Of a stretch of 59,069 nt of DNA, positions 1 to 59,069 are shown in pieces. Position 1 is the first letter of the stretch. Every line of letters begins with the position of its first letter. Source of the stretch: Betaproteobacteria bacterium (GTDB lineage: Bacteria > Pseudomonadota > Gammaproteobacteria > Burkholderiales > Casimicrobiaceae). Under the pieces are notes generated by a model. It did not search any database and was not told the origin of the DNA. It saw only the letters and a list, made by a program, of their open reading frames with translations. A program made the position numbers and the translations under genes. Location: assembly GCA_029884335.1 (NCBI GenBank), contig JAOUIA010000019.1, positions 1-59,069 on the forward strand. The letters are read 5' to 3'.

Positions 1-24
1 CGGGACAGGGGGGCGAGGGGCCGC

Positions 25-219
25 TCATTCGGCCTCGTCGATCCAGGTCATCTGGATCGCCTCGAGGATCTTCTCGCTGCTCTTCTGCGGATCGTCGGAG
101 AAGCCGGGCAGCTCGCAGACCCAGCGGTGGAGGTCGGTGAAGCGCACGTACTGCGGGTCGACGTCCGGATGCGCCTCGAGGAGCGCGATCGCGACGTCGC
201 GGGTGTCGGTCCACTTCAT
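25..219 (-). CDS. iscX: Fe-S assembly protein IscX
   Basis: IscX is a small acidic iron-binding adaptor that binds the IscS desulfurase and tunes cluster assembly. The 64-residue product is the normal family size. It opens [10 protein letters not shown], carries the conserved [14 protein letters not shown] segment (about residues 21-34) and ends in acidic WIDEAE. Its ATG overlaps the fdx stop by four bases (216-219), so it is the last gene of the isc operon and probably translationally coupled to fdx. Identification rests on sequence and on position after fdx. Confidence 0.93.
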
Positions 220-584
220 CGTTCGTCTCCTCCGCCCGCCGCCGGGGACTTCGTCTCGCGGGCGTAGTTGATCGTGTACTTCGGGATCTCGACGGTGAGC
301 GGCGCATCGCCCACGATCGCCTGGCACGACAGGCGCGACACGCTCGTCAGCCCCCACGCGCGGTCGAGCAGGTCGTCCTCCTCCTCCGAGGACTCCGCCA
401 GCGAGTCGAAGCCCTCGCGGACGATGACGTGGCAGGTCGTGCACGCGCAAGACTTCTCGCAGGCGTGCTCGACGTCCACGCCGTGGTCGAGCAGGTTGTC
501 GAGGAGCGAGCGGCCCGCGTCGCCCTCGAACGTCCTGCCGTCGGGACAGAGCTCGGCGTGGGGCAGCACGGTGATCGTGGGCAT
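216..584 (-). CDS. fdx: ISC-type [2Fe-2S] ferredoxin
   Basis: Electron donor of the ISC cluster assembly pathway, cytoplasmic. The cluster ligands are visible as C-x5-C-x2-C ([10 protein letters not shown]) plus a distal Cys in RLSCQ, the adrenodoxin-like pattern. The ATG at 584 gives [14 protein letters not shown], the usual family N-terminus, 122 aa. A GTG six bases upstream (590) would overlap the hscA stop in a GTGA arrangement and cannot be excluded. It lies between hscA and iscX in the canonical order. Confidence 0.94.
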
Positions 585-586
585 CG

Positions 587-2455
587 TCACTCGCCGACCA
601 GCGTGTCGACGCTGCGGCCCGCGAGGGCCTGCGACACCGTCCGGTCCATCCGTCGCGCGGCAAAGCCCTCGCTGGCGCGGTTGAGCGCCTCGGCCGACGC
701 GCGCAGCGCGCCGGCGTCGTCGCCGCGCCGCCGCAGCGCGACCTCCGCGAGCGCCGCCTCGATCGCCGCGCGCTCGCGCTCATCCAGCAGGTCGCCGTCG
801 GCCGCGACCGCGTTGCGCACCTGCTCGGCGAGCTGGTCGGCCTCGACCGCGGCCTCCGCGAAGGCGCGCGCGGCCATGTCCTCGGCGGCGTGCGCGTACG
901 AGTCCTGCAGCATGCGCGCGACCTCGTCGTCGGTGAGCCCGTACGAGGGCTTGACGACCACCGACGACTCGATCCCCGTGGCCTGCTCGCGCGCCGAGAC
1001 CGAGAGCAGGCCGTCGGCGTCGACCTGGAACGTGACGCGGATGCGCGCGGCCCCCGCCGCCATCGGCGGAATGCCGCGCAGCTCGAAGCGGGCGAGCGAA
1101 CGGCAGTCGGCGACGCGCTCGCGCTCGCCCTGCACGACGTGGATCGCCATGGCCGACTGGCCGTCGCGATAGGTCGTGAACTCCTGCGCGCGCGAGACCG
1201 GAATCGTCGAATTGCGCGGCACGATCTTCTCGGCGAGGCCGCCCATCGTCTCCAGGCCCAGCGACAGCGGGATCACGTCGAGCAGCAGCCAGTCGTCGCC
1301 GCGCTCGCGGTTGCCGACCAGCGCGTTGGCCTGGATCGCGGCGCCCAGCGCGACCACCTCGTCCGGGTTCAGGTTGATGAGCGGCGGCTGGCCGAAGAAC
1401 TCGGCGACCGCGCGGCGGATGCGCGGCATGCGCGTCGCGCCGCCGACCAGCACCACGCCCTTGACGTCGGCGACGCCGAGCTTCGCGTCGCGCAGCGCGC
1501 GGCGCACCGGCTGCAGCGTCTTCTGCACGAGCTGCTGCGAGATGCCGGCGAACGTCTCCGCGGTCAGCGAGAGGTTGACGTCGTCGCCCGTGGACAGCCG
1601 CGCGACGATCGGCGCCGCCTGGTGCCCGGTGAGCATCTCCTTCGCCTCGCGCGACTTGACCAGCAGCAGCCGAGCGTCGGAGGGTGCCAAAGGCGGCAGC
1701 TTGCCGGCCTCCAGCGCCCAGCAGAACACGCGGTGGTCGAAGTCGTCGCCGCCGAGCGCGGAGTCCCCACTCGTCGCGAGCACCTCGAACACGCCGCGCG
1801 TCAGCCGCAGGATCGAGATGTCGAACGTGCCGCCGCCGAGGTCGTAGACCGCGTAGACGCCCTCGGCCGCGTTGTCGAGGCCGTAGGCGATCGCCGCGGC
1901 CGTCGGCTCGTTCAGCAGCCGCAGCACCGGGAGTCCCGCGAGCTTCGCCGCGTCCTTCGTCGCCTGCCGCTGCGCGTCGTCGAAGTACGCGGGCACCGTG
2001 ACCACCGCGCCCTCGACCGGCCCGCCGAGCTGCGTCTCGGCGCGCAACCGCAGGTGGCGGAGGATGTCGGCGGAGACCTCGACGGGGCTCTTCACGCCGT
2101 GGCGCGTGCCGATCTGCACCATGCCCGGCGCATCGACGAAGCGGTACGGGAAGCGGCGATCGTCGGCGAGGTCGGCGAGCCCGCGGCCCATGAAGCGCTT
2201 GACCGACACCACGGTGTTCTGCGGATCGAGCGACTGGTGCGCCATCGCCGCGTAGCCGACTTCCACGCCGTCCGGCGCGTAGCGAACGATCGACGGGACG
2301 AGCGGCCGGCCTTCCTCGTCGGGCAGCACCACGGGGATGCCGTTGCGCACCGTCGCAACCAGCGAGTTCGTCGTGCCGAGATCGATGCCGATCGCGCGCT
2401 TCGGCTCGCGTGCGGGCGGCGAGGCCTCGGGCTCGGCGATCTGGAAGAGCGTCAC
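587..2455 (-). CDS. hscA: Fe-S assembly Hsp70 chaperone HscA
   Basis: Specialised Hsp70 that, with HscB, releases the cluster from IscU using ATP. 622 aa, the family size. The nucleotide-binding domain starts at about residue 21 (GIDLGTTNS), has the phosphate-2 motif [11 protein letters not shown] and the adenosine motif [10 protein letters not shown]; the substrate-binding domain follows ([11 protein letters not shown]) with a helical lid. The start is a GTG overlapping the hscB stop in a GTGA junction, implying coupled translation. It would act on the LPPVK motif seen in the IscU of this operon. Confidence 0.96.
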
Positions 2456-2982
2456 GATTCCATCGCCTCGAGCATCGCGCCGACGTCCTCGGCGACCTTG
2501 GCGAGAAACTTGAGCTCGCGCACCGCCACGCGCGCCGGCTCGGGGTCGCCCGTCCCGTCGAGCAGCGCCGCGAGTTCGCCCTGCCTGGCGCTCTGCTCGG
2601 CGCGGATGGCCGCGACGATCGCGTCGAGCGCGGCGACGTCCTCGCTCTCGGCGGCGCTCGCCGCACGCTCGCGGCGCTCGAGTTGCGCTTCCAGAAAAGC
2701 CAGCGACAGCTTCGTGTCGCGCTGGTCCATCGCGTCGACGCCGCGCAGCCCGAGCAGGTAGCGCGCGCGCTCGACCGGGTCCTTGAGCGTCCGGTAGGCC
2801 TCGTTGACGCGTGCCGAGGACTGGTGCGCGACGCGCCGCTCGGCGTCGCTGCCGCCGCCGAAGCGGTCCGGGTGCACCTCGGCCTGCAGTCCGCGATAGG
2901 CCGAGTCGAGCGCGCCCTCGTCGATGGCGTAGCGCTGCGGCAGGCCGAACAGCTCGAAGTGGTTGCAGGAGAAGTCGATCAT
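2452..2982 (-). CDS. hscB: Fe-S assembly co-chaperone HscB (J protein)
   Basis: J-domain partner of HscA that delivers IscU and stimulates its ATPase. The J domain is N-terminal with the diagnostic HPD at residues 37-39 (EVHPDRF); the C-terminal helical bundle binds IscU. The start is set at the internal ATG ([15 protein letters not shown]), because six residues of a longer frame (MRRGRA) do not resemble the family. Product 176 aa. It overlaps hscA by four bases and follows iscA after about 67 bases. Confidence 0.94.
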
Positions 2983-3049
2983 CGCTCGCCCCCTTCGCAC
3001 GGGGGGCTCGGGCGCAGGAAGCGCCGCGGGCAGGGCCGCGACGCCCGGG

Positions 3050-3373
3050 TCACACGTTGAACGACTCGCCGCAGCCGCAGGCGTTCTTGACGTTCGGGTT
3101 GTTGAACTTGAAGCCCTCGTTCAGCCCCTCGCGCGCGAAGTCGAGCTCCATGCCCTCGAGGTAGGGCAGGCTCTTCGGGTCGACCAGCACCTTGACGCCG
3201 TAGAACTCGTAGGTGAGGTCCTCGGGCTTCACCTCGTCGGCGAACTCGATCTTGTACGCCAGCCCGGAGCAGCCCGAGGTGCGCACGCCGAGCCGCAGCC
3301 CCACGCCGCGCCCGCGCCGGCCGAGCTGCGCCGCCACGTGCTTCGCTGCGCTTTCGGTGAGCGTGATCGCCAT
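3050..3373 (-). CDS. iscA: A-type iron-sulfur carrier IscA
   Basis: A-type carrier that receives iron or clusters and passes them to [4Fe-4S] targets. 107 aa, usual size. The three ligand cysteines are C35 (TSGCSGLAY) and C99/C101 (ACGCGESF). The start ATG gives [13 protein letters not shown], the conserved N-terminus; the open frame extends further upstream but only through the end of iscU. Thirteen bases separate it from the iscU stop. Confidence 0.95.
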
Positions 3374-3386
3374 CGTCGCTGTCCCT

Positions 3387-3824
3387 CTAGTCTGCCGCGC
3401 GCGGCTGCGGCGCGCAGGCGTCGACCTCGGCCTCGCCCGCCTCCCCCGCGTGCTTCGCCTTGTAGTCGGCCACCGCGGCCTTGATCGCATCCTCGGCCAG
3501 GATCGAGCAGTGGATCTTGACCGGCGGCAAGGCCAGCTCGCTCGCGATGTGGGTGTTCTTGATGGCGAGCGCCTCGTCGAGCGTCTTGCCCTTCACCCAC
3601 TCGGTCACCAGCGACGACGACGCGATCGCCGAGCCGCAGCCGTAGGTCTTGAACTTCGCGTCCTCGATGACGCCGTCCGCCCCCACCTTGATCTGCAGCT
3701 TCATCACGTCGCCGCACGCGGGCGCGCCGACCATGCCGGTGCCCACGCCCGCGTCGTCCTTCGGCAGCGAGCCGACGTTGCGCGGGTTCTCGTAGTGGTC
3801 GATGACTTTTTCGCTGTACGCCAT
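3387..3824 (-). CDS. iscU: Fe-S cluster scaffold IscU
   Basis: Scaffold on which [2Fe-2S] clusters are built from IscS sulfur. The start [18 protein letters not shown] is family-standard. Ligands C37, C63 and C106, the D39 that assists release, and the HscA-binding LPPVK (99-103) are all present. Length is 145 aa against roughly 128 in well-studied homologues: a C-terminal extension after AVADYKAK adds about 20 residues (Ala/Glu-rich, with extra Cys137). It is separated from iscS by about 165 bases containing two hairpins. Confidence 0.95.
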
Positions 3825-3900
3825 GCCGCTCTCCTCAATGACCGCCCCGATCCTTCTCAACACCGTGATCGAAGCGCTCGTCGTTTCGTGCCCTTTTCCG

Positions 3901-3986
3901 TCGGAAGGCGCCGGGCCGCCCCAAGCCTTCCGACCTGTTCCTGTACTACCCGGCGAAATTTCGCGCGCTCCTGGCGCGAAATTTCG
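3901..3986 (-). promoter_or_regulatory. Two hairpins in the iscS-iscU intercistronic gap
   Basis: The gap between iscS and iscU holds two inverted repeats: a 9-bp stem (3901-3909 with 3925-3933, loop 15) and a 13-bp perfect stem (3954-3966 with 3974-3986, loop 7) whose arms contain GAAATTTC. In the minus-strand transcript both would form after the iscS stop and before the iscU start. No T-run follows, so they look more like processing, stability or pausing structures than a full terminator. Function is inferred. Confidence 0.6.
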
Positions 3987-3989
3987 TCG

Positions 3990-5198
3990 TCAGTGTGCCG
4001 CCCACTGCACGGTGCTGAGGTCCACGCCCTCCTTGTGCATCTCCCACAGCGGCGAGAGCTCGCGCAGCTTCGCGATCTTGCGCTGCAGCAGGTCGACCGC
4101 GTAGTCGATCTCCTCGGCCGTGGTAAAGCGCCCGACGGTGAAGCGGATCGAGCTGTGCGCGAGCTCGTCGCTGCGGCCGAGCGCGCGCAACACGTACGAG
4201 GGCTCGAGCGAGGCCGACGTGCACGCCGAGCCCGAAGACACGGCGACGTCCTTGATCGCCATGATCAGGCTCTCGCCCTCGACGAAGTTGAAGCTGACGT
4301 TGAGGTTGTGCGGCACCCGGCGCTCCATGTCGCCGTTGACGTACACCTCCTCGATCTTCGACAGCCCCTGCCACAGCCGGTCGCGCAGGCCCCGGATGCG
4401 CTCGTTCTCCTGCGCCATCTCCAGCCGCGCGAGGCGGAACGCCTCGCCCATGCCGACGATCTGGTGCGTGGGCAGCGTGCCCGAGCGCATGCCGCGCTCG
4501 TGGCCGCCGCCGTGCATCTGCGCCTCGATGCGCACGCGCGGCTTGCGGCGCACGTACAGGGCGCCCACGCCCTTCGGCCCGTAGGTCTTGTGCGCCGAGA
4601 AGCTCATCAGGTCGACCTTGAGCCTGCCGAGGTCGATCGGCACCTTGCCGGTCGCCTGCGCGGCGTCGACGTGGAAGACGATGCCGCGCTTGCGGCACAT
4701 CTCGCCGATCGCAGCGACGTCCTGGATCACGCCGATCTCGTTGTTCACCAGCATCACGGACACGAGGATCGTGCCGGGCCGCAGCGTGCGCTCGACCATG
4801 TCCAGGTCGAGCAGCCCGTCGGGCCGGACGTCGAGGTAGGTCGCCTCGAAGCCCTCGCGCTCGAGCTCGCGCACCGTGTCGAGCGTGGCCTTGTGCTCGG
4901 TCTTGACGGTGACGACGTGGCGCCCCTTGTCCTTGTAGAAGTGCGCCGCGCCCTTGAGCGCGAGGTTGATCGACTCGGTCGCGCCCGAGGTCCAGACGAT
5001 CTCCTTCGGGTCACAGCCGACCAGCGCGGCCACCTCGGCGCGCGCCTGCTCCACCGCCGCCTCGGCATCCCAGCCGAACGCGTGCGAGCGCGAGGCCGGA
5101 TTGCCGAAGTTCTGCGTCAGCCAGGGAATCATCTTCTCGGCGACGCGCGGGTCGACGGGCGTCGTGGCCGAGTAGTCGAGGTAGATCGGTAGCTTCAT
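3990..5198 (-). CDS. iscS: Cysteine desulfurase IscS
   Basis: PLP enzyme that takes sulfur from L-cysteine as a persulfide and passes it to IscU and to tRNA thiolation enzymes. 402 aa. The PLP lysine is K204 in [12 protein letters not shown]; the catalytic Cys is C326 in the mobile loop [21 protein letters not shown] binds the cofactor. The start is the ATG giving [16 protein letters not shown]. It follows iscR by 17 bases. The C-terminus (STVQWAAH) matches the IscU-binding tail of group I desulfurases. Confidence 0.96.
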
Positions 5199-5215
5199 GG
5201 CTTTGCGGGGCTGGC

Positions 5216-5701
5216 TCAGGCGACGTTCACGGGCTGGCTCTCGCGCGCCGGCGGGCCGCGGCGATCCTCGAGCACGGCCACCTCGCGCTGCTTCTCGTGC
5301 TGCTGGGCGACCAGGTCGGCCAGCGTCGCCGAGCGCAGGAACGCGAAGATGTGCGCGTTGAGCCCGGCCCACAGCTCGTGCGTCATGCAGCGCCGGTCCC
5401 CCTCGCGGCAGTTCTCGCGTCCGCCGCACTGAGTGGCGTCGATCGGCTCGTCCACCGCCAGGATCACGTCCGCGACGGACACCTCCGCCGCCGCCCGCGC
5501 CAGATTGTAGCCGCCGCCCGGCCCGCGCACGCTCTCCACGAGCCCGGCGCGGCGCAGCTTGCCGAAAAGCTGTTCCAGGTAGGACAGCGAAATCTTCTGA
5601 CGATCCGCCACAGCTGCCAGCGTCACCGGACCGCCGGTGCCGTACAGCGCGACGTCGATCATGGCGGTTACGGCGAATCGACCCTTCGTGGTCAGGCGCA
5701 T
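5216..5701 (-). CDS. iscR: Rrf2-family Fe-S sensor repressor IscR
   Basis: [2Fe-2S]-sensing repressor of the isc operon. The winged HTH occupies roughly residues 1-70 ([16 protein letters not shown] is the recognition region). Cluster cysteines C92, C98 and C105 lie in [14 protein letters not shown]. The start is the ATG giving [14 protein letters not shown], standard for the family; upstream in-frame codons belong to the promoter region. 161 aa. First gene of the operon, so feedback control through the operator at 5771-5795 is expected. Confidence 0.96.
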
Positions 5702-5770
5702 GCGTGCCCCCAGTTGTTGCGCCCGCGGGCTCTCCCCGGGCTGGTTGTCTCGATCAGCAGGAATGATGAC

Positions 5771-5795
5771 ATTCCCGACCGATTTAGTCAACCAA
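5771..5795 (-). promoter_or_regulatory. Type 1 IscR operator upstream of iscR
   Basis: Read on the minus strand the site contains TTGACT-AAATC-GGTC-GGGAAT, which fits the published E. coli type 1 IscR consensus (YYGACT-RWWWY-AGTC-RRSTAT) with few mismatches (one at AGTC). It lies 70-94 bases before the iscR ATG; TTGACT could double as the -35 element, with a -10 expected near the AATGTCATCAT stretch. Holo-IscR binding here would repress the operon when clusters are plentiful. Confidence 0.7.
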
Positions 5796-5819
5796 AAGCC
5801 CGATTAGTTCACTCGGACT

Positions 5820-6575
5820 CTACTCGAGCAGCTTGTTGATCGGCGCCGGGTCGAAGCGCTCGGCGGTCGCCTTCGCGTCGCCCATCTCGAGCCCGTCGCG
5901 CTGCAGCTGGGCGACGAGGCGCTCGATCCTCTCGTCGGTAGCGGCTGCGTGGTCGAGCAGCTTGTGGATCGCCTGGACGACCGGGTCGTTCATATCCGCC
6001 GAGATCGCGTAGGCGGAGAAGCCGATGCGGCTCGCCTGCTGCTCGCGCCGCTCCTCGTCCTCGGGCGTGACCACGCGCGCGGGAATGCCGACGGCGGTCG
6101 AGCCCGGAGGGACGTCGCGGACCACGACCGCGTTGGAGCCGATCTTCGCGCCTTCCCCGATCTCGATCGGCCCGAGGATCTTGGCGCCCGCCCCGATCAC
6201 CACCCCGCGGCCGAGCGTGGGGTGGCGCTTGCCCTTCTTCCACGACGTCCCGCCGAGCGTCACGCCGTGGTACAGCGTGCAGTCGTCGCCGACGACCGCG
6301 GTCTCGCCGATCACGATCCCCATGCCGTGGTCGATGAACACGCGCCGGCCGATTGCGGCGCCGGGGTGGATCTCGATGCCGGTGAGAAACCGGCCCAGGT
6401 GCGACGCCAGCCGCCCGAGCCAGCGCAGGCCGTGGCGCCACAGGCGGTTCGCCACCCACCGGTGCCAGACGAGCGCGTGCAGCCCCGGGTAGCACGTGAG
6501 CACTTCCCATGCGCCGCGGGCGGCCGGGTCGCGGTCGAAGACGACCGCGATGTCTTCGCGCAGTCGATCGAACAT
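5820..6575 (-). CDS. cysE: Serine O-acetyltransferase
   Basis: Acetylates L-serine with acetyl-CoA, the committed step of cysteine synthesis. The N-terminal helical part (about 1-75) is followed by left-handed beta-helix hexapeptide repeats ([20 protein letters not shown] and the [17 protein letters not shown] region with the catalytic His of DHGMG and YHGV). The start ATG gives [12 protein letters not shown]; a longer frame exists without family resemblance. 251 aa. It sits upstream of the isc operon on the same strand, linking cysteine supply to IscS. Confidence 0.93.
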
Positions 6576-6737
6576 GCGCGCATTTTCGCATTTTCCGACT
6601 CCGATGCTCAACTATTGAACGCGATCGGAATCGCAGGGCGTGAAGGGGGCTGTTTTGCTACACTCGCCCGACCCGACGGAGCGCGCTCCTCGCTGCGCAG
6701 TCTGCGCACGAACGACGCCCCGCACCCTGGAGGATCC

Positions 6738-7772
6738 ATGCTGCACATCCGTTCGCTCGCCGCCGCGGCGCTCGCGCTGCTCGCCGCGCTCCCTGCCGCG
6801 GCGCAGGAAGTCACCCTGAAGGTCGCGCACTTCTGGCCGCCCGGCGCGATGCCGCCGTCGACGCTGCTCGCGCCGTGGTGCGACAGGATCGCGAAGGACT
6901 CCGGCGGGCGGCTCAAGTGCCAGATGTACCCGGCGATGCAGCTCGGCGGCACGCCGCCGCAGCTCGTCGACCAGGTGAAGGACGGTGTGGCCGACGTCGT
7001 GTGGACCCTGCCCGGCTACACCGCGGGGCGCTTCCCGCTGATGGAGGTCTTCGAGCTGCCGTTCATGTCCTCCTCCGCCGAGGCGACGTCGCAGGCGGCC
7101 TGGGAGTACTACGAGAAGTTCGCGCAGAAGGAGTTTCCCGGCGTGAAGATGCTCGCGGTCAACGTGCACGACAACGGCTTCGTGCACGGCCGCGAGAAGC
7201 AGGTGAAGACGCTGGCCGACTTCAAGGGCCTCAAGTTCCGCGCGCCCACGCGGCAGACGAACAAGATGCTCGGCGCGCTCGGCGCCACGCCGGTCGGCAT
7301 GCCGCTGCCCGCGCTGTCCGACGCGCTGTCGAAGGGCGTGATCGACGGCTACCTGCTGCCCTGGGAGGTGATCCCGTCGATCAAGGCGCACGAGCTCACG
7401 AAGTTCCACAGCGAGACCGACCCCAAGGCGCGCGCGCTCTACACGGCCGTGTTCACGCTGCAGATGAACCAGGCGAAGTACGACGGCCTCCCGGCGGACC
7501 TGAAGAAAGTGATCGATGCCAACAGCGGCGCGGCGCTGTCGCGCAGCTTCGGGCGCGGGTGGGACGCCTCCGCCCCGGCGGCGCGGAAGCTCGCGGTCGA
7601 GCGCGGCAACACGTTCTACACGATCCCGGCCTCCGAGCTCGTCAACTGGGAGAAGGCCACGGCCAACCTGGACGACGACTGGGTGAAGGACGTCACCGCG
7701 AAGGGGCACGACGGCAAGGCGCTGCTGCAGTTCGCGCGCGACGCGATCAAGAAGCACGAAGGCGCCAAGTGA
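6738..7772 (+). CDS. dctP: TRAP transporter periplasmic solute-binding protein (DctP family)
   Basis: Binds an organic acid-type ligand in the periplasm and hands it to the DctQM membrane pair. 344 aa, with a signal peptide ending ALPAAAQ (about residue 22). The DctP fold is recognisable in KVAHFWPPG, the ADFKGLKFRAPT segment and the family Arg in KFRAP that usually contacts a carboxylate. RBS GGAGG at 6729-6733 fits the ATG. The substrate cannot be read from sequence. Confidence 0.92.
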   Translation: MLHIRSLAAAALALLAALPAAAQEVTLKVAHFWPPGAMPPSTLLAPWCDRIAKDSGGRLKCQMYPAMQLGGTPPQLVDQVKDGVADVVWTLPGYTAGRFPLMEVFELPFMSSSAEATSQAAWEYYEKFAQKEFPGVKMLAVNVHDNGFVHGREKQVKTLADFKGLKFRAPTRQTNKMLGALGATPVGMPLPALSDALSKGVIDGYLLPWEVIPSIKAHELTKFHSETDPKARALYTAVFTLQMNQAKYDGLPADLKKVIDANSGAALSRSFGRGWDASAPAARKLAVERGNTFYTIPASELVNWEKATANLDDDWVKDVTAKGHDGKALLQFARDAIKKHEGAK

Positions 7773-7794
7773 CGGCCTGACCGCGCAACGGTGA

Positions 7795-7825
7795 AGGGCG
7801 CGGATCTCCCGCGCCCTCTTTTTTT
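7795..7825 (+). terminator. Intrinsic terminator hairpin between dctP and dctQ
   Basis: Nine-base GC-rich perfect stem (7795-7803 with 7809-7817), five-base loop, then C and seven T. It starts 22 bases after the dctP stop and ends 18 bases before dctQ. Its position inside the operon suggests partial termination that makes more binding protein than permease, a common arrangement in uptake systems. Confidence 0.8.
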
Positions 7826-7843
7826 CCACCCTCGCACGAAGCG

Positions 7844-8368
7844 ATGGACGCCCCGCTCTCCCGGCGCCCGCCCGCGGACCCGCTCGGCCGGGCGCTGTTC
7901 GGACTCTCGCGCGCCTTCGCGCTGGCGGGCGGCGTGATCGTCGTCGCGATGACGCTGATGACGCTGGTCTCCATCGCCGGCCGGGCGCTCCTCTCGATGC
8001 CGCTGCAGGGCGACTACGAGCTGATCCAGCTCGGCACGGCGGTCGCCGTGGCGGCCTTCCTGCCGATGACGCAGCTGCGTGGCGGTCACGTCATCGTCGA
8101 CTTCTTCACCGCGCGCTCGCCGGCCTCCTTGCGCGCGCGGTTTGACGCGCTCGGCGCGCTGCTCGTCGGGCTGGCCGGCGCCGTGCTGGCGTGGCGCATG
8201 ACGGTCGGGGCGATCGGCCTGCAGCAGGCCAACGACCAGACGACGATCCTCGGCTTCCCGACGTGGATCGCCGTGGCGCTGATGGTGCCCTCGTTCGCGC
8301 TCCTCGGCGCGGCGGGGCTCTACACCGCCGGCCTGCACTTCGCGCGGCGCGGCGGCGAAGAAGCATGA
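7844..8368 (+). CDS. dctQ: TRAP transporter small permease (DctQ family)
   Basis: Four-helix small membrane subunit of the TRAP transporter. 174 aa with hydrophobic stretches at roughly 24-45 (FALAGGVIVVAMTLMTLVSIAG), 60-80, 105-125 and 140-165; the family motif around GDYELIQLGTAVAVAAFLPM is clear. It overlaps dctM by four bases (ATGA at 8365-8368), so the two permease parts are co-translated. Confidence 0.9.
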   Translation: MDAPLSRRPPADPLGRALFGLSRAFALAGGVIVVAMTLMTLVSIAGRALLSMPLQGDYELIQLGTAVAVAAFLPMTQLRGGHVIVDFFTARSPASLRARFDALGALLVGLAGAVLAWRMTVGAIGLQQANDQTTILGFPTWIAVALMVPSFALLGAAGLYTAGLHFARRGGEEA

Positions 8369-9687
8369 CGGGGGTCGAGTTCGGCTTCCTGATGTTCGGC
8401 GTCATGCTGGCGCTGCTCGCCATCCGCGTGCCCATCGGCATCGCGATGCTCGCCACCGGCGTGGCCGGCTACGTGACGATGACCGGCTGGGCGCCGCTGC
8501 TCAGCTACCTCAAGACGGTCGCCTACGGGCGCTACTCGGTCTACGACCTGTCGGTCGTGCCGATGTTCCTGCTGATGGGCCAATTCGCCAGCCGCGGCGG
8601 GCTGTCGAAGTCGCTGTTCGACGCCGCGAACGCGCTGATCGGCCACTGGCGCGGAGGCGTCGCGATGGCCGCGATCGGCGCGTGCGCCGCGTTCGGCGCG
8701 ATCTGCGGCAGCTCGCTCGCGACCGCCGCGACGATGGGACAGGTCGCGCTGCCGGAGCTGCGCCGCCTCCGCTACGAGCCTGCGCTCGCCACCGGCACGC
8801 TCGCCGCCGGCGGCACGCTGGGCATCCTGATCCCGCCCTCGGTCGTGCTGGTGATCTACGCGATCCTCGCCGAGCAGAACATCGCCAAGCTGTTCATGGC
8901 GGCGTTCGTGCCCGGCATCCTCGCCGCGTTCGGCTACCTCGTCGCCATCGCCGTCTACGTTCGCGTGAAGCCCGGGTCGGGCCCGAGCGGCGAGAACGCG
9001 TCGTGGCCGGCGCGCCTCAAGGCGCTGCGCGACGTGTGGCCGGTGCTGCTGCTCTTCCTCGCCGTGATCGGCGGCATCTACGGCGGCGTGTTCACGCCGA
9101 CGGAGGCTGCCGCGATCGGCACCGTCGGCTCGCTGTTCTTCGCCGTGTGGCTGGGCGGCATGCGCTGGAGCGGCTTCGTCGAGTGCCTCTACGGCACCGC
9201 CGAGGCGACCGGCATGATCTTCCTCATCCTGCTCGGCGCCGACGTGCTCAACGTGTTCCTCGCGCTGACGCAGATGCCCGTCGAGCTCGCGAAGTGGGTC
9301 GGCGGCACCGGGCTGCCGCCGCTCGTCGTGCTGCTCGTCATCATCGGCATCTACCTGATCCTCGGCTGCCTGATGGACAGCCTGTCGATGATCCTGCTCA
9401 CCGTGCCGATCTTCCTGCCGATCGTCATGGGCTTCGACTACTTCGGGCTCAACCCGACCGACAAGGCGATCTGGTTCGGGATCATCGCGCTGATGGTCGT
9501 CGAGATCGGGCTGATCACCCCGCCGGTCGGCATGAACGTCTACATCATCAACAGCCTCGCGCGCGACGTGCCGATGGCCGAGACGTTCCGGGGCGTCGTG
9601 CCGTTCCTCGTCTCCGACGCGGTGCGGGTGACGCTGCTGGTGTTCTTCCCGATCCTCTCGCTGTGGCTGGTGCGGATGCTCGGCTGA
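8365..9687 (+). CDS. dctM: TRAP transporter large permease (DctM family)
   Basis: Sodium-coupled transport subunit, 440 aa, about 12 membrane segments. Characteristic signatures include FGAICGSSLATAATMGQVALPEL, GGTLGILIPPSVVLVIYA and the C-terminal GLITPPVGMNVYII. The start is the ATG in the ATGA overlap with dctQ; an upstream extension of the frame lies inside dctQ. With dctP and dctQ it forms one complete tripartite system. Confidence 0.94.
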   Translation: MTGVEFGFLMFGVMLALLAIRVPIGIAMLATGVAGYVTMTGWAPLLSYLKTVAYGRYSVYDLSVVPMFLLMGQFASRGGLSKSLFDAANALIGHWRGGVAMAAIGACAAFGAICGSSLATAATMGQVALPELRRLRYEPALATGTLAAGGTLGILIPPSVVLVIYAILAEQNIAKLFMAAFVPGILAAFGYLVAIAVYVRVKPGSGPSGENASWPARLKALRDVWPVLLLFLAVIGGIYGGVFTPTEAAAIGTVGSLFFAVWLGGMRWSGFVECLYGTAEATGMIFLILLGADVLNVFLALTQMPVELAKWVGGTGLPPLVVLLVIIGIYLILGCLMDSLSMILLTVPIFLPIVMGFDYFGLNPTDKAIWFGIIALMVVEIGLITPPVGMNVYIINSLARDVPMAETFRGVVPFLVSDAVRVTLLVFFPILSLWLVRMLG

Positions 9688-9708
9688 GCCGGGCTGCTTT
9701 CCCGCCTC

Positions 9709-10536
9709 TCAGCGTCCGCCTTCGCGAGGCTGCGCGCGGAACACCCCGCGCACGAGCCGCAGCTCGCCCGCCTCGAGGCCCAGCCGCGCGTTCGCCGCCT
9801 TGCGGCCGAGGTCGTCGACGTACGCGGCGAGGCTCAGCTGCCCGGGCGGCGCCGGCGTCGCATTGGCGGCGGTCCTGGCAAGGTGCTCTTCGCTGGTGTC
9901 CTCGAGGCGCTCCTCGACGAGCCCGCACGCGCGCAGCAGCTGCCGCATGTCGTCGACCGACACGAGGAAGCTGTCGGCCGGGTGCGTGGCCCAGGGCAGC
10001 GGAAAGCGGCACACGGGCGCGTTGCCCGCGGCCATCTCCTGGAACGCGAACACGCCGCCCGGCGCGAGCACGCGGCGGATCTCGCCGTAGAGCCGGCGCT
10101 TGTCCGCGATGTTCATCCCGACGTTCTGCATCCAGACGACGTCGAACGACGCGTCCGCGAACGGCAGGTTGAGCGCGCTGCCCTCGTGCACTTCGACGCG
10201 GTCGTCGAGGCCCGTCAACCGGTTGAGCAGCGCCGCGGCCGCGCAGTAGTCGGCCGACATGTCGAGGCACGCGACCCGGCAGCCCGATCCCGACGCGAGC
10301 AGCCGCGCGGGGCCGCCCAGGCCCGCGCCGATGTCGAGGACCCGGTCGCTGGCGCGCACCGGCACGAGTTCCAGCAGCTCCCGCGAAGCGCGCAGCCCCC
10401 CGGTGTGAAAGTGATCGAGCGCGCCGAGCGCCTCGGGCGACAGCCGCCGCGAAGGATCGAGTCCCGCCGTGCGCAGCGCCGCGAGGATCCGCGTCTCGAT
10501 GTCCTGCGCCGAATAGTGCTCTTCCAGCCCGGCCAT
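9709..10536 (-). CDS. Class I SAM-dependent methyltransferase
   Basis: 275 aa. SAM-binding motif I is VLDIGAGLGGPARLLA (about 66-81), the acidic ribose-binding residue lies in CLDMS, and motif post-I is GSALNLPFADASFDVVW. The overall pattern resembles small-molecule methyltransferases of the UbiE / sarcosine-dimethylglycine type (MNIADKRRLYGEIRRVLAPGG). The substrate is not determinable. It converges with dctM (21 bases) and stands alone. Confidence 0.8.
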   Translation of the reverse strand: MAGLEEHYSAQDIETRILAALRTAGLDPSRRLSPEALGALDHFHTGGLRASRELLELVPVRASDRVLDIGAGLGGPARLLASGSGCRVACLDMSADYCAAAALLNRLTGLDDRVEVHEGSALNLPFADASFDVVWMQNVGMNIADKRRLYGEIRRVLAPGGVFAFQEMAAGNAPVCRFPLPWATHPADSFLVSVDDMRQLLRACGLVEERLEDTSEEHLARTAANATPAPPGQLSLAAYVDDLGRKAANARLGLEAGELRLVRGVFRAQPREGGR

Positions 10537-10632
10537 GTGTCTCCAGTTCCCGCGATCGGCGGCGCTCGCCGGCGCCGCGCACGCGGATTAGACGCCTCGC
10601 GACCGACCGTGGCAAGCGTCGGCCGCTTCCGC

Positions 10633-11607
10633 TCACCGCAGGAGCACTGCCGTGAGCAACAACCCGACCATCACGAACGCGAACAACACGAAGTAGGTGA
10701 TCGCGACGACCCAGGACCGCGCGAGCAGCGCGACCCAGTGCCCGCCGTAGACGACGCGCAACGACCACAGCGCGTAGGCGAGACACCACAGCGCCAGCGC
10801 GCCGCGCAGCGGCGCCCACGGCACGACGACCATCAACGTGACGGCGAGAAAGAGGAACGCGTGGTTGTGCGCGGCGAAGACGAGGTGCTCGGCGTACAGG
10901 CGCGGCCGCTGCGGCGCGCGGCGCGAACGCCGGTGAACGACCATCAGCAGGAACGCGAACGCGGGCAGCAGCGCGAACATCGCGTACGGGCCGTAGCGCA
11001 GCACGCCGAGCACCGTCTGCTCGAGGCGTTCCTGTCGCGGCAGGGCGTTGAAGCGCGCGATGCGTTCCTCCAGCGCCTTCGCCACTGCGCCGGCACCATC
11101 CACGTGCAGTTCCCCCTTGTCGTCAAAGTGCAACGTGACCCCCGGCAGCAGGACCGGGCCCGCCGTGTCCGTCCTGGTCGTGGTCCTGGACTCCGCCTGC
11201 AAGGCCGCCTGGTCGCGAGGCACCGCGTCCTTCTCCGACTTGGGCGGGGCGGAGGCCCTGTCGACGGTGATGGCGCCGTCGAGCCGCGGCAGGTCGACGA
11301 CCAAACGAATCGTGGCGAACACGAGCAGCGACAGCACGAGGAAGAGACGCGCCGGCCGCACGTAGCGCCGCCGCCTGCCGGCGAGATACTCGAGCGTCAG
11401 GAAGCCGGGGCGGAAGAAGAGCGCGAAGAGCGTGCGCCACAGCCGCCCGTCGAGCGCGACGTAGCGACCCGCGGCATCCTTGAGGAACTGCCTCGCCGGG
11501 GGCAGCGCGGCGGTCTCCTGGCCGCAGCGGGGGCAGTAGGCGTCGCCGGCCGGCGCGCCGCAGTTGCGGCACGACGCCGCAGCCGGCTCAAGGGCGGCGT
11601 CCGCCAC
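10633..11607 (-). CDS. DUF3667-like membrane protein with N-terminal zinc ribbon
   Basis: 324 aa from a GTG start that overlaps the trmJ 3' end by 20 bases. The N-terminus is a zinc ribbon (CRNCGAPAGDAYCPRCG, about 11-27), followed by the FLKDAAGRYVALDGRLWRTL segment seen in DUF3667 proteins, a first membrane helix (LFLVLSLLVFATIRLVV), a hydrophilic loop, and four more helices in the C-terminal half. Function unknown; likely inner membrane. The overlap suggests co-transcription with trmJ. The DUF assignment is by recollection of pattern. Confidence 0.7.
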   Translation of the reverse strand: MADAALEPAAASCRNCGAPAGDAYCPRCGQETAALPPARQFLKDAAGRYVALDGRLWRTLFALFFRPGFLTLEYLAGRRRRYVRPARLFLVLSLLVFATIRLVVDLPRLDGAITVDRASAPPKSEKDAVPRDQAALQAESRTTTRTDTAGPVLLPGVTLHFDDKGELHVDGAGAVAKALEERIARFNALPRQERLEQTVLGVLRYGPYAMFALLPAFAFLLMVVHRRSRRAPQRPRLYAEHLVFAAHNHAFLFLAVTLMVVVPWAPLRGALALWCLAYALWSLRVVYGGHWVALLARSWVVAITYFVLFAFVMVGLLLTAVLLR

Positions 11608-12352
11608 CGGCGATCTCGTCGATGCGCGCGAGGATGCCGCGCAGGATGTTGACCTCCTCGCGCTCGAAACCGGCGCGCGCGAACATTCGCCGCAGCCGCG
11701 GCAGCAGGCGGCGCGGCAGCTTCGGGTCGAGGAAGCGCACGTCGGTGAGCGTGCGGGTCGCGTGCGCGTACAGCCCCTCGATCTCGTCGTGGGTGGCGGC
11801 CGCGAAGCGCGGCGCGCGCCACACTTCGCCGCCCGTCGCCGCCACGCGCAGCTCGTAGGCCGCGACCTGCACGGCCGCGGCGAGGTTGAGCGACGAGTAG
11901 CCGGGGTTGGCGGGGATCGTCGCCACGACGCCGCAGCGCGACAGCTCGTCGTTGGACAGCCCCGACATCTCGGTGCCGAACACGAACGCGACGTCGTCGC
12001 GCTGCGCGCGCCCGATCGCCTGCTGCGCCGCGTCGCGCACGTCGAGCACGCGCCCGGCGAACTCGCGCGGCCGCGCCGACAGCCCGACGGTGAGCGCGGC
12101 GCCGGCAAGCGCCTCGTCCAGCGTCCCGACGACGACGGCGTCGCGCAGCACCGCAGTGGCGCCGGAGGCGCGCGCATCGGCTTCCGGGTCCGGGAATCGG
12201 CGCGGCGCGACGAGCACCAGGCGCGCGAGGCCCATCGTGAGCATCGCGCGCGCCGCGGCGCCGACGTTGCCCGGGTGGCTCGTGGCCACGAGCACGATGC
12301 GCACGCGGGCGAGCGCGGCTTCGGCAGGCGGGCGGTCGGGAGAAGTGCGCAT
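11588..12352 (-). CDS. trmJ: tRNA (cytidine/uridine-32 2'-O)-methyltransferase TrmJ
   Basis: SPOUT-superfamily enzyme that methylates ribose at position 32 of tRNAs. 254 aa from the ATG giving MRTSPDRPPAEAAL. Motifs: VATSHPGNVGAAARAMLTMG (motif 1), FGTEMSGLSNDEL (motif 2) and PGYSSLNLAAAVQVAAYE (motif 3, knot). A C-terminal helical extension (IEGLYAHATRTL onward) is typical of TrmJ. It is divergent from suhB as in many proteobacteria. Confidence 0.92.
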   Translation of the reverse strand: MRTSPDRPPAEAALARVRIVLVATSHPGNVGAAARAMLTMGLARLVLVAPRRFPDPEADARASGATAVLRDAVVVGTLDEALAGAALTVGLSARPREFAGRVLDVRDAAQQAIGRAQRDDVAFVFGTEMSGLSNDELSRCGVVATIPANPGYSSLNLAAAVQVAAYELRVAATGGEVWRAPRFAAATHDEIEGLYAHATRTLTDVRFLDPKLPRRLLPRLRRMFARAGFEREEVNILRGILARIDEIAGGGRRP

Positions 12353-12360
12353 GGTGCGCG

Positions 12361-12367
12361 TAGAATA
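12361..12367. promoter_or_regulatory. Overlapping bidirectional -10 elements, trmJ/suhB
   Basis: TAGAAT on the plus strand (12361-12366, toward suhB) and TATTCT on the minus strand (12367-12362, toward trmJ) share five bases. Toward trmJ only nine bases lie between the -10 and the ATG, so that transcript would be almost leaderless; toward suhB the leader would be about 35 nt. No strong -35 is visible on either side. Confidence 0.4.
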
Positions 12368-12408
12368 GCGAGTTTCCCCGCGCACTTGCGCGATCGGCAA
12401 GCGAAGAC

Positions 12409-13245
12409 ATGCACCCGATGCTCACGACGGCCGTCAAGGCGGCCCGCCGCGCCGGCACGATCATCAACCGCGGCGCGCGCGACCTCGACCTCCTCACCGT
12501 CAGCGCGAAGGGGCCGAAGGACTTCGTGAGCGAGGTCGACCACGCGGCAGAGGCCGCGATCGTCGAGACGCTGCACGCGACCTACCCCGACCACGCGATC
12601 CTCGCCGAGGAAGGCACGGCGAGGGACAAGAACGCGCAGGCCGAGTTCGTCTGGATCATCGACCCGCTCGACGGCACCACGAACTTCCTGCACGGCTTCC
12701 CGCAGTACTGCGTGTCGATCGCGCTCGCGCACCGCGGCGTGGTCACGCAGGGCGTCATCTACGACCCGGTGCGCAACGACCTCTTCACAGCGTCGCGCGG
12801 CCGCGGTGCGTTCCTCAACGACCGCCGCATCCGCGTGTCGAAGCGCCAGCACCTGCGCGAATGCCTGATCGGCACCGGCTTCCCGTTCCGCGACGGCAGC
12901 TACCTCGAGACCTACCTCGCGATGATGCGGCGGATGATCCAGAACACCGCCGGCATCCGCCGCCCGGGGGCGGCGGCGCTCGACCTCGCCTACGTCGCCG
13001 CCGGCTTCTACGACGGCTTCTGGGAGGTCGGCCTCAACCCGTGGGACGTCGCCGCCGGCAGCCTGCTGGTGCTCGAGGCCGGGGGTCTCGTCGGCAACCT
13101 CACCGGCGACGGCGACTACCTCTGGTCGGGCCAGGTGATCGCGGCCAATCCGAAGATCTTCGCCCAGATCGTGAAGGAACTCGGCCCGTTCCACGGCGAT
13201 CTCTCCCGCGACCTCGCTGCCAAGGCGCAGGAGGCCAAGGAGTAG
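12409..13245 (+). CDS. suhB: Inositol-1-monophosphatase family protein SuhB
   Basis: Mg2+-dependent phosphatase of the IMPase family; bacterial SuhB also takes part in rRNA antitermination. 278 aa. Metal and substrate motifs: EEG (AEEGTA, about 66-71), [15 protein letters not shown] (about 83-97) and the C-terminal [24 protein letters not shown]. The start [16 protein letters not shown] is standard for the family. Confidence 0.94.
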
Positions 13246-13275
13246 ACGGCCCCCCCAGCCCGGCGCTGGCGGAAT

Positions 13276-13291
13276 TGGTACCCGAATTGCT
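13276..13291 (+). promoter_or_regulatory. Candidate sigma54 (-24/-12) promoter
   Basis: TGGTAC at 13276-13281 and TTGCT at 13287-13291 reproduce the sigma54 pattern TGGCAC-N5-TTGCW with the exact GG-to-GC spacing and one change in the -24 hexamer. A transcript would start near 13302, about 39 bases before the protease ATG, with GAGGAG (13328-13333) as RBS. No activator site was recognised. Confidence 0.5.
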
Positions 13292-13340
13292 TTCCTGGCG
13301 GGGATTCGGCGCGTTTTCCGCCGCCGCGAGGAGTTTCCCC

Positions 13341-15515
13341 ATGTTCCGAGCCCCGACCGCGCATCGCAGCGCCGCGGCCCAGCGCCGACTCAAACCCGTG
13401 CTCGCGGCCGCGCTGGCGGCCCTGTTCATGCCATGGGCGGCCTCGGCCGCCCCCCTTGCCGGCAGCGAGCAGGCGCCGACGCTGCGCGTCATGCTAAACC
13501 CTGCCACGGCACTCCCCGGCAGCCTGCCGGAGGACGCGAAGGCGCGCCTGGAGGCGCTGGCCGGCGGCCCGCTCGTCCTCGAGGCGACCACCCGGACGGG
13601 TGCGTTCGAGTTCTCGGCGGGCGACGGCGCGGACCTCGCCGTCATGGCCGGCCGCTTGCGTGGCGACCGCAGCGTACTGTGGGCGGAGGCGGCGCCGCGG
13701 CAAGCACGCGCGAAGTCGACGCGCTCCTCGCTCGCCGACGCGGCGCCCGCCCGCAAGCTCCTCGTGCGCCTGCACGACGACGCCGACCCCGTCGCGGCGG
13801 CAGCGCGACTCGGCGCCTTGGCCGGCGCCCCGGTCGCGCTCGAGCGCACGATCGGCAACGTGCGCGTGATGGCGCTCGCGGAGTCGCGCACCGCGGGCGA
13901 GATGGAAGACCTCGCGCGCGCTTTCGAGGCGGACGTTGCGGTGCGCTACGCGGACCCGGTTCGCCGCGTCATGGCGCACGCCGGCCCCGTTCCCAACGAC
14001 CCGTTCTACGCGCAGCAATGGGCGCTCGCGAACATCCGCGCCTCCGACGCGTGGGCGCTGGGCACCGGCAGCGCCGCGATGACGGTCGCCGTCGTCGACA
14101 CGGGCATGCTCGCGCACCCGGACCTCGCCGGTCGCGTGCTGCCCGGCTACGACTTCATCTCGGATCCCGACACGGCGCGCGACGGCAACGGGCGCGACCC
14201 CGACGCGCGCGACGAGGGCGACTGGCTCGCCGACGGTGACTGCGGCGGCCAGCGCGCGCAGGACTCGTTCTTCCACGGGCTCTTCGTCGCCGGCCTGATC
14301 GCCGCGAACGGCAACAACGGCACGGGCATGGCGGGCGTGGACTGGGCGGCGAAGATCCTCCCGGTGCGCACGCTGGGCAAGTGCGGCGGCACGTTCGAGG
14401 ACGTGCTCGCCGGCGTGCACTGGGCGGCGGGCCTGCCGATCGCCGGCGTGCCGGCGAACCCGCACCCGGCGAAGGTCATCAATCTCAGCCTCGGCGGCCC
14501 CGGCGCGTGCATCGCCGCGATCCAGGAGGCGATCGACGACGCGCTGGCGCAGGGCACGGTGATCGTCGCCAGCGCCGGCAACGAGAGCGAGGAGGCGGCG
14601 AACTTCTCGCCGGGCAACTGCAGCGGCGTGATCAACGTCGCGGCGCTGGCGCGCAGCGGCGAGCGGGCGAGCTACTCGAACTACGGCTCCCGCGTCGATC
14701 TCGCCGCACCGGGAGGCGACTTCGACGCCGGCGGCGGCATCCTGTCGACGCACGACAGCGGCAGGACGACTCCTGCGGGCCCGAGCTACGCGCTTGCGAT
14801 GGGCACGAGCTTCTCCGCGCCGCTGGTGTCGGGCACGGTGTCGCTCATGCTCGCGCGCAACCCCAACCTCACCGCGGGGCGCGTGCTGTCGATCCTGCAG
14901 GGCACGTCCGCCGAGTTACCCCCCGGCTCGACGTGCTCGTACGGTTTCTGCGGTGCCGGCGCGCTCGACGCCGGTTCCGCGATCGCGAGCACCGTCCCGG
15001 CATCGGTCAACCTGCCTCCGGGCGCGGTGGCGGTCGTCGAGTTCTACGACGCCGCGGCCGACCACTACTTCGTCAGCGCCGACGCCGACGAGATCGCGCA
15101 GTACGACGCCAGCGGCCGCTGGCAGCGCACCGGCCACGTGTTCTACGGCTGGGGCCACCCCGCTTTCGCACCCCCAGGCGTCGATCCGCGCAACGTCTGC
15201 CGCTTCTACGCGGGGCCGGAAGTGCAGGTCGACTCGCACTACCTCACCGCCGACCCGGCGATCTGCGCGTTCGTGATCGCGAACGACCAGGGCATGTGGA
15301 CGCTGCAGACGCACGAGGCGTTCTGGATCGAGGTGCCCGACGCGGCCGGCGGCTGCCGCAGCGGCACGGTGCCGGTCTACGCGTTCTTCAACAACCGCCG
15401 CGACGCGAACCAGCGCTTCACGATCGACGGCTCGGTGAAGCGCGCGATGCGCAACCGCGTGTGGGTGCCGGACGGCACCGTGCGCGACGGCGTCGCGTTC
15501 TGCTCGCTGATCTGA
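13341..15515 (+). CDS. Secreted subtilisin-like serine protease (S8 family) with C-terminal domain
   Basis: 724-aa exported protease. Signal peptide about 1-36 (hydrophobic run, then AASA-AP). A prodomain-like region (about 40-210) precedes the catalytic domain: Asp253 in VAVVDTGM, His312 in FFHGLFVAG, oxyanion region SAGNES, and Ser490 in GTSFSAP. The His motif reads HGLFVAG instead of the usual HGTHVAG but the catalytic His is kept. A C-terminal domain (about 560-724) has repeated aromatic VVEFYDAAADHYFVSADADE / YAFFNNRRDANQRFTI motifs like DUF5648-type beta modules. Single gene, possibly sigma54-dependent. Confidence 0.9.
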   Translation: MFRAPTAHRSAAAQRRLKPVLAAALAALFMPWAASAAPLAGSEQAPTLRVMLNPATALPGSLPEDAKARLEALAGGPLVLEATTRTGAFEFSAGDGADLAVMAGRLRGDRSVLWAEAAPRQARAKSTRSSLADAAPARKLLVRLHDDADPVAAAARLGALAGAPVALERTIGNVRVMALAESRTAGEMEDLARAFEADVAVRYADPVRRVMAHAGPVPNDPFYAQQWALANIRASDAWALGTGSAAMTVAVVDTGMLAHPDLAGRVLPGYDFISDPDTARDGNGRDPDARDEGDWLADGDCGGQRAQDSFFHGLFVAGLIAANGNNGTGMAGVDWAAKILPVRTLGKCGGTFEDVLAGVHWAAGLPIAGVPANPHPAKVINLSLGGPGACIAAIQEAIDDALAQGTVIVASAGNESEEAANFSPGNCSGVINVAALARSGERASYSNYGSRVDLAAPGGDFDAGGGILSTHDSGRTTPAGPSYALAMGTSFSAPLVSGTVSLMLARNPNLTAGRVLSILQGTSAELPPGSTCSYGFCGAGALDAGSAIASTVPASVNLPPGAVAVVEFYDAAADHYFVSADADEIAQYDASGRWQRTGHVFYGWGHPAFAPPGVDPRNVCRFYAGPEVQVDSHYLTADPAICAFVIANDQGMWTLQTHEAFWIEVPDAAGGCRSGTVPVYAFFNNRRDANQRFTIDGSVKRAMRNRVWVPDGTVRDGVAFCSLI

Positions 15516-15531
15516 CGCCCCGGGCGGCGGG

Positions 15532-16032
15532 TCAGGCCCCGCCGGCCGCCGCCGTCGGCTTCGCGGCCTGCCAGCGGTCGAGCGTCGCGCGCGCACCGTT
15601 CGTCGCGGGATCCATCGCCCTCGCGTGTTCCGGGGTCTTCGCGGTCAGCTCGATCACGTAGCCGTTCGGGTCGCGGAAGTAGATAGAGCGGATGAACCCG
15701 TGGTCGGCGATGCCGCGGCTCTCGATGCCGAGCGCCCTGCCCTTCGCCAGCATCGCGTCGAGCACCGGCGGCTCGACCTCGAGCGCGATGTGCAGGTCGT
15801 AGTCGTGCTGCGTCTTCCACTCGAACGGCGTGCCCGGCACCTCGAAGAACGCGAGATAGGAGCCGTCGCCCAGGCGATAGAAGGTGTGCAGCGCCGCGGT
15901 CTCGCGGCCGGTCTTCGTCGCGCGGATCTCGAGGCTGCCCGACAGCGGCAGCCCGAGGAAGTCCTCGTAGAAGCGCCGCGTCTCCTCCGAGTCGCGGCAC
16001 CGGTACGCGTTGTGGTGCAGTCCCTTGATCAC
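15532..16032 (-). CDS. VOC (glyoxalase/dioxygenase superfamily) protein
   Basis: 166 aa. Vicinal-oxygen-chelate fold with paired beta-alpha-beta3 modules: first metal His in LHHNAYRC, RFYEDFLGLPL, then DLHIALEV, and a C-terminal IYFRDPNGYVIELT carrying the last metal Glu. The metal set looks intact, but the substrate cannot be told. It converges with the protease gene and is followed by a GST gene on the same strand, so a detoxification pair is possible. Confidence 0.82.
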   Translation of the reverse strand: MIKGLHHNAYRCRDSEETRRFYEDFLGLPLSGSLEIRATKTGRETAALHTFYRLGDGSYLAFFEVPGTPFEWKTQHDYDLHIALEVEPPVLDAMLAKGRALGIESRGIADHGFIRSIYFRDPNGYVIELTAKTPEHARAMDPATNGARATLDRWQAAKPTAAAGGA

Positions 16033-16069
16033 AGCCCGCCCTCCGTGGCCGCGGCGCGGCGGCGACGCC

Positions 16070-16747
16070 TCACAGCGTCGCGAACGCCTTGCCCTTGTTC
16101 GGCTCGACGACGTACCTGTAGAACGCCTCGTTGACCTTCGCCCAGTGGCGCAGCGCCCTCATGTTGTCCAGCCAGCGCGAGACGTTCGGATACGCGGCGA
16201 GACTCTCGCCGATCGACTCGCCGCCGACGGCCATGATCGCGCCCAGGTAGTCGGCGATGGTGATCTCGTCGCCGCAGAGGTACGCGTTGCGCGGCCCGAT
16301 CAGGCTCTCGTCGAGCACCTTGAGCCAGTGGAGCGCCCGCTCGCGGCCCCACGCGATCGTCGCGGCCTGCACGGCGTCGTCGGGGCGGCGCATGAACGGA
16401 AAGATCTGCGGATAGAGGAAGCCGTACGCGAAGTCGCGATAGAAGCCGGTGTTGAACCAGTCCATGCGCTCGTTGACGCGCGCGCGCCGGCGCAAGTCCG
16501 CCGGGTACGCCGGCGAACCCACCTTGTCGGCGAGATACTTGAGAATCGCCGAGCTCTCCGTCAGGCGGAAGTCGCCGTCCTCGAGCACCGGCACCTGCCG
16601 GCTCGGGTTGATCGACGCGTATTCGGGCCGGTACTGCTCGCCGGTGAAGAGGTCGACAACCTGGAAGTCGAGCGCGATGCCGGCCTCGGCGGCGAACAGC
16701 ACGACGGGCCGGCTCGTGGTGGACACCGGGTGGTGGTAGAGCTTCAT
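16070..16747 (-). CDS. Glutathione S-transferase family protein
   Basis: 225 aa from the ATG giving MKLYHHPVSTTSRPV. N-terminal thioredoxin-like domain (about 1-80) with STTSRPVV at the usual catalytic position and the glutathione-contact RQVPVLEDGDFRLTESSAI; C-terminal all-alpha domain (about 90-210) with EITIADYLGAIM, the conserved N-capping box. It would conjugate glutathione or act as a dehalogenase/isomerase; the substrate is unknown. It begins 38 bases before the VOC gene and is likely co-transcribed with it. Confidence 0.88.
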   Translation of the reverse strand: MKLYHHPVSTTSRPVVLFAAEAGIALDFQVVDLFTGEQYRPEYASINPSRQVPVLEDGDFRLTESSAILKYLADKVGSPAYPADLRRRARVNERMDWFNTGFYRDFAYGFLYPQIFPFMRRPDDAVQAATIAWGRERALHWLKVLDESLIGPRNAYLCGDEITIADYLGAIMAVGGESIGESLAAYPNVSRWLDNMRALRHWAKVNEAFYRYVVEPNKGKAFATL

Positions 16748-16832
16748 CGAATGACTCCCCAAGGGACGAAGGATACGACGCGAAAGCGCGGCGCCAGCAC
16801 CGCGGATCGGCCCGCGATGGCACGCTGCGATG

Positions 16833-17894
16833 CTACTCGGAACTGCGCCGCGACAGCGCGGCGCCGGAGACCGTCGACCACTCGTTGGCCAGCGCGTAGC
16901 CGAGCGCCAGCAGCACGGGGCCGATGAACACGCCGATGAGGCCGAACGCGGCGATGCCGCCGAGCACGCCGAGCAGCACCAGGATGAACGGCAGGTGGCT
17001 GCCTTGGCTGATGATGAGCGGCTTCAGCACGTTGTCGATCGTCGACACGACGAAGAAGCCCCAGGCGAGCACGAACAGTCCCCAGCCCACGCTGCCCCTC
17101 TGGATCAGCCAGATGCCCGCGCTCGCCCACACGATCGGCGGGCCGATCGGCACGGGGGAGAGCACCAGCGTCGCGAAGCCGAGCATCAGCCAGCCGGGGA
17201 CGCTGGCGAGCCAGAAGCCGAACGCGGCGAGCGAGCCCTGCGCCAGCGCGGTGCCGAGGATGCCCAGGACGACGCCGCGCACAGTCAGCGTTGCCGTGGT
17301 CAGCAGCCGGCGGCCGCGCTCGGCGGCGAGCCGGGTCATGCCGACGTCGATGTGCCGCGCGATCGCCGCGCCGTCGCGGAACAGGAAGTAGGCGATCAGG
17401 ATCGACATGGACAGTTGCACCAGCGCGCCGACGACGTTCACGCCGCTGGCGATCGCCAGGCGCTGCAGCGGCTCGACGAAGCGGCCGATCTCGCGCATCA
17501 GCGCGGCCGTGTCGTGCGCCACGGACTTCCAGTAGGCGGAAGCCTGCTCGCCCACGAGCGGAATCGCCGCCACCCAAGCCGGCGGGTCGGGGACGTTGTC
17601 GAGCGCCCGCCGCAGCCACACCATCGCGCGCGGGCCGTTCGCCGCGACCTGCTCCGTGACGATTGCGAATGGCACCAGGACGAGCAGCGAGATCAGCGTG
17701 ACCATGACGAGCGCCGCCAGGCCCGGCTTCACCCGGCGGCGCAGCGCGTGGTTCATCGGCCACAGCGTGACCACGAGGATCACCGCCCATAGCAGACCGG
17801 TGAGGAACGGCCGCAGGACCAGATAGCAGCCGACGATGATCAGGGCGAGCCCGGCGAGCGCGAGCGTCTGGTCTATGCGTTCGGAGGGCTGCAT
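16833..17894 (-). CDS. AI-2E family (PerM/YdiK-like) permease
   Basis: 353 aa, about 8 membrane segments, starting MQPSERIDQTLAL. The family signature is the C-terminal block FFVVSTIDNVLKPLIISQG followed by LPFILVLLGVLGGIAAFGLIGVFIGPV. The central hydrophilic region (about 85-150) is typical. Family members include AI-2 exporters and ion or organic-anion permeases; the substrate here is unknown. Confidence 0.88.
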   Translation of the reverse strand: MQPSERIDQTLALAGLALIIVGCYLVLRPFLTGLLWAVILVVTLWPMNHALRRRVKPGLAALVMVTLISLLVLVPFAIVTEQVAANGPRAMVWLRRALDNVPDPPAWVAAIPLVGEQASAYWKSVAHDTAALMREIGRFVEPLQRLAIASGVNVVGALVQLSMSILIAYFLFRDGAAIARHIDVGMTRLAAERGRRLLTTATLTVRGVVLGILGTALAQGSLAAFGFWLASVPGWLMLGFATLVLSPVPIGPPIVWASAGIWLIQRGSVGWGLFVLAWGFFVVSTIDNVLKPLIISQGSHLPFILVLLGVLGGIAAFGLIGVFIGPVLLALGYALANEWSTVSGAALSRRSSE

Positions 17895-17976
17895 GCGGAC
17901 CCGGGAAGATGGGGTGGCGCAGTCTAGCATCGGCCGCCGCCCGGAGCAGCGCCGGCGTCCGGGCGGCGGCCGGGGC

Positions 17977-19572
17977 TCAGGGCTTGGCAGCGACGGCGTC
18001 GGGTCGCGTGCCGGCCAGCAGCAACTCTACCGCGACGCGCAGGTCGGCCATCTCGTTGCGATGCGAGGCCCGCAGTTCGGCGATCTCGCGCGTCAACGCC
18101 TCGGTGCTCGATCGAAGCGCCGCGATCTCGGCGTCCTTCGCGTTGACTTCCGCTCGCAGCGTCGCCTCGCGCTCCTCCAGCTTCGCGTTCAGCCCCTGGA
18201 TGGCTGCAAGCGCCACGCCGTCGGCGTCCACGGTGCCGATGCCCTTGTCGCCGTCGCCCAGCCCGAACGCAGCCTTGAAGTCCTGCGCCGTCGGACCGAT
18301 GTGCTCCACCCCCGGACCATCCTGGCGGTAGTGCCAGCGCGCGATGGGCAGCGCGACCACGGCGTCGAGCACCGATCGCGCGTCGATCGGCTCGAACCCC
18401 GCCTTCAGCGACCGGTCCGAGGCGTTCGTCCACACGCCTGCGTTGGAGAGAAACGCCCCCGTCCACGTGGCGATCGTCTGGCCGGCGGAGAGATCGCCCA
18501 CGTACACCCAGCGCGTGCCGCCGCCGTCGGCGCGCCGGCTGAAGTAGTCGACGGCAAGGCCGTGGTCCAGGATGAAGCGGGCGATGTGCGGCGTGCCCAG
18601 GCAGGACCCGCTGCCATCGTCGGACCAGTTGACGAACGTGAAGCATCCATCCTGATCGGCTTGGCTTCTCGCTCCTGCCGCGAAGCTGCGGGCCCCCGTG
18701 GCAGTGTTGTGGTTCCCACCGGCGACGGTGCTAAATGTCCCGCTCGCGGCGTTGCTGTCCCCGCCGGCCACGGTGCTCCCACTGCCGCTCGCCACGTTGA
18801 ACGTCCCCCCGGCGACCGTGCTGTCGCCGCCGCTCGCGGTGTTGCTGCCCCCGCCGCCGACGGTCCCGTAGTAACCGCTCGCCGTGTTGGTGTCTCCCCC
18901 GGCAACGGTGCCGAACGTGCCGCTCGCGGTGTTGAACGCGCCGCCGGCGACGGTCGCGAATGCCCTGTCGCCGGCGGATCCGGCGGCATCGCCCGCCTGA
19001 TTGCGATAGCCGCCGCCCACCGTTCCGTAGTGATCGGTCACCAGGTTGGGCCCCTCACCGCCGAAGTCCGGATCGTCCTCGCCGCTGGCCACCCCGCCGC
19101 CGCCGATCGTCGCGCCGCGCACTCCCGTCGCCACGCTGTTCGCGGCACTCCCGCCGATCAAATTGGGGCTGATCGCGTTCGGTTCGTAGCGCATCGCACG
19201 CACCGCGTTGACCCTCACGTCCAGCGCATTGCCGTCGGTGGTGCCGAGCACAGCGGTGTTGTTCTGGAGGGATCCGAACGCGTTGCCGCCCTCGGCAAAC
19301 ACGGTGTCCACACCCAGGCGACTCATGAACGCGGCCATCTGCTTGCGTGTCACCAGGCCATCCGGACAGTAGAGACGGTTGTTCGCGTCGATGATCTGGC
19401 AGCCTGTCGTAACTCCGGTTGCCGCCATCCACGTGATGTAGCCGCAGAAGGAATCGCTGGCGGGAACGTCGGTGAAGACGTAGGGCGCGACACCGGGACA
19501 GAACTGCGCCCGGGCGTGGCCGGACAGCGTAGCGACGACGGCAACTGCGGCAAGCAGCAACGCTCTGCGCAT
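17977..19572 (-). CDS. Secreted SLH-like / YadA-repeat / S74 chaperone fibre protein
   Basis: 531 aa. Signal peptide 1-23 (ends HARAQ). Residues about 24-90 form an SLH-like domain with four Cys (FTDVPASDSFCGYITWMAA, TTGCQ, YCPDG-VTRKQMAAFMSRL). About 140-310 consists of roughly 14-residue repeats of GGxxNTASGxxxTV type, the beta-roll of trimeric adhesin heads. The region starting DRSLKAGFEPIDARSVLDAV (about 395) matches peptidase S74 intramolecular chaperones, with the AFGLGDGDKGIGTVDADG segment; a coiled coil (about 470-520) follows. S74 domains trimerise and then cleave themselves off. No phage genes surround it. A frameshifted paralogue lies at 54611-56973. Confidence 0.82.
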   Translation of the reverse strand: MRRALLLAAVAVVATLSGHARAQFCPGVAPYVFTDVPASDSFCGYITWMAATGVTTGCQIIDANNRLYCPDGLVTRKQMAAFMSRLGVDTVFAEGGNAFGSLQNNTAVLGTTDGNALDVRVNAVRAMRYEPNAISPNLIGGSAANSVATGVRGATIGGGGVASGEDDPDFGGEGPNLVTDHYGTVGGGYRNQAGDAAGSAGDRAFATVAGGAFNTASGTFGTVAGGDTNTASGYYGTVGGGGSNTASGGDSTVAGGTFNVASGSGSTVAGGDSNAASGTFSTVAGGNHNTATGARSFAAGARSQADQDGCFTFVNWSDDGSGSCLGTPHIARFILDHGLAVDYFSRRADGGGTRWVYVGDLSAGQTIATWTGAFLSNAGVWTNASDRSLKAGFEPIDARSVLDAVVALPIARWHYRQDGPGVEHIGPTAQDFKAAFGLGDGDKGIGTVDADGVALAAIQGLNAKLEEREATLRAEVNAKDAEIAALRSSTEALTREIAELRASHRNEMADLRVAVELLLAGTRPDAVAAKP

Positions 19573-19962
19573 GGCGATCTCCCGTGATACGGCGGTCCTG
19601 GCGTGGCCCGATGCCCCTTCCGGCGACAGGCATGGCATCGTTGCCTCGGTGGCGCGGTTTTCCTTGGAGGTCCCGCACACCGGCAGCTCGACCACCGCCC
19701 CCGGCGCCTGCTCGACGCCAGCACGTTGCGAGCGCTTCCCGGGTTCTGCTGCCCGAAGCCCGGAAGCGCCCGCGCGGCGGGCTGCAGCGCAAGCAGGGTT
19801 CCCGTCCGCCCCGTCGGCCCGTCGCGCCGCAGCCGTCGGAGTCCGAGCATTCCAAGCCCTTGCTCCCTGAACCCGATTGATTGCGGTCAAGTTTGCAGCG
19901 CCAACTCCTCCGGCGCAGCCGGCTTCGCAGGCGCGTCCAAGGGAGCGCACGGCAAGTAGAAA
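19573..19962. other. Non-coding leader between the fibre gene and the tRNA terminator
   Basis: About 390 bases without a convincing gene; short frames on both strands have no recognisable motif. The only features seen are a GGGAGA RBS-like run just before the minus-strand ATG at 19572 and the FNR-type palindrome at 19877-19890. Confidence 0.5.
19877..19890. promoter_or_regulatory. FNR/Anr-type palindrome
   Basis: TTGAT-TGCG-GTCAA differs from the FNR/Anr consensus TTGAT-N4-ATCAA by a single base. On the minus strand it reads TTGACCGCAATCAA and lies about 305 bases upstream of the fibre gene start. No clear -10 was found at a fixed distance, so its role in oxygen control of that gene is speculative. 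Confidence 0.35.
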
Positions 19963-19981
19963 GCCCCGCGTCGCGCGGGGC
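19963..19981 (-). terminator. Terminator after tRNA-Ser
   Basis: Eight-base perfect GC stem (19963-19970 with 19974-19981) with a three-base loop; on the minus strand it is followed by TTTCT. It lies about 47 bases past the tRNA 3' end and matches a Rho-independent terminator. Confidence 0.7.
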
Positions 19982-20027
19982 CCTGTGTGCCTTCCTCGCC
20001 TGCGGAACAGGGCGGAAGGGCTCGAAC

Positions 20028-20115
20028 TGGCGGAGAGAGAGGGATTCGAACCCCCGTTACCTTGCGGTAAACCTGATTTCGAGTCAGGCGCCTTCGACCA
20101 CTCGGCCATCTCTCC
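20028..20115 (-). tRNA. tRNA-Ser (anticodon CGA)
   Basis: Class II tRNA on the minus strand starting GGAGAGATGGCCGAGTGG. The anticodon stem-loop CCTGA-CTCGAAA-TCAGG gives anticodon CGA, decoding UCG. A long variable arm (TTACC-GCA-AGGTAA) identifies a serine tRNA. The T-arm contains GTTCGAATC, and the acceptor TCTCTCC pairs with GGAGAGA. The 3' GCCA is encoded (20031-20028). TATAAT lies 11 bases upstream. Confidence 0.96.
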
Positions 20116-20125
20116 GGAGCGGCGG

Positions 20126-20131
20126 ATTATA
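20126..20131 (-). promoter_or_regulatory. -10 box of tRNA-Ser
   Basis: Perfect TATAAT on the minus strand, ending 11 bases before the mature tRNA 5' end. No good -35 is visible at 16-18 bases upstream. Confidence 0.5.
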
Positions 20132-20180
20132 GCGCCCCGGAGCCGTTCCCCGCCGCTGCGCGTGCGCGGACCGGAAACGA

Positions 20181-20206
20181 CGAAGGGCGGGTTGCCCCGC
20201 CCTTCG
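20181..20206 (-). terminator. Terminator of the formate dehydrogenase cluster
   Basis: Eleven-base perfect stem (20181-20191 with 20196-20206), four-base loop, about 25 bases after the last gene of the cluster; on the minus strand it is followed by TCGTTTCC. The weak T-run makes it a moderate intrinsic terminator. Confidence 0.65.
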
Positions 20207-20230
20207 ATCCAACTGCTTCGTGCCGACCGG

Positions 20231-20575
20231 CTACTTCTTCGCGGGCGCCGCAGGCGCAGCCTTCGCCGGTGCGGCAGCGGCGGTCTTCGCCGCCGCGGCT
20301 GCCTGCGCCGCGGGCGTGGCGGGCCCCATCTGCGGCGTGGGCACCGGCTTGCCGGCGGCCTTCAGCTCCGCCTGGTAGCGAGCGACGGCGCGATCCTCCG
20401 CGCGCGCCTGCGCGGCCTTCGCGGCCTCGGCGGCGACGGCGTCCTTGGCCTTCTTCTCCTCGGCGGCCTGCTTCTGGGCTTCGGTCAACGGCGGCGGCGG
20501 CGGCAGCTTCGCCACCGCGACGCCGAATGTCGCGACGACGAGCCCGGCGGCGACGAGTGCGCGGACGTTCTTCAT
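20231..20575 (-). CDS. Small exported Ala/Pro/Lys-rich protein of the fdh cluster
   Basis: 114 aa, no recognised family. A signal peptide (MKNVRALVAAGLVVATFGVAVA, about 1-22) is followed by a PPPPP run, a charged helix (about 31-73, LTEAQKQAAEEKKAKDAVAA) and an Ala/Pro/Lys tail. It lies 41 bases after fdhC and just before the terminator, so it belongs to the same transcript. A periplasmic spacer or assembly helper is possible but not shown. Confidence 0.7.
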   Translation of the reverse strand: MKNVRALVAAGLVVATFGVAVAKLPPPPPLTEAQKQAAEEKKAKDAVAAEAAKAAQARAEDRAVARYQAELKAAGKPVPTPQMGPATPAAQAAAAAKTAAAAPAKAAPAAPAKK

Positions 20576-20616
20576 GGTGCCCTTCCTCTCCTCCCGATGT
20601 CTCTGCGTGCCGCCCT

Positions 20617-21669
20617 TCAGGCGGGGCGGTGCTGGACGCCCGCCGGCGCCGGCGGCTCGCTGCCGCGCGGCACCTTGCCGGCCATCACGTCGTTGTACCA
20701 GTACTCGTGGTGCTCCTTCGCCCACTGCTCGTCGACGTAGCCGTAGCGCATGGCCTCGAGGGCGCCCTGCATGCCGACCGTGCCGAGATAGATGTGGAAG
20801 CACGCCATCGCGGTCGCGATGAGCCCCACGATCATGTGGATCAGGTTCATCGTCTGCATCGTGGCGCGCGTCTGGTCGAAGTTCGGGAAGTTGAGGACCA
20901 GCCCCGTGACGACCAGCACGATCGACAGCACGACCACCAGGATCCAGAACAGCGCCTTTTCGCCGGCGTTGAACTTGCCCGACGCCACGTGCGTCTTGCC
21001 CGAGCGATCGAGCATGCCGCCGAACTTGGCGAGCCACTGCGCGTCGTGGCCGCGCGGGATGTTGTCCTTGATGAAGAGGACGATGAACACCAGCAGCGCG
21101 ACCGCGAACACGGGGCCGAGGAAGTTGTGCAGGCTCTTGCTCAGCGTGGCGAGCCACGAGAAGAGCGTGTAGCCGATGAGCGGCAGCAGAATCGACTTGC
21201 CGAACGTGACGACGAGCCCGGTGACGCCCAGCACCGCGAACGAGATGCCCATCGCCCAGTGCGCCATCCGCTTGGCAGGCGTGAAGCGCTCGATCTGCCG
21301 TCCGGTCGGCGTGCCGTGCAGCCCGATCGGCCCGCGCCAGGCGTAGTAGCCCATCAGCGCCAGCAGGACGAGCGCGAGCAGCGCGCCGCCCGCCGTGGCG
21401 ATCGGCACGCGCAGCGCGCGCCAGGTCTGCCCCTCGGGCTGGATCAGGACGTTCGTCTCGCGCCCGGGCAGGCTGGTCGTCTGCGGGACGCCGGAGCGCA
21501 CCTCCTTCCAGACAGGCGAGTTGTTGCCCGGTTGCGCCAGCTGGCGCTGCTGCTGCTCCTTCGCGAGGTCGGCCGGGGCGGGCGCCGTGGAGGGCTGCGC
21601 GAGGGCCGGCAGGGCCACGCAGGCCGCGAGCGCGATGGCGCCGGCGGCCCGGAGGATGGTGCTGCGCAT
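20617..21669 (-). CDS. fdhC: Formate dehydrogenase gamma subunit (cytochrome b)
   Basis: Membrane di-heme cytochrome b that passes electrons from the Fe-S subunit to quinone. 350 aa with a signal peptide (ends ALPALAQ, about 25), a periplasmic stretch of about 80 residues, then membrane helices. Likely heme ligands: MAHWAMGISF, KSLHNFLG and HMIVGLIATAMACFHIYLG. The conserved RFTPAKRMAHW opening of the FdhC family is present. It follows the small lipoprotein gene by 17 bases. Confidence 0.9.
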   Translation of the reverse strand: MRSTILRAAGAIALAACVALPALAQPSTAPAPADLAKEQQQRQLAQPGNNSPVWKEVRSGVPQTTSLPGRETNVLIQPEGQTWRALRVPIATAGGALLALVLLALMGYYAWRGPIGLHGTPTGRQIERFTPAKRMAHWAMGISFAVLGVTGLVVTFGKSILLPLIGYTLFSWLATLSKSLHNFLGPVFAVALLVFIVLFIKDNIPRGHDAQWLAKFGGMLDRSGKTHVASGKFNAGEKALFWILVVVLSIVLVVTGLVLNFPNFDQTRATMQTMNLIHMIVGLIATAMACFHIYLGTVGMQGALEAMRYGYVDEQWAKEHHEYWYNDVMAGKVPRGSEPPAPAGVQHRPA

Positions 21670-21686
21670 GGAGGTTCCTTCGCGGG

Positions 21687-21908
21687 TCAGGAGGCGCGCT
21701 TGTACTCGTTCTGCGACTGCATGCGCGTGCGGATCGCCTGCTCCCACTGCTCCTTGTTGCCGTTGTACGGCGGGTTCGACCAGGGCTGCGTGTCGGGCTT
21801 GCCCTGATACGTCCCCTGCTTGTAGGTAACGACCTGCGGGCGCTCGCCGCAGGCCGCAAGGCCGGCGACGAAGGCGACCGCGAGGGATGCCGCGAGGAGC
21901 TTCCTCAT
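21687..21908 (-). CDS. Small lipoprotein between fdh beta and gamma genes
   Basis: 73 aa. The signal sequence ends in a lipobox-like AGLAAC-G (Cys about residue 20). The mature part is short and polar (VVTYKQGTYQGKPDTQPW, then NPPYNGNKEQWEQAI). The ATG overlaps the beta-subunit stop by four bases (21905-21908), so it is translated with it. A membrane-anchored accessory of the dehydrogenase complex is a reasonable guess. Confidence 0.75.
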   Translation of the reverse strand: MRKLLAASLAVAFVAGLAACGERPQVVTYKQGTYQGKPDTQPWSNPPYNGNKEQWEQAIRTRMQSQNEYKRAS

Positions 21909-22549
21909 GACTTCTGGCCTCCCGGTTGCTGCGCCGGAGCGGCCGGCGCCTGGCCCTTGCCGGGCGCGGGCCCGTAGGCCGTCGCCCAGCCCCACACTTC
22001 GCCGCCGCGGCCGCGGACGGTGACGCGCTCGCGATAGATGTCGGCGAGGACGTCGCCGTCGCCGCCGAGCAGCGCCTTCGTCGCGCACATCTCCGCGCAG
22101 GCCGGCAGCTTGCCCTCCGCAAGGCGGTTGCGTCCGTACTTCTTGAACTCGGCCTCCGAGCGGTCGGCTTCCGGCCCGCCGGCGCAGAACGTGCACTTGT
22201 CCATCTTGCCGCGCTGGCCGAACGCGCCGGCCTGCGGGAACTGCGGCGCGCCGAACGGGCACGCGTAGAAGCAGTAGCCGCAGCCGATGCACAGGTCCTT
22301 GTCGTGCAGGACCACGCCGTCCTCGGTCTTGTAGAAGCAGTCGACCGGGCAGACCGCCGCGCAAGGCGCGTCGGAGCAGTGCATGCACGCGACCGAGATC
22401 GAGCGCTCGCCGGGCACGCCGTCGTTGATGGTGACCACCCGGCGGCGGTTCACGCCCCACGGGATCTCGTGCTCCTGCTTGCACGCGGTGACGCAGCCGT
22501 TGCACTCGATGCAACGTTCGGCGTCGCACAGGAACTTCATTCGTGCCAT
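21905..22549 (-). CDS. fdhB: Formate dehydrogenase beta subunit (four-cluster ferredoxin)
   Basis: 214 aa Fe-S subunit that carries electrons from the molybdopterin subunit to the cytochrome. Cys motifs: CIECNGCVTACK, CMHCSDAPCAAVCP, CIGCGYCFYACP and a split fourth set CTFC / CAEMC, giving four [4Fe-4S] sites. No signal peptide of its own, consistent with Tat hitch-hiking on the alpha subunit. It follows fdhA by 19 bases. Confidence 0.92.
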   Translation of the reverse strand: MARMKFLCDAERCIECNGCVTACKQEHEIPWGVNRRRVVTINDGVPGERSISVACMHCSDAPCAAVCPVDCFYKTEDGVVLHDKDLCIGCGYCFYACPFGAPQFPQAGAFGQRGKMDKCTFCAGGPEADRSEAEFKKYGRNRLAEGKLPACAEMCATKALLGGDGDVLADIYRERVTVRGRGGEVWGWATAYGPAPGKGQAPAAPAQQPGGQKS

Positions 22550-22568
22550 GGTCTTCTCCTCCCTGTGC

Positions 22569-25469
22569 CTACGCCGTGACCCTGGCGACCTGGCAGACGG
22601 TCGTCTTGGTCTCCTGCATCATCGTGACCGAGTCGTACCCGTACGTCGTGGCCGTGTTGGCCGCCTCGCCGCGCACGATCGGCGCCGAGCCCTGCGGGTA
22701 GAACTCGAGCATGTCCTTGCCCTGCCACCAGCCGGAGAAGTGGTAGGGCATGAACGTCGTGCCCGAACCGACGCGCTCCGTGACCATCGCCTTGACCTTG
22801 AGCTGCGCGCCCGTCGGCGTCTTCACCCACACCATCTCGCCGTCGCGGATGCCGCGGTCGTTGGCGTCGCGCGGGTTGATCTCGACGAACATGTTCTGCT
22901 GCAGCTCGGCGAGCCACGGGTTGCTGCGCGTCTCCTCGCCGCCGCCCTCGTACTCGACCAGCCGGCCGGAGGTCAGGATCAGGGGGAACTCCTTGACCAC
23001 GTCCTTGTTCTTGTCCTGCACCGTCTTGTAGAGCGTGGGCAGGCGCCAGAACGCCATCTTGTCCGCGTGCGTCGGGTACTTCGCGACCATGTCCGGCCGC
23101 GTCGAATACAGCGGCTCGCGGTGCTGCGGGATCGGGTCGGGGAAGTTCCACACGACCGCGCGCGCCTTGGCGTTGCCGAACGGGTGGTTGCCGTGGTTCT
23201 TCATGAACACCCGCATCATCCCGCCGGAGAGGTCGGTCTTCCAGTTCTTGCCCTCGGCGGCCTTCTTCTCGGCTTCGGTCAGCTCGTCCCACCAGCCCAG
23301 CTTCTTGAGCAGCACGTGGTCGAGCTCGGGGTAGCCGCCGGTGAGATCGCCGCCCTTCGGGAAGCTGCCGTCTCCGGCCAGCAGGCTGGCGCCGTCGCGC
23401 TCGACGCCGAAGTTGGCGCGGAAGCAGCCGCCGCCCTGCATCACCGGCACCGACGGGTCGTAGAGGTTCGGCGAGCCCGGGTGCTTGAGCTCGGCGGTGC
23501 CGTAGCACGGCCACGGCAGGCCGAAGTAGTCGCCGTCGGCCGGTCCGCCCTTCGCGCGCAGCGTCTTCACGTCGAAGGTGTTCATGTGCTTCATGTGCAG
23601 CTTGAGCCGCTCGGGCGACTGGCCGGTGTAGCCGATCGTCCACACGCCGCGGTTGATCTCGCGCAGCACGTCCTCGGGCACCGGCTCGTCGAACTTGTTC
23701 GCGTCGGGCTTCTGCGTCTTGACGCTGCCGAGGAACTCCTTCTCGAAGCCGAGCTTGCGGGCGAAGGCGAGCATGATCGCGTGGTCGGTCTGCGACTCGA
23801 ACAGCGGGCTGATCACGCGCTCGCGCCACTGGATCGAGCGGTTCGACGCCGTGGCCGATCCGGAGGTCTCGAACTGCGTGGCCGCGGGCAGCAGGTACAT
23901 GCCGTCCTTGCGGACCATCGCGCCCATCGCCGCCGTCGCCGACGGGTACGGGTCGATGACCACGAGCAGGTCGAGCTTCTTCATCGCCTCGACCATCTCC
24001 TTGCCGCGCGTCTGGCTGTTCGGCGCGTGGCCCCAGTACACGACCGCCCGCAGGTTGCTGTCCTGGTCGATCAGCTCGTTCTTCTCGAGCACGCCGTCGA
24101 TCCAGCGCGACAGCGTCATGCCGGGCTTCTCCATCATCGCCTGGGACGCGAACTGCTTCTTCAGCCACTCGTAGTCGACGCCCCAGACCGTGGCGAAGTG
24201 GCGCCACGAGCCGGCCGCGATGCCGTAGTAGCCGGGCAGCGAGTCGGGGTTCGGGCCGACGTCGGTGGCGCCCTGCACGTTGTCGTGGCCGCGGAAGATG
24301 TTCGCGCCGCCGCCCGAGCGGCCGATGTTGCCCAGCGCCAGCTGCAGGATGCAGGAGGCGCGCACCATCGCGTTGCCGATCGTGTGCTGCGTCTGGCCCA
24401 TGCACCAGACGATCGTCGACGGCTTGTTCTTCGCCATCATCTCGGCGACCTTGGCCATCTGCGCCTCGGGCACGCCGCAGGCTTCCTCCACCGCCGCCGG
24501 CGTCCACTTCGCGAGGACCTCCTCGCGCACCTTCTCCATGCCGTAGACGCGGTCGTTGATGTACTGCTTGTCTTCCCAACCGTTCTTGAAGATGTGGTGC
24601 AGGACGCCGAACAGGAACGGGATGTCGGACCCGGAGCGGATGCGCACGTACTCGTCGGCCTTCGCCGCGGTGCGCGTGAACCGCGGGTCGACGACGATCA
24701 TCTTCGCGCCGGTCTCCTTGGCATGCAGCATGTGCAGCATCGACACCGGGTGCGCCTCGGCGGCGTTCGACCCGATGTAGAGCGCGCACTTCGCGTTCTG
24801 CATGTCGTTGTAGGAGTTCGTCATCGCGCCGTAGCCCCAGGTGTTGGCTACGCCGGCGACGGTCGTCGAGTGGCAGATGCGCGCCTGGTGGTCCATGTTG
24901 TTCGTGCCGAACATCGACACGAACTTGCGCAGCAGGTACGCCTGCTCGTTGTTGTGCTTGGAGCTGCCGAGCCAGAACGTCGCGTCGGGCCCCGACTCCT
25001 TGCGGATCGCGGCGAGCTTGTCGCCGACCTCGCCGATCGCCTGCTCCCACGAGATCTTCGTCCACTTGCCGCCGACCAGCTTCATCGGCGACTTCAGGCG
25101 GTGCTCGCCGTGGCCGTGCTCGCGGACCGACGCGCCCTTGGCGCAGTGCGCGCCGAGGTTGAGCGGCGAGTCGAACACCGGCTCCTGGCGCACCCACACG
25201 CCGTTCTGCACGACCGCGTCGATCGCGCAGCCTACCGAGCAGTGCGTGCACACGGTGCGCGCGACCGTCTGCGGGCCGTCGGCCGCGCCTTCCTTGGCCG
25301 CCTCGGCCTTGCCGATCGTGCCGTAGGGCAGCTGCGTGGCGATGGCGCCCGCGCCGGCGACGAGTCCCGAGCGCTTGAGGAACGTGCGACGGTCGATCGC
25401 GGAGGGCGTGCCCGCGCGGCGCGCGAGGCGCGCACGGGAGGGAGTGACTTCGGCTTTGCGCGTCAGCAT
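22569..25469 (-). CDS. fdhA: Formate dehydrogenase alpha subunit, molybdopterin, Tat-exported
   Basis: 966-aa catalytic subunit oxidising formate to CO2 in the periplasm. Twin-arginine signal (DRRTFLKRSGLVAG, about 26-39). [4Fe-4S] ligands CTHCSVGC and the distal Cys of GAHCAKG (about 74-112). The Mo ligand is Cys199 in RICHSTTVAG, not selenocysteine, followed by the catalytic His200. Further bis-MGD contacts are spread through the protein, with a C-terminal MopB domain (GEMVWVKTPTGAQLKVKA). It follows the Tat-target peptide by 11 bases. Confidence 0.95.
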   Translation of the reverse strand: MLTRKAEVTPSRARLARRAGTPSAIDRRTFLKRSGLVAGAGAIATQLPYGTIGKAEAAKEGAADGPQTVARTVCTHCSVGCAIDAVVQNGVWVRQEPVFDSPLNLGAHCAKGASVREHGHGEHRLKSPMKLVGGKWTKISWEQAIGEVGDKLAAIRKESGPDATFWLGSSKHNNEQAYLLRKFVSMFGTNNMDHQARICHSTTVAGVANTWGYGAMTNSYNDMQNAKCALYIGSNAAEAHPVSMLHMLHAKETGAKMIVVDPRFTRTAAKADEYVRIRSGSDIPFLFGVLHHIFKNGWEDKQYINDRVYGMEKVREEVLAKWTPAAVEEACGVPEAQMAKVAEMMAKNKPSTIVWCMGQTQHTIGNAMVRASCILQLALGNIGRSGGGANIFRGHDNVQGATDVGPNPDSLPGYYGIAAGSWRHFATVWGVDYEWLKKQFASQAMMEKPGMTLSRWIDGVLEKNELIDQDSNLRAVVYWGHAPNSQTRGKEMVEAMKKLDLLVVIDPYPSATAAMGAMVRKDGMYLLPAATQFETSGSATASNRSIQWRERVISPLFESQTDHAIMLAFARKLGFEKEFLGSVKTQKPDANKFDEPVPEDVLREINRGVWTIGYTGQSPERLKLHMKHMNTFDVKTLRAKGGPADGDYFGLPWPCYGTAELKHPGSPNLYDPSVPVMQGGGCFRANFGVERDGASLLAGDGSFPKGGDLTGGYPELDHVLLKKLGWWDELTEAEKKAAEGKNWKTDLSGGMMRVFMKNHGNHPFGNAKARAVVWNFPDPIPQHREPLYSTRPDMVAKYPTHADKMAFWRLPTLYKTVQDKNKDVVKEFPLILTSGRLVEYEGGGEETRSNPWLAELQQNMFVEINPRDANDRGIRDGEMVWVKTPTGAQLKVKAMVTERVGSGTTFMPYHFSGWWQGKDMLEFYPQGSAPIVRGEAANTATTYGYDSVTMMQETKTTVCQVARVTA

Positions 25470-25480
25470 GGTGCCTCCGG

Positions 25481-25732
25481 TCAGATGCGCGTCGACGCGT
25501 AGTAGGTGCGGACGTGGTCCGTCGCGTGGTAGCCACGCTTCGCGTCGTCCGCCTGCGGTGCGGCGGCCTGGGCGAGCGGCGCGGCGACGGCCTGCGTTGC
25601 AGCGGCGGCGCCCGCGGCGGAACCCGCGCCGAGCGCCAGCAGGAAGCGGCGTCGCTTCGGGTCCGCATGCTGGGAAGGGCTGGCCGACGGCGCTGTCGGC
25701 AGGTGAGCGTCACGCTGCGACGTTGGGCGCAT
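25481..25732 (-). CDS. Formate dehydrogenase region Tat-target protein
   Basis: 83 aa. It matches the small family found next to FdhA genes: a twin-arginine motif (PKRRRFLLALGAGSAAG, about 25-41) and the conserved C-terminus YHATDHVRTYYAST. Its exact role is unknown; it is thought to accompany export or assembly. RBS-like GGAGG lies just before the ATG. It precedes fdhA by 11 bases. Confidence 0.87.
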   Translation of the reverse strand: MRPTSQRDAHLPTAPSASPSQHADPKRRRFLLALGAGSAAGAAAATQAVAAPLAQAAAPQADDAKRGYHATDHVRTYYASTRI

Positions 25733-25746
25733 GCGATCCTCCGAAA

Positions 25747-25776
25747 ATGTAGCAGTTCGTGACGTTTCGGCTACAT
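25747..25776. promoter_or_regulatory. Inverted repeat before the fdh Tat-target gene
   Basis: Seven-base arms ATGTAGC (25747-25753) and GCTACAT (25770-25776) separated by 16 bases. It lies between the TorD-like stop, which it overlaps, and the next start. It could be an operator for internal transcription of fdhXABC or a weak RNA hairpin. Confidence 0.35.
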
Positions 25777-26391
25777 GGCGAGCGAGTCACGTTCGACCGC
25801 CATAAATGTGTGGGTGAATTGTGCTACCCGCAGGTAGAAGTTGGCAAGCGGAGACGCCGTTATTGCGTTGCAGCAATCGTCGATCCACGGCGCGAGATTC
25901 CTCTCGAAAAACCCTGCTTGCGTCGCGAGATCCTTCGGCGGGCCGTGCTCGCCCCCTTCGATCAGCGCCCGCATGGCCTCGAACAGGGCCGCGGCGTGGT
26001 CCTCCAGCAGCGTGCTGCGGGGCTGCCGGCCCAGCCCCAGCCCGGCCAGCTCGTCGCGCAGCGCCACCAGCGGCTTTTCCATCATGAAGCCGGACAGCCA
26101 GTGGGACGCGTGCAGGTTGACCTCGCTGCGCCCGGTGCCGACGAAGAGGTCGACGTACTCCTGCCGTGCCGCCTCGGCGTCCATCGCCTGGCAGGCGGCG
26201 AGGAGCGTATTCCACGCTGCTGGAAGCGTGCCCGACTCCGCTTCGGGGAGCGGCTCCGCCGCGGCGATCGCTCGCAGGAGCGCGGGATCGGGCGCGTCGG
26301 CGTAGAGCGCCGCCAGCACGGCGTAGAAATTGGCGCGCGCCCGGTCCTCGGGATCGACGCGGTGGACGACGCGGATCGGGGCCGGCTCCAT
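25771..26391 (-). CDS. TorD/DMSO-reductase-type chaperone for FdhA
   Basis: 206 aa, all-helical TorD-like protein; these bind the Tat signal and apo form of molybdoenzymes until the cofactor is inserted. Recognisable features: RANFYAVLAALYADAPD near the N-terminus, the QEYVDLFVGTGRSEVNLHAS motif region (about 85-105) and the C-terminal WIDDCCNAI. The ATG at 26391 is chosen; a GTG at 26400 would overlap the polyferredoxin stop as GTGA and is an alternative. Confidence 0.85.
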   Translation of the reverse strand: MEPAPIRVVHRVDPEDRARANFYAVLAALYADAPDPALLRAIAAAEPLPEAESGTLPAAWNTLLAACQAMDAEAARQEYVDLFVGTGRSEVNLHASHWLSGFMMEKPLVALRDELAGLGLGRQPRSTLLEDHAAALFEAMRALIEGGEHGPPKDLATQAGFFERNLAPWIDDCCNAITASPLANFYLRVAQFTHTFMAVERDSLAM

Positions 26392-26396
26392 CGGCG

Positions 26397-28466
26397 TCAC
26401 AACTCGCGGATGTCGGCCTGCTTGCCGTGCCAGAGGTCGACGACCCGGCAGTCGGCGCACATCTTGAGGCGCTCGAGCGCCCCCGGCTCGGCGAACATCG
26501 GGTGGCCGGCCAGCCTTGCGAGCATCGTGTTCACCATCTGCTCGGTGCCGAGCGGCTTGCCGCACTTCACGCAGGCGAAGATGCGCGCCTCGTTCAGGAG
26601 GCGCGCCTGGCGCGCGGCGGGCGTCAGGTCGAGCCGCGGCTCGAGCGCGATCGCCGACTCGGGGCAGGTCTTCGCGCAGATGCCGCACTGCACGCACTTC
26701 GACTCGACGAAGCGCAGCTGCGGCGACTCGGGATTGTCGAGGAAAGCCCCTTCCGGGCAGCTGCCCACGCAGGCCATGCACATCGTGCACTTCGCGGCGT
26801 CCACGGCGACGGCGCCGAACGGCGCCCCGGCGGGCAGGGCGATGCGCTGCTGCGGGACCGGCGCGTGCTGCGCGAGGTGGTCGATGGCGAGATACAGCGT
26901 CGTCCGCTTCTCGTCCGTGGCGGCGAACGTCGCGGCCGCGCGCACCCCGAGCGGAGCGTGGCCGCCCCACAGCGCGCGCTCGAGCGCGACCGGGTCGTCG
27001 AACGGCGCGGCGCGGAAGTGCGTGCCCTGGTAGCCGAGAGCTCCGGCAATCGTGTCGCCGAGGCGCATCTGGAAGCCCAGCGTCGCGTCGTAGCGGGCAA
27101 GGTCGTCGGCGGCGACCAGCGTCAGCACCTCGACGGCGCCCCACGCGAGGGCGGCGAGCCACAAGTCGAGCCCGACGGCATCGACGCTGTGGACGTCCAC
27201 GGGAATCGCCCGCGCCGGCAACCCGCGACCGCGGCGCGCGTGGCGGGCGAGCGCCTCGCCGCCCCTCTCGTCGTGGAACACGAGGCAGGCGTCGCGCCCT
27301 CCCGACTTCGCGTACGTGCGAAGCAGCGTGCGCAGCCGCGTCCCGAGGTAGCCCGGCGTCGGATACGCGTACGTCATCGCGCCGGAGGGGCACACCGCGG
27401 CGCAGGTGCCGCAGCCCATGCACAGCGAAGGCTCGACGCGCACGTGGTCGCCGTCGGCGCGGATCGCGACGGTGTCGCAGGCGTCGATGCACCTGCTGCA
27501 GCCTTCCTTCTGCGAGCGGCTGTGCGCGCAGATCGACGCCTTGTAGCGGAAGTAGCGCGGCTTCTCGAACTCGCCGGTCATCGCGACCAGCTCGGTCACC
27601 GCCTTCGCCTGCGCGATCGGGTCGGCGCCCGGCGCGCGATAGCCCTGCGGCGGCTTGCGCATGCGAAGGTGCGGCTCGCGGCCGAGGTCGAGCACGAGGT
27701 CGAAGCGCTCGCTGCGCGCGCGGTCGGCGCGCGTGAAGTCGATCGCACCGACGTCGCCGCACGCGGCAACGCACGCGCGGTGCGAGCGGCAGCGCTCGAG
27801 GTCGACCTGGTAGGCGTAGTCGATCGCCTGCTCCGGGCACGCCCTGACGCAGGCATTGCAGCGGGTGCACAGGTCGAGGTCGATCGGGTTGTCCTGCCGC
27901 CACCCGACCGTGAATGCCCCCAGCCAGCCGTCGACGCGCTCCAGCGTGCCGCTGTAGACGGGGTAGTCGCGCTCGACCGGCAGCTCGGCGCCCTGCGCGC
28001 GCCCGGTCGCGAGCACCGTCACGGCGAGCCGGTCCTTGAGCGCCTGGGCCCAGAACAGCGACGCTTCCAGCGGGCCGGCGATCAGCAGCTGCCCTTCCGA
28101 GCGGTAGGACACGCTCGGCACCGGCTCGGGGTCGGGCAACGCGGCGGCGGCGAGCAGCGCGGCGAGCTTGGGCGTGGCGTCGCGCGCCTGGGGCGACCAG
28201 CCGCCGGCCTCGCGCAGGTTGACGAAGCGCACCGCCTGCGCGCGCGCGCCCTCGTCGGCGATCTCGGCGAACAGCCGCGCCTCCTGCGTGCACGCGACGA
28301 TCACGTCGCCGCGCGCGCCGTCGGCGAATGCCGGGAGCTGCTTCTGGCAGAGCGCCGTGTGCACGACGGGGGCGCCCGGCAGGCCGAGCGCCGCCGCCAG
28401 CGCCGGCGCGTCGACCGGCGCGGTGCCGTTGCAGGAGCAGAGGAAGAGTTGCCGGTCGAAGCTCAT
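26397..28466 (-). CDS. Polyferredoxin-like 4Fe-4S protein of the fdh cluster
   Basis: 689 aa. Six Cys clusters can be read: CTRCNACVRACP, CRSHRACVAAC, CSRCIDAC, CMGCGTCAAVCP, CTMCMACVGSCP and CVQCGICAKTCP, followed by a zinc-ribbon-like pair CVKCGKP / CADC near the C-terminus. The N-terminus (FDRQLFLCSCNGTAPVD) carries two more Cys. No signal peptide, so cytoplasmic: it probably supplies or removes electrons during FdhA maturation, or couples formate oxidation to a cytoplasmic acceptor. It overlaps the DUF3306 gene by four bases. Confidence 0.85.
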   Translation of the reverse strand: MSFDRQLFLCSCNGTAPVDAPALAAALGLPGAPVVHTALCQKQLPAFADGARGDVIVACTQEARLFAEIADEGARAQAVRFVNLREAGGWSPQARDATPKLAALLAAAALPDPEPVPSVSYRSEGQLLIAGPLEASLFWAQALKDRLAVTVLATGRAQGAELPVERDYPVYSGTLERVDGWLGAFTVGWRQDNPIDLDLCTRCNACVRACPEQAIDYAYQVDLERCRSHRACVAACGDVGAIDFTRADRARSERFDLVLDLGREPHLRMRKPPQGYRAPGADPIAQAKAVTELVAMTGEFEKPRYFRYKASICAHSRSQKEGCSRCIDACDTVAIRADGDHVRVEPSLCMGCGTCAAVCPSGAMTYAYPTPGYLGTRLRTLLRTYAKSGGRDACLVFHDERGGEALARHARRGRGLPARAIPVDVHSVDAVGLDLWLAALAWGAVEVLTLVAADDLARYDATLGFQMRLGDTIAGALGYQGTHFRAAPFDDPVALERALWGGHAPLGVRAAATFAATDEKRTTLYLAIDHLAQHAPVPQQRIALPAGAPFGAVAVDAAKCTMCMACVGSCPEGAFLDNPESPQLRFVESKCVQCGICAKTCPESAIALEPRLDLTPAARQARLLNEARIFACVKCGKPLGTEQMVNTMLARLAGHPMFAEPGALERLKMCADCRVVDLWHGKQADIREL

Positions 28467-29083
28467 CGCTTGGCGTCGGTGAGGGACGCCTCGGGCGCCT
28501 GCGCGGCGTCGGCAGGCGCATGCGGCGCCTGACCGGCCGCCGGAAGCGGGACCGGTTCCGCCGCAGACTCCGGCGCGCCCTCGCCTTCCGCCTGCGCCGG
28601 CTCGACGACGTCCTCGACGACGTCCTCGACGTTGCCCTGCTCGTTCACGCGCGTCTTCGGCGGTTCGAGCACGTAGCGCGCGTGCCGCAGCTGCTTCAGC
28701 ACCTCGGGCGTGATCGGCTCGAACTTCGAGTAGTCGTCGATGTAGACGTCGAGCCCGTCCATCGTGTTGAAGTGCGGGTCGGCGAACAGCTTGCGCAGCG
28801 CCGCGCGGCGCGTTCCTTCGTCGACCTCCGGCGCCAGGAACGGCTTGAAGTCGGACTCGATCGTGAGCGACGCCACGTCGGGCAGCTCCGGCTTCGCCGC
28901 AGGCGGCGCGGGCTCGGCCGCGACCGCCGGCCGGGAAGGCTGGGGAACCGCGACGGCTGCCGATGAAGCCGCCGGCGAGGCCGCGACGGGCGGAGTTGCC
29001 TCGGCTTCGCGCGCCGCGGCCAGCTTGCGCTGCGACCAGCGGCGCAGGAAGTTGCGCTCCGGCGGGTCGGAGGGATCGCCCAT
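28463..29083 (-). CDS. DUF3306 protein of the fdh cluster
   Basis: 206 aa. The N-terminal [13 protein letters not shown] and the block [45 protein letters not shown] (read in shorter pieces, about 75-120) are the parts I associate with DUF3306; an Ala/Pro linker (30-65) and an acidic/Pro tail flank them. Function unknown; such genes lie with DUF3305 and formate dehydrogenases. Two bases separate it from the DUF3305 gene. Confidence 0.8.
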
Positions 29084-29085
29084 CG

Positions 29086-29601
29086 TCAGCGCCCGCGTGG
29101 AGGACGCCCCGCGTCCTCCGCGAACGGGTCGTTGCGCCGGACCTTGCGGCGCGGCTCCGGCTTGTAGTGCTCGGCGACGAACGGCTGCATCCACGCGAGC
29201 ACGGGCGGCGGGAGCGCCACGGGTTCCACTTGCTCGCCGGCGTCCATCATGCGCGCGGCCTCGTGGTAGCTGACGGTCACGACGACGGGGACCACCGCGG
29301 GCGGCTGCGCCTGCTCGGCGGTTCGCCACATGACGAACACGCAGGGCCGCGGCGACGAGAGGTTGAGGAAGTAGCCTTCGCCTTCGCTGCGGTGGAGTTC
29401 GATCGCGTGGCCGGGAAAGCGCCACTGCGCGCCTTCGGGGCCGTCGTGCATCAGCTCCGGCTGCGCGGACGCGGCTTCCGGTTCGGCCGACGGCTCGCCC
29501 GCGGGCACGACGGCGGACGGCTGCCACTTCGCGTCGGCCCAGCGGCTCGCGAGCGGCACGCGCTCCATGATCACGTCGACTGGAAACCTCAACACCGGCA
29601 T
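29086..29601 (-). CDS. DUF3305 protein, first gene of the fdh cluster
   Basis: 171 aa. The start [20 protein letters not shown] and [21 protein letters not shown] resemble DUF3305; the C-terminus ([20 protein letters not shown]) is basic. Function unknown, soluble. It heads the ten-gene minus-strand cluster and is divergent from moaA, so cofactor synthesis and enzyme genes share one control region. Confidence 0.8.
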
Positions 29602-29700
29602 GGCTTTGATGCGCGCGATGCGCGCCGACGAACGCCCGCGCGCATGGTACACCGGCACCAGACCCCTCTGATAACATTCGCGACCTGTGGCGCTACGAGC
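29602..29700. promoter_or_regulatory. Divergent control region, fdh cluster / moaA
   Basis: The 99 bases between the two divergent starts must hold both promoters. TGATAACAT (around 29670) is a candidate -10 for moaA; TGTACCATG on the minus strand is a weak candidate for the fdh cluster. No FNR, NarL or ModE site was recognised. Confidence 0.4.
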
Positions 29701-30813
29701 ATGAGCAAGGTCATCCCGCTCGCCGATCGACGTCCCGCCTCCGGCGCGGACGACGCGCGCCTCGCGTTCGTGCGCGAGGCTGCCTTCGGCGCGGCGCCGC
29801 CGGCCGCCGCGCCCGCCGACGGCCTCGGCCGCCTGCTGCACGACCTGCGCATCTCGGTCACCGACCGCTGCAACTTCCGCTGCGTCTACTGCATGCCGAA
29901 GGACGTCTTCGGCCGCGACTACCCGTTCCTTCCGCACGCCGACCTGCTCACGTTCGAGGAGATCGCGCGCGTGGCCGCGCGCTTCGTCGAGCTGGGCGTG
30001 CGCAAGATCCGCTTGACCGGCGGCGAGCCGCTCCTGCGGCGCAACGTCGAGCGGCTGGTCGAGCTTCTCGCGGGGATCGCCCCGGACCTCGACATCACTT
30101 TGACCACGAACGGCTCGCTGCTCGCCCGCAAGGCGCGCGACCTCGCCGCCGCGGGGCTGAAGCGCGTCACGGTGAGCCTCGACTCGCTCGACGACGCGAC
30201 GTTCCGCGCCATCAACGACGCCGACTTCCCGGTCGCGAAGGTGCTCGAGGGCATCGACGCCGCCGCCGCGGCCGGGCTCGCGCCGGTCAAGGTCAACGCG
30301 GTGATCAAGCGCGGCGTCAACGAGTCGTCGATCGTGCCGCTCGCGCGCCGTTTCCGCGGCACCGGCCACATCGTGCGCTTCATCGAGTACATGGACGTCG
30401 GCGCGACCAACGGCTGGCGCATGGACGACGTCGTGCCGGCGGCCGAGATCGTGGCCACGCTCGGCCGCGAGTTTCCCGCCGCGCCTGTCGAGAAGAACTA
30501 CCAGGGCGAAGTCGCCGAGCGCTGGCGCTACCTCGACGGCGGCGGCGAGTTCGGCGTGATCGCTTCGGTGACGCAGGCGTTCTGCCGCGACTGCACGCGT
30601 GCGCGGCTGTCCACCGACGGCAAGGTCTACACCTGCCTGTTCGCCACCGACGGCTGGGACCTGCGCACGCTGCTGCGCGAGGGCGCGAGCGACGGCCAGT
30701 TGCGCAGCGCGATCGCCGCAATCTGGCGGCAGCGCTCCGACCGCTATTCCGAGATCCGCACCGCGGAGACGGCGAAGGAGCGGAAGGTGGAGATGTCGTT
30801 CATCGGCGGCTAG
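29701..30813 (+). CDS. moaA: GTP 3',8-cyclase MoaA (molybdopterin synthesis)
   Basis: Radical SAM enzyme that starts molybdenum cofactor synthesis from GTP. 370 aa. The SAM cluster is CNFRCVYC (C57, C61, C64), GGEPLLR binds SAM, and the second cluster is C-x2-C plus a distal Cys ([19 protein letters not shown]). The C-terminal GG tail (SFIGG) needed for activity is present. An N-terminal extension of about 45 residues precedes the conserved core. It feeds the fdhA cofactor. Confidence 0.95.
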
Positions 30814-30912
30814 CGCCGTGGAGGGGATGCAGTGATCCGAGGCACAGCGCCTGGGACACCTCCACCCCACAAGCGTCTCGACGCCGCGTTCACTTTCCTC
30901 TGCCGTCTGTCT

Positions 30913-30937
30913 CCTGTTCCCTGTTCCCTGTTCCCTG
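30913..30937 (+). repeat. Tandem heptamer CCTGTTC x3.6 abutting the fdhD start
   Basis: Three full copies of CCTGTTC (30913, 30920, 30927) plus CCTG run directly into the GTG at 30938. They occupy the place where a ribosome binding site would lie, and no Shine-Dalgarno sequence is visible. Heptamer copy number is not a multiple of three, but the array is upstream of the codon, so it could alter initiation rather than frame. Confidence 0.75.
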
Positions 30938-31753
30938 GTGCCCGACCTCACCCACGCCTCCCGCCCCGCCACCGTCACCGTCGAGGCGCTCGACGAGCAC
31001 GGCGCGCGGCGCGAAGTCGCGATCGCGGGCGAGCACGCGCTGACGGTCTACGTCGACAAGCAGGAGCTGCTCACGCTGATGACGCTCGGCGGCGCGCCGG
31101 AAGCGCTGGCCATCGGCTACCTGCGCAACCAGCGGCTGGTCGAGTCGATCGACGACATCGTCTCGGTGCACGTCGACTGGGAGGTGAGTGCCGTCGCCGT
31201 CAAGACGAGGGCGGGCCTGGTCGATCTCGAGGGCCGGACGGCCCGGCGCACGAAGACCACCGGCTGCGGGCAAGGCACCGTGTTCGGCGACCTCATGGAG
31301 GACGTCGAGCGCATCCGGCTGCCCCGCGGGGCCACGCTCGCCCGTTCGACGCTCTACGACCTGCTCGACCGCGTGCGCACGCACGACACGATCTACAAGC
31401 AGTCGGGCGCGATCCACGGCTGCGCGCTCGCGACGAATGCGCCGGGCCGCTCGGAAATCCTGTACTTCGTCGAGGACGTCGGCCGCCACAACGCGGTGGA
31501 CGCGATCGCCGGCATGATGTGGCTCGACGGCGTGGACGGCTCCGACAAGATCTTCTACACGACGGGCCGGCTCACCTCGGAGATGGTGATCAAGGCGGCG
31601 CAGATGAGCGTGCCGTTCCTGGTGTCGCGCTCGGGGCTGACGCAGATGGGCCACGACATCGCCGACAAGGTCGACATGACGATGATCGGGCGCGCGTCGA
31701 ACAGGCACTACCTGCTCTTCACCGGCGGGCACCGCTTCCGCCCGGACGAATGA
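30938..31753 (+). CDS. fdhD: Formate dehydrogenase sulfurtransferase FdhD
   Basis: FdhD moves sulfur from IscS to the Mo cofactor before it enters FdhA. 271 aa from a GTG start. Family landmarks: the sulfur-carrying Cys in TTGCGQGTV (about 109-117, a single Cys where E. coli has CxxC), GAIHGCALA, VGRHNAVDAI, TTGRLTSEM and the C-terminal HRF. It stands in the Mo-cofactor operon divergent from its client. No good RBS is seen before the GTG, so the exact start is less certain. Confidence 0.93.
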   Translation: MPDLTHASRPATVTVEALDEHGARREVAIAGEHALTVYVDKQELLTLMTLGGAPEALAIGYLRNQRLVESIDDIVSVHVDWEVSAVAVKTRAGLVDLEGRTARRTKTTGCGQGTVFGDLMEDVERIRLPRGATLARSTLYDLLDRVRTHDTIYKQSGAIHGCALATNAPGRSEILYFVEDVGRHNAVDAIAGMMWLDGVDGSDKIFYTTGRLTSEMVIKAAQMSVPFLVSRSGLTQMGHDIADKVDMTMIGRASNRHYLLFTGGHRFRPDE

Positions 31754-31754
31754 C

Positions 31755-32147
31755 ATGACGACCCCCACGCAGGCATCGGGACGCTGCCACTGCGGCGCGG
31801 TGCGCTTCGTCGCGCGCTTCCCTTCGCGCTTCGTGGCGCACTGCCACTGCGCCAGCTGCCGGCGCGCGCACGGCGCCGCGTTCGTCACCTGGGCCGGGTT
31901 CAAGTCCGATCAGGTCGCAGTGACCGCCGGCGCCGAGCACCTCGCCGCGCACGAGTCGTCGCCGCAGACCTTCCGCCGCTTCTGCCGGCAGTGCGGCACG
32001 AAGCTCTTCTTCGAGTCGGCAAGGTGGCCCGGCGAGACGCACGTCGTGCTCGCCGCGTTCGACGAGCCCGTCGACCGCGCGCCGCAGGGCCACGCGTTCG
32101 CTGCGGAGCACGTCGACTGGCTGCCGTTCGAGCTGCCGAAGTCATGA
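31755..32147 (+). CDS. GFA / CENP-V-fold zinc protein
   Basis: 130 aa. Zinc-ligand pattern of the glutathione-dependent formaldehyde-activating (GFA) family: CHCGAVRF, HCHCASCRR (about 30-38) and CRQCGTKLF (about 76-84). It begins one base after fdhD and overlaps mobA by four bases (ATGA), so it is embedded in the Mo-cofactor operon. GFA proteins have been linked to formaldehyde-glutathione adducts, but activity for most members is unproven. Confidence 0.88.
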   Translation: MTTPTQASGRCHCGAVRFVARFPSRFVAHCHCASCRRAHGAAFVTWAGFKSDQVAVTAGAEHLAAHESSPQTFRRFCRQCGTKLFFESARWPGETHVVLAAFDEPVDRAPQGHAFAAEHVDWLPFELPKS

Positions 32148-32728
32148 GGCGCGAGGACGTCTCCGGGATCGTGCTCGCCGGCGGCCAGGGCCGGCGCATG
32201 GGCGGCATCGACAAGGGGCTCGTGCCGCTCGACGGGCGCGCGATGATCGAGCACGTGCTCGCGCGGCTCGCGCCGCAGGTCGGCGCGATCCTCGTCAACG
32301 CGAACCAGAACGGCGAGCGCTACGCCGCGTTCGGCCACCCGGTGATCGCGGACGCGGTGGGCGGCTTCGCCGGCCCGCTCGCGGGCCTGCACGCGGGCAT
32401 GACGGCGGCGACGACGCCGTACGTCGTCACCGTGCCCTGCGATTCGCCGTTCCTCCCCGCCGACCTCGTCGCGCGGCTCGCCGCCGGCCTCGAAGGCGCG
32501 AACGCGCAGGTCGCGGTGGCGCGCACCTCCGGCCAGCCGCACCCCGTCTTCGCGCTCGTGCGCCGCGACGTGCTGCCGCACCTCGCCGCGTTCCTGCGCG
32601 ACGGCGGGCGCAAGATCGACCTGTGGTACGCGAGCCTCGCCGTCGTCGAGGTGCCTTTCGACGACTGCGCGGAGGCGTTTCGCAACATCAACACGCGAGA
32701 CGAGCTCGCCGCCGCCGCCTCGAAATGA
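32144..32728 (+). CDS. mobA: Molybdenum cofactor guanylyltransferase MobA
   Basis: Attaches GMP to molybdopterin to give the MGD form used by FdhA. 194 aa. The nucleotide-binding signature is GIVLAGGQGRRMGGIDKGLVPL (about 8-28, read in pieces), DAVGGFAGPLAGLHAGM contacts guanine, and VPCDSPFLP holds the metal Asp. The ATG overlaps the GFA stop. The stop codon lies inside a REP-like unit. Confidence 0.94.
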   Translation: MRREDVSGIVLAGGQGRRMGGIDKGLVPLDGRAMIEHVLARLAPQVGAILVNANQNGERYAAFGHPVIADAVGGFAGPLAGLHAGMTAATTPYVVTVPCDSPFLPADLVARLAAGLEGANAQVAVARTSGQPHPVFALVRRDVLPHLAAFLRDGGRKIDLWYASLAVVEVPFDDCAEAFRNINTRDELAAAASK

Positions 32729-32786
32729 GCGTCAGGCTCGCATTTCGCCATGCTTCGCGCGAAATGCGAGCCTGACCCTCATTTCG
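32721..32786. repeat. REP-like palindromic unit at the mobA 3' end
   Basis: A 17-bp perfect stem (32731-32747 with 32760-32776) with a 12-base loop. The flanks contain CGAAATGAG-GTCAGGC: once at 32721-32737 with one mismatch and once, reversed, at 32770-32786. The latter 17-mer recurs exactly at 41819-41835. The element covers the mobA stop and much of the mobA-moeA gap. It could also stop or pause transcription. Confidence 0.7.
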
Positions 32787-32841
32787 TGACCCTCACTTCG
32801 AGCACGCGCAGTATCGACGCTCCCGCCGGACCGCGATCGCC

Positions 32842-34119
32842 ATGACCCAAGCCAAGACGCTGACCGAGGCCTCCTGCGCCGACGACTACGACCCGAATTC
32901 GATGCCGGTCGAGGGTGCGCGCGCGCTGATCCGCCGCTTCCTCGCGCCGCTCACCGCGACCGAACGGGTCGGCGTGCGCGAGGCGCTGGGCCGCGTGCTG
33001 GCGGCCGACCTCGTGTCGCCGATCGACGTGCCCGGGCACGACAACTCGGCGATGGACGGCTGGGCGGTGCGCTTCGCCGACCTCGCCCCTGCTGCCGCGA
33101 CGAAGCTCGCGCGCGTCGGCGAGTCGTTCGCCGGCAAGCCGTTCGCCGGCACGGTCGGCGCGGGGCAGGCCGTGCGCATCTTCACCGGTGCGGTGATGCC
33201 GGCGGGCGCCGACACCGTCGTGATGCAGGAGCGCGCGCGCGAAGTTCCGGGCGGCGTCGAGATCGCCGCGGGCGCGGTGGGCAAGGCCGGGCAGAACCGC
33301 CGCTTCGCCGGCGAGGACGTGAGGCGCGGCAACACGGTGTTCCGCGCCGGACAGGCGCTGCGCCCCGCCGAGGTCGGCATGATCGCCTCGCTCGGCGTCG
33401 CCGAGGTCGACGTCTTCCGGCGCCTGCGCGTCGCGTTCTTCTCGACGGGCGACGAGCTGGTGCCGATCGGCAGGCCGCTCGGCGCCGGCCAGGTCCACGA
33501 CAGCAACCGCTACACGATCCACGGCATGCTCGCGCGGCTGGGCTGCGAGGTCGTGGACATGGGCGTGGTCCCCGACGTCCCGGAGCTGCTCGAGCGCGCC
33601 TTCGCGACGGCCGCGGCCAACGCGGACGTCGTCATCACCTCGGGCGGCGTGTCGGTGGGCGAGGCCGACTACGTGAAGCAGCTGCTCGACCGCCTCGGCG
33701 AAGTCGTGTTCTGGAAGATCGCGATGAAGCCGGGCCGCCCGCTCGCCTATGGCCGCATCGGCAATGCGCACTTCTTCGGCCTGCCCGGCAACCCGGTGTC
33801 GGTGATGGTGACGTTCTACCAGTTCGTGCGCGAGGCGCTGATGGTGCTGCAGGGACGGCGCGACGCCGGCCCGGTGCCGACGTTCAAGGCGAAGCTCGCC
33901 GCGCCGATCCGCAAGGCACCCGGCCGCACCGAGTTCCAGCGCGGCATCCTCGCGCAGGCCGACGACGGCGGCTGGACGGTGCGCACCACCGGCGACCAGG
34001 GCTCGGGCATCCTCTCGTCGATGTCGCAGGCCAACTGCTTCATCGTGCTGCCGACGGCGACGGGCGACGTCGCCGCCGGCGAGCTGGTCGATGTCCAGCT
34101 GCTCGAGGGCTTGATCTGA
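32842..34119 (+). CDS. moeA: Molybdopterin molybdotransferase MoeA
   Basis: Inserts molybdate into adenylated molybdopterin. 425 aa. Domain signatures: DVPGHDNSAMDGWAVR (about 59-74), RIFTGAVMPAGADTVVMQE, VAFFSTGDEL and the MPT-binding TSGGVSVGEADYVK, FWKIAMKPGRPLAYG and FGLPGNPVSVMVTF. The last gene of the moaA-fdhD-GFA-mobA-moeA run. A 113-base gap with the REP-like unit separates it from mobA. Confidence 0.95.
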   Translation: MTQAKTLTEASCADDYDPNSMPVEGARALIRRFLAPLTATERVGVREALGRVLAADLVSPIDVPGHDNSAMDGWAVRFADLAPAAATKLARVGESFAGKPFAGTVGAGQAVRIFTGAVMPAGADTVVMQERAREVPGGVEIAAGAVGKAGQNRRFAGEDVRRGNTVFRAGQALRPAEVGMIASLGVAEVDVFRRLRVAFFSTGDELVPIGRPLGAGQVHDSNRYTIHGMLARLGCEVVDMGVVPDVPELLERAFATAAANADVVITSGGVSVGEADYVKQLLDRLGEVVFWKIAMKPGRPLAYGRIGNAHFFGLPGNPVSVMVTFYQFVREALMVLQGRRDAGPVPTFKAKLAAPIRKAPGRTEFQRGILAQADDGGWTVRTTGDQGSGILSSMSQANCFIVLPTATGDVAAGELVDVQLLEGLI

Positions 34120-34234
34120 CGCGCGCGAAAGCATAGTCTTGCGCGGGGCCTTCGCAGACGCCCCGCCGCATCGACGCTCCCGTCCAAGGACTGCGCCTTT
34201 ACCACCGGGCTCCCGCCCGCAGGAGGCGTTCAAC

Positions 34235-35035
34235 GTGGATGCGGCCATCTCCCCTGTCATGCTGCGCGACGCGCTCGACTCGCGCGCAGCGCTCACCCTC
34301 GTCGACGTGCGCCGCGCAGCAGACTTCGCCGCCGATCCCGGCATGATTCCCGGCGCGCTGCGGCGCCTGCCCGACGATCCGCTCGCGTGGGGCGCGGCGC
34401 TGCCCGCCTGGCGGCCGGTCGCCGTCTATTGCGTGTACGGCCACGAGGTCAGCAGAGACACGGCGCGGACGTTGCGCGCGTTCGGCCTCGACGCACGGCA
34501 CCTCGCCGGCGGGCTGGACGCGTGGCGCGCGGAGGGCGGCAGCGTCGTGCCGCACGCCCCGCCGACGCGCTGGGTGACGCGCGAGCGGCCGAAGATCGAC
34601 CGCCTTGCCTGCCCGTGGTTCGTGCGCCGGTTCATCGACGCCGATGCCGTGTTCGACTACGTGCCGCCGCAGCGAGTGCTCGCGCACGCCCGTGCGACGG
34701 GCGCGACGCCGTTCGACGTGCCCGACGTCGAATACACGCACGACGGCGAGCGCTGCAGCTTCGACGCCTTCGTCGCCCGGCACGCGCCCGACGACCCGGC
34801 GCTCGCCGCGCTGGCGGACATCGTGCGCGCGGCGGACACCGACCGCCTCGGCGACTCGCCGCAAGCCGCCGGTCTGCTCGCGGTCTCGCTGGGGATGGGC
34901 CGGCTGATCGGCGACGACGGCGCACTGCTGCGCCACGCGCTTCTCGTCTACGACGCCCTGTACGCGTGGTGCCGCGCAGCGCGGGATGAGCGCCACGGCT
35001 GGGACGCGACCGCGCTGCGGCGCAGCGCCGCGTGA
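34235..35035 (+). CDS. chrB: Rhodanese-ChrB fusion, chromate resistance
   Basis: 266 aa from a GTG with an AGGAGG box at 34221-34226. Residues about 1-105 form a rhodanese domain (LVDVRRAADFAADP; active-loop VYCVYGHEVS with the sulfur-accepting Cys). Residues about 115-266 match the ChrB C-terminal domain (RERPKIDRLACPWFVRRFIDADAVF, YTHDGERCSFDAF). ChrB proteins regulate or assist ChrA. The GTGA overlap with chrA supports a two-gene operon. Confidence 0.87.
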   Translation: MDAAISPVMLRDALDSRAALTLVDVRRAADFAADPGMIPGALRRLPDDPLAWGAALPAWRPVAVYCVYGHEVSRDTARTLRAFGLDARHLAGGLDAWRAEGGSVVPHAPPTRWVTRERPKIDRLACPWFVRRFIDADAVFDYVPPQRVLAHARATGATPFDVPDVEYTHDGERCSFDAFVARHAPDDPALAALADIVRAADTDRLGDSPQAAGLLAVSLGMGRLIGDDGALLRHALLVYDALYAWCRAARDERHGWDATALRRSAA

Positions 35036-36375
35036 CCGCGGAGGCGACCGCGGCGCGTCCGCCGCTGCCGTCGTTTCGCGAGGCGCTGCGCTTCTGGGCG
35101 TGGCTGGGCTGCGTGAGCTTCGGCGGGCCGGCCGGCCAGATCGCGATCATGCACCGCGAGCTGGTCGAGCGCCGCCGGTGGATCTCCGAGCGGCGCTTCC
35201 TGCACGCGCTCAACTACTGCATGGTCCTGCCGGGCCCCGAGGCGCAGCAGCTCGCCACCTATCTCGGCTGGCTGATGCACCGCACGTGGGGCGGCGTCGT
35301 CGCCGGCGCGCTGTTCGTGCTGCCCTCGCTCGTCGTGCTGATCGCGCTGTCGTGGGCCTACGTCGCGCACGACAGCGTGCCGCTGGTCGCGGCGGTGTTC
35401 GCCGGCGTCAAGCCGGTCGTCGTGGCCATCGTCGCGCACGCGGCGTGGCGCATCGGCGCGCGCGCGTTGCGCCACCCGCTCCACTGGGCGCTCGCCGTCG
35501 CGGCGTTCGTCGCCCTCTACGCGTTCGCCGTGCCGTTCCCGGCGATCGTGCTGGCGGCGGCCGCGATCGGCGCCGCGGGCGGCCGCCTCGTTCCCTCGGC
35601 ATTCGGCCCGGCGGGACACGCCGGCAGCGACGCGCAGCCGCACGCGGCCGCCGCGATCGACGACGACACGGCGCCGCCGCCCCACGCACGGCACTCGTGG
35701 GCGCACGCAGCGCGCGTGATCGGCGCCTGTGCGGCGCTGTGGCTCGCGGGCTACGCCGTCGCGACGCGGCTCGACGGCGGCGGCGACACGCTGCAGAGCA
35801 TGGCGCGGTTCTTCACGCAGGCCGCCTTCGTCACGTTCGGCGGCGCCTACGCGGTGCTGCCCTACGTGCACCAGGCCGCGGTCGAGGCGCACGGCTGGCT
35901 CACCTCGTCGCAGATGATCGACGGGCTCGCCCTCGGCGAGACCACGCCGGGCCCGCTGATCATGATCGTCGCGTTCGTAGGCTACGTCGGGGCGTGGACG
36001 AAGGCGGCGCTCGGCCCCGATGCGCTCGCGCTCGCGGGCGTCGCGGGCGCGTGCGTGGCGACGTTCTTCACGTTCCTGCCATCGTTCCTGTTCATCCTCG
36101 TCGGCGGCCCGCTGGTCGAGTCGACGCGCGGCAGCCTGCGCTGGACCGCACCGCTGTCCGGGGTCACCGCCGCAGTGGTCGGCGTGATCGCCAACCTCGC
36201 GCTGTTCTTCGCGCTGCACGTCCTCGTTCCTGCGGGGAGCGTGAACGCGCAAGCGCTGCTCATCGCGCTGGGCGCGGCCGCCGCGCTGTTCGGCGGCAAG
36301 GTCGGCGTGATCTCCGTCATCGCGGCGGGCGCGGCGACCGGGATCGGCGCGGCGGCGGTGCGGGGCCTGCTCTAG
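35032..36375 (+). CDS. chrA: Chromate efflux transporter ChrA (bidomain CHR family)
   Basis: 447 aa membrane protein with two homologous CHR halves: half 1 with FGGPAGQIAIMHRELVERRRW and GPEAQQLATYLGW, half 2 with FGGAYAVLPYVHQAAVEAHGWL and GETTPGPLIMIVAFVGY. A variable hydrophilic linker (about 190-225) joins them. The start is a GTG overlapping the chrB stop by four bases. The TAG stop is formed by the TA flank and first base of the MITE-like element at 36372-36574, so the native C-terminus may differ. Confidence 0.93.
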   Translation: MTAEATAARPPLPSFREALRFWAWLGCVSFGGPAGQIAIMHRELVERRRWISERRFLHALNYCMVLPGPEAQQLATYLGWLMHRTWGGVVAGALFVLPSLVVLIALSWAYVAHDSVPLVAAVFAGVKPVVVAIVAHAAWRIGARALRHPLHWALAVAAFVALYAFAVPFPAIVLAAAAIGAAGGRLVPSAFGPAGHAGSDAQPHAAAAIDDDTAPPPHARHSWAHAARVIGACAALWLAGYAVATRLDGGGDTLQSMARFFTQAAFVTFGGAYAVLPYVHQAAVEAHGWLTSSQMIDGLALGETTPGPLIMIVAFVGYVGAWTKAALGPDALALAGVAGACVATFFTFLPSFLFILVGGPLVESTRGSLRWTAPLSGVTAAVVGVIANLALFFALHVLVPAGSVNAQALLIALGAAAALFGGKVGVISVIAAGAATGIGAAAVRGLL

Positions 36376-36574
36376 TGGACTGTAACGGTCAAATCGGTAG
36401 TGAAGATGTGCGCGACATCGATGATTGGCAAGGCCTCCCCTGGCGAGGCGATTCGCGTCGAGCGCTAGGCGCCGGGGCGCAGCAAGGGTAGGTCCCCTTG
36501 CAAGACCCGGCAACAACGCGATCGGCGCGAAGCGCCCGCCAGGCACTATCGATTTGGCCGTTACAGTCCACTAG
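36372..36574. mobile_element. MITE-like element 1 with 25-bp inverted ends
   Basis: Terminal inverted repeats 36372-36396 and 36550-36574 match at 24 of 25 bases and enclose about 200 bp without a gene. Both ends carry CTAG, so a TA target duplication flanks inner ends beginning GTGGACTGTAACGG. TA duplication and short length suggest a non-autonomous IS630/Tc1-type element. The left end coincides with the chrA stop codon. Confidence 0.78.
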
Positions 36575-36581
36575 GCGCCCG

Positions 36582-36974
36582 TCAGCCGATCTGCCACTCG
36601 TGCGCGCAGCCGCGGCAGCGCACGCGCACGCTGCGGCCGGTGAGCGACTCCGGCGCGTCGTGCCCCTGCACGACGTCGAAACGGCCGTAGCTGCGGCACC
36701 GGCCGCAGACCGCCTGCTCGGCGAGCTGCTCGGCGCGCCCGAGCAGCAGGTGGAAGCGCCGGACCGCGAACGCCACGAGCGCGAGGCCTGCGACGACGAT
36801 CGCCGCCAGCGCGAGCACGCCGGCTCGCGAGCCGCGGAAGTCGAGCACCTCGAGCGCGATCGCCACCATGATCAGCGCGAGGAACGCGGTCACCAGCCAC
36901 ACGTGGCCTTCGATCAGCTGGCGCTCGTACCAGCGGCGGAATCCGCCCTGGCGCAGGGCATCGTCGAGGTGCAT
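36582..36974 (-). CDS. Small membrane protein with C-terminal zinc ribbon
   Basis: 130 aa, no recognised family. Two membrane helices (about 26-46, WLVTAFLALIMVAIALEVLDF; and 53-70, VLALAAIVVAGLALVAFAV) are followed by a soluble zinc-ribbon-like segment with CGRCRSYGRF and VRCRGCAHEW. The stop lies eight bases from MITE-like element 1. Function unknown. Confidence 0.7.
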   Translation of the reverse strand: MHLDDALRQGGFRRWYERQLIEGHVWLVTAFLALIMVAIALEVLDFRGSRAGVLALAAIVVAGLALVAFAVRRFHLLLGRAEQLAEQAVCGRCRSYGRFDVVQGHDAPESLTGRSVRVRCRGCAHEWQIG

Positions 36975-37049
36975 GCATGCCGCTCGCGGATCGCGCGACG
37001 ATACGCCGAGGCGCCTCGCGCGAACAGCCCCCGGACTGCGCCATGGAAA

Positions 37050-37082
37050 CGCCGAAGGGCGTCGCGAGGACGCCCTTCGGCG
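37050..37082 (-). terminator. Strong hairpin after the DUF3563 gene
   Basis: Fourteen-base perfect stem (37050-37063 with 37069-37082), five-base loop. On the minus strand it is followed by GTTTCC, a poor T-run, so termination would be partial. It lies 145 bases past the DUF3563 stop and about 76 bases upstream of the next minus-strand gene. Confidence 0.5.
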
Positions 37083-37226
37083 AGGAAAGAAGCCCGACGC
37101 TGGCGCCGTTCGCGTGGAGGAGGAGTCGCGAGCGACCGCGTCGACGGCGCCGGGGAGGAGGTCCGGCGATCCGTGCGTCGTCCCGGCGAGGGACGGCGCG
37201 GCGTAGCCCTTCGGTCGGGCGCCCGA

Positions 37227-37499
37227 TCAGCCCGGCAGGAATCCTTGCGGGGCGCGCTCCAGCTTGAGCAGGCGCTGCTCGAGGTCGACGATGTCCACGG
37301 CCTGCGCGAGGTACGCGTCGCGCCGCTTCTGCTCGAGGCTCCAGAACCAGCGGTCGATCCGGTCCATCAGCCCGAGCCTGGGCGCCTGCGCGATGGGGGG
37401 ACGCGACACCGCGATCGTCCCGGCATAGCCCGCAGTGGGCTGGAACCCCACCCTCGCCTGCGTGGTTCCCGCGTGCGTCCTGATCCAGTGCATCAGCAT
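37227..37499 (-). CDS. DUF3563-like small protein
   Basis: 90 aa. The C-terminal half, DRIDRWFWSLEQKRRDAYLAQ and VDIVDLEQRLLKLER, matches the helical core I associate with DUF3563. The N-terminal half is variable. Two ATG codons six bases apart are possible starts (37499, 37493). Divergent from a LysR gene. Function unknown; family members are short soluble or membrane-associated helices. Confidence 0.72.
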   Translation of the reverse strand: MLMHWIRTHAGTTQARVGFQPTAGYAGTIAVSRPPIAQAPRLGLMDRIDRWFWSLEQKRRDAYLAQAVDIVDLEQRLLKLERAPQGFLPG

Positions 37500-37721
37500 T
37501 TTCGTCGCTTCCTGGCGCAGCCCGGATTCCTGGTCCGATGCCCGCCGATTTCGCGGCCCCCGATCGGGACCGCCACGATTGGCAAGATACGGCCCGCGCC
37601 GGCACGAATCCAATCGTATGTTCGGATCGTCCCGATAAGCGCCGCTGATCGCTGCCAAGTGCCTGAGCCGCTGCGGTTTTCCGGCCGATGGCGTAGAATC
37701 CGAAAGGACCTCGCCGCACCC

Positions 37722-38648
37722 ATGGAGCTCTACCAACTTCGCAGCTTCGCCGCCGTCGCGGAACTCGGCAATCTGACCCGGGCCGCCGAGGGACTGCACC
37801 TCTCGCAGCCAGCCGTTTCCGCGCACATCAAGGCCCTCGAGGAGGAGCTCGAAGTCGTGCTCTTCGAGCGCGGCCCCGGCGGCATGACGCTCACCGCCGC
37901 CGGCCGCCTGCTGCTGCACGAGGCAGAGACCGTCATGGCGGCGGCCCAGCAGCTGCGCAGCCGCGCGCTGGCGCTGCGCGGCCAGGTCGTCGGCCACATC
38001 CGGCTGGGCACGCTGACCGACCCCGAGTTCATCCGCCTCGGCGACCTGCTGGCCCGCGCATTCGAGCGCTCGCCGCTGGTGACCATCGAGCTGCACCACG
38101 AAGTGACCGGCACCGCGTTCGACAAGGTGCGCGACGGCGGACTCGACGCGTCGTTCTACTACGGCGAGCGGACGCACCCCGCCGTCGCTGCGCTGCCGCT
38201 TCGCGAGATCGCCTTCCGCGTCGCGGCGCCCGCGCAGTGGCGCGAGCGTGTCGAGCACGCCGACTGGGAGGCGCTCGCCGCGCTGCCGTGGATCATGACG
38301 CCGCAGTTCAGCTCGCACTACGCGCTGGCCACGGCGCTGTTCCGCGCGCACGGCGTCGAGCCGGCCACGCAGGTCGAGGCCGACAACGAGAGCGTGATCC
38401 GTTCGCTGGTCGCCTCGGGGCTGGGCCTTGCGCTGGTGCGCGAGGACCTGGGCCTTGCCGACAGCGCCGCGGGCACCATCTGCCTCTGGGGCGACGTGCG
38501 GCTCGCCACGACGGTGTCGTTCATCTATCCCAGGGAGCGCGAGCGCGAGCCCGCGCTGGCCGCGCTGGTCGCGCTGGTGGCCGACCTGTGGAACCTCCCG
38601 GCGCCCGCTGCTTCCGAAGCGCCCGGGCGCGCCGGCGCGCGGGTGTAA
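37722..38648 (+). CDS. LysR-family transcriptional regulator
   Basis: 308 aa. N-terminal winged HTH (about 1-60: LRSFAAVAELGNLTRAAEGL, SQPAVSAHIKALEEEL), then a periplasmic-binding-like effector domain (about 88-295). TAGAAT at 37694-37699 is a candidate -10. The target is unknown: divergent DUF3563 and downstream msrB are the candidates, msrB starting 56 bases later. Confidence 0.88.
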   Translation: MELYQLRSFAAVAELGNLTRAAEGLHLSQPAVSAHIKALEEELEVVLFERGPGGMTLTAAGRLLLHEAETVMAAAQQLRSRALALRGQVVGHIRLGTLTDPEFIRLGDLLARAFERSPLVTIELHHEVTGTAFDKVRDGGLDASFYYGERTHPAVAALPLREIAFRVAAPAQWRERVEHADWEALAALPWIMTPQFSSHYALATALFRAHGVEPATQVEADNESVIRSLVASGLGLALVREDLGLADSAAGTICLWGDVRLATTVSFIYPREREREPALAALVALVADLWNLPAPAASEAPGRAGARV

Positions 38649-38704
38649 GCGGCAGCTGCGCGGCGCGACTCATCATCACCGACAACTCTGCGGAGAGCAC
38701 GCCC

Positions 38705-39244
38705 ATGCAACGCCGCGACTTCCTGACGCTGGGCCTGATCGCACCGCTGCTCGCCTCGCCGGCGGTCCGCGCGCAGAAGCGCACGCCGCTGCAGATGCAG
38801 GCCGAGTGGCGCAGCTTCCTGCCGCCGAATGCCCAGGTGCCCTCCGCCGACCCGCCGCTCAAGCTCCCGGCGGACGAGTGGCGGAAGCGCCTCTCCAAGG
38901 CGGCGTACGAGGTGCTGCGCGAGGAAGGCACCGAGCCGGCGGGGTCGAGCCCCCTCGACAGGGAGAAGCGCCGCGGCGTCTTCGCGTGCGCCGGCTGCGG
39001 GCTGCCGCTGTTCACCTCCGAGATGAAGTACGACAGCGGCACGGGCTGGCCGTCGTTCTTCACGACGATTCCCGGCGCGTTCAGGACGAAGACCGACTAC
39101 AAGATCCTCTACCCGCGCACCGAGTACCACTGCGCGCGCTGCGGCGGCCACCACGGGCACGTGTTCGACGACGGTCCGCCGCCGACCGGGCAGCGCTGGT
39201 GCAACAACGGCGTCGCGCTGACCTTCCTGCCCGCGGGGGCCTAG
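38705..39244 (+). CDS. msrB: Exported peptide-methionine (R)-S-oxide reductase MsrB
   Basis: Repairs oxidised methionine in proteins. 179 aa. It starts with a Tat-like signal (MQRRDFLTLGLIAPLLASPAV, cleaved near residue 23), so it should act in the periplasm. Zinc cysteines CAGC and CARC, the GTGWPSF substrate pocket, GHVFDDGPPPTGQRWC motif with the catalytic Cys in RWCNNG. The usual RYC is RWC here. Possibly controlled by the upstream LysR regulator. Confidence 0.92.
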   Translation: MQRRDFLTLGLIAPLLASPAVRAQKRTPLQMQAEWRSFLPPNAQVPSADPPLKLPADEWRKRLSKAAYEVLREEGTEPAGSSPLDREKRRGVFACAGCGLPLFTSEMKYDSGTGWPSFFTTIPGAFRTKTDYKILYPRTEYHCARCGGHHGHVFDDGPPPTGQRWCNNGVALTFLPAGA

Positions 39245-39264
39245 CGCTTTCCGCTCGCCCCCGG

Positions 39265-39368
39265 CCCCTCCCCGCTGACGCGGGGCGAGGGGAGAACGGC
39301 CCGCCCACCTCTTCCGTCGCACGGGAGCGCCGCGTGCTCCCCTCTCCCGCCGCCAGGCGGGAGAGGGG
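39265..39368. repeat. GC-rich double hairpin between msrB and relA
   Basis: A 12-base perfect stem (39339-39350 with 39357-39368, arms CCCCTCTCCCGC and its complement, loop 6) and an imperfect one (39265-39275 with 39280-39292). The two genes converge here, so the structures may terminate both, or be a dispersed intergenic repeat of the CCCCTCTCCCGC type. Confidence 0.6.
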
Positions 39369-39384
39369 GCGGGGGTGAGGGGAG

Positions 39385-41598
39385 TCAGCGCCGCCCTGCC
39401 GACAGCACGCCCGGCACCTCGGCCACGAGCCCGAGCGTGCGCCGAAGTTCCGCGACGCTGCGCACCTCGATGGTGAACGCCATGCGCGCGAGGTGCTGCT
39501 TCGTCAGCGTATTCACGGACGTCACGTTGATCTTCTCGCGCGAGAACACCTCCGAGAGGTCGCGCAGCAGCCCCGGGCGGTCGCCCGCCTCGACGATGAT
39601 GTCGACGGGGAACACCTCGTCGCGCGGCGCACCCCAGTTCGCGTCGATGAGCCGCTCGGGCTGCTGGGCGCGGGCGCGCGCGAGGTTCGCGCAGCCGGCG
39701 CGGTGGATCGTGATGCCCTTGCCGCGCGTGACGAACCCGACGATCGCATCCGGCGGCGCCGGCTTGCAGCAGCGCGCGAGCCCCGTCATCAGCCGGTCGA
39801 CGCCGACGATCAGGATGCCGCTGCCCGAGCCCGAAGCGCGGCTGGCACGGGTCGCGACCTCGTCGTCGGTCGCGGCCTGCGCAGGCTCCGCGGCGGGGGT
39901 CGCCACCGCGCGGATCGCCATCTGGATCTGGCGCAGGTTGAGCTCGTCGCGCGTGGCCGCGGCGAAGAACTCGTCGAGCTTCGCGTAGCCGGCCTTGGCC
40001 GCGACGGCCTCGAGGCTCACCGACGTCGCCCCCGCGCGCGAGACCTCGCGTTCGACCACCGCCCGGCCCGCGGCGATCGTCTCCTCGAGCTGCTGCTGCT
40101 TGAACCACTGGCGAACTTTCGCGCGCGCGCGGTGGCTCGCGACGTAGCCCAGGTCGGGATTGAGCCAGTCGCGCGACGGCCCGCCCTGCTTGACGGTGAT
40201 CACCTCGACGCGCTGGCCGTTGGAGAGCCGGAAGTTGAGCGGCACCATCTGGCCGTCGATGCGCGCACCGCGGCAGCGGTGGCCGAGGTTCGTGTGCACC
40301 GCGTACGCGAAGTCGACCGGCGTGGCGCCCCTCGGCAGGTCGACGACCCTGCCCTGCGGCGTCAGCACGTAGATGGTGTCGGTGAACAGGCTGTCCTTGA
40401 ACTCGGTCAGCCACTCGCCCGCGTCGGCGACCGCGTCCTTCCAGTCGAGCACCTGCCGCAGCCACGCGATCTTCTCGTCGAAGCCGGGATCGCGCGAGGC
40501 CCGCGCGTCGCCCTCCTTGTAGCGCCAGTGCGCCGCGACGCCCCACTCGGAGTGCTGGTGCATCTCGCGCGTGCGGATCTGCACCTCCAGCGGCTTGCCC
40601 TCGGGCCCGATCACCGCGGTGTGCAGCGAGCGGTAGTCGTTGGCCTTCGGCTTCGCGATGTAGTCGTCGAACTCGCCGGGCAGCGGGGTCCACAGGTGGT
40701 GGACGACGCCGAGCGCCGCGTAGCAGTCCTTGACGTCGGCGACGAGGATGCGCACCGCGCGGATGTCGTAGAGCTCGTCGATGCCGACGTCCTTGCGCCG
40801 CATCTTGTTCCAGATGCTGGTGATGTGCTTCGGGCGGCCCGTGACCTCGGCGTCGATGCCGGCCTCGCGCAGTTCCGCCCTGAGCCCGGCGATCACGTCG
40901 GCGATGTAGCGCTGGCGGTCGAGCCGCCGCTCGTCGAGCGCCTTCGCGATGCGCTTGTAGACGGCGGGCTCGAGCGAGCGCAGGCTCAGGTCCTCGAGTT
41001 CCCACTTGAGCTGCCACACGCCCAGCCGGTTGGCGAGCGGCGCGAACAGGTCCGTGACTTCGCGCGCCGCCTGCCGGCAGCGCTCCTCGTCGGTGCCGAT
41101 CAGGAAGCGCAGCGCCTGCGTGCGCTCGGCGAGCTTGATCAGCACGACGCGCACGTCTTCGACCATCGCCAGCAGCATCTTGCGCAGGCTCTCGGCCTGC
41201 GCGGCACGCTCGGCAGGCGAGTGGCCGCCGGGCAGCGCGCGGATGCCGCCCATGCGCGCCACGCCCGCGACGAGCGCCGCAACCTCCGCGCCGTGGCGGG
41301 AGGCGAGCGCCTCCGCGTCGTAGCCGGGCAGCGATGGCAGCGGCATCAGCAGCGCCGCGCGGATCGACGCCGGATCGAGGTTCAGGGACGCGAGGATCGA
41401 CGCCGTGCCCAGCGCACGGTCGACGTGCGGCTCGCCGTCGTCGTTGCGCGCGTCGCCCGCGGCGGCGCGCAGCGCGTCCCAGGCCTCCGCGAACGCGCGC
41501 ACGCGATCGTCCCCGTAGGTGGGACGCAGGCTCTCGAGCCAGGCGTCGACCGCCTGCGGCGCGGCGCTGCCGGGGGTGGCGTGCAGCACGGCGACCAT
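39385..41598 (-). CDS. relA: GTP pyrophosphokinase RelA ((p)ppGpp synthetase I)
   Basis: 737 aa stringent-response synthetase. The N-terminal hydrolase-type domain lacks the HD and ED metal residues (ALLMPLPSLPGY where SpoT has HDxxED), so hydrolysis is unlikely. The synthetase domain (about 230-360) has YDIRAVRI, GEFDDYIAKPKANDYRSLHT (EFDD is the RelA-type charged motif) and EVQIRTREMHQHSEWG. TGS (about 385-445), a zinc-finger region (CCKPAPPDAIVGFVTRGKG) and a C-terminal ACT domain follow. A MITE-like element ends 22 bases before the ATG. Confidence 0.94.
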   Translation of the reverse strand: MVAVLHATPGSAAPQAVDAWLESLRPTYGDDRVRAFAEAWDALRAAAGDARNDDGEPHVDRALGTASILASLNLDPASIRAALLMPLPSLPGYDAEALASRHGAEVAALVAGVARMGGIRALPGGHSPAERAAQAESLRKMLLAMVEDVRVVLIKLAERTQALRFLIGTDEERCRQAAREVTDLFAPLANRLGVWQLKWELEDLSLRSLEPAVYKRIAKALDERRLDRQRYIADVIAGLRAELREAGIDAEVTGRPKHITSIWNKMRRKDVGIDELYDIRAVRILVADVKDCYAALGVVHHLWTPLPGEFDDYIAKPKANDYRSLHTAVIGPEGKPLEVQIRTREMHQHSEWGVAAHWRYKEGDARASRDPGFDEKIAWLRQVLDWKDAVADAGEWLTEFKDSLFTDTIYVLTPQGRVVDLPRGATPVDFAYAVHTNLGHRCRGARIDGQMVPLNFRLSNGQRVEVITVKQGGPSRDWLNPDLGYVASHRARAKVRQWFKQQQLEETIAAGRAVVEREVSRAGATSVSLEAVAAKAGYAKLDEFFAAATRDELNLRQIQMAIRAVATPAAEPAQAATDDEVATRASRASGSGSGILIVGVDRLMTGLARCCKPAPPDAIVGFVTRGKGITIHRAGCANLARARAQQPERLIDANWGAPRDEVFPVDIIVEAGDRPGLLRDLSEVFSREKINVTSVNTLTKQHLARMAFTIEVRSVAELRRTLGLVAEVPGVLSAGRR

Positions 41599-41604
41599 CG
41601 AACG

Positions 41605-41610
41605 ATTATA
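41605..41610 (-). promoter_or_regulatory. -10 box directly before relA
   Basis: Perfect TATAAT on the minus strand with only six bases to the relA ATG, so transcription from it would start at or next to the A of ATG (leaderless mRNA). Its -35 would fall inside the MITE-like element, where only weak matches are seen. Confidence 0.4.
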
Positions 41611-41619
41611 CGGGCGGCC

Positions 41620-41814
41620 CTAGTGTCCCGTACCGGAAGTTCCTCGCACAAGGACGAGCGAGAAATGACGCGCTGCATTGTTGCCGGTCTTGCGGGTATT
41701 CGCGATACCCGCTGCGCCCGGCGTCGCGCAGCGCGCCATTTTCGTCGTCCTTGCACGAGCGGAGGTGGTTCCTGCCCTGCGATGCGGCAAGGAACTTCCG
41801 GTACGGGACACTAG
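41620..41814. mobile_element. MITE-like element 2 with 25-bp inverted ends, upstream of relA
   Basis: Perfect 25-bp terminal inverted repeats (41620-41644 and 41790-41814) enclose 195 bp; after a mismatch the arms continue to pair (CAAGGACGAGCG region with its complement near the other end). Ends read CTAGTGTCCCGTACCGG, again bounded by TA. An internal hairpin GCGGGTAT-TCGCG-ATACCCGC is centred near 41702. No transposase gene. Different family from element 1 but the same architecture. Confidence 0.8.
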
Positions 41815-41818
41815 CCCC

Positions 41819-41835
41819 CGAAATGAGGGTCAGGC
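41819..41835. repeat. REP-like 17-mer CGAAATGAGGGTCAGGC
   Basis: Exact copy of the unit at 32770-32786 (there in the other orientation). It lies between MITE-like element 2 and the 3' end of the oxidoreductase gene, seven bases past its stop. Confidence 0.65.
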
Positions 41836-41842
41836 GCCCGTT

Positions 41843-42862
41843 TCAGTAGGCGCCGCTCGCCATCGCCTGCGCGCGCAGCGCGAGTTCGCAGACCTTGTAG
41901 GCGTGCGCCTGCGGCATCGCGGTCTCGGTCCGTTCGGCGATGTCGCGCCGCAGGTTCGCGTAGTACGGCAGCCCCGCGTCGCTGCAGTCGACGTGCCGCA
42001 TCCCCTGCCCGTCGACGAGGAACAGGTGGTCCTTGCCGGGGCGGCCGGCCACGTCGACGTACTTGCGCAGCTCGATCGTGCCCTTCGTCCCGTAGACGAA
42101 CAGGCGACCGTCGCCCCAGGTAGGCAACCCGTCCGGCGTGAACCAATCCACGCGGATGTAGCCGCTCGCGCTGCCGGACGCGAGCGCGATCTCGCCGAAG
42201 TCCTCGTACGCGGGATCGCCCGGATGCGCGACGTTCAGCGCCCGGGCAAGCGTGATCTCGGCGTCGGTCGCGCCGGCGAACATCAGGAACTGGTCGATCT
42301 GGTGCGACGCGATGTCGACGAGGATGCCGCCGTACTTCGACTTGTCGTAGAACCAGGGGTCGCGCAAGCTCCGGTTCTCGCGGTGCGGCCCGAGGCCGAC
42401 GGTCTGCACGACCTGGCCGATCGCGCCGTCGCGCGCGAGCTCCAGCGCGCGCGTCACCGCGCGCACCTCGAAGCGCTCGGTGAAGTTGACCGTCCAGATG
42501 CGCCCCGTCGCCTGCTGCGCGGCGCGAACGGCGTCAAGCTGCCCGAACGTCGTCGCGCCAGGCTTGTCGGACATGAAGTCCTTGCCCGCGCGCATCGCCT
42601 CGATCGCGTGCCCCGCGCGGTCCCAGGGAATCGCAGCGCAGGTGACCAGCTCGATCGAGCGGTCGTCGTAGAAGCGGCGGCGGTCGTCGACGCGCGGTAT
42701 CGACGGGAAGCGCTTCGCGAAGCCCTCCAGCGTCTTCGGCGAGCCTTCCGTCCAGTAGCCGACGCACTCGGCGCCGACGTCCAGCAGGCTCTGCACCTGG
42801 TCGTAGATGTGGCGGTGGTCGAGGCCCACCGCCGCGAACTTGAGGGGCGGCAGCGCGCTCAT
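41843..42862 (-). CDS. Gfo/Idh/MocA-family oxidoreductase
   Basis: 339 aa. N-terminal Rossmann fold ([15 protein letters not shown]) and the family signature DKP in [15 protein letters not shown] (about 95-110; usually EKP), followed by an alpha/beta dimerisation domain with [17 protein letters not shown], the metal-less active-site His region. An NAD(P)-dependent sugar or cyclitol dehydrogenase is likely; the substrate is unknown. It overlaps glmM by four bases, unusual company for that gene. Confidence 0.87.
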
Positions 42863-44226
42863 AGCCGCTGTCCCGCCGCGCGCGCGATCGTCTGCGCGAT
42901 CGCCTCGGCGTGCGAGTCGGCCAGCTCGCGGTCGCGCGCCTCGACCATCACGCGCAGCACGGGCTCGGTGCCGGAGGGGCGCAGCAGCACGCGTCCGCGC
43001 TCGCCTAGCGCGCCGATCGCGTCGGTTTGCGCGCGCCGCACGTCCTCGCTGGCCTGCCAGTCCCAGCCGCGGCGGATCGGGACGTTGATGAGGCGCTGCG
43101 GGAACATGCGGAGGTCCTGCGTCGCGGCCGCAAGCGTCTGTCCCCGTTCGATGAGCGCGCGCAGCACCGCGAGCGCGGCGACGATCGCGTCGCCCGTCGT
43201 GTGCTTGTCGAGGCAGATGAGGTGCCCCGAGTTCTCCCCGCCGAGCAGCCAGCCGCGCTCGGCGAGCTTCTCCATCACGTAACGGTCGCCGACGCGCGCG
43301 CGTTCGAGGGGGACGCCGGCGCGCGAGAGCGCCTGCTCGAAGCCGAGGTTGCTCATCTGCGTCCCGACCACGCCGCCGAGCGCCACGCCGCGTCGCCGGT
43401 AGTCGCCGGCAATCACGTAGAGGAGCTCGTCGCCGTCGTAGACGCGGCCGGAGGCATCCGCCATCAGCAGGCGGTCGCCGTCGCCGTCGAGCGCGATGCC
43501 GACGTTCGCGCCGTGCTCGACGACCTTCACCGCGAGGTGGCGCGGATGCGTGGCGCCCACGCCCTGGTTGATGTTGGTGCCGTCGGGCTCGGCGCCAACC
43601 GCAATCACCTCCGCGCCCAGCTCGTGGAACACGGCCGGCGCGGCCACGTAGCCCGCACCGTGCGCGCAGTCGACCACGATGCGCATCCCGCGCAGGTCCA
43701 GCTCGTTCGGAAACGTGCTCTTGCAGAACTCGACGTAGCGGCCGGCCGCGTCATCGACGCGGCGGGCCTTGCCGAGCTGCGCGGAAGGCACGCAGGCGAG
43801 CGGCTCGGCCATCTGGCGCTCGATCGCCGCCTCGACGGCGTCGGGCAACTTCGTTCCGGACGCCGAGAAGAACTTGATGCCGTTGTCGTCGAACGGGTTG
43901 TGCGAGGCGCTGATCACCACGCCGGCGGACAGCCGCAGCGCGCGTGTCAGGTACGCGATGGCCGGCGTGGGCAGCGGACCGGTGAGGTCGACGTCCACGC
44001 CCGCCGAGGAGAAGCCCGCCTCGAGCGCGGCCTCGAGCAGGTAGCCGGAGATGCGCGTGTCCTTGCCGATCAGCACGCGCGGCGCCCCGCCCGTGCGCGC
44101 GCCCTCGCCCGTGGCGAGCACGCGGCCCGCGGCGTAGCCCAGCTTCAGCACGAGTTCGGGGGTGATCGGCGGCTCGCCGACGCGCCCGCGGACGCCGTCG
44201 GTGCCGAAATACTGTCGCGTGCTCAA
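42859..44226 (-). CDS. glmM: Phosphoglucosamine mutase GlmM
   Basis: Converts glucosamine-6-P to glucosamine-1-P for peptidoglycan and LPS. 455 aa. It starts [14 protein letters not shown]; the phosphoserine loop is [14 protein letters not shown] (about 104-117), metal loop [11 protein letters not shown], sugar loop GGENSGHLI and the phosphate-binding [12 protein letters not shown] near the C-terminus. It follows folP by 57 bases as in the conserved ftsH-folP-glmM order. Confidence 0.96.
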
Positions 44227-44283
44227 CTCATGCGCCCGCAGGTGGTCCGAATACGCGAATTGTACGACCGGGCAGGGATGCGC

Positions 44284-45150
44284 TCAGCCGCCCCCGCCCG
44301 GCGGGCCCGCGGCGCCCCACACCTTGAGCGCGTCGACCGTCTCCCGCACGTCGTGCACGCGCACGATCGCGGCGCCGCGCGCGACGCACGCGAGCGCCGC
44401 GGCGAGGCTCGCGGCGAGCCGGTCGTGCACCCCGCGCCCGGTCACCGCGCCCAGCGAGGACTTGCGCGACCAGCCGACCAGCACCGGGTAGCCGAGCGCC
44501 ACGATGGCGGCGAGCCCGCGCAGCAGCGCAAAGTTGTGCTCGACGGTCTTGCCGAAGCCGAAGCCCGGATCGACGACGATGCGCTCGCGCGCGATCCCTG
44601 CCGCCTCGCAGGCGCGCGCGCGCACGGAGAGGAATGCGCGCACCTCGCCCACCACGTCGGCATAGTGCGGGCCCTGCTGCATCGTGCGCGGCTCGCCGCG
44701 CATGTGCATCAGGCACACGGCGGCTTGCGAAGCGGCGGCGGCCTCGAGCGCGCCCGGCGCCTGCAGCGCGCGGACGTCGTTGATCATCGCCGCGCCGGCC
44801 GCAACTGCCGCGCGCATCACGCCCGGCTTCGTCGTGTCGACGGAGACGAGCGCGCCGTCGCGCGCAAGCGCCTCGACCAGCGGCAGGACGCGGTCGAGTT
44901 CCTCGGCCTCGCCCACCGGCTCGGCGCCGGGTCGCGTCGACTCGCCGCCGACGTCGACTATGTCCGCGCCATCGTCGAGCAGCCGGCGCGCGTGCGCGAG
45001 CGCCCTCGCCGGGTCGACGAATCGCCCGCCGTCGGAGAACGAGTCGGCCGTGACGTTGACGATGCCCATGACGCGCGGGCGCGCGAGGTCGAGCGCGCGC
45101 GAGGCGCAGAGCAGCGCACGGGCCTGGCCGATGGCAATCGTTGCGCCCAT
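44284..45150 (-). CDS. folP: Dihydropteroate synthase FolP
   Basis: Joins p-aminobenzoate and the pterin pyrophosphate in folate synthesis; target of sulfonamides. 288 aa. Motifs: VMGIVNVTADSFSDGGRF (loop 1), DIVDVGGESTRPGA (loop 2), MINDVRAL, CLMHMRG, VVDPGFGFGKT, LVGWSRKSSLG and IVRVHDVRET. It should directly follow ftsH, but five genes intervene here. Confidence 0.95.
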   Translation of the reverse strand: MGATIAIGQARALLCASRALDLARPRVMGIVNVTADSFSDGGRFVDPARALAHARRLLDDGADIVDVGGESTRPGAEPVGEAEELDRVLPLVEALARDGALVSVDTTKPGVMRAAVAAGAAMINDVRALQAPGALEAAAASQAAVCLMHMRGEPRTMQQGPHYADVVGEVRAFLSVRARACEAAGIARERIVVDPGFGFGKTVEHNFALLRGLAAIVALGYPVLVGWSRKSSLGAVTGRGVHDRLAASLAAALACVARGAAIVRVHDVRETVDALKVWGAAGPPGGGG

Positions 45151-45199
45151 CCCGTCATGCTACCCGCGCGCGGCGGGCCGCGGACACGCCGCCGATCCC

Positions 45200-45400
45200 C
45201 TACTCCGCAGCGCCCCGCGCGAGCACCCAGTGCGCCGCGACCGAGTAGGCGCTGCCCGCAGGCAGGCCGAGCTGCGCGCAGACCACGCTCGGCAGCGGGC
45301 TCATGCTGCCGGTCAGGTAGCCCGCGAGATCCATGCTCGCCGCGCGGTTGCCGGCATCGAGCGCGGCGAGGAAGCGGTCGCGCAGCGCGGCGTCGTTCAC
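45200..45400 (-). CDS. Unknown 66-aa protein
   Basis: GTG start overlapping the upstream small gene in a GTGA junction; ends 49 bases before folP. Sequence: an acidic helix (NDAALRDRFLAALDAG) then a hydrophobic, Gly/Ala/Pro-containing part (YLTGSMSPLPSVVCAQLGLP). No family recognised and no signal peptide. Coupling to its neighbour suggests the two work together. Confidence 0.55.
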   Translation of the reverse strand: MNDAALRDRFLAALDAGNRAASMDLAGYLTGSMSPLPSVVCAQLGLPAGSAYSVAAHWVLARGAAE

Positions 45401-45675
45401 GATTCGCCCGTTTCCAGCGCGGCCTCGGCGCGCGAACGCTCGTCGCGTTCCGCATAGCGCGCCTTCGCGAACTCCGTCACGCGCCCGACCTCCACGCCGC
45501 GCTCCCACATGCCCCAGAGCAGCTTCTCCAGCGCCCACCAGCGCGCCTCGTCGTCGGGGAGCCCTTCGACGGCGTCCCAGCAGTCCACCTTCCACTGCGG
45601 GTGACGGGACACGACGACCTTGCCTTCGTCGTCGACGTAGCGGCGTTCGATGATCACTGCGGTCTGCTTGCCCAT
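45397..45675 (-). CDS. Unknown 92-aa protein
   Basis: Soluble, Trp-rich (six Trp) and charged: VIIERRYVDDEGKVVVSRHP, then DDEARWWALEKLLWGMWERG and a long C-terminal helix (TEFAKARYAERDERSRAEAALE). No family recognised. It is the first of a two-gene overlapping pair between folP and the methyltransferase gene, with TACAAT on the minus strand about 155 bases upstream as a possible -10. Confidence 0.6.
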   Translation of the reverse strand: MGKQTAVIIERRYVDDEGKVVVSRHPQWKVDCWDAVEGLPDDEARWWALEKLLWGMWERGVEVGRVTEFAKARYAERDERSRAEAALETGES

Positions 45676-45870
45676 GGCGGGGAATCCTCTGTCGTGCGCG
45701 AAGGACCCGGCCGGCGATGGCGCGGGCCGAGGCGCGCAAGTGTCCTGAGCAGCGCTGCTCGGCCCGATGGGGTGCGGATGCCGGAAATTCCGGCGATCTC
45801 GTGTCCCGCCCGGGAGGCGGAAGCTTCGCATTGTACAGGCCCGGCGCCCCTCTCCGGGTCTCGCAACGCC
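45676..45870. other. Gap upstream of the small gene pair
   Basis: 195 bases without a gene. A possible minus-strand -10 (TGTACAATG near 45835) and a short hairpin GCCGGAA-ATT-CCGGC (around 45782-45796) are the only features seen. Confidence 0.4.
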
Positions 45871-47028
45871 TCAGCGCGCCGCGAGGCGCCACAGCGACGT
45901 GACTTCCGCGGCGCGTGCCGCGTGCAGCGGATCGCTCGCTTCGGACGCGCGCGGATGGCTCGGACGGGCGTCGGCACGCTCCACCACGCGCAGTCCCGCG
46001 GCGTCGATCGTCGCGAGCAGTTCGTCGCGCGACCGCAGGCCGAGGTGCTCGGCGAGATCGGAGAGCACGAGCCAGCCCTCGCCGCCCGGCTCGAGGTGCG
46101 CGGGCAAGCCGGCGAGGAAGGCGCGCAGCATGCGGCTCTCGGGGTCGTAGATGCCGTGCTCGATCGGCGCGCTCGGCCGCGCGGGAACCCAGGGCGGGTT
46201 GCAGACGACGAGCGCGGCGCGCCCGTCCGGAAACAGGTCCGCCTCGACGACCTCGACCTGCTGCGCAAGACCGAGTCGCGCGACGTTCTCCCTCGCGCAC
46301 GCGAGCGCCCGCGGGTCCTTGTCGGTGGCGATCACGCGCTTCACGCCGCGCCGCGCCAGCACGGCGGCGAGCACGCCGGTGCCGGTGCCCACGTCGAAGG
46401 CCGTCCCTCCTGCGCTCAACGCGGCCGGCAGCGGCGCCTGCGCGACGAGGTCCACGTACTCGCTGCGAATCGGCGCGAACACGCCGTAGTGCGGGTGGAT
46501 GCGGCCGCCGACGGCCGCGACCTCGATGCCCTTGCTGCGCCACTCGTGCGCGCCGATCAACCCCAGCAGTTCGCGCAGCGAGACGACGGACGGGCCCTCC
46601 GCCGGACCCCACGCCTCGGTGCAGGCCTGCCGCAGGTCGGGCTCGCGGCGCAGCGCGGTGCCGTAGCGCTCGTCGAGCCGGATCAGCAGCATGCCCAGCG
46701 TGCGCGCGCGCTGCGACTGCGCCTGACGGTGGAGGTTGAACGCCTCGACGGGCGAAGGCGCCGGCGCACCCGCCGCCGGCACCTTCGCCTTGCGCCGCGG
46801 CCGGTCGACGCGGCTGCCGAGCGCGATCAGCAACTGCCGCGCATTCTGGAAGTCGCCGCGCCACAGCAGGCCCGTGCCCTGGCAGGCGAGGCCGTACGCG
46901 CGATCGGCGCTCATGTGATCGTCGGCGACGACGATGCGCTGCGGTGGCGGCGCGCCGCGCTCCGAGCGCCAGCGGGCGACGCGCTCCTCGCCGCGTTCGG
47001 TCCAGCGCACGACGGGAGCGTCGGTCAC
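45871..47028 (-). CDS. Class I methyltransferase with NPPW motif
   Basis: 385 aa from a GTG placed two bases after the stop of the MazG-like gene. The N-terminal half (about 1-200) is unassigned (QLLIALGSRVDRPRRKAK onward); the C-terminal half is a SAM methyltransferase with motif I FDVGTGTGVLAAVLARRG and motif IV CNPPWVP, the NPPY/W signature of N-methylating enzymes acting on Gln, Ade or guanine N2. An rRNA or protein-Gln target is plausible but unproven. The ATG of MSADRAYG 44 codons later is an alternative start. Confidence 0.78.
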   Translation of the reverse strand: MTDAPVVRWTERGEERVARWRSERGAPPPQRIVVADDHMSADRAYGLACQGTGLLWRGDFQNARQLLIALGSRVDRPRRKAKVPAAGAPAPSPVEAFNLHRQAQSQRARTLGMLLIRLDERYGTALRREPDLRQACTEAWGPAEGPSVVSLRELLGLIGAHEWRSKGIEVAAVGGRIHPHYGVFAPIRSEYVDLVAQAPLPAALSAGGTAFDVGTGTGVLAAVLARRGVKRVIATDKDPRALACARENVARLGLAQQVEVVEADLFPDGRAALVVCNPPWVPARPSAPIEHGIYDPESRMLRAFLAGLPAHLEPGGEGWLVLSDLAEHLGLRSRDELLATIDAAGLRVVERADARPSHPRASEASDPLHAARAAEVTSLWRLAAR

Positions 47029-47029
47029 G

Positions 47030-47377
47030 TCAGAGTTCCGTGTACTTCCTGGCGTTCCCGCGCGCCTTGTCGACCGGGTACTTGCGCGCGTTCTCGGCGA
47101 GCTTGCGCTCAGCCGCTGCGAGCGGGTCGACGCCGAGCTCGTCGCACAACCGCACGAGGTAGAGCAGGACGTCCGCGATCTCCTCTTCCGCGGCCGCGCG
47201 CGCCGCCGGAGCCAGGCCGCGGCTCTCCTCCTCGGTGAGCCACTGGAACACCTCGAGCAGCTCGCCTGCCTCCGCCGACAGCGCCATCGCGAGATTCTTG
47301 GGCGAGTGGAACCGGCCCCACTCGCGCGCGTCGGCGAACTCGCGAAGGCGCTCCTGCAGGCTGCCAAGCTCCGTCAC
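47030..47377 (-). CDS. MazG-like nucleotide pyrophosphohydrolase
   Basis: 115 aa, all-helical. The metal-binding pattern is EAGELLEVFQWL (about 36-47) and EEEIADVLLYLVRLCDELG (about 64-82), as in iMazG/RS21-C6 dCTP pyrophosphatases. It likely hydrolyses non-canonical or excess dNTPs to monophosphates. It lies between the pseudouridine synthase and methyltransferase genes in a tight minus-strand run. Confidence 0.85.
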   Translation of the reverse strand: MTELGSLQERLREFADAREWGRFHSPKNLAMALSAEAGELLEVFQWLTEEESRGLAPAARAAAEEEIADVLLYLVRLCDELGVDPLAAAERKLAENARKYPVDKARGNARKYTEL

Positions 47378-47390
47378 GGTCGTCTTCCTT

Positions 47391-48479
47391 TCAGAACTTC
47401 TCGCCGCGGCGCAGGTAGCGCCACTTGCCCACCGGCAGCGCGCCCAGCGGCACGCCGCCGCTGCGCACGCGCCGCAGGCCCGTCACGACGAGACCCACCG
47501 CCTCGCACATGCGGCGGATCTGCCGCTTGCGCCCCTCGCGCAGCACGAAGCGCAGCTGGTCCTCGTTCTGCCACGACACGCGCGCCGGCTTGAGCTTGAC
47601 GCCGTCGAGCTCGAGGCCGTGCCGCAGCAGCCGCAGGCCCTGCTCGGAGAGCTTGCCCTCGACGCGCACCAGGTATTCCTTCTCGACCGCCGAGTCGCTG
47701 CCGATCAGCTGCTTCGCGATGCGGCCGTCCTGAGTGAACACGAGCAGGCCCGTCGAGTCGATGTCGAGGCGCCCGGCGGGCGCGAGCCCGCGCAGGTGCG
47801 ACGGCTGGAAGCGCATCGGCGACGGGTCGCCGGACCAGCGGTTCTCCGGCCTGATCAGCACCATCGCCGGCTCGTGGCCGTCCTCCGGCTGACCGGAGAC
47901 GTAGCCGACCGGCTTGTTGAGCAGGATCGTCACCTGCTCGCTCTGGTGACGCGCCGCGGCCGGGTCGACCTCGATGCGCGCCTGCGGCGACACGCGGGTG
48001 CCGAGCGTCGCCACGGTCACACCGTCCACCTTCACCCAGCCGTTGACGATCCACTCGTCCGCTTCGCGGCGCGAGCACAGCCCCAGTTCGCTCATGCGCT
48101 TGGACAGGCGCGGCTCGTCGGACTTCGGGGGACGCGGAGGCGCCGCTGCGGCAGGTGCCGGCGATGGCCGCACCGGCGGCGCCGGTTTCGCGGGACGCGG
48201 CGTCGCGCGCTTGGCGCGAGGGGGCGACGATCGCCGCTCGCCCTTTGCGGGCGCCGCCTTGCCGTCGAGCGCACGCTTGGCCGGCGGCGGCTTCCCGCGG
48301 CGGGACTTCCCCGCTGCAGGCGCCGCGCGACTCGCCTCTGCCGGAGCCGGCGCGGAAGGCGCGGCAGTTGCCGCCCGGGCAAGCGCCTTGCCGTGCACGC
48401 GCCACGCGCGCGAAGTAGGCGGCTTCGCCGGCTTCTCGCGGTCGACGGGCTTGGTCAGCTTGAGCGTGGTCCGGGGCAT
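47391..48479 (-). CDS. 23S rRNA pseudouridine synthase (RsuA/RluB/RluF family)
   Basis: 362 aa. Residues about 1-118 are a low-complexity Ala/Pro/Lys/Arg extension; the S4 domain follows ([21 protein letters not shown]), then the catalytic domain with [17 protein letters not shown] (catalytic Asp) and [18 protein letters not shown]. The GRLD motif and Arg-rich tail place it in the RsuA superfamily, close to RluF/RluB; which uridine it modifies is not certain. The basic extension may add rRNA contacts. Confidence 0.88.
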
Positions 48480-48590
48480 CGGTGAATCGGGCAGCGCGCG
48501 TCGTGGCCGCCGAGCCGCATCATAGCGGGCCGCGCAAACGACGAGGGCGCGCATCGCTGCGCGCCCCCGGCTGTCGTTGCCGCGGCGGGA

Positions 48591-50474
48591 TCAGGCGGGC
48601 TTGGCGCTGGGCTCCCCGCCCGGCGTGTCGTCCGACGCGCCCGGCGGCGGCACCGGCTGCGAGGTCGCCTTCGGCGGCCGCGGGGCCTTGCCTGCCATGA
48701 TGTCGTCGATCTGGTCGGCGTCGATCGTCTCGAGCTCGAGCAGCGCGGCGGCCATCGCCTCGACCTTGTCGCGGTTGTCCTCGAGCAGCTTGCGCGCGAC
48801 CGCGTACTGCTGGTCGATGATCTTGCGGATCTCGCCGTCGGCCTTGCGCATCGTCTCCTCGGAGACGTGCACGGTGCGCGTGATCGAGCGGCCGAGGAAC
48901 ACCTCGCCCTCGTTCTCGGCGTAGACCATCGGGCCCATCAGGTCGCTCATGCCGTAGCGCATCACCATGTCGCGCGCGAGCTGCGTGGCGCGCTCGAAGT
49001 CGTTGGAGGCGCCCGTCGTCATCTGGTTCATGAACAGCTCTTCCGCGATGCGCCCGCCGAACAGCACGGAGATCATGGAGAGCATGCGCTCCTTGTCCAT
49101 CGAGTAGCGGTCCGACTCCGGCAGCTGCATCGTCACGCCGAGCGCGCGGCCGCGCGGGATGATCGTCACCTTGTGCACCGGGTCGGTCTTCGGCTGCAGC
49201 TTGGCGACGATCGCGTGGCCGGACTCGTGGAAGGCCGTGTTGCGGCGCTCCTCCTCGGGCATCACGATCGAGCGCCGCTCGGCGCCCATGATGATCTTGT
49301 CCTTGGCGCGCTCGAAGTCGTCCATGTCCACGAGGCGCTTGCTGCCGCGCGCGGCGAACAGCGCCGCCTCGTTGACGAGGTTGGCGAGGTCGGCGCCCGA
49401 GAAGCCGGGCGTGCCGCGCGCGATGATCTCGGCCTTGACGTCCGGCGCGATCGGGACCTTGCGCATGTGCACGAGCAGGATCTGCTCGCGGCCGCGAATG
49501 TCGGGCAGGGGAACGACCACCTGGCGGTCGAAGCGGCCCGGGCGCATCAGCGCCGGGTCGAGCACGTCGGGGCGGTTCGTGGCCGCGATCACGATGACGC
49601 CCGAGTTGCCCTCGAAGCCGTCCATCTCGACCAGCAGCTGGTTGAGCGTCTGCTCGCGCTCGTCGTTGCCGCCGCCCAGGCCCGCGCCGCGCTGCCGGCC
49701 GACGGCGTCGATCTCGTCGATGAACACGATGCACGGCGCGCTCTTCTTCGCCTGCTCGAACATGTCGCGCACGCGCGCGGCGCCCACGCCGACGAACATC
49801 TCGACGAAGTCGGAGCCGGAGATCGAGAAGAACGGCACCTTCGCCTCGCCGGCGATCGCCTTGGCGAGCAGCGTCTTGCCGGTGCCCGGCGAGCCGACCA
49901 TCAGCACGCCGCGCGGGATGCGCCCGCCCAGCTTCTGGAACTTGGACGGGTCGCGCAGGAACTCGACGAGCTCGGAGACTTCCTCCTTCGCCTCGTCGCA
50001 GCCGGCCACGTCGGCGAAGGTGACGGTGTTGTTCGACTCGTCGAGCATGCGCGCCTTGCTCTTGCCGAAGCTGAACGCGCCGCCCCGCCCGCCGCCCTGC
50101 ATCTGGCGCATGAAGAAGATCCACACGCCGATGAGCAGCAGCATCGGGAACCACGAGATGAAGATCTGCGCGAGGAAGCTCTGCTCCTCCTCGGGCTTGG
50201 CCTCGACCTTGACGCCGTACTTCACGAGGTCGCCGACCATCCAGATGTCGCCGGGCGTATAGGTGACGTTCTTCTTCTTGTCGGCGCCCAGCCAGACGAT
50301 CTTGCGGCCCTCGACGCTCGCGGCCTCGACCTGGCCCGCGCGCGCCTTGTCCATGAACTCGGAATACGGAACCGTGTCCCGGACCGACTGGCGCGTGTCG
50401 AACTGCTTGACCACGGTCAGGACGACCAGCCCGATGACCAGCCAGATGCCGATGTTCTTGAGGAGATTGTTCAA
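48591..50474 (-). CDS. ftsH: ATP-dependent zinc metalloprotease FtsH
   Basis: Membrane AAA protease for damaged membrane proteins and regulators. 627 aa. Two N-terminal helices (about 8-22 and 103-122) bracket a periplasmic domain; Walker A GSPGTGKT (194-201), Walker [10 protein letters not shown], second region of homology ([18 protein letters not shown]), zinc motif HESGH (about 418) and a C-terminal Pro/Ala tail. It follows rlmE in the conserved order. Confidence 0.96.
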
Positions 50475-50615
50475 CGCTCGCTCCTTGCCGCCCGCGCTGC
50501 GGGCGCGCCCGCGGGAATCCGGGGAACCGTCATTGTAGCCGCTGGCGCCTCCCGCCCCGGGGCCGGGCGCCGCCTTGTCGACCCGCGGGCGCCACCTGTC
50601 GCCCTTCGGAAGACC

Positions 50616-51266
50616 CTACGCCTGCTCGCGCAGGCCCTTGCCGACCACGAAGACCTCGCGGCTGCGGTCGCGCGAGGCCTCGGGCTTGCGGATATGCGTC
50701 CTGGTGAATAGGTGCTGCACCTCCCGAACGAACGCGTCGAATCCCTCGCCCTGGAACGCTTTGACGGCGAAATCGCCGCCGGGTTGCAGCCGGCGGGAAG
50801 CGAATTCGAGCGCCAGCTCGGCTAAGTGGATCGAACGCGCCTGGTCGGCGCTGTCGATGCCCGACAGGTTGGGGGCCATGTCCGAAACGACAAGGTCCAC
50901 GCGCTTGCCGTCCAGGGCCTGCTCTACGGCGGCGAGCCCCTCGTCGGAGGCGAAGTCCGCCTGCAGGACGGTGACGCCGCGCACCGGGTCCATCGGCAGA
51001 CGGTCGATCGCCACGATCGACGCTCCCGGACCCAGCTTCTCGGCGAGCACCTGGCTCCAGCTGCCCGGCGCGGCGCCGAGGTCGACCGCGCGGATCCCCG
51101 ATCGAAAGAGCTTGTCCCTGGCACCGACCTCGAGCAGCTTGAACGCCGCACGCGAGCGGTACCCGCGCTTTCTCGCCTCCTGCACGAAGCGGTCGGTGAC
51201 GTGCTCGTGCATCCACGCCTTGCCAAAGCGGTGCTTCTTGCCGAAGGGGTTGAGGGCCCTGCTCAC
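50616..51266 (-). CDS. rlmE: 23S rRNA Um2552 methyltransferase RlmE
   Basis: Methylates the ribose of U2552 in 23S rRNA, a late 50S assembly step. 216 aa. Catalytic K-D-K-E set is readable: RSRAAFKLLEV (Lys), VVSDMAPNLSG (Asp), FAVKAFQGEG (Lys) and the C-terminal Glu (SREVFVVGKG). SAM motif AVDLGAAPGSWSQVL. It lies upstream of ftsH (about 140 bases). Confidence 0.95.
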   Translation of the reverse strand: MSRALNPFGKKHRFGKAWMHEHVTDRFVQEARKRGYRSRAAFKLLEVGARDKLFRSGIRAVDLGAAPGSWSQVLAEKLGPGASIVAIDRLPMDPVRGVTVLQADFASDEGLAAVEQALDGKRVDLVVSDMAPNLSGIDSADQARSIHLAELALEFASRRLQPGGDFAVKAFQGEGFDAFVREVQHLFTRTHIRKPEASRDRSREVFVVGKGLREQA

Positions 51267-51279
51267 CGCGTCGCTCCGT

Positions 51280-52626
51280 TCACGGGAGTCTGGCGACCTC
51301 GAGCAACCGCCACGTGCCGGGGACGCCCTTGAGCTCGACCGCGGCCCTGTCGCGGAAGACGATGCCCGAACCGATGACGAGGTCGGCGACCGTACCGGAA
51401 ACCAGGACCTCCCCGCACTGCGCCGCGGCCATCACCCGCGCGGCGATGTGGACTCCGAGCCCGCCGATGTCGTGATCGCGGCGCTCGATCTCTCCCGTAT
51501 GCAGCCCGGCGCGGATCTCCAGGCCCAGTTCCCGCACCGCGTCCCTGATCCGCACGGCGCAATGCACCGCCCTGGCGGGACCGTCGAAGGTCGCCAGGAA
51601 CCCATCCCCCGTCGTGGCGACCTCGCGGCCGTGGAACGCGAGCAGGTTGCGTCGCACCACGTCGTTGTGCGCCGCGCGCAACTCGAGCCAGCGGGCGTCA
51701 CCGAACCGGGCCGCGAGGTCCGTCGAGCCGACGACGTCGGTGAACAGCACGGTCGAAAGCTCGCGATCGCTGGGCGGCGACTCGCGCTCCCCGGTGAGGA
51801 ACCCGTGGATCTCGTCGAGCACCCGATCGGACTCGGCCGTGTGGAACGGGAAGCAGTCGGCGCCCGGGAGCTCGACGTATAGGGCATCGGGTATGTGCTC
51901 GGCCAGGTAGCGGCCGTACTCGACGCGATAGTGCCGGTTCTCCGCGCGGTGGATCACGAGCGTCGGCGCGGAAATCGCCGGCAGCACCGAGCGAACGTCG
52001 AGCTGCGTCACCCAGCCGTACATCCTGGTGGATGCGCCCGGCGGCATCGCCAGCCGCTGGTAGCGGACGAACCACTCGCGCATCCGCGGGTCGTCGGCGA
52101 TGGTGGGCGCGGTGAGCCCGAGCATGGCCGGGTCCTGGCCCCAGTGCTGCCCGTAGAGCGAGATCAGCTTCTCCGCCGTGTAGTCCGGCATGCCGATCGG
52201 ATAGTCGGGCGCCCGCCGCCACCGGGCAAACGAGTTCACCAGGACGAGCGCGCTCACGCGCGACGGCCAGGTCGCCGCGAAGAGCATCGCCATCGGGCCG
52301 CCCTCGGTATCGCCCACGACTGCCGCCTGCCCCGAACCCGCCGCGTCGAGCACGACGCGCGCGTCGTCCATCCAGTCCTCGAGCGTCGGGAGCGAGGCGA
52401 GCGGCACCGGATCGGAGACGCCCGAGCCCCGCTTGTCGAAGCAGATCACCCGACCGGCGCGGGCGAGCCGGTGAAAGTAGTGGGCGAGCGACGGCTCGTC
52501 CCACATCGCGTCGAGGTTGCTGGCCCAATTGGCGACGAAAAGAATGTCGCGCGGACCCTCGCCAAACGTCTGGTACGCGACGTAGCCGGCGTGCGACCGC
52601 GCGTAGCGGGTGGGCGGACTGGCCAT
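51280..52626 (-). CDS. Alpha/beta-hydrolase fused to class III adenylate/guanylate cyclase
   Basis: 448 aa. N-terminal alpha/beta-hydrolase domain (about 1-280): CFDKRGSGVSD and nucleophile elbow GDTEGG with Thr107 where Ser is expected; the late acid/His region is ADCFPFH. C-terminal cyclase domain (about 287-448): metal Asp297 (LFTDVVGSTD) and Asp341 (TTGDGF), LEIRAGLHTGEIE and GLGVHIAARVMA. The adenine-specifying Lys before GD is absent (REVATTGD). Suggests a ligand-sensing, non-hydrolytic N-domain controlling cyclic nucleotide synthesis. 13 bases upstream of rlmE. Confidence 0.85.
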   Translation of the reverse strand: MASPPTRYARSHAGYVAYQTFGEGPRDILFVANWASNLDAMWDEPSLAHYFHRLARAGRVICFDKRGSGVSDPVPLASLPTLEDWMDDARVVLDAAGSGQAAVVGDTEGGPMAMLFAATWPSRVSALVLVNSFARWRRAPDYPIGMPDYTAEKLISLYGQHWGQDPAMLGLTAPTIADDPRMREWFVRYQRLAMPPGASTRMYGWVTQLDVRSVLPAISAPTLVIHRAENRHYRVEYGRYLAEHIPDALYVELPGADCFPFHTAESDRVLDEIHGFLTGERESPPSDRELSTVLFTDVVGSTDLAARFGDARWLELRAAHNDVVRRNLLAFHGREVATTGDGFLATFDGPARAVHCAVRIRDAVRELGLEIRAGLHTGEIERRDHDIGGLGVHIAARVMAAAQCGEVLVSGTVADLVIGSGIVFRDRAAVELKGVPGTWRLLEVARLP

Positions 52627-52992
52627 GGGCTCGAGAGCGCGTTCGAAGCGGGAACGCGCGATGATCCCGCCACTCTAGCAGGGAACCTGCATGCGGCCGG
52701 TCGTCGCCCGGGAAAGGCCAGGCCAGTCGCGCCACACTTCGTGCGCGGTACGCGGAACCGCGCGGCCCCTCACCTCTCCGACCCGCGGCGGCCGGATGGA
52801 GCGGAGGACCGCTACCTCGTCAACTCGCGCCAAGGCCCGATGCACCCCGCCATCGAGACGGTGCACATGATCGTCCGGATGTCGCACATCGCTTCCACGC
52901 ATGCTTGCGGTAAAGGGCGGGGTGACGGCGCCGAGGTCGGCGCGAGGAACGCTGTCGGGGTTCACCGCCGATCAGGCCTTCGCGAAGGAACG
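52627..52992. other. Gap between the two hydrolase genes
   Basis: 366 bases. A 96-codon minus-strand frame (52675-52965) has no recognisable motif and is judged spurious. No repeats, RNA or clear promoter found. Confidence 0.45.
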
Positions 52993-53814
52993 TCACTTGT
53001 CCAGCGCGGTGACGAACCCCGCCACCGCGGACCAGAAGCCACCATCGGCAGTGAGGTCGTTGTGGCCGCGGCCATCGAGCGCCACCCAGCGCTTCGGCCC
53101 CGCCCAGGCGTCGTAGAGCGCCCGCGAGCGCGGCACGTGCACGATGCCGTCCGCGGCCGCGACGATCGCCAGCAAGGGAGCGCTCGCGCGCTTGGCGTAG
53201 GAAGCCGCGTCGAAGCGGTGGCGCAGCAGCCACGACACCGGCAGCCACGGGTAGTGCGCCTTGGCAACTTCGACCAGGCTGTCGTAGGGCGAGATCAGGA
53301 TCGCGGCCGCGACCGGCCGCTCCACGGCAAGCCGCGCCGCGATGCCAGTGCCGAGGCTGCGGCCGACGACGACGATGCGCGCCGGGTCGACGTCGGGCCG
53401 CGCGGCGATCGCGTCGAAGGCGAGCTTCGCGTCGTCGACCAGCGGGGCCTCGCCCGGCGCGCCATCGCTTTGCCCGTAGCCGCGGTAATTGACGCCGGCG
53501 CGCGCGTAGCCCGCGGGCCAGCGCGGATCGGCGAGCGTCCACGAGATCTCCTCCGCGTTGCCGCCGAAGTAGAGCAGCACGGGCGCGCGCGGAGTACTTG
53601 CCGGCACGAAAAAGCCGGCGAGCTTCGTCCCGTCGGCGGCGCGCAGGTCGACAGCCTGTGTACCGGGGGGCAAGTGCGAAGTTCCCGCGAGCGGCTGCGG
53701 GAAAAAGATGAGCTTCTCCTGCCCGAACCAGGCCGCGGCGGGCACGGCGACGAGCACGGCCAGGATCAGCAGCCAGATTTCCACGCCGGACCGTCCTCTC
53801 GAGTGCCGTTGCAT
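52993..53814 (-). CDS. Membrane-anchored alpha/beta hydrolase
   Basis: 273 aa. N-terminal membrane anchor (VEIWLLILAVLVAVPAAAWFG, about 11-31), then the hydrolase fold: oxyanion VLLYFGGNAEE, nucleophile elbow GRSLGTG (Ser about 157), acid in AAADGIVH and catalytic His in DGRGHNDL. Resembles the ABHD/BEM46 type (FFPQPLAGT opening). Substrate unknown. TATAAT at 53821-53826 leaves only six bases to the ATG. Confidence 0.87.
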   Translation of the reverse strand: MQRHSRGRSGVEIWLLILAVLVAVPAAAWFGQEKLIFFPQPLAGTSHLPPGTQAVDLRAADGTKLAGFFVPASTPRAPVLLYFGGNAEEISWTLADPRWPAGYARAGVNYRGYGQSDGAPGEAPLVDDAKLAFDAIAARPDVDPARIVVVGRSLGTGIAARLAVERPVAAAILISPYDSLVEVAKAHYPWLPVSWLLRHRFDAASYAKRASAPLLAIVAAADGIVHVPRSRALYDAWAGPKRWVALDGRGHNDLTADGGFWSAVAGFVTALDK

Positions 53815-53820
53815 CGGGCG

Positions 53821-53826
53821 ATTATA
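53821..53826 (-). promoter_or_regulatory. -10 box directly before the membrane hydrolase gene
   Basis: Perfect TATAAT on the minus strand followed by CGCCCG and the ATG at 53814, so a transcript would be leaderless. Same spacing as at relA (41605-41610). Confidence 0.4.
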
Positions 53827-53854
53827 GGCAGCGCGGCGCGGTTAAACTGCGCGG

Positions 53855-54598
53855 ATGGACGAGCTCACCCCCCAGCGGCGCCGCGAGCTGCGCGCCAAGG
53901 CGCACCACCTGCATCCGGTCGCCAGCATCGGCCAGCACGGGCTGACGCCGCGCGTGCTGAACGAGATCGACATCGCGCTCACGGCGCACGGCCTCATCAA
54001 GATACGCGTGCACTCCGACGATCGCGCAGCGCGCGAGGCGATGCTCGTGTCGATCGCGGAGCAATTGCACGCCGCGCCGGTGCAGCATCTCGGCAAGCTC
54101 CTGATCGTGTGGCGCGAGCGCGACGAGGAGGAGGCGCAGGCGCCGAAGGCCACGCGCAAGCCGGGCGCCAAGGCGAAGAAGTCCGGCACGGACCGCAAGA
54201 CGGGACCGAAGGCGAAGAAGGCCGCCGCCTCGCGCCAGCACCAGGCGGAATCGACCAGCCCCGGCAATTGGCGCAAGCGGATGGCGACACCGAAGCGGCT
54301 GCCGGGCGCCGAGCGCGAAGCCCGCGGCGCGGCTGCGCCTGCAGACGCACGTCGCCGTCGGGCGGCGTCGGAGCCGAAGCCGGCGCCCGCGGCCCATCCG
54401 GGCCGGCCGCGCAAGCGCGCACCGCGCGGGGCCGTCAAAGTCGCACCGAGGGGCACATTCGACGACGGGATGCCGCGCGACGAACACGCGGCCGTGCCCG
54501 CGCGCACCGCAAGGCTCGGCGGCAAGCCACCGCGCGGCGCCGCGGGCGCCGCGCGATCCGGGAAGCCGGCGCTGCCGCGACGCCGCCGCAGCGGATAG
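53855..54598 (+). CDS. yhbY: YhbY-type CRM-domain RNA-binding protein with long basic tail
   Basis: 247 aa. Residues about 1-95 form the CRS1-YhbY (CRM) domain that binds pre-50S particles: LTPQRRRELRAKAHHLHPV, VASIGQHGLTPRVLNEIDIAL, the GxxG-like HGLIKIRV. The remaining 150 residues are Lys/Arg/Ala-rich and disordered, far longer than the roughly 97 aa of E. coli YhbY. Divergent from the rlmE-ftsH side as in the conserved neighbourhood, but two hydrolase genes now intervene. Confidence 0.88.
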   Translation: MDELTPQRRRELRAKAHHLHPVASIGQHGLTPRVLNEIDIALTAHGLIKIRVHSDDRAAREAMLVSIAEQLHAAPVQHLGKLLIVWRERDEEEAQAPKATRKPGAKAKKSGTDRKTGPKAKKAAASRQHQAESTSPGNWRKRMATPKRLPGAEREARGAAAPADARRRRAASEPKPAPAAHPGRPRKRAPRGAVKVAPRGTFDDGMPRDEHAAVPARTARLGGKPPRGAAGAARSGKPALPRRRRSG

Positions 54599-54610
54599 TC
54601 GCGCCGCGGG

Positions 54611-56973
54611 TCAGCGCGCGGCAGTCAGGCGCTCGATCAACGCGCGGAGTTCCGCAATCTCGCGCGACTGGTCGGCGAGCCTTGCTTCGAGCTTTTCGTT
54701 CAGCCCCTTGATCGCGGCCAGCGCGACACCGTCGGCATCCACCGTCGCGATCGACTTGTCGTCGTGGCCCAGGCCGAATGCCGCCTGGAAAGCCTGCCCC
54801 GACGGTCCGATGTGCCGCACGCCGGGCTCGTTGCGATAGGCCCAAGTCTCGATCGGCAACTCGACCACGCGCGCCAGCACATCCTGTGCGTCCACAGCGG
54901 TGAAGTCGCGCTTCTGCCCGCGGTCGCTTGTGGACGTCACCAGCTGCGCGCGCAGGGTGCCGGTCACGGTCGACGTGCTCGCGCCGTTGGTCAGCGTCAT
55001 CAGCATCGACCCGCCCGCGCCCGGGTCCAGCGCACTGTCGGAGTGCACCCCGTTCAGGTACCAACCGAAGTGATTGCCAGTGCGGAAGTACTGGGTACTG
55101 TCCTGCACGCCGATCGCCCACGTGGCGCCATAGAGGTTCAGCATCTGGCGGGCGACGCCGCCGAACTCGAGCTCCGCGTTCGGGTTGAAGCGTAGGGTTC
55201 GCGTCGGCGCTCCGGCGCCGTCGATCGCGGTGACGAAACGCACGCCGCCGGTGGCGCGCGCCGCGAACTCGCGGTGCGCGGCAGAGTTGAAGTCGAAGGA
55301 CTGATTGTCAGCCCAAACGAATGCACCGTGATGAGGCGTCGGCGTGCCTCCGGAGGTCTGGGTCTTGGCTTGCGTGCCCGCTGCGAAGCTGGCAATGCCG
55401 CTGGCGAGGTTCGCCTCGCCGCCGGCAACGGTGCTCGCGGTGCCGCTCGCGACGTTGAATCGGCCTCCAAGTACGGCGTTGTCCTGCGAGCCCAGCGTCG
55501 AATTCTGGAGTCCCCCGCCGACAAAGCCTCTCTCGCTGCCCGCGGTGTTGTTCGCGCCTCCGCCCACGGTCGAACTGGGCGCACTGGCGACGTTGCCCTG
55601 CCCCCCGCCGACCGTCGCGGTTGCGCCGCCCGCATTGTTGCCGGATCCTCCTCCGACGGTGCTGTTGTTGCCATTCGCAAGGTTGAACTCCCCACCACCG
55701 ACAGCGCTGCCATTGCCGCCCGCAGCGTTGATCATGCCCCCACCAATTGTGCTGCGGATGCCGCCTGCGGTGTTCTGGACCCCCCACCGACCGTGCTGGA
55801 AGGACCGCTTGCCGTGTTCGTGTCGCCACCTCCGATGGTGCTCTGACTGCCACTCGCGGTGTTTCCCTTTCCCCCGCCCACAGTGGCAAATGCACCGTCG
55901 ATCGTTGCGCCGGCCGCATTGCCGGCCTGGTTCGCATAGCCTCCGGAGACTGTTCCGAATACGTCGGTGACCCGGTTCGGCGCTTCGCCGGCAAAGTCCG
56001 GGTCGGTGTCGCCGGCTGGCACGCCACCCCCGGCGATCGTCGCGCCGCGCACACCCGCGGTCACGCTGTTCGCCGGGTTGCCGGCGATGGCATTGGGACT
56101 GATCGCGTTGGACTCGTAACGCACCACACGGCTGTCGCTCACGCGAATGTCCAGCGAATTGCCGTCCGTCGTGCCGAGAATCGCCGTGTTGCCCGGCAGT
56201 GCACCGAACGCATTGCCGCCCTGCACGAACGCGTTGGCCGGCCCGCTCGTGTCCGCCTGGCACGTCACCGTCCCGTCCACCGCAATCACCCGGATGCTCG
56301 ACCCCGCCGCGCACGTCCCCGTCACCCGCGCCTGGATCGCCGCCGTGTTCACCGCAATGCTCCCCGTCGCAGTGATCGGACTCGGTGTGAGCGTGATCCC
56401 GGTCCCGGCGGCGAGGCTCGTCACCGTCCCACCCGAGTTGGTGTCGTTGTCGTTCTGGCACGTCCACCCGCCCGCACCGTTGCTCTTCGCCACCTGCCCA
56501 CTCGCGCACGACTGCGGCAACTGGTAGCCCAACGCCAGGTTGATAACCCCCGCCCCCACGATCGGGTTCGGACTCGCGGTGAGCCCCGTCCCCGCCGCCA
56601 CGCTCGTCACCGTCCCCCCACCTCCGCCTCCGCCGAGGCTGTCGTCCGCGCACGTCCACGCCAGACCGTTCCACTTCATCACCTGCCCCGCCGCGCAGGT
56701 CAGCGGGAACAGCGCGTTGCCCAACCGGTTCATGAACGCCGCCATCTGCAGCCGCGTCACGTAATCGTCAGGACAGTACTCGCGCGTGTTCGGGTCGATG
56801 ATCCGGCAACCCAGCGTCACGTTGTTCTGCGCCATCCACGTCACGTAGGTGCAGAACGCGTGGCTCGACGACACGTCCGCGAACACCCATGGCGCCACGC
56901 CCGGACAAAACTGCGCGTGCGCAGGCGCGACAGGCAGCAACACCAGTGCGAAAACGACGAGCAGCTTGCGCAT
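54611..56973 (-). pseudogene. Second SLH-like / YadA-repeat / S74 fibre gene, frameshifted
   Basis: The frame starting at 56973 gives a signal peptide (ends APAHAQ, about 21), an SLH-like Cys domain (about 22-85), a Gly-rich tail-fibre-like part (TVTSVAAGTGLTASPNPI repeated, about 95-230) and the first head repeats. It leaves frame at a G6 tract (55780-55785). A second frame takes over with 14-residue GGG-N-TASG repeats, a distinct sugar-fold-like stretch (GAFVWADNQSFDFNS) and the S74 domain (DRGQKRDFTAVDAQDVLARV, AFGLGHDDKSIATVDADG) ending at 54611. One added G restores a protein of about 787 aa. The head and S74 parts closely match the gene at 17977-19572. Confidence 0.8.
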
Positions 56974-57219
56974 CTCGGCCTCCCCCTATGAGCGAGGCCG
57001 GCGGCGCGACGTCGTCGGCCCCGACTTGCGGTCACCGGCCCGAAGACAGGCCGGTACATCACTGCGGCAAGGGTCTCCTCGCCGGGGACGGCCCTGGTTC
57101 GATCCCCACCAAATTGCTGCAGTGGCCGGAAATCATGCGCCGACGCACTCGCCACCGCAACGTGCGCGCGAGGCGCGACAACTCCAGCCACGCGCGTCGA
57201 CACCGCAATTTCGGCAGAG
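56974..57219. other. Gap upstream of the frameshifted fibre gene
   Basis: 246 bases. A GGGGGAGG RBS-like run precedes the ATG at 56973; no FNR-like site matching that of the paralogue and no gene seen. Confidence 0.4.
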
Positions 57220-57630
57220 TCAGGCAGCGTGACCCACGGGAGCCCGATTGCCGCGTCCGAGCAGCACCGCGAGCGCGATCACCGCGCCCACCGCCGCGAG
57301 GTTGTGCGCGACCGCCGGTGCGAGCGAAGCGCCCGCGAGCGCCATTGCCCCGCCCAGCAGCGACTGCACGGCGGCGAGCGCGACGAGCGCCCTCCCTGGC
57401 CCGCCGGCTCCCGCCCGCGCCGCGCGCGCACCCAGCCACGCGAGCAGAAGCAGCGCGGGCAGCGCGAGCCAGCGATGCGCGAGCACCAGCGCCTGCCGCG
57501 CGTCGCTCGCGCGCTCTGCAGCCGTCGCCGGCGGCGCCAGGCCGCGCAGCGGATCGAACGCCCCCGACACCTCGCCGGGCGGCCAGGCCCGGCCGTTGCA
57601 TAACGGCAAGCCCTCGCAAGCGAACGACGC
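57220..57630 (-). pseudogene. 3' remnant of a heme A synthase (CtaA/Cox15) gene
   Basis: Only the C-terminal half is left, about 135 codons. It shows the family motif SFACEGLPLCNG, HRWLALPALLLLAWLG and AVAHNLAAVGA with the heme-ligand His positions, and about three membrane helices. The frame runs into a TAG immediately upstream of the motif (near 57636-57640), so there is no start or promoter; a TTG at 57609 is the only initiation codon. It would not make a working enzyme. Confidence 0.65.
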
Positions 57631-57954
57631 GTGCTACGCAGAGATCATCCCGCCGGCCGCGACCTGTACATGGCCGACCTGCCGCGGCAGTGGGCGAAGG
57701 AGCACCCGAACTTCCGCTTCGTGCCGGTGCTCTCCGAGCCCGGCTCCGAGGACGAGTGGACCGGCCGCACGGGGCTGGTCCACGAGGCGATCCTCGCCAA
57801 CTTCCCCGACCTCTCCGGCTTTTCAATCTACGCCTGCGGCTCGATGAAGATGGTGGAAGCCGCCAGGCCCGCGTTCGTCGCGCAGGGGCTGGGCGAGGAG
57901 CAGTGCTTCTCCGACGCTTTCGTCCCCGCCGCCGCAGCGCCGCCTCGCGCGTAG
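57631..57954 (+). pseudogene. 3' remnant of an FAD/NAD(P) reductase gene
   Basis: 107 codons from a GTG. It matches the C-terminal NAD-binding part of ferredoxin-reductase-like or CDP-6-deoxyglucoseen-reductase-like proteins: DLYMADLPRQWAKEHPNFRF, VPVLSEP, and the diagnostic IYACGSMKMVEAARPAFVAQGL with CFSDAF. The FAD- and Fe-S-binding N-terminal two thirds are absent. Head to head with the CtaA remnant. Confidence 0.65.
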
Positions 57955-57991
57955 GCGGCGCAGCGACCTGCCCGCCCCGGCCGACGCGCGC

Positions 57992-59069
57992 TCAATCGCG
58001 CGGGCCGACGAGGAACCACGTGGCCATCGGCCCCTTGCCCTTGACCTCGATCACGCCGCGCTCCTCGAAGCGGTACAGGTGGCCGATCGCCTCGACGACC
58101 GCGGCCGTGGCGTGGATGCGGCTCGGCTCGCCGTGCGACTCCATGCGGCTCGCCGTGTTCACCGCGTCGCCCCACAGGTCGTAGATGAACTTCCGGCGCC
58201 CGATGACGCCGGCGACGACGGGACCGGTGTTGATGCCGATGCGGATCTGCAGCGACTGCCCGGACGCGGCGTTGAACGCCGCGAGCTCGCGGACCATGTC
58301 GAGCGCCATCGCCGCCACCGCCGCGCAGTGGTCGGATCGCGTCTCGGGGACCCCACCGACCACCATGTAGCAGTCGCCGATCGTCTTGATCTTCTCGAGG
58401 CCGTACCTGTCGGTCAGCGCGTCGAAGCGCGAGAAGACCTGGTTCAGCATCTCGACGAGCGCGTCCGGGTCCATGCGCTGCGACAGGCGCGTGAAGCCGA
58501 CGAGGTCGGCGAAGAGGATCGTGGCTTCGGAGTAGCGGTCGGCGATCGTCGTCTCGTGGTCCTTGAGGCGGCCGGCGATCGCCGGCGGCAGCACGTTGAG
58601 CAGCAGCTGCTCGGACTTGTCGCGCTCGATCTCGATCTCCCGCCGCGCGCGCTCGAGCAGCCGGTTCTTCTCGGTGAGCGCGGCCTCCGAGCGCCTCTTG
58701 ATCCTGTAGCGCGACACCATCACCGCGGCGAGCACGGCGAGCAGCACGGCCAGCGCGAGCAACGCGTTGCGCAACAGCGCCTGGCGGCGCAGCTCGAGCG
58801 ACTGGATCTCCCGGTCCCGCTGCAGGAGCTGGATCTCGCGCTCGCTGCGCTCGCTCTCGAAGCGCGCCTGCATCTCGGCCACGCGCGCCTGGCTCGACGA
58901 GTTCAGGAGCCTGTCGCGCAGCTCCATCGCCGCCGTCAGGTGGTCGATCGCCTCGGCGAGCCGCCCCGCGCCCCGCGACGCGAAGAACAGCCGCAGCCGC
59001 GCCTCGGCCTCCAGCTCGGGCACCTCCAGCCGGCGCGCCTCCGCGAGCGCCGCCTCCAGGAGCGGGATC
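57992..59069 (-). CDS. Class III adenylate cyclase, TPR-like N-terminus (partial)
   Basis: Runs off the window: the open frame continues to 59069, so the true start lies outside. The visible part has TPR-like helices (EAEARLRLFFASRGAGRLAE), a coiled coil (FESERSEREIQLLQRDREIQ), one membrane helix (ALLALAVLLAVLAAVMV) and a second coiled coil before the cyclase domain. Catalytic set complete: metal Asp in LFADLVGF and KTIGDCY, adenine-specifying Lys in EKIKTIGD, and YDLWGDAVNTASRM. cAMP synthesis is expected. Confidence 0.9.
   Translation of the reverse strand, partial: IPLLEAALAEARRLEVPELEAEARLRLFFASRGAGRLAEAIDHLTAAMELRDRLLNSSSQARVAEMQARFESERSEREIQLLQRDREIQSLELRRQALLRNALLALAVLLAVLAAVMVSRYRIKRRSEAALTEKNRLLERARREIEIERDKSEQLLLNVLPPAIAGRLKDHETTIADRYSEATILFADLVGFTRLSQRMDPDALVEMLNQVFSRFDALTDRYGLEKIKTIGDCYMVVGGVPETRSDHCAAVAAMALDMVRELAAFNAASGQSLQIRIGINTGPVVAGVIGRRKFIYDLWGDAVNTASRMESHGEPSRIHATAAVVEAIGHLYRFEERGVIEVKGKGPMATWFLVGPRD

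Follow-up and report, generated by a model that had tools for sequence, protein, structure and literature searches.

The fibre gene and its genomic context

The window, i.e. the whole 59,069-nucleotide stretch of a betaproteobacterial genome (G000) that was analysed, carries on its minus strand a gene (17977..19572) whose open reading frame translates into 531 amino acids plus a stop codon. A ribosome site, GGGAGA, was recognized by eye at 19578-19583. The gene is flanked by a tRNA-Ser gene (20028-20115) and a gene for an AI-2E family transporter (16833-17930; Pfam), and its neighbours are ordinary metabolic genes (formate dehydrogenase genes beyond the flanking pair, GST and the AI-2E transporter). 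Because the fibre gene lies among such genes and the G+C values match (0.713 for the window, 0.694 for the fibre gene and 0.714 for the SLH array L197), assembly contamination is an unlikely explanation of the SLH and fibre findings reported here. An insertion signature at the tRNA-Ser gene was sought around the AI-2E gene of nine congeners: the formate dehydrogenase genes of the window were present in none of the nine stretches, one of which (L160) has a tRNA-Ser(cga) ∼2.8 kb away, while an S8 protease was common to two. Sequence comparison identified a second gene encoding an SLH head, a roll and an S74 domain at 54611..56973, also on the minus strand; its reading frame is broken once, inside the roll.

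The protein comprises several distinct parts, all encoded on the minus strand. A Sec-type signal peptide, assigned by eye (residues 1-22, MRRALLLAAVAVVATLSGHARA; 19507..19572), precedes a Cys-rich SLH-like head of ∼64 residues (24-88; 19309..19503), which was delimited using Pfam, a profile search and alignments. The head is joined to a neck whose conservation is evident from alignments (residues 89-204, GGNAFG...LGTTD...SPNLIGG...GATIGGGG; 18961..19308). This is followed by a UspA1/YadA-like beta-roll of 15-residue repeats (205-300; 18673..18960), assigned by Pfam, a PDB match and a model, and by a putatively exchangeable tip module (301-384; 18421..18672), recognized by module-wise comparison, which would form the distal end if the protein is cleaved. 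The predicted self-cleavage point between A384 and S385 (18418..18423) was placed by alignment of the SDxxxK motif together with PMC10769870 and PMC8326128. It opens the Peptidase_S74 intramolecular chaperone (385-446, dyad S385/K390; 18235..18420; Pfam and alignments), behind which lies a long C-terminal helix (447-519; 18016..18234), predicted from the monomer model and by analogy with MyRF to form a trimeric coiled coil. The order of parts given in a preliminary description of the locus was borne out by the translation and by Pfam.

The beta-roll and the overall fold

The YadA-type repeats proposed in that description were upheld in one respect: the Pfam model UspA1_rep matched the fibre protein (34.8 bits; cut-off 27), and in a sequence comparison the UspA1 head (PDB 3pr7, E 3.7e-28) is the nearest of the solved structures, whereas the Pfam model YadA_head gave no match in the protein at E up to 1. 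The repeat period had to be corrected from 14 to 15 residues, self-identity at lag 15 being 0.60, a value reached by none of 10,000 shuffles. No match to Pfam YadA_anchor was found in the fibre protein at E up to 1, and the C-terminus consists of S74 and a helix. The roll also bears a weak similarity to plant ice-binding beta-rolls (LbR_Ice_bind, 23.3 bits, under the cut-off of 30; PDB 3ult, 5.9e-8).

A single-chain AlphaFold2 model was computed from the fibre protein and 26 relatives (alignment A2). Its mean pLDDT was 69 and its pTM 0.43, with most regions outside the roll, S74 and helix poorly modelled. The parts obtained with high confidence were strands approximately every 15 residues in the roll, the S74 region, and one helix spanning residues 447-519 (block pLDDT 83-95). 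With this monomer as the query, the top three PDB entries in Foldseek were three chains of the MyRF S74-type domain 7dc3, with probabilities of 0.98-1.00 but E-values of 0.44-0.61 (best: 1.00 and 0.44), and this ranking is regarded as agreement rather than proof.

The S74 chaperone

Peptidase_S74 was matched at residues 385-436 (Pfam, 38.1 bits; cut-off 22), and the catalytic motif SDxxxK is present as SDRSLK. With the signal peptide seen by eye and the dyad intact, the earlier proposal of a secreted fibre with an S74 chaperone holds. Residues S385, R387 and K390 are invariant in both sets of aligned fibres, which overlap (13/13 and 27/27). An S74 profile, derived from 13 fibres that all bear the dyad and hence possibly biased towards such sequences, retrieved 141 non-viral rows, of which 140 have Ser and Lys at the dyad sites. 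After identical sequences were dropped, the dyad was present in 107 of 108 non-viral sequences, the remaining one having Cys for Ser; this set includes L133, which stems from the viral collection, and a gene present as truncated copies in two loci can be counted twice in it (seen once, for L024 and L039). The distinct S74 sequences of the viral set have Ser in 8/10 cases and Cys in 2/10.

The SDxxxK motif of Bdellovibrio Bd3182 is described as self-cleaving, with cleavage blocked by the S782A substitution (PMC10769870), and residues S587/K592 of MyRF are equivalent to S911/K916 of endoNF (PMC8326128). Cleavage in S74 proteins occurs at the Ser (PMC10769870, PMC8326128). The arrangement found here, a C-terminal S74 domain followed by the long helix 447-519, is the order expected for the S74 family and is matched in the model. 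Trimerisation and self-cleavage of the fibre are well-founded inferences, because it contains an S74 chaperone with an intact catalytic dyad.

The SLH-like head and its cysteines

The SLH match in the fibre protein (17.5 bits, hmmscan) falls under the Pfam cut-off of 20.8, as do those of two related fibres (L055, 18.3 bits; a paralogue on G000:C118, 17.5 bits, which reached 21.7 bits in a genome-wide SLH search). A short congener protein with the same head (L047) passes the cut-off with 26.9 bits, and a protein of the G000:C36 array, with three SLH domains, lies well over it (78.2 bits). A profile of 15 heads (A3) found the solved structures of SbsB (5.4e-7) and Sap (1.9e-4); these E-values apply to whole chains and sum over their SLH repeats, none of the individual stretches reaching the threshold by itself. 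The head modelled by itself is a helix-loop-helix (pLDDT 63), with which Foldseek found no SLH structure.

The residues of SLH domains that contact the ligand, described for SpaA, are Trp13, Gly29 and Arg43 (PMC6081394). By eye, SLH-Gly29 corresponds to G57, invariant in 15/15 aligned heads, and SLH-Arg43 to R76, invariant in 15/15 aligned and 29/29 distinct heads; the Gly29-Arg43 spacing is kept in heads that lack the small insertion of the window protein. The site of SLH-Trp13, placed by spacing and by eye, is occupied by Phe (F42). We consider the head to be a divergent SLH domain, termed SLH-like only, since it is borderline with respect to Pfam. The initial proposal of an SLH-like Cys head stands insofar as the A3 profile finds SbsB and Sap and the four Cys are present; its Pfam score remains below the cut-off.

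The cysteines of the head are located at positions 25, 43, 58 and 69, and two further ones (310 and 324) in the tip. Among the 29 distinct heads in the loci collected at that stage, all four Cys are complete in 26; one head lacks the first and second, one lacks the third and fourth, and another is truncated at the end of its contig. In five proteins with three SLH domains, the SLH parts contain only the third/fourth Cys pair, the exception being L201, whose last SLH has one more Cys. Because the cysteines are lost in pairs, the simplest reading is that two disulphides are formed within each head. Cross-linking of the fibre by these cysteines, put forward in the preliminary description, is not favoured in view of the pairwise losses.

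Relatives and mosaic structure

In a scan of genome contigs, at least 402 stretches were confirmed as relatives, and 80 loci were kept. The latter come from Chloroflexota, Planctomycetota, Verrucomicrobiota, Lysobacterales, Wenzhouxiangella, Burkholderiales, a haloarchaeon and others; within the family to which the window belongs, S74 was matched in 18 of the 64 genomes searched (E ≤ 1e-6). At least three roll repeats were found in 102 of the 108 distinct non-viral S74 frames (L133 counted in), and in 0/10 distinct viral S74 frames other than L133. Secreted bacterial fibres with an S74 domain are an established architecture, and those that combine a roll with S74 are widespread in bacteria. 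The occurrence of S74 outside phages is thus less unusual than had been supposed, as is also evident from the Bdellovibrio MAT fibres, a published parallel whose function has been tested (PMC10769870). Bacterial S74 proteins are often annotated as tail fibres.

Sorted by text patterns, the heads of the 108 frames are of the SLH (12), FTYQG (37), dockerin-like (3) and Ig-like (2) types, with 54 matching no pattern. All of the 12 SLH-headed frames come from loci of G000 or of its congener G015, and one is a cut copy of another. In a module-by-module comparison among the loci collected at that stage, the best relatives of the head were found in the same genome, namely two collagen-like proteins (71%, called collagen-like by eye, and 69%, called by Pfam) and the second copy in the window (69%). 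The closest counterpart of the tip (301-384) belongs to a fibre from another genus (G034, L052), with 63% identity across 70 residues, followed by that of a congener (G021, L030) with 47%; the tip resembles the same-genome paralogue at 31% (E 0.011) and has no match in the second window copy. The S74 domain ranks in the opposite way, with 45% to G034 versus 54% and 64% to the same-genome fibres. Heads and tips thus seem to be swapped, with neck, roll and chaperone as a shared framework.

SLH-like heads and the CsaB-like locus

The head profile (E ≤ 1e-8) gave 25 matches in G000 and 54 in G015, and none in the other 62 of the 64 family genomes. A search of the same 64 genomes for CsaB (TIGR03609) gave E-values of 6.2e-47 (160.6 bits) for G000 and 2.5e-43 (149 bits) for G015, both hits being below the curated cut-off of 213.1 bits. 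Strong CsaB-like matches (E < 1e-40) were confined to these two head-carrying genomes; G035 has a weak one (5.9e-9), and no match was found at 1e-5 in the other 61. The co-occurrence of head and CsaB-like enzyme (2/2 versus 0/62) corresponds to a Fisher p of 5e-4; the carriers are congeners, so their independence is doubtful and the co-occurrence may be one event. PF04230, whose cut-off is passed in G000, was detected in 5/64 family genomes, with weaker matches (5.2e-13 to 5.7e-7) in the three other than the carriers, and it is unspecific (8/14 control genomes).

In both carriers, the CsaB-like enzyme shares a contig with the largest SLH array (G000:C36, array 18434-27635, enzyme 35663-36604; G015:C18, array 23712-36654, enzyme 11280-12230), with glycosyltransferases and with a Wzt_C-type ABC exporter, whose membrane partner was seen in G000 only (10 frames tested). 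Exporters with Wzt_C are of the kind used for O-antigen-type polysaccharides. The suggestion that the SLH-like head serves as an anchor gains support from the presence of head and CsaB-like enzyme in the same 2/64 genomes.

Of 14 named genomes used as controls, four exceeded the SLH cut-off, and the CsaB cut-off was exceeded by exactly these four; three controls without SLH (E. coli, B. subtilis and Methanosarcina) matched CsaB below the cut-off at 1e-5. In phylum samples of 299 genomes, heads were found in G000 and G124, and CsaB-like enzymes at 1e-30 in G000 and G325; G124 was not among the CsaB-like matches at this threshold, nor G325 among the head matches. G124 has two PF04230 enzymes and one S74.

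Each fibre chain has one SLH domain, and other proteins of the window's genome have three in tandem. Single heads are also carried by many short proteins, which are not known trimers. For an anchor built by oligomerisation such proteins would be a difficulty, unless they are trimers too.

Comparison with known systems

The roll of GG-x-x-N-T-A-S-G repeats likens the fibre to the trimeric autotransporters YadA and UspA1. Unlike them, it has no YadA_anchor, and its roll would be fixed N-terminally, with the distal end made by S74 cleavage. The polarity of YadA is opposite to the one proposed here. With the S74 proteins of phages (endosialidases and tailspikes) and the eukaryotic MyRF it shares the chaperone/protease family and the Ser-Lys dyad, but it is a secreted bacterial protein with an SLH-like head, neither a virion part nor a transcription factor.

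A further parallel is offered by the S74 group of the Bdellovibrio MAT fibres, to which Bd3182 belongs: these are likewise secreted and have a shared N-terminal module and variable distal parts (PMC10769870). In 13 of the 21 MAT proteins the C-terminus is an S74 domain with SDxxxK, and the defining combination of signal peptide, fibre and C-terminal S74 is also found in the window protein, the signal peptide being assigned by eye (PMC10769870). According to the available MAT descriptions, the N-terminal domain of those proteins is beta-rich, comprises ∼130 residues and has no PDB homologue (PMC10769870). The ∼64-residue SLH-like head with four Cys and the UspA1-like roll shaft set the present fibre apart from these descriptions.

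As in the CsaB-anchored SLH proteins (SpaA of Paenibacillus alvei, Sap of Bacillus), Gly29 and Arg43 are kept and a CsaB-like enzyme is encoded in both carriers; Sap and SbsB are matched by the head profile (whole-chain E-values). In contrast to SpaA and Sap, each chain has a single SLH rather than a tandem of three, the head has four Cys and Phe for Trp13, the host is Gram-negative, and the enzyme scores below the CsaB cut-off.

Proposed mechanism and alternative interpretations

In the interpretation that we hold to be moderately probable, the product of the gene is a fibre that trimerises, processes itself and is attached through three SLH heads to pyruvylated surface polysaccharide. The protein would be exported by Sec, and three chains would fold together under the C-terminal S74 chaperone. 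After correct trimerisation of roll and tip, the chaperone would cut between A384 and S385 and leave together with the coiled coil. The mature fibre would thus consist of residues 23-384: a shaft formed by the UspA1-like roll would lie between a swappable tip and the three SLH heads, and two disulphides (C25-C43 and C58-C69) would hold each head together. Binding of the heads to the pyruvylated polysaccharide, for whose synthesis and export the CsaB-like/Wzt locus would be responsible, would fix the fibre on the cell, and a role as an adhesin is likely.

As to the route across the outer membrane, no translocation domain was found in the fibre protein with Pfam, which suits a different arrangement: a periplasmic fibre, with the SLH head linking either the fibre itself or the outer membrane to a peptidoglycan-borne pyruvylated polymer, the role envisaged for SLH proteins of deep-branching diderms. 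The SLH parts of OmpM and SlpA reportedly bind pyruvylated wall polymer in the periplasm. Both proteins are described as tethering the outer membrane to the cell wall (PMC10628300, PMC9388160). We nevertheless regard a periplasmic location as rather unlikely, given that a Wzt_C ABC exporter is encoded alongside the CsaB-like gene, that a roll with a swappable tip suits a surface adhesin, and that the MAT fibres are on the surface (PMC10769870). It is also unlikely that the protein is released as a soluble matrix or ice/mineral-binding fibre, with the head in another role and without an anchor. Such a fibre would fit the weak resemblance between the roll and ice-binding beta-rolls of plants, as well as the single heads, which score below the SLH cut-off and recur on many short proteins; retention of SLH-Gly29 and Arg43, and a distribution of heads that within the family tracks the CsaB-like locus, argue against it.

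Two further alternatives concern the S74 domain. If it acted only as a trimerising chaperone, the fibre would remain uncleaved and the helix bundle would stay at its tip, a notion to which the S74-type sequences with Cys for Ser (1/108 and 2/10 distinct) lend some weight. The Ser-Lys dyad is intact here and in nearly all of the distinct non-viral sequences, and the self-cleavage of Bd3182 is lost in S782A (PMC10769870), so that we find this quite improbable. A tail fibre left by a prophage, or a part of a contractile injection system, would account for several similarities: residues 183-496, the roll included, match the tail fibre family PHROG 1980 (E 1.9e-9); viral proteins named S74 or YadA-like head were retrieved from BFVD (11 with E ≤ 0.001 among the best 50 of 271, with low TM-scores); L133 of the viral collection has S74 and 10 roll repeats and matches residues 109-502; and S74 fibres occur in injection systems (PMC12923769). 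However, the protein has a signal peptide and ordinary neighbours, the phage records listed (20 of 26) match only within residues 367-496, 13 of the 14 viral-collection loci match only within 360-490, and the viral S74 frames besides L133 are devoid of runs of three or more roll repeats. In keeping with the preliminary description, which noted no phage genes, none of nine neighbouring frames matches a PHROG family annotated as structural, and some match families of unknown function. A phage origin of this copy is very improbable and is not favoured, considering the signal peptide, the neighbours and the mostly S74-only viral matches.

Significance of the fibre

A broader reading of the surface-anchored fibre, which we offer as tentative, is that a Gram-negative SLH anchor is built by oligomerisation: with one SLH per chain, trimers driven by S74 or collagen would recreate the three-SLH spindle, to which pyruvylated sugars bind, and the ligand, exported by Wzt and pyruvylated by the CsaB-like enzyme, would serve many exchangeable surface proteins. 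The occurrence of an S74 fibre and of collagen-like bodies on SLH heads suggests trimers.

Our literature search, made in a limited collection, found no paper on S74/YadA-type or S74/SLH bacterial fibres, none on SLH with a pyruvyl transferase in Betaproteobacteria, and no CsaB/SLH proteobacteria title on such fibres. In an Accumulibacter enrichment, outer cell wall proteins 32-33% similar to SLH-domain proteins of Bacillota were described, most of the cluster not being from Accumulibacter (PMC12019908). SLH-like proteins in such communities have therefore already been noted, and what is new is an SLH-like anchor together with a possible ligand pathway in a betaproteobacterial genome.

The surface partner of the MAT fibres is described as awaiting identification (PMC10769870). 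For the secreted S74 fibre of the window, the analysis points to a candidate anchor, and the genome encodes a candidate pathway for its ligand. This suggests that SLH/pyruvate anchoring reaches into the betaproteobacteria, and that the three chains of a trimeric fibre may supply what S-layer proteins obtain from three tandem domains.

Additional fibre and protease genes in the window

The window carries a second gene of the SLH-head/roll/S74 type (54611-56973, minus strand), which has a longer neck and whose reading frame is interrupted once, inside the roll. Its S74 domain was detected by our own S74 profile, built from aligned dyad-bearing fibres, and was absent from the matches listed with the S74 profile of Pfam. 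The single frame break may reflect a pseudogene, an assembly error or an on/off switch. With our profile, S74 domains in which Cys replaces the catalytic Ser (C-D-x-x-x-K) were found in four loci, one cellular and three from the viral set (L064, L140, L142, L143).

At 12861-15515 on the plus strand, a large open frame encodes an S8 subtilase domain (Pfam). Since the first part of this frame overlaps a tRNA-Pro gene on the opposite strand (12924-12999), the real start is probably located further in.

SLH heads on other protein bodies

Two SLH-head proteins with collagen-like bodies are encoded in tandem elsewhere in the same genome (L033, G000:C12:11000-14452). The first matched Pfam Collagen (1.4e-18) and the body of the second was assigned by eye; these bodies appear to be a further trimer-type body joined to the SLH head of the fibres.

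Three SLH domains follow an M12-type reprolysin-like protease domain in a 942-residue frame (L197:7502-10330, plus strand) within an SLH array. In a 2769-residue open frame of the congener genome (L201, G015:C27), three SLH domains precede a long Rhs/YD-repeat-like body, labelled Rhs by eye.

The arrays of the two genomes (L197 on G000:C36 and L200 on G015:C18) encode short proteins that, by eye, carry a single SLH head together with a domain of beta-rich appearance, whose end is often close to ...NRNG..SPF or a similar sequence. When three such proteins (L034, L045, L047) were scanned against Pfam at 0.01, two gave no match and SLH was the sole match in the third. These short single-head proteins possibly constitute an undescribed secreted family.
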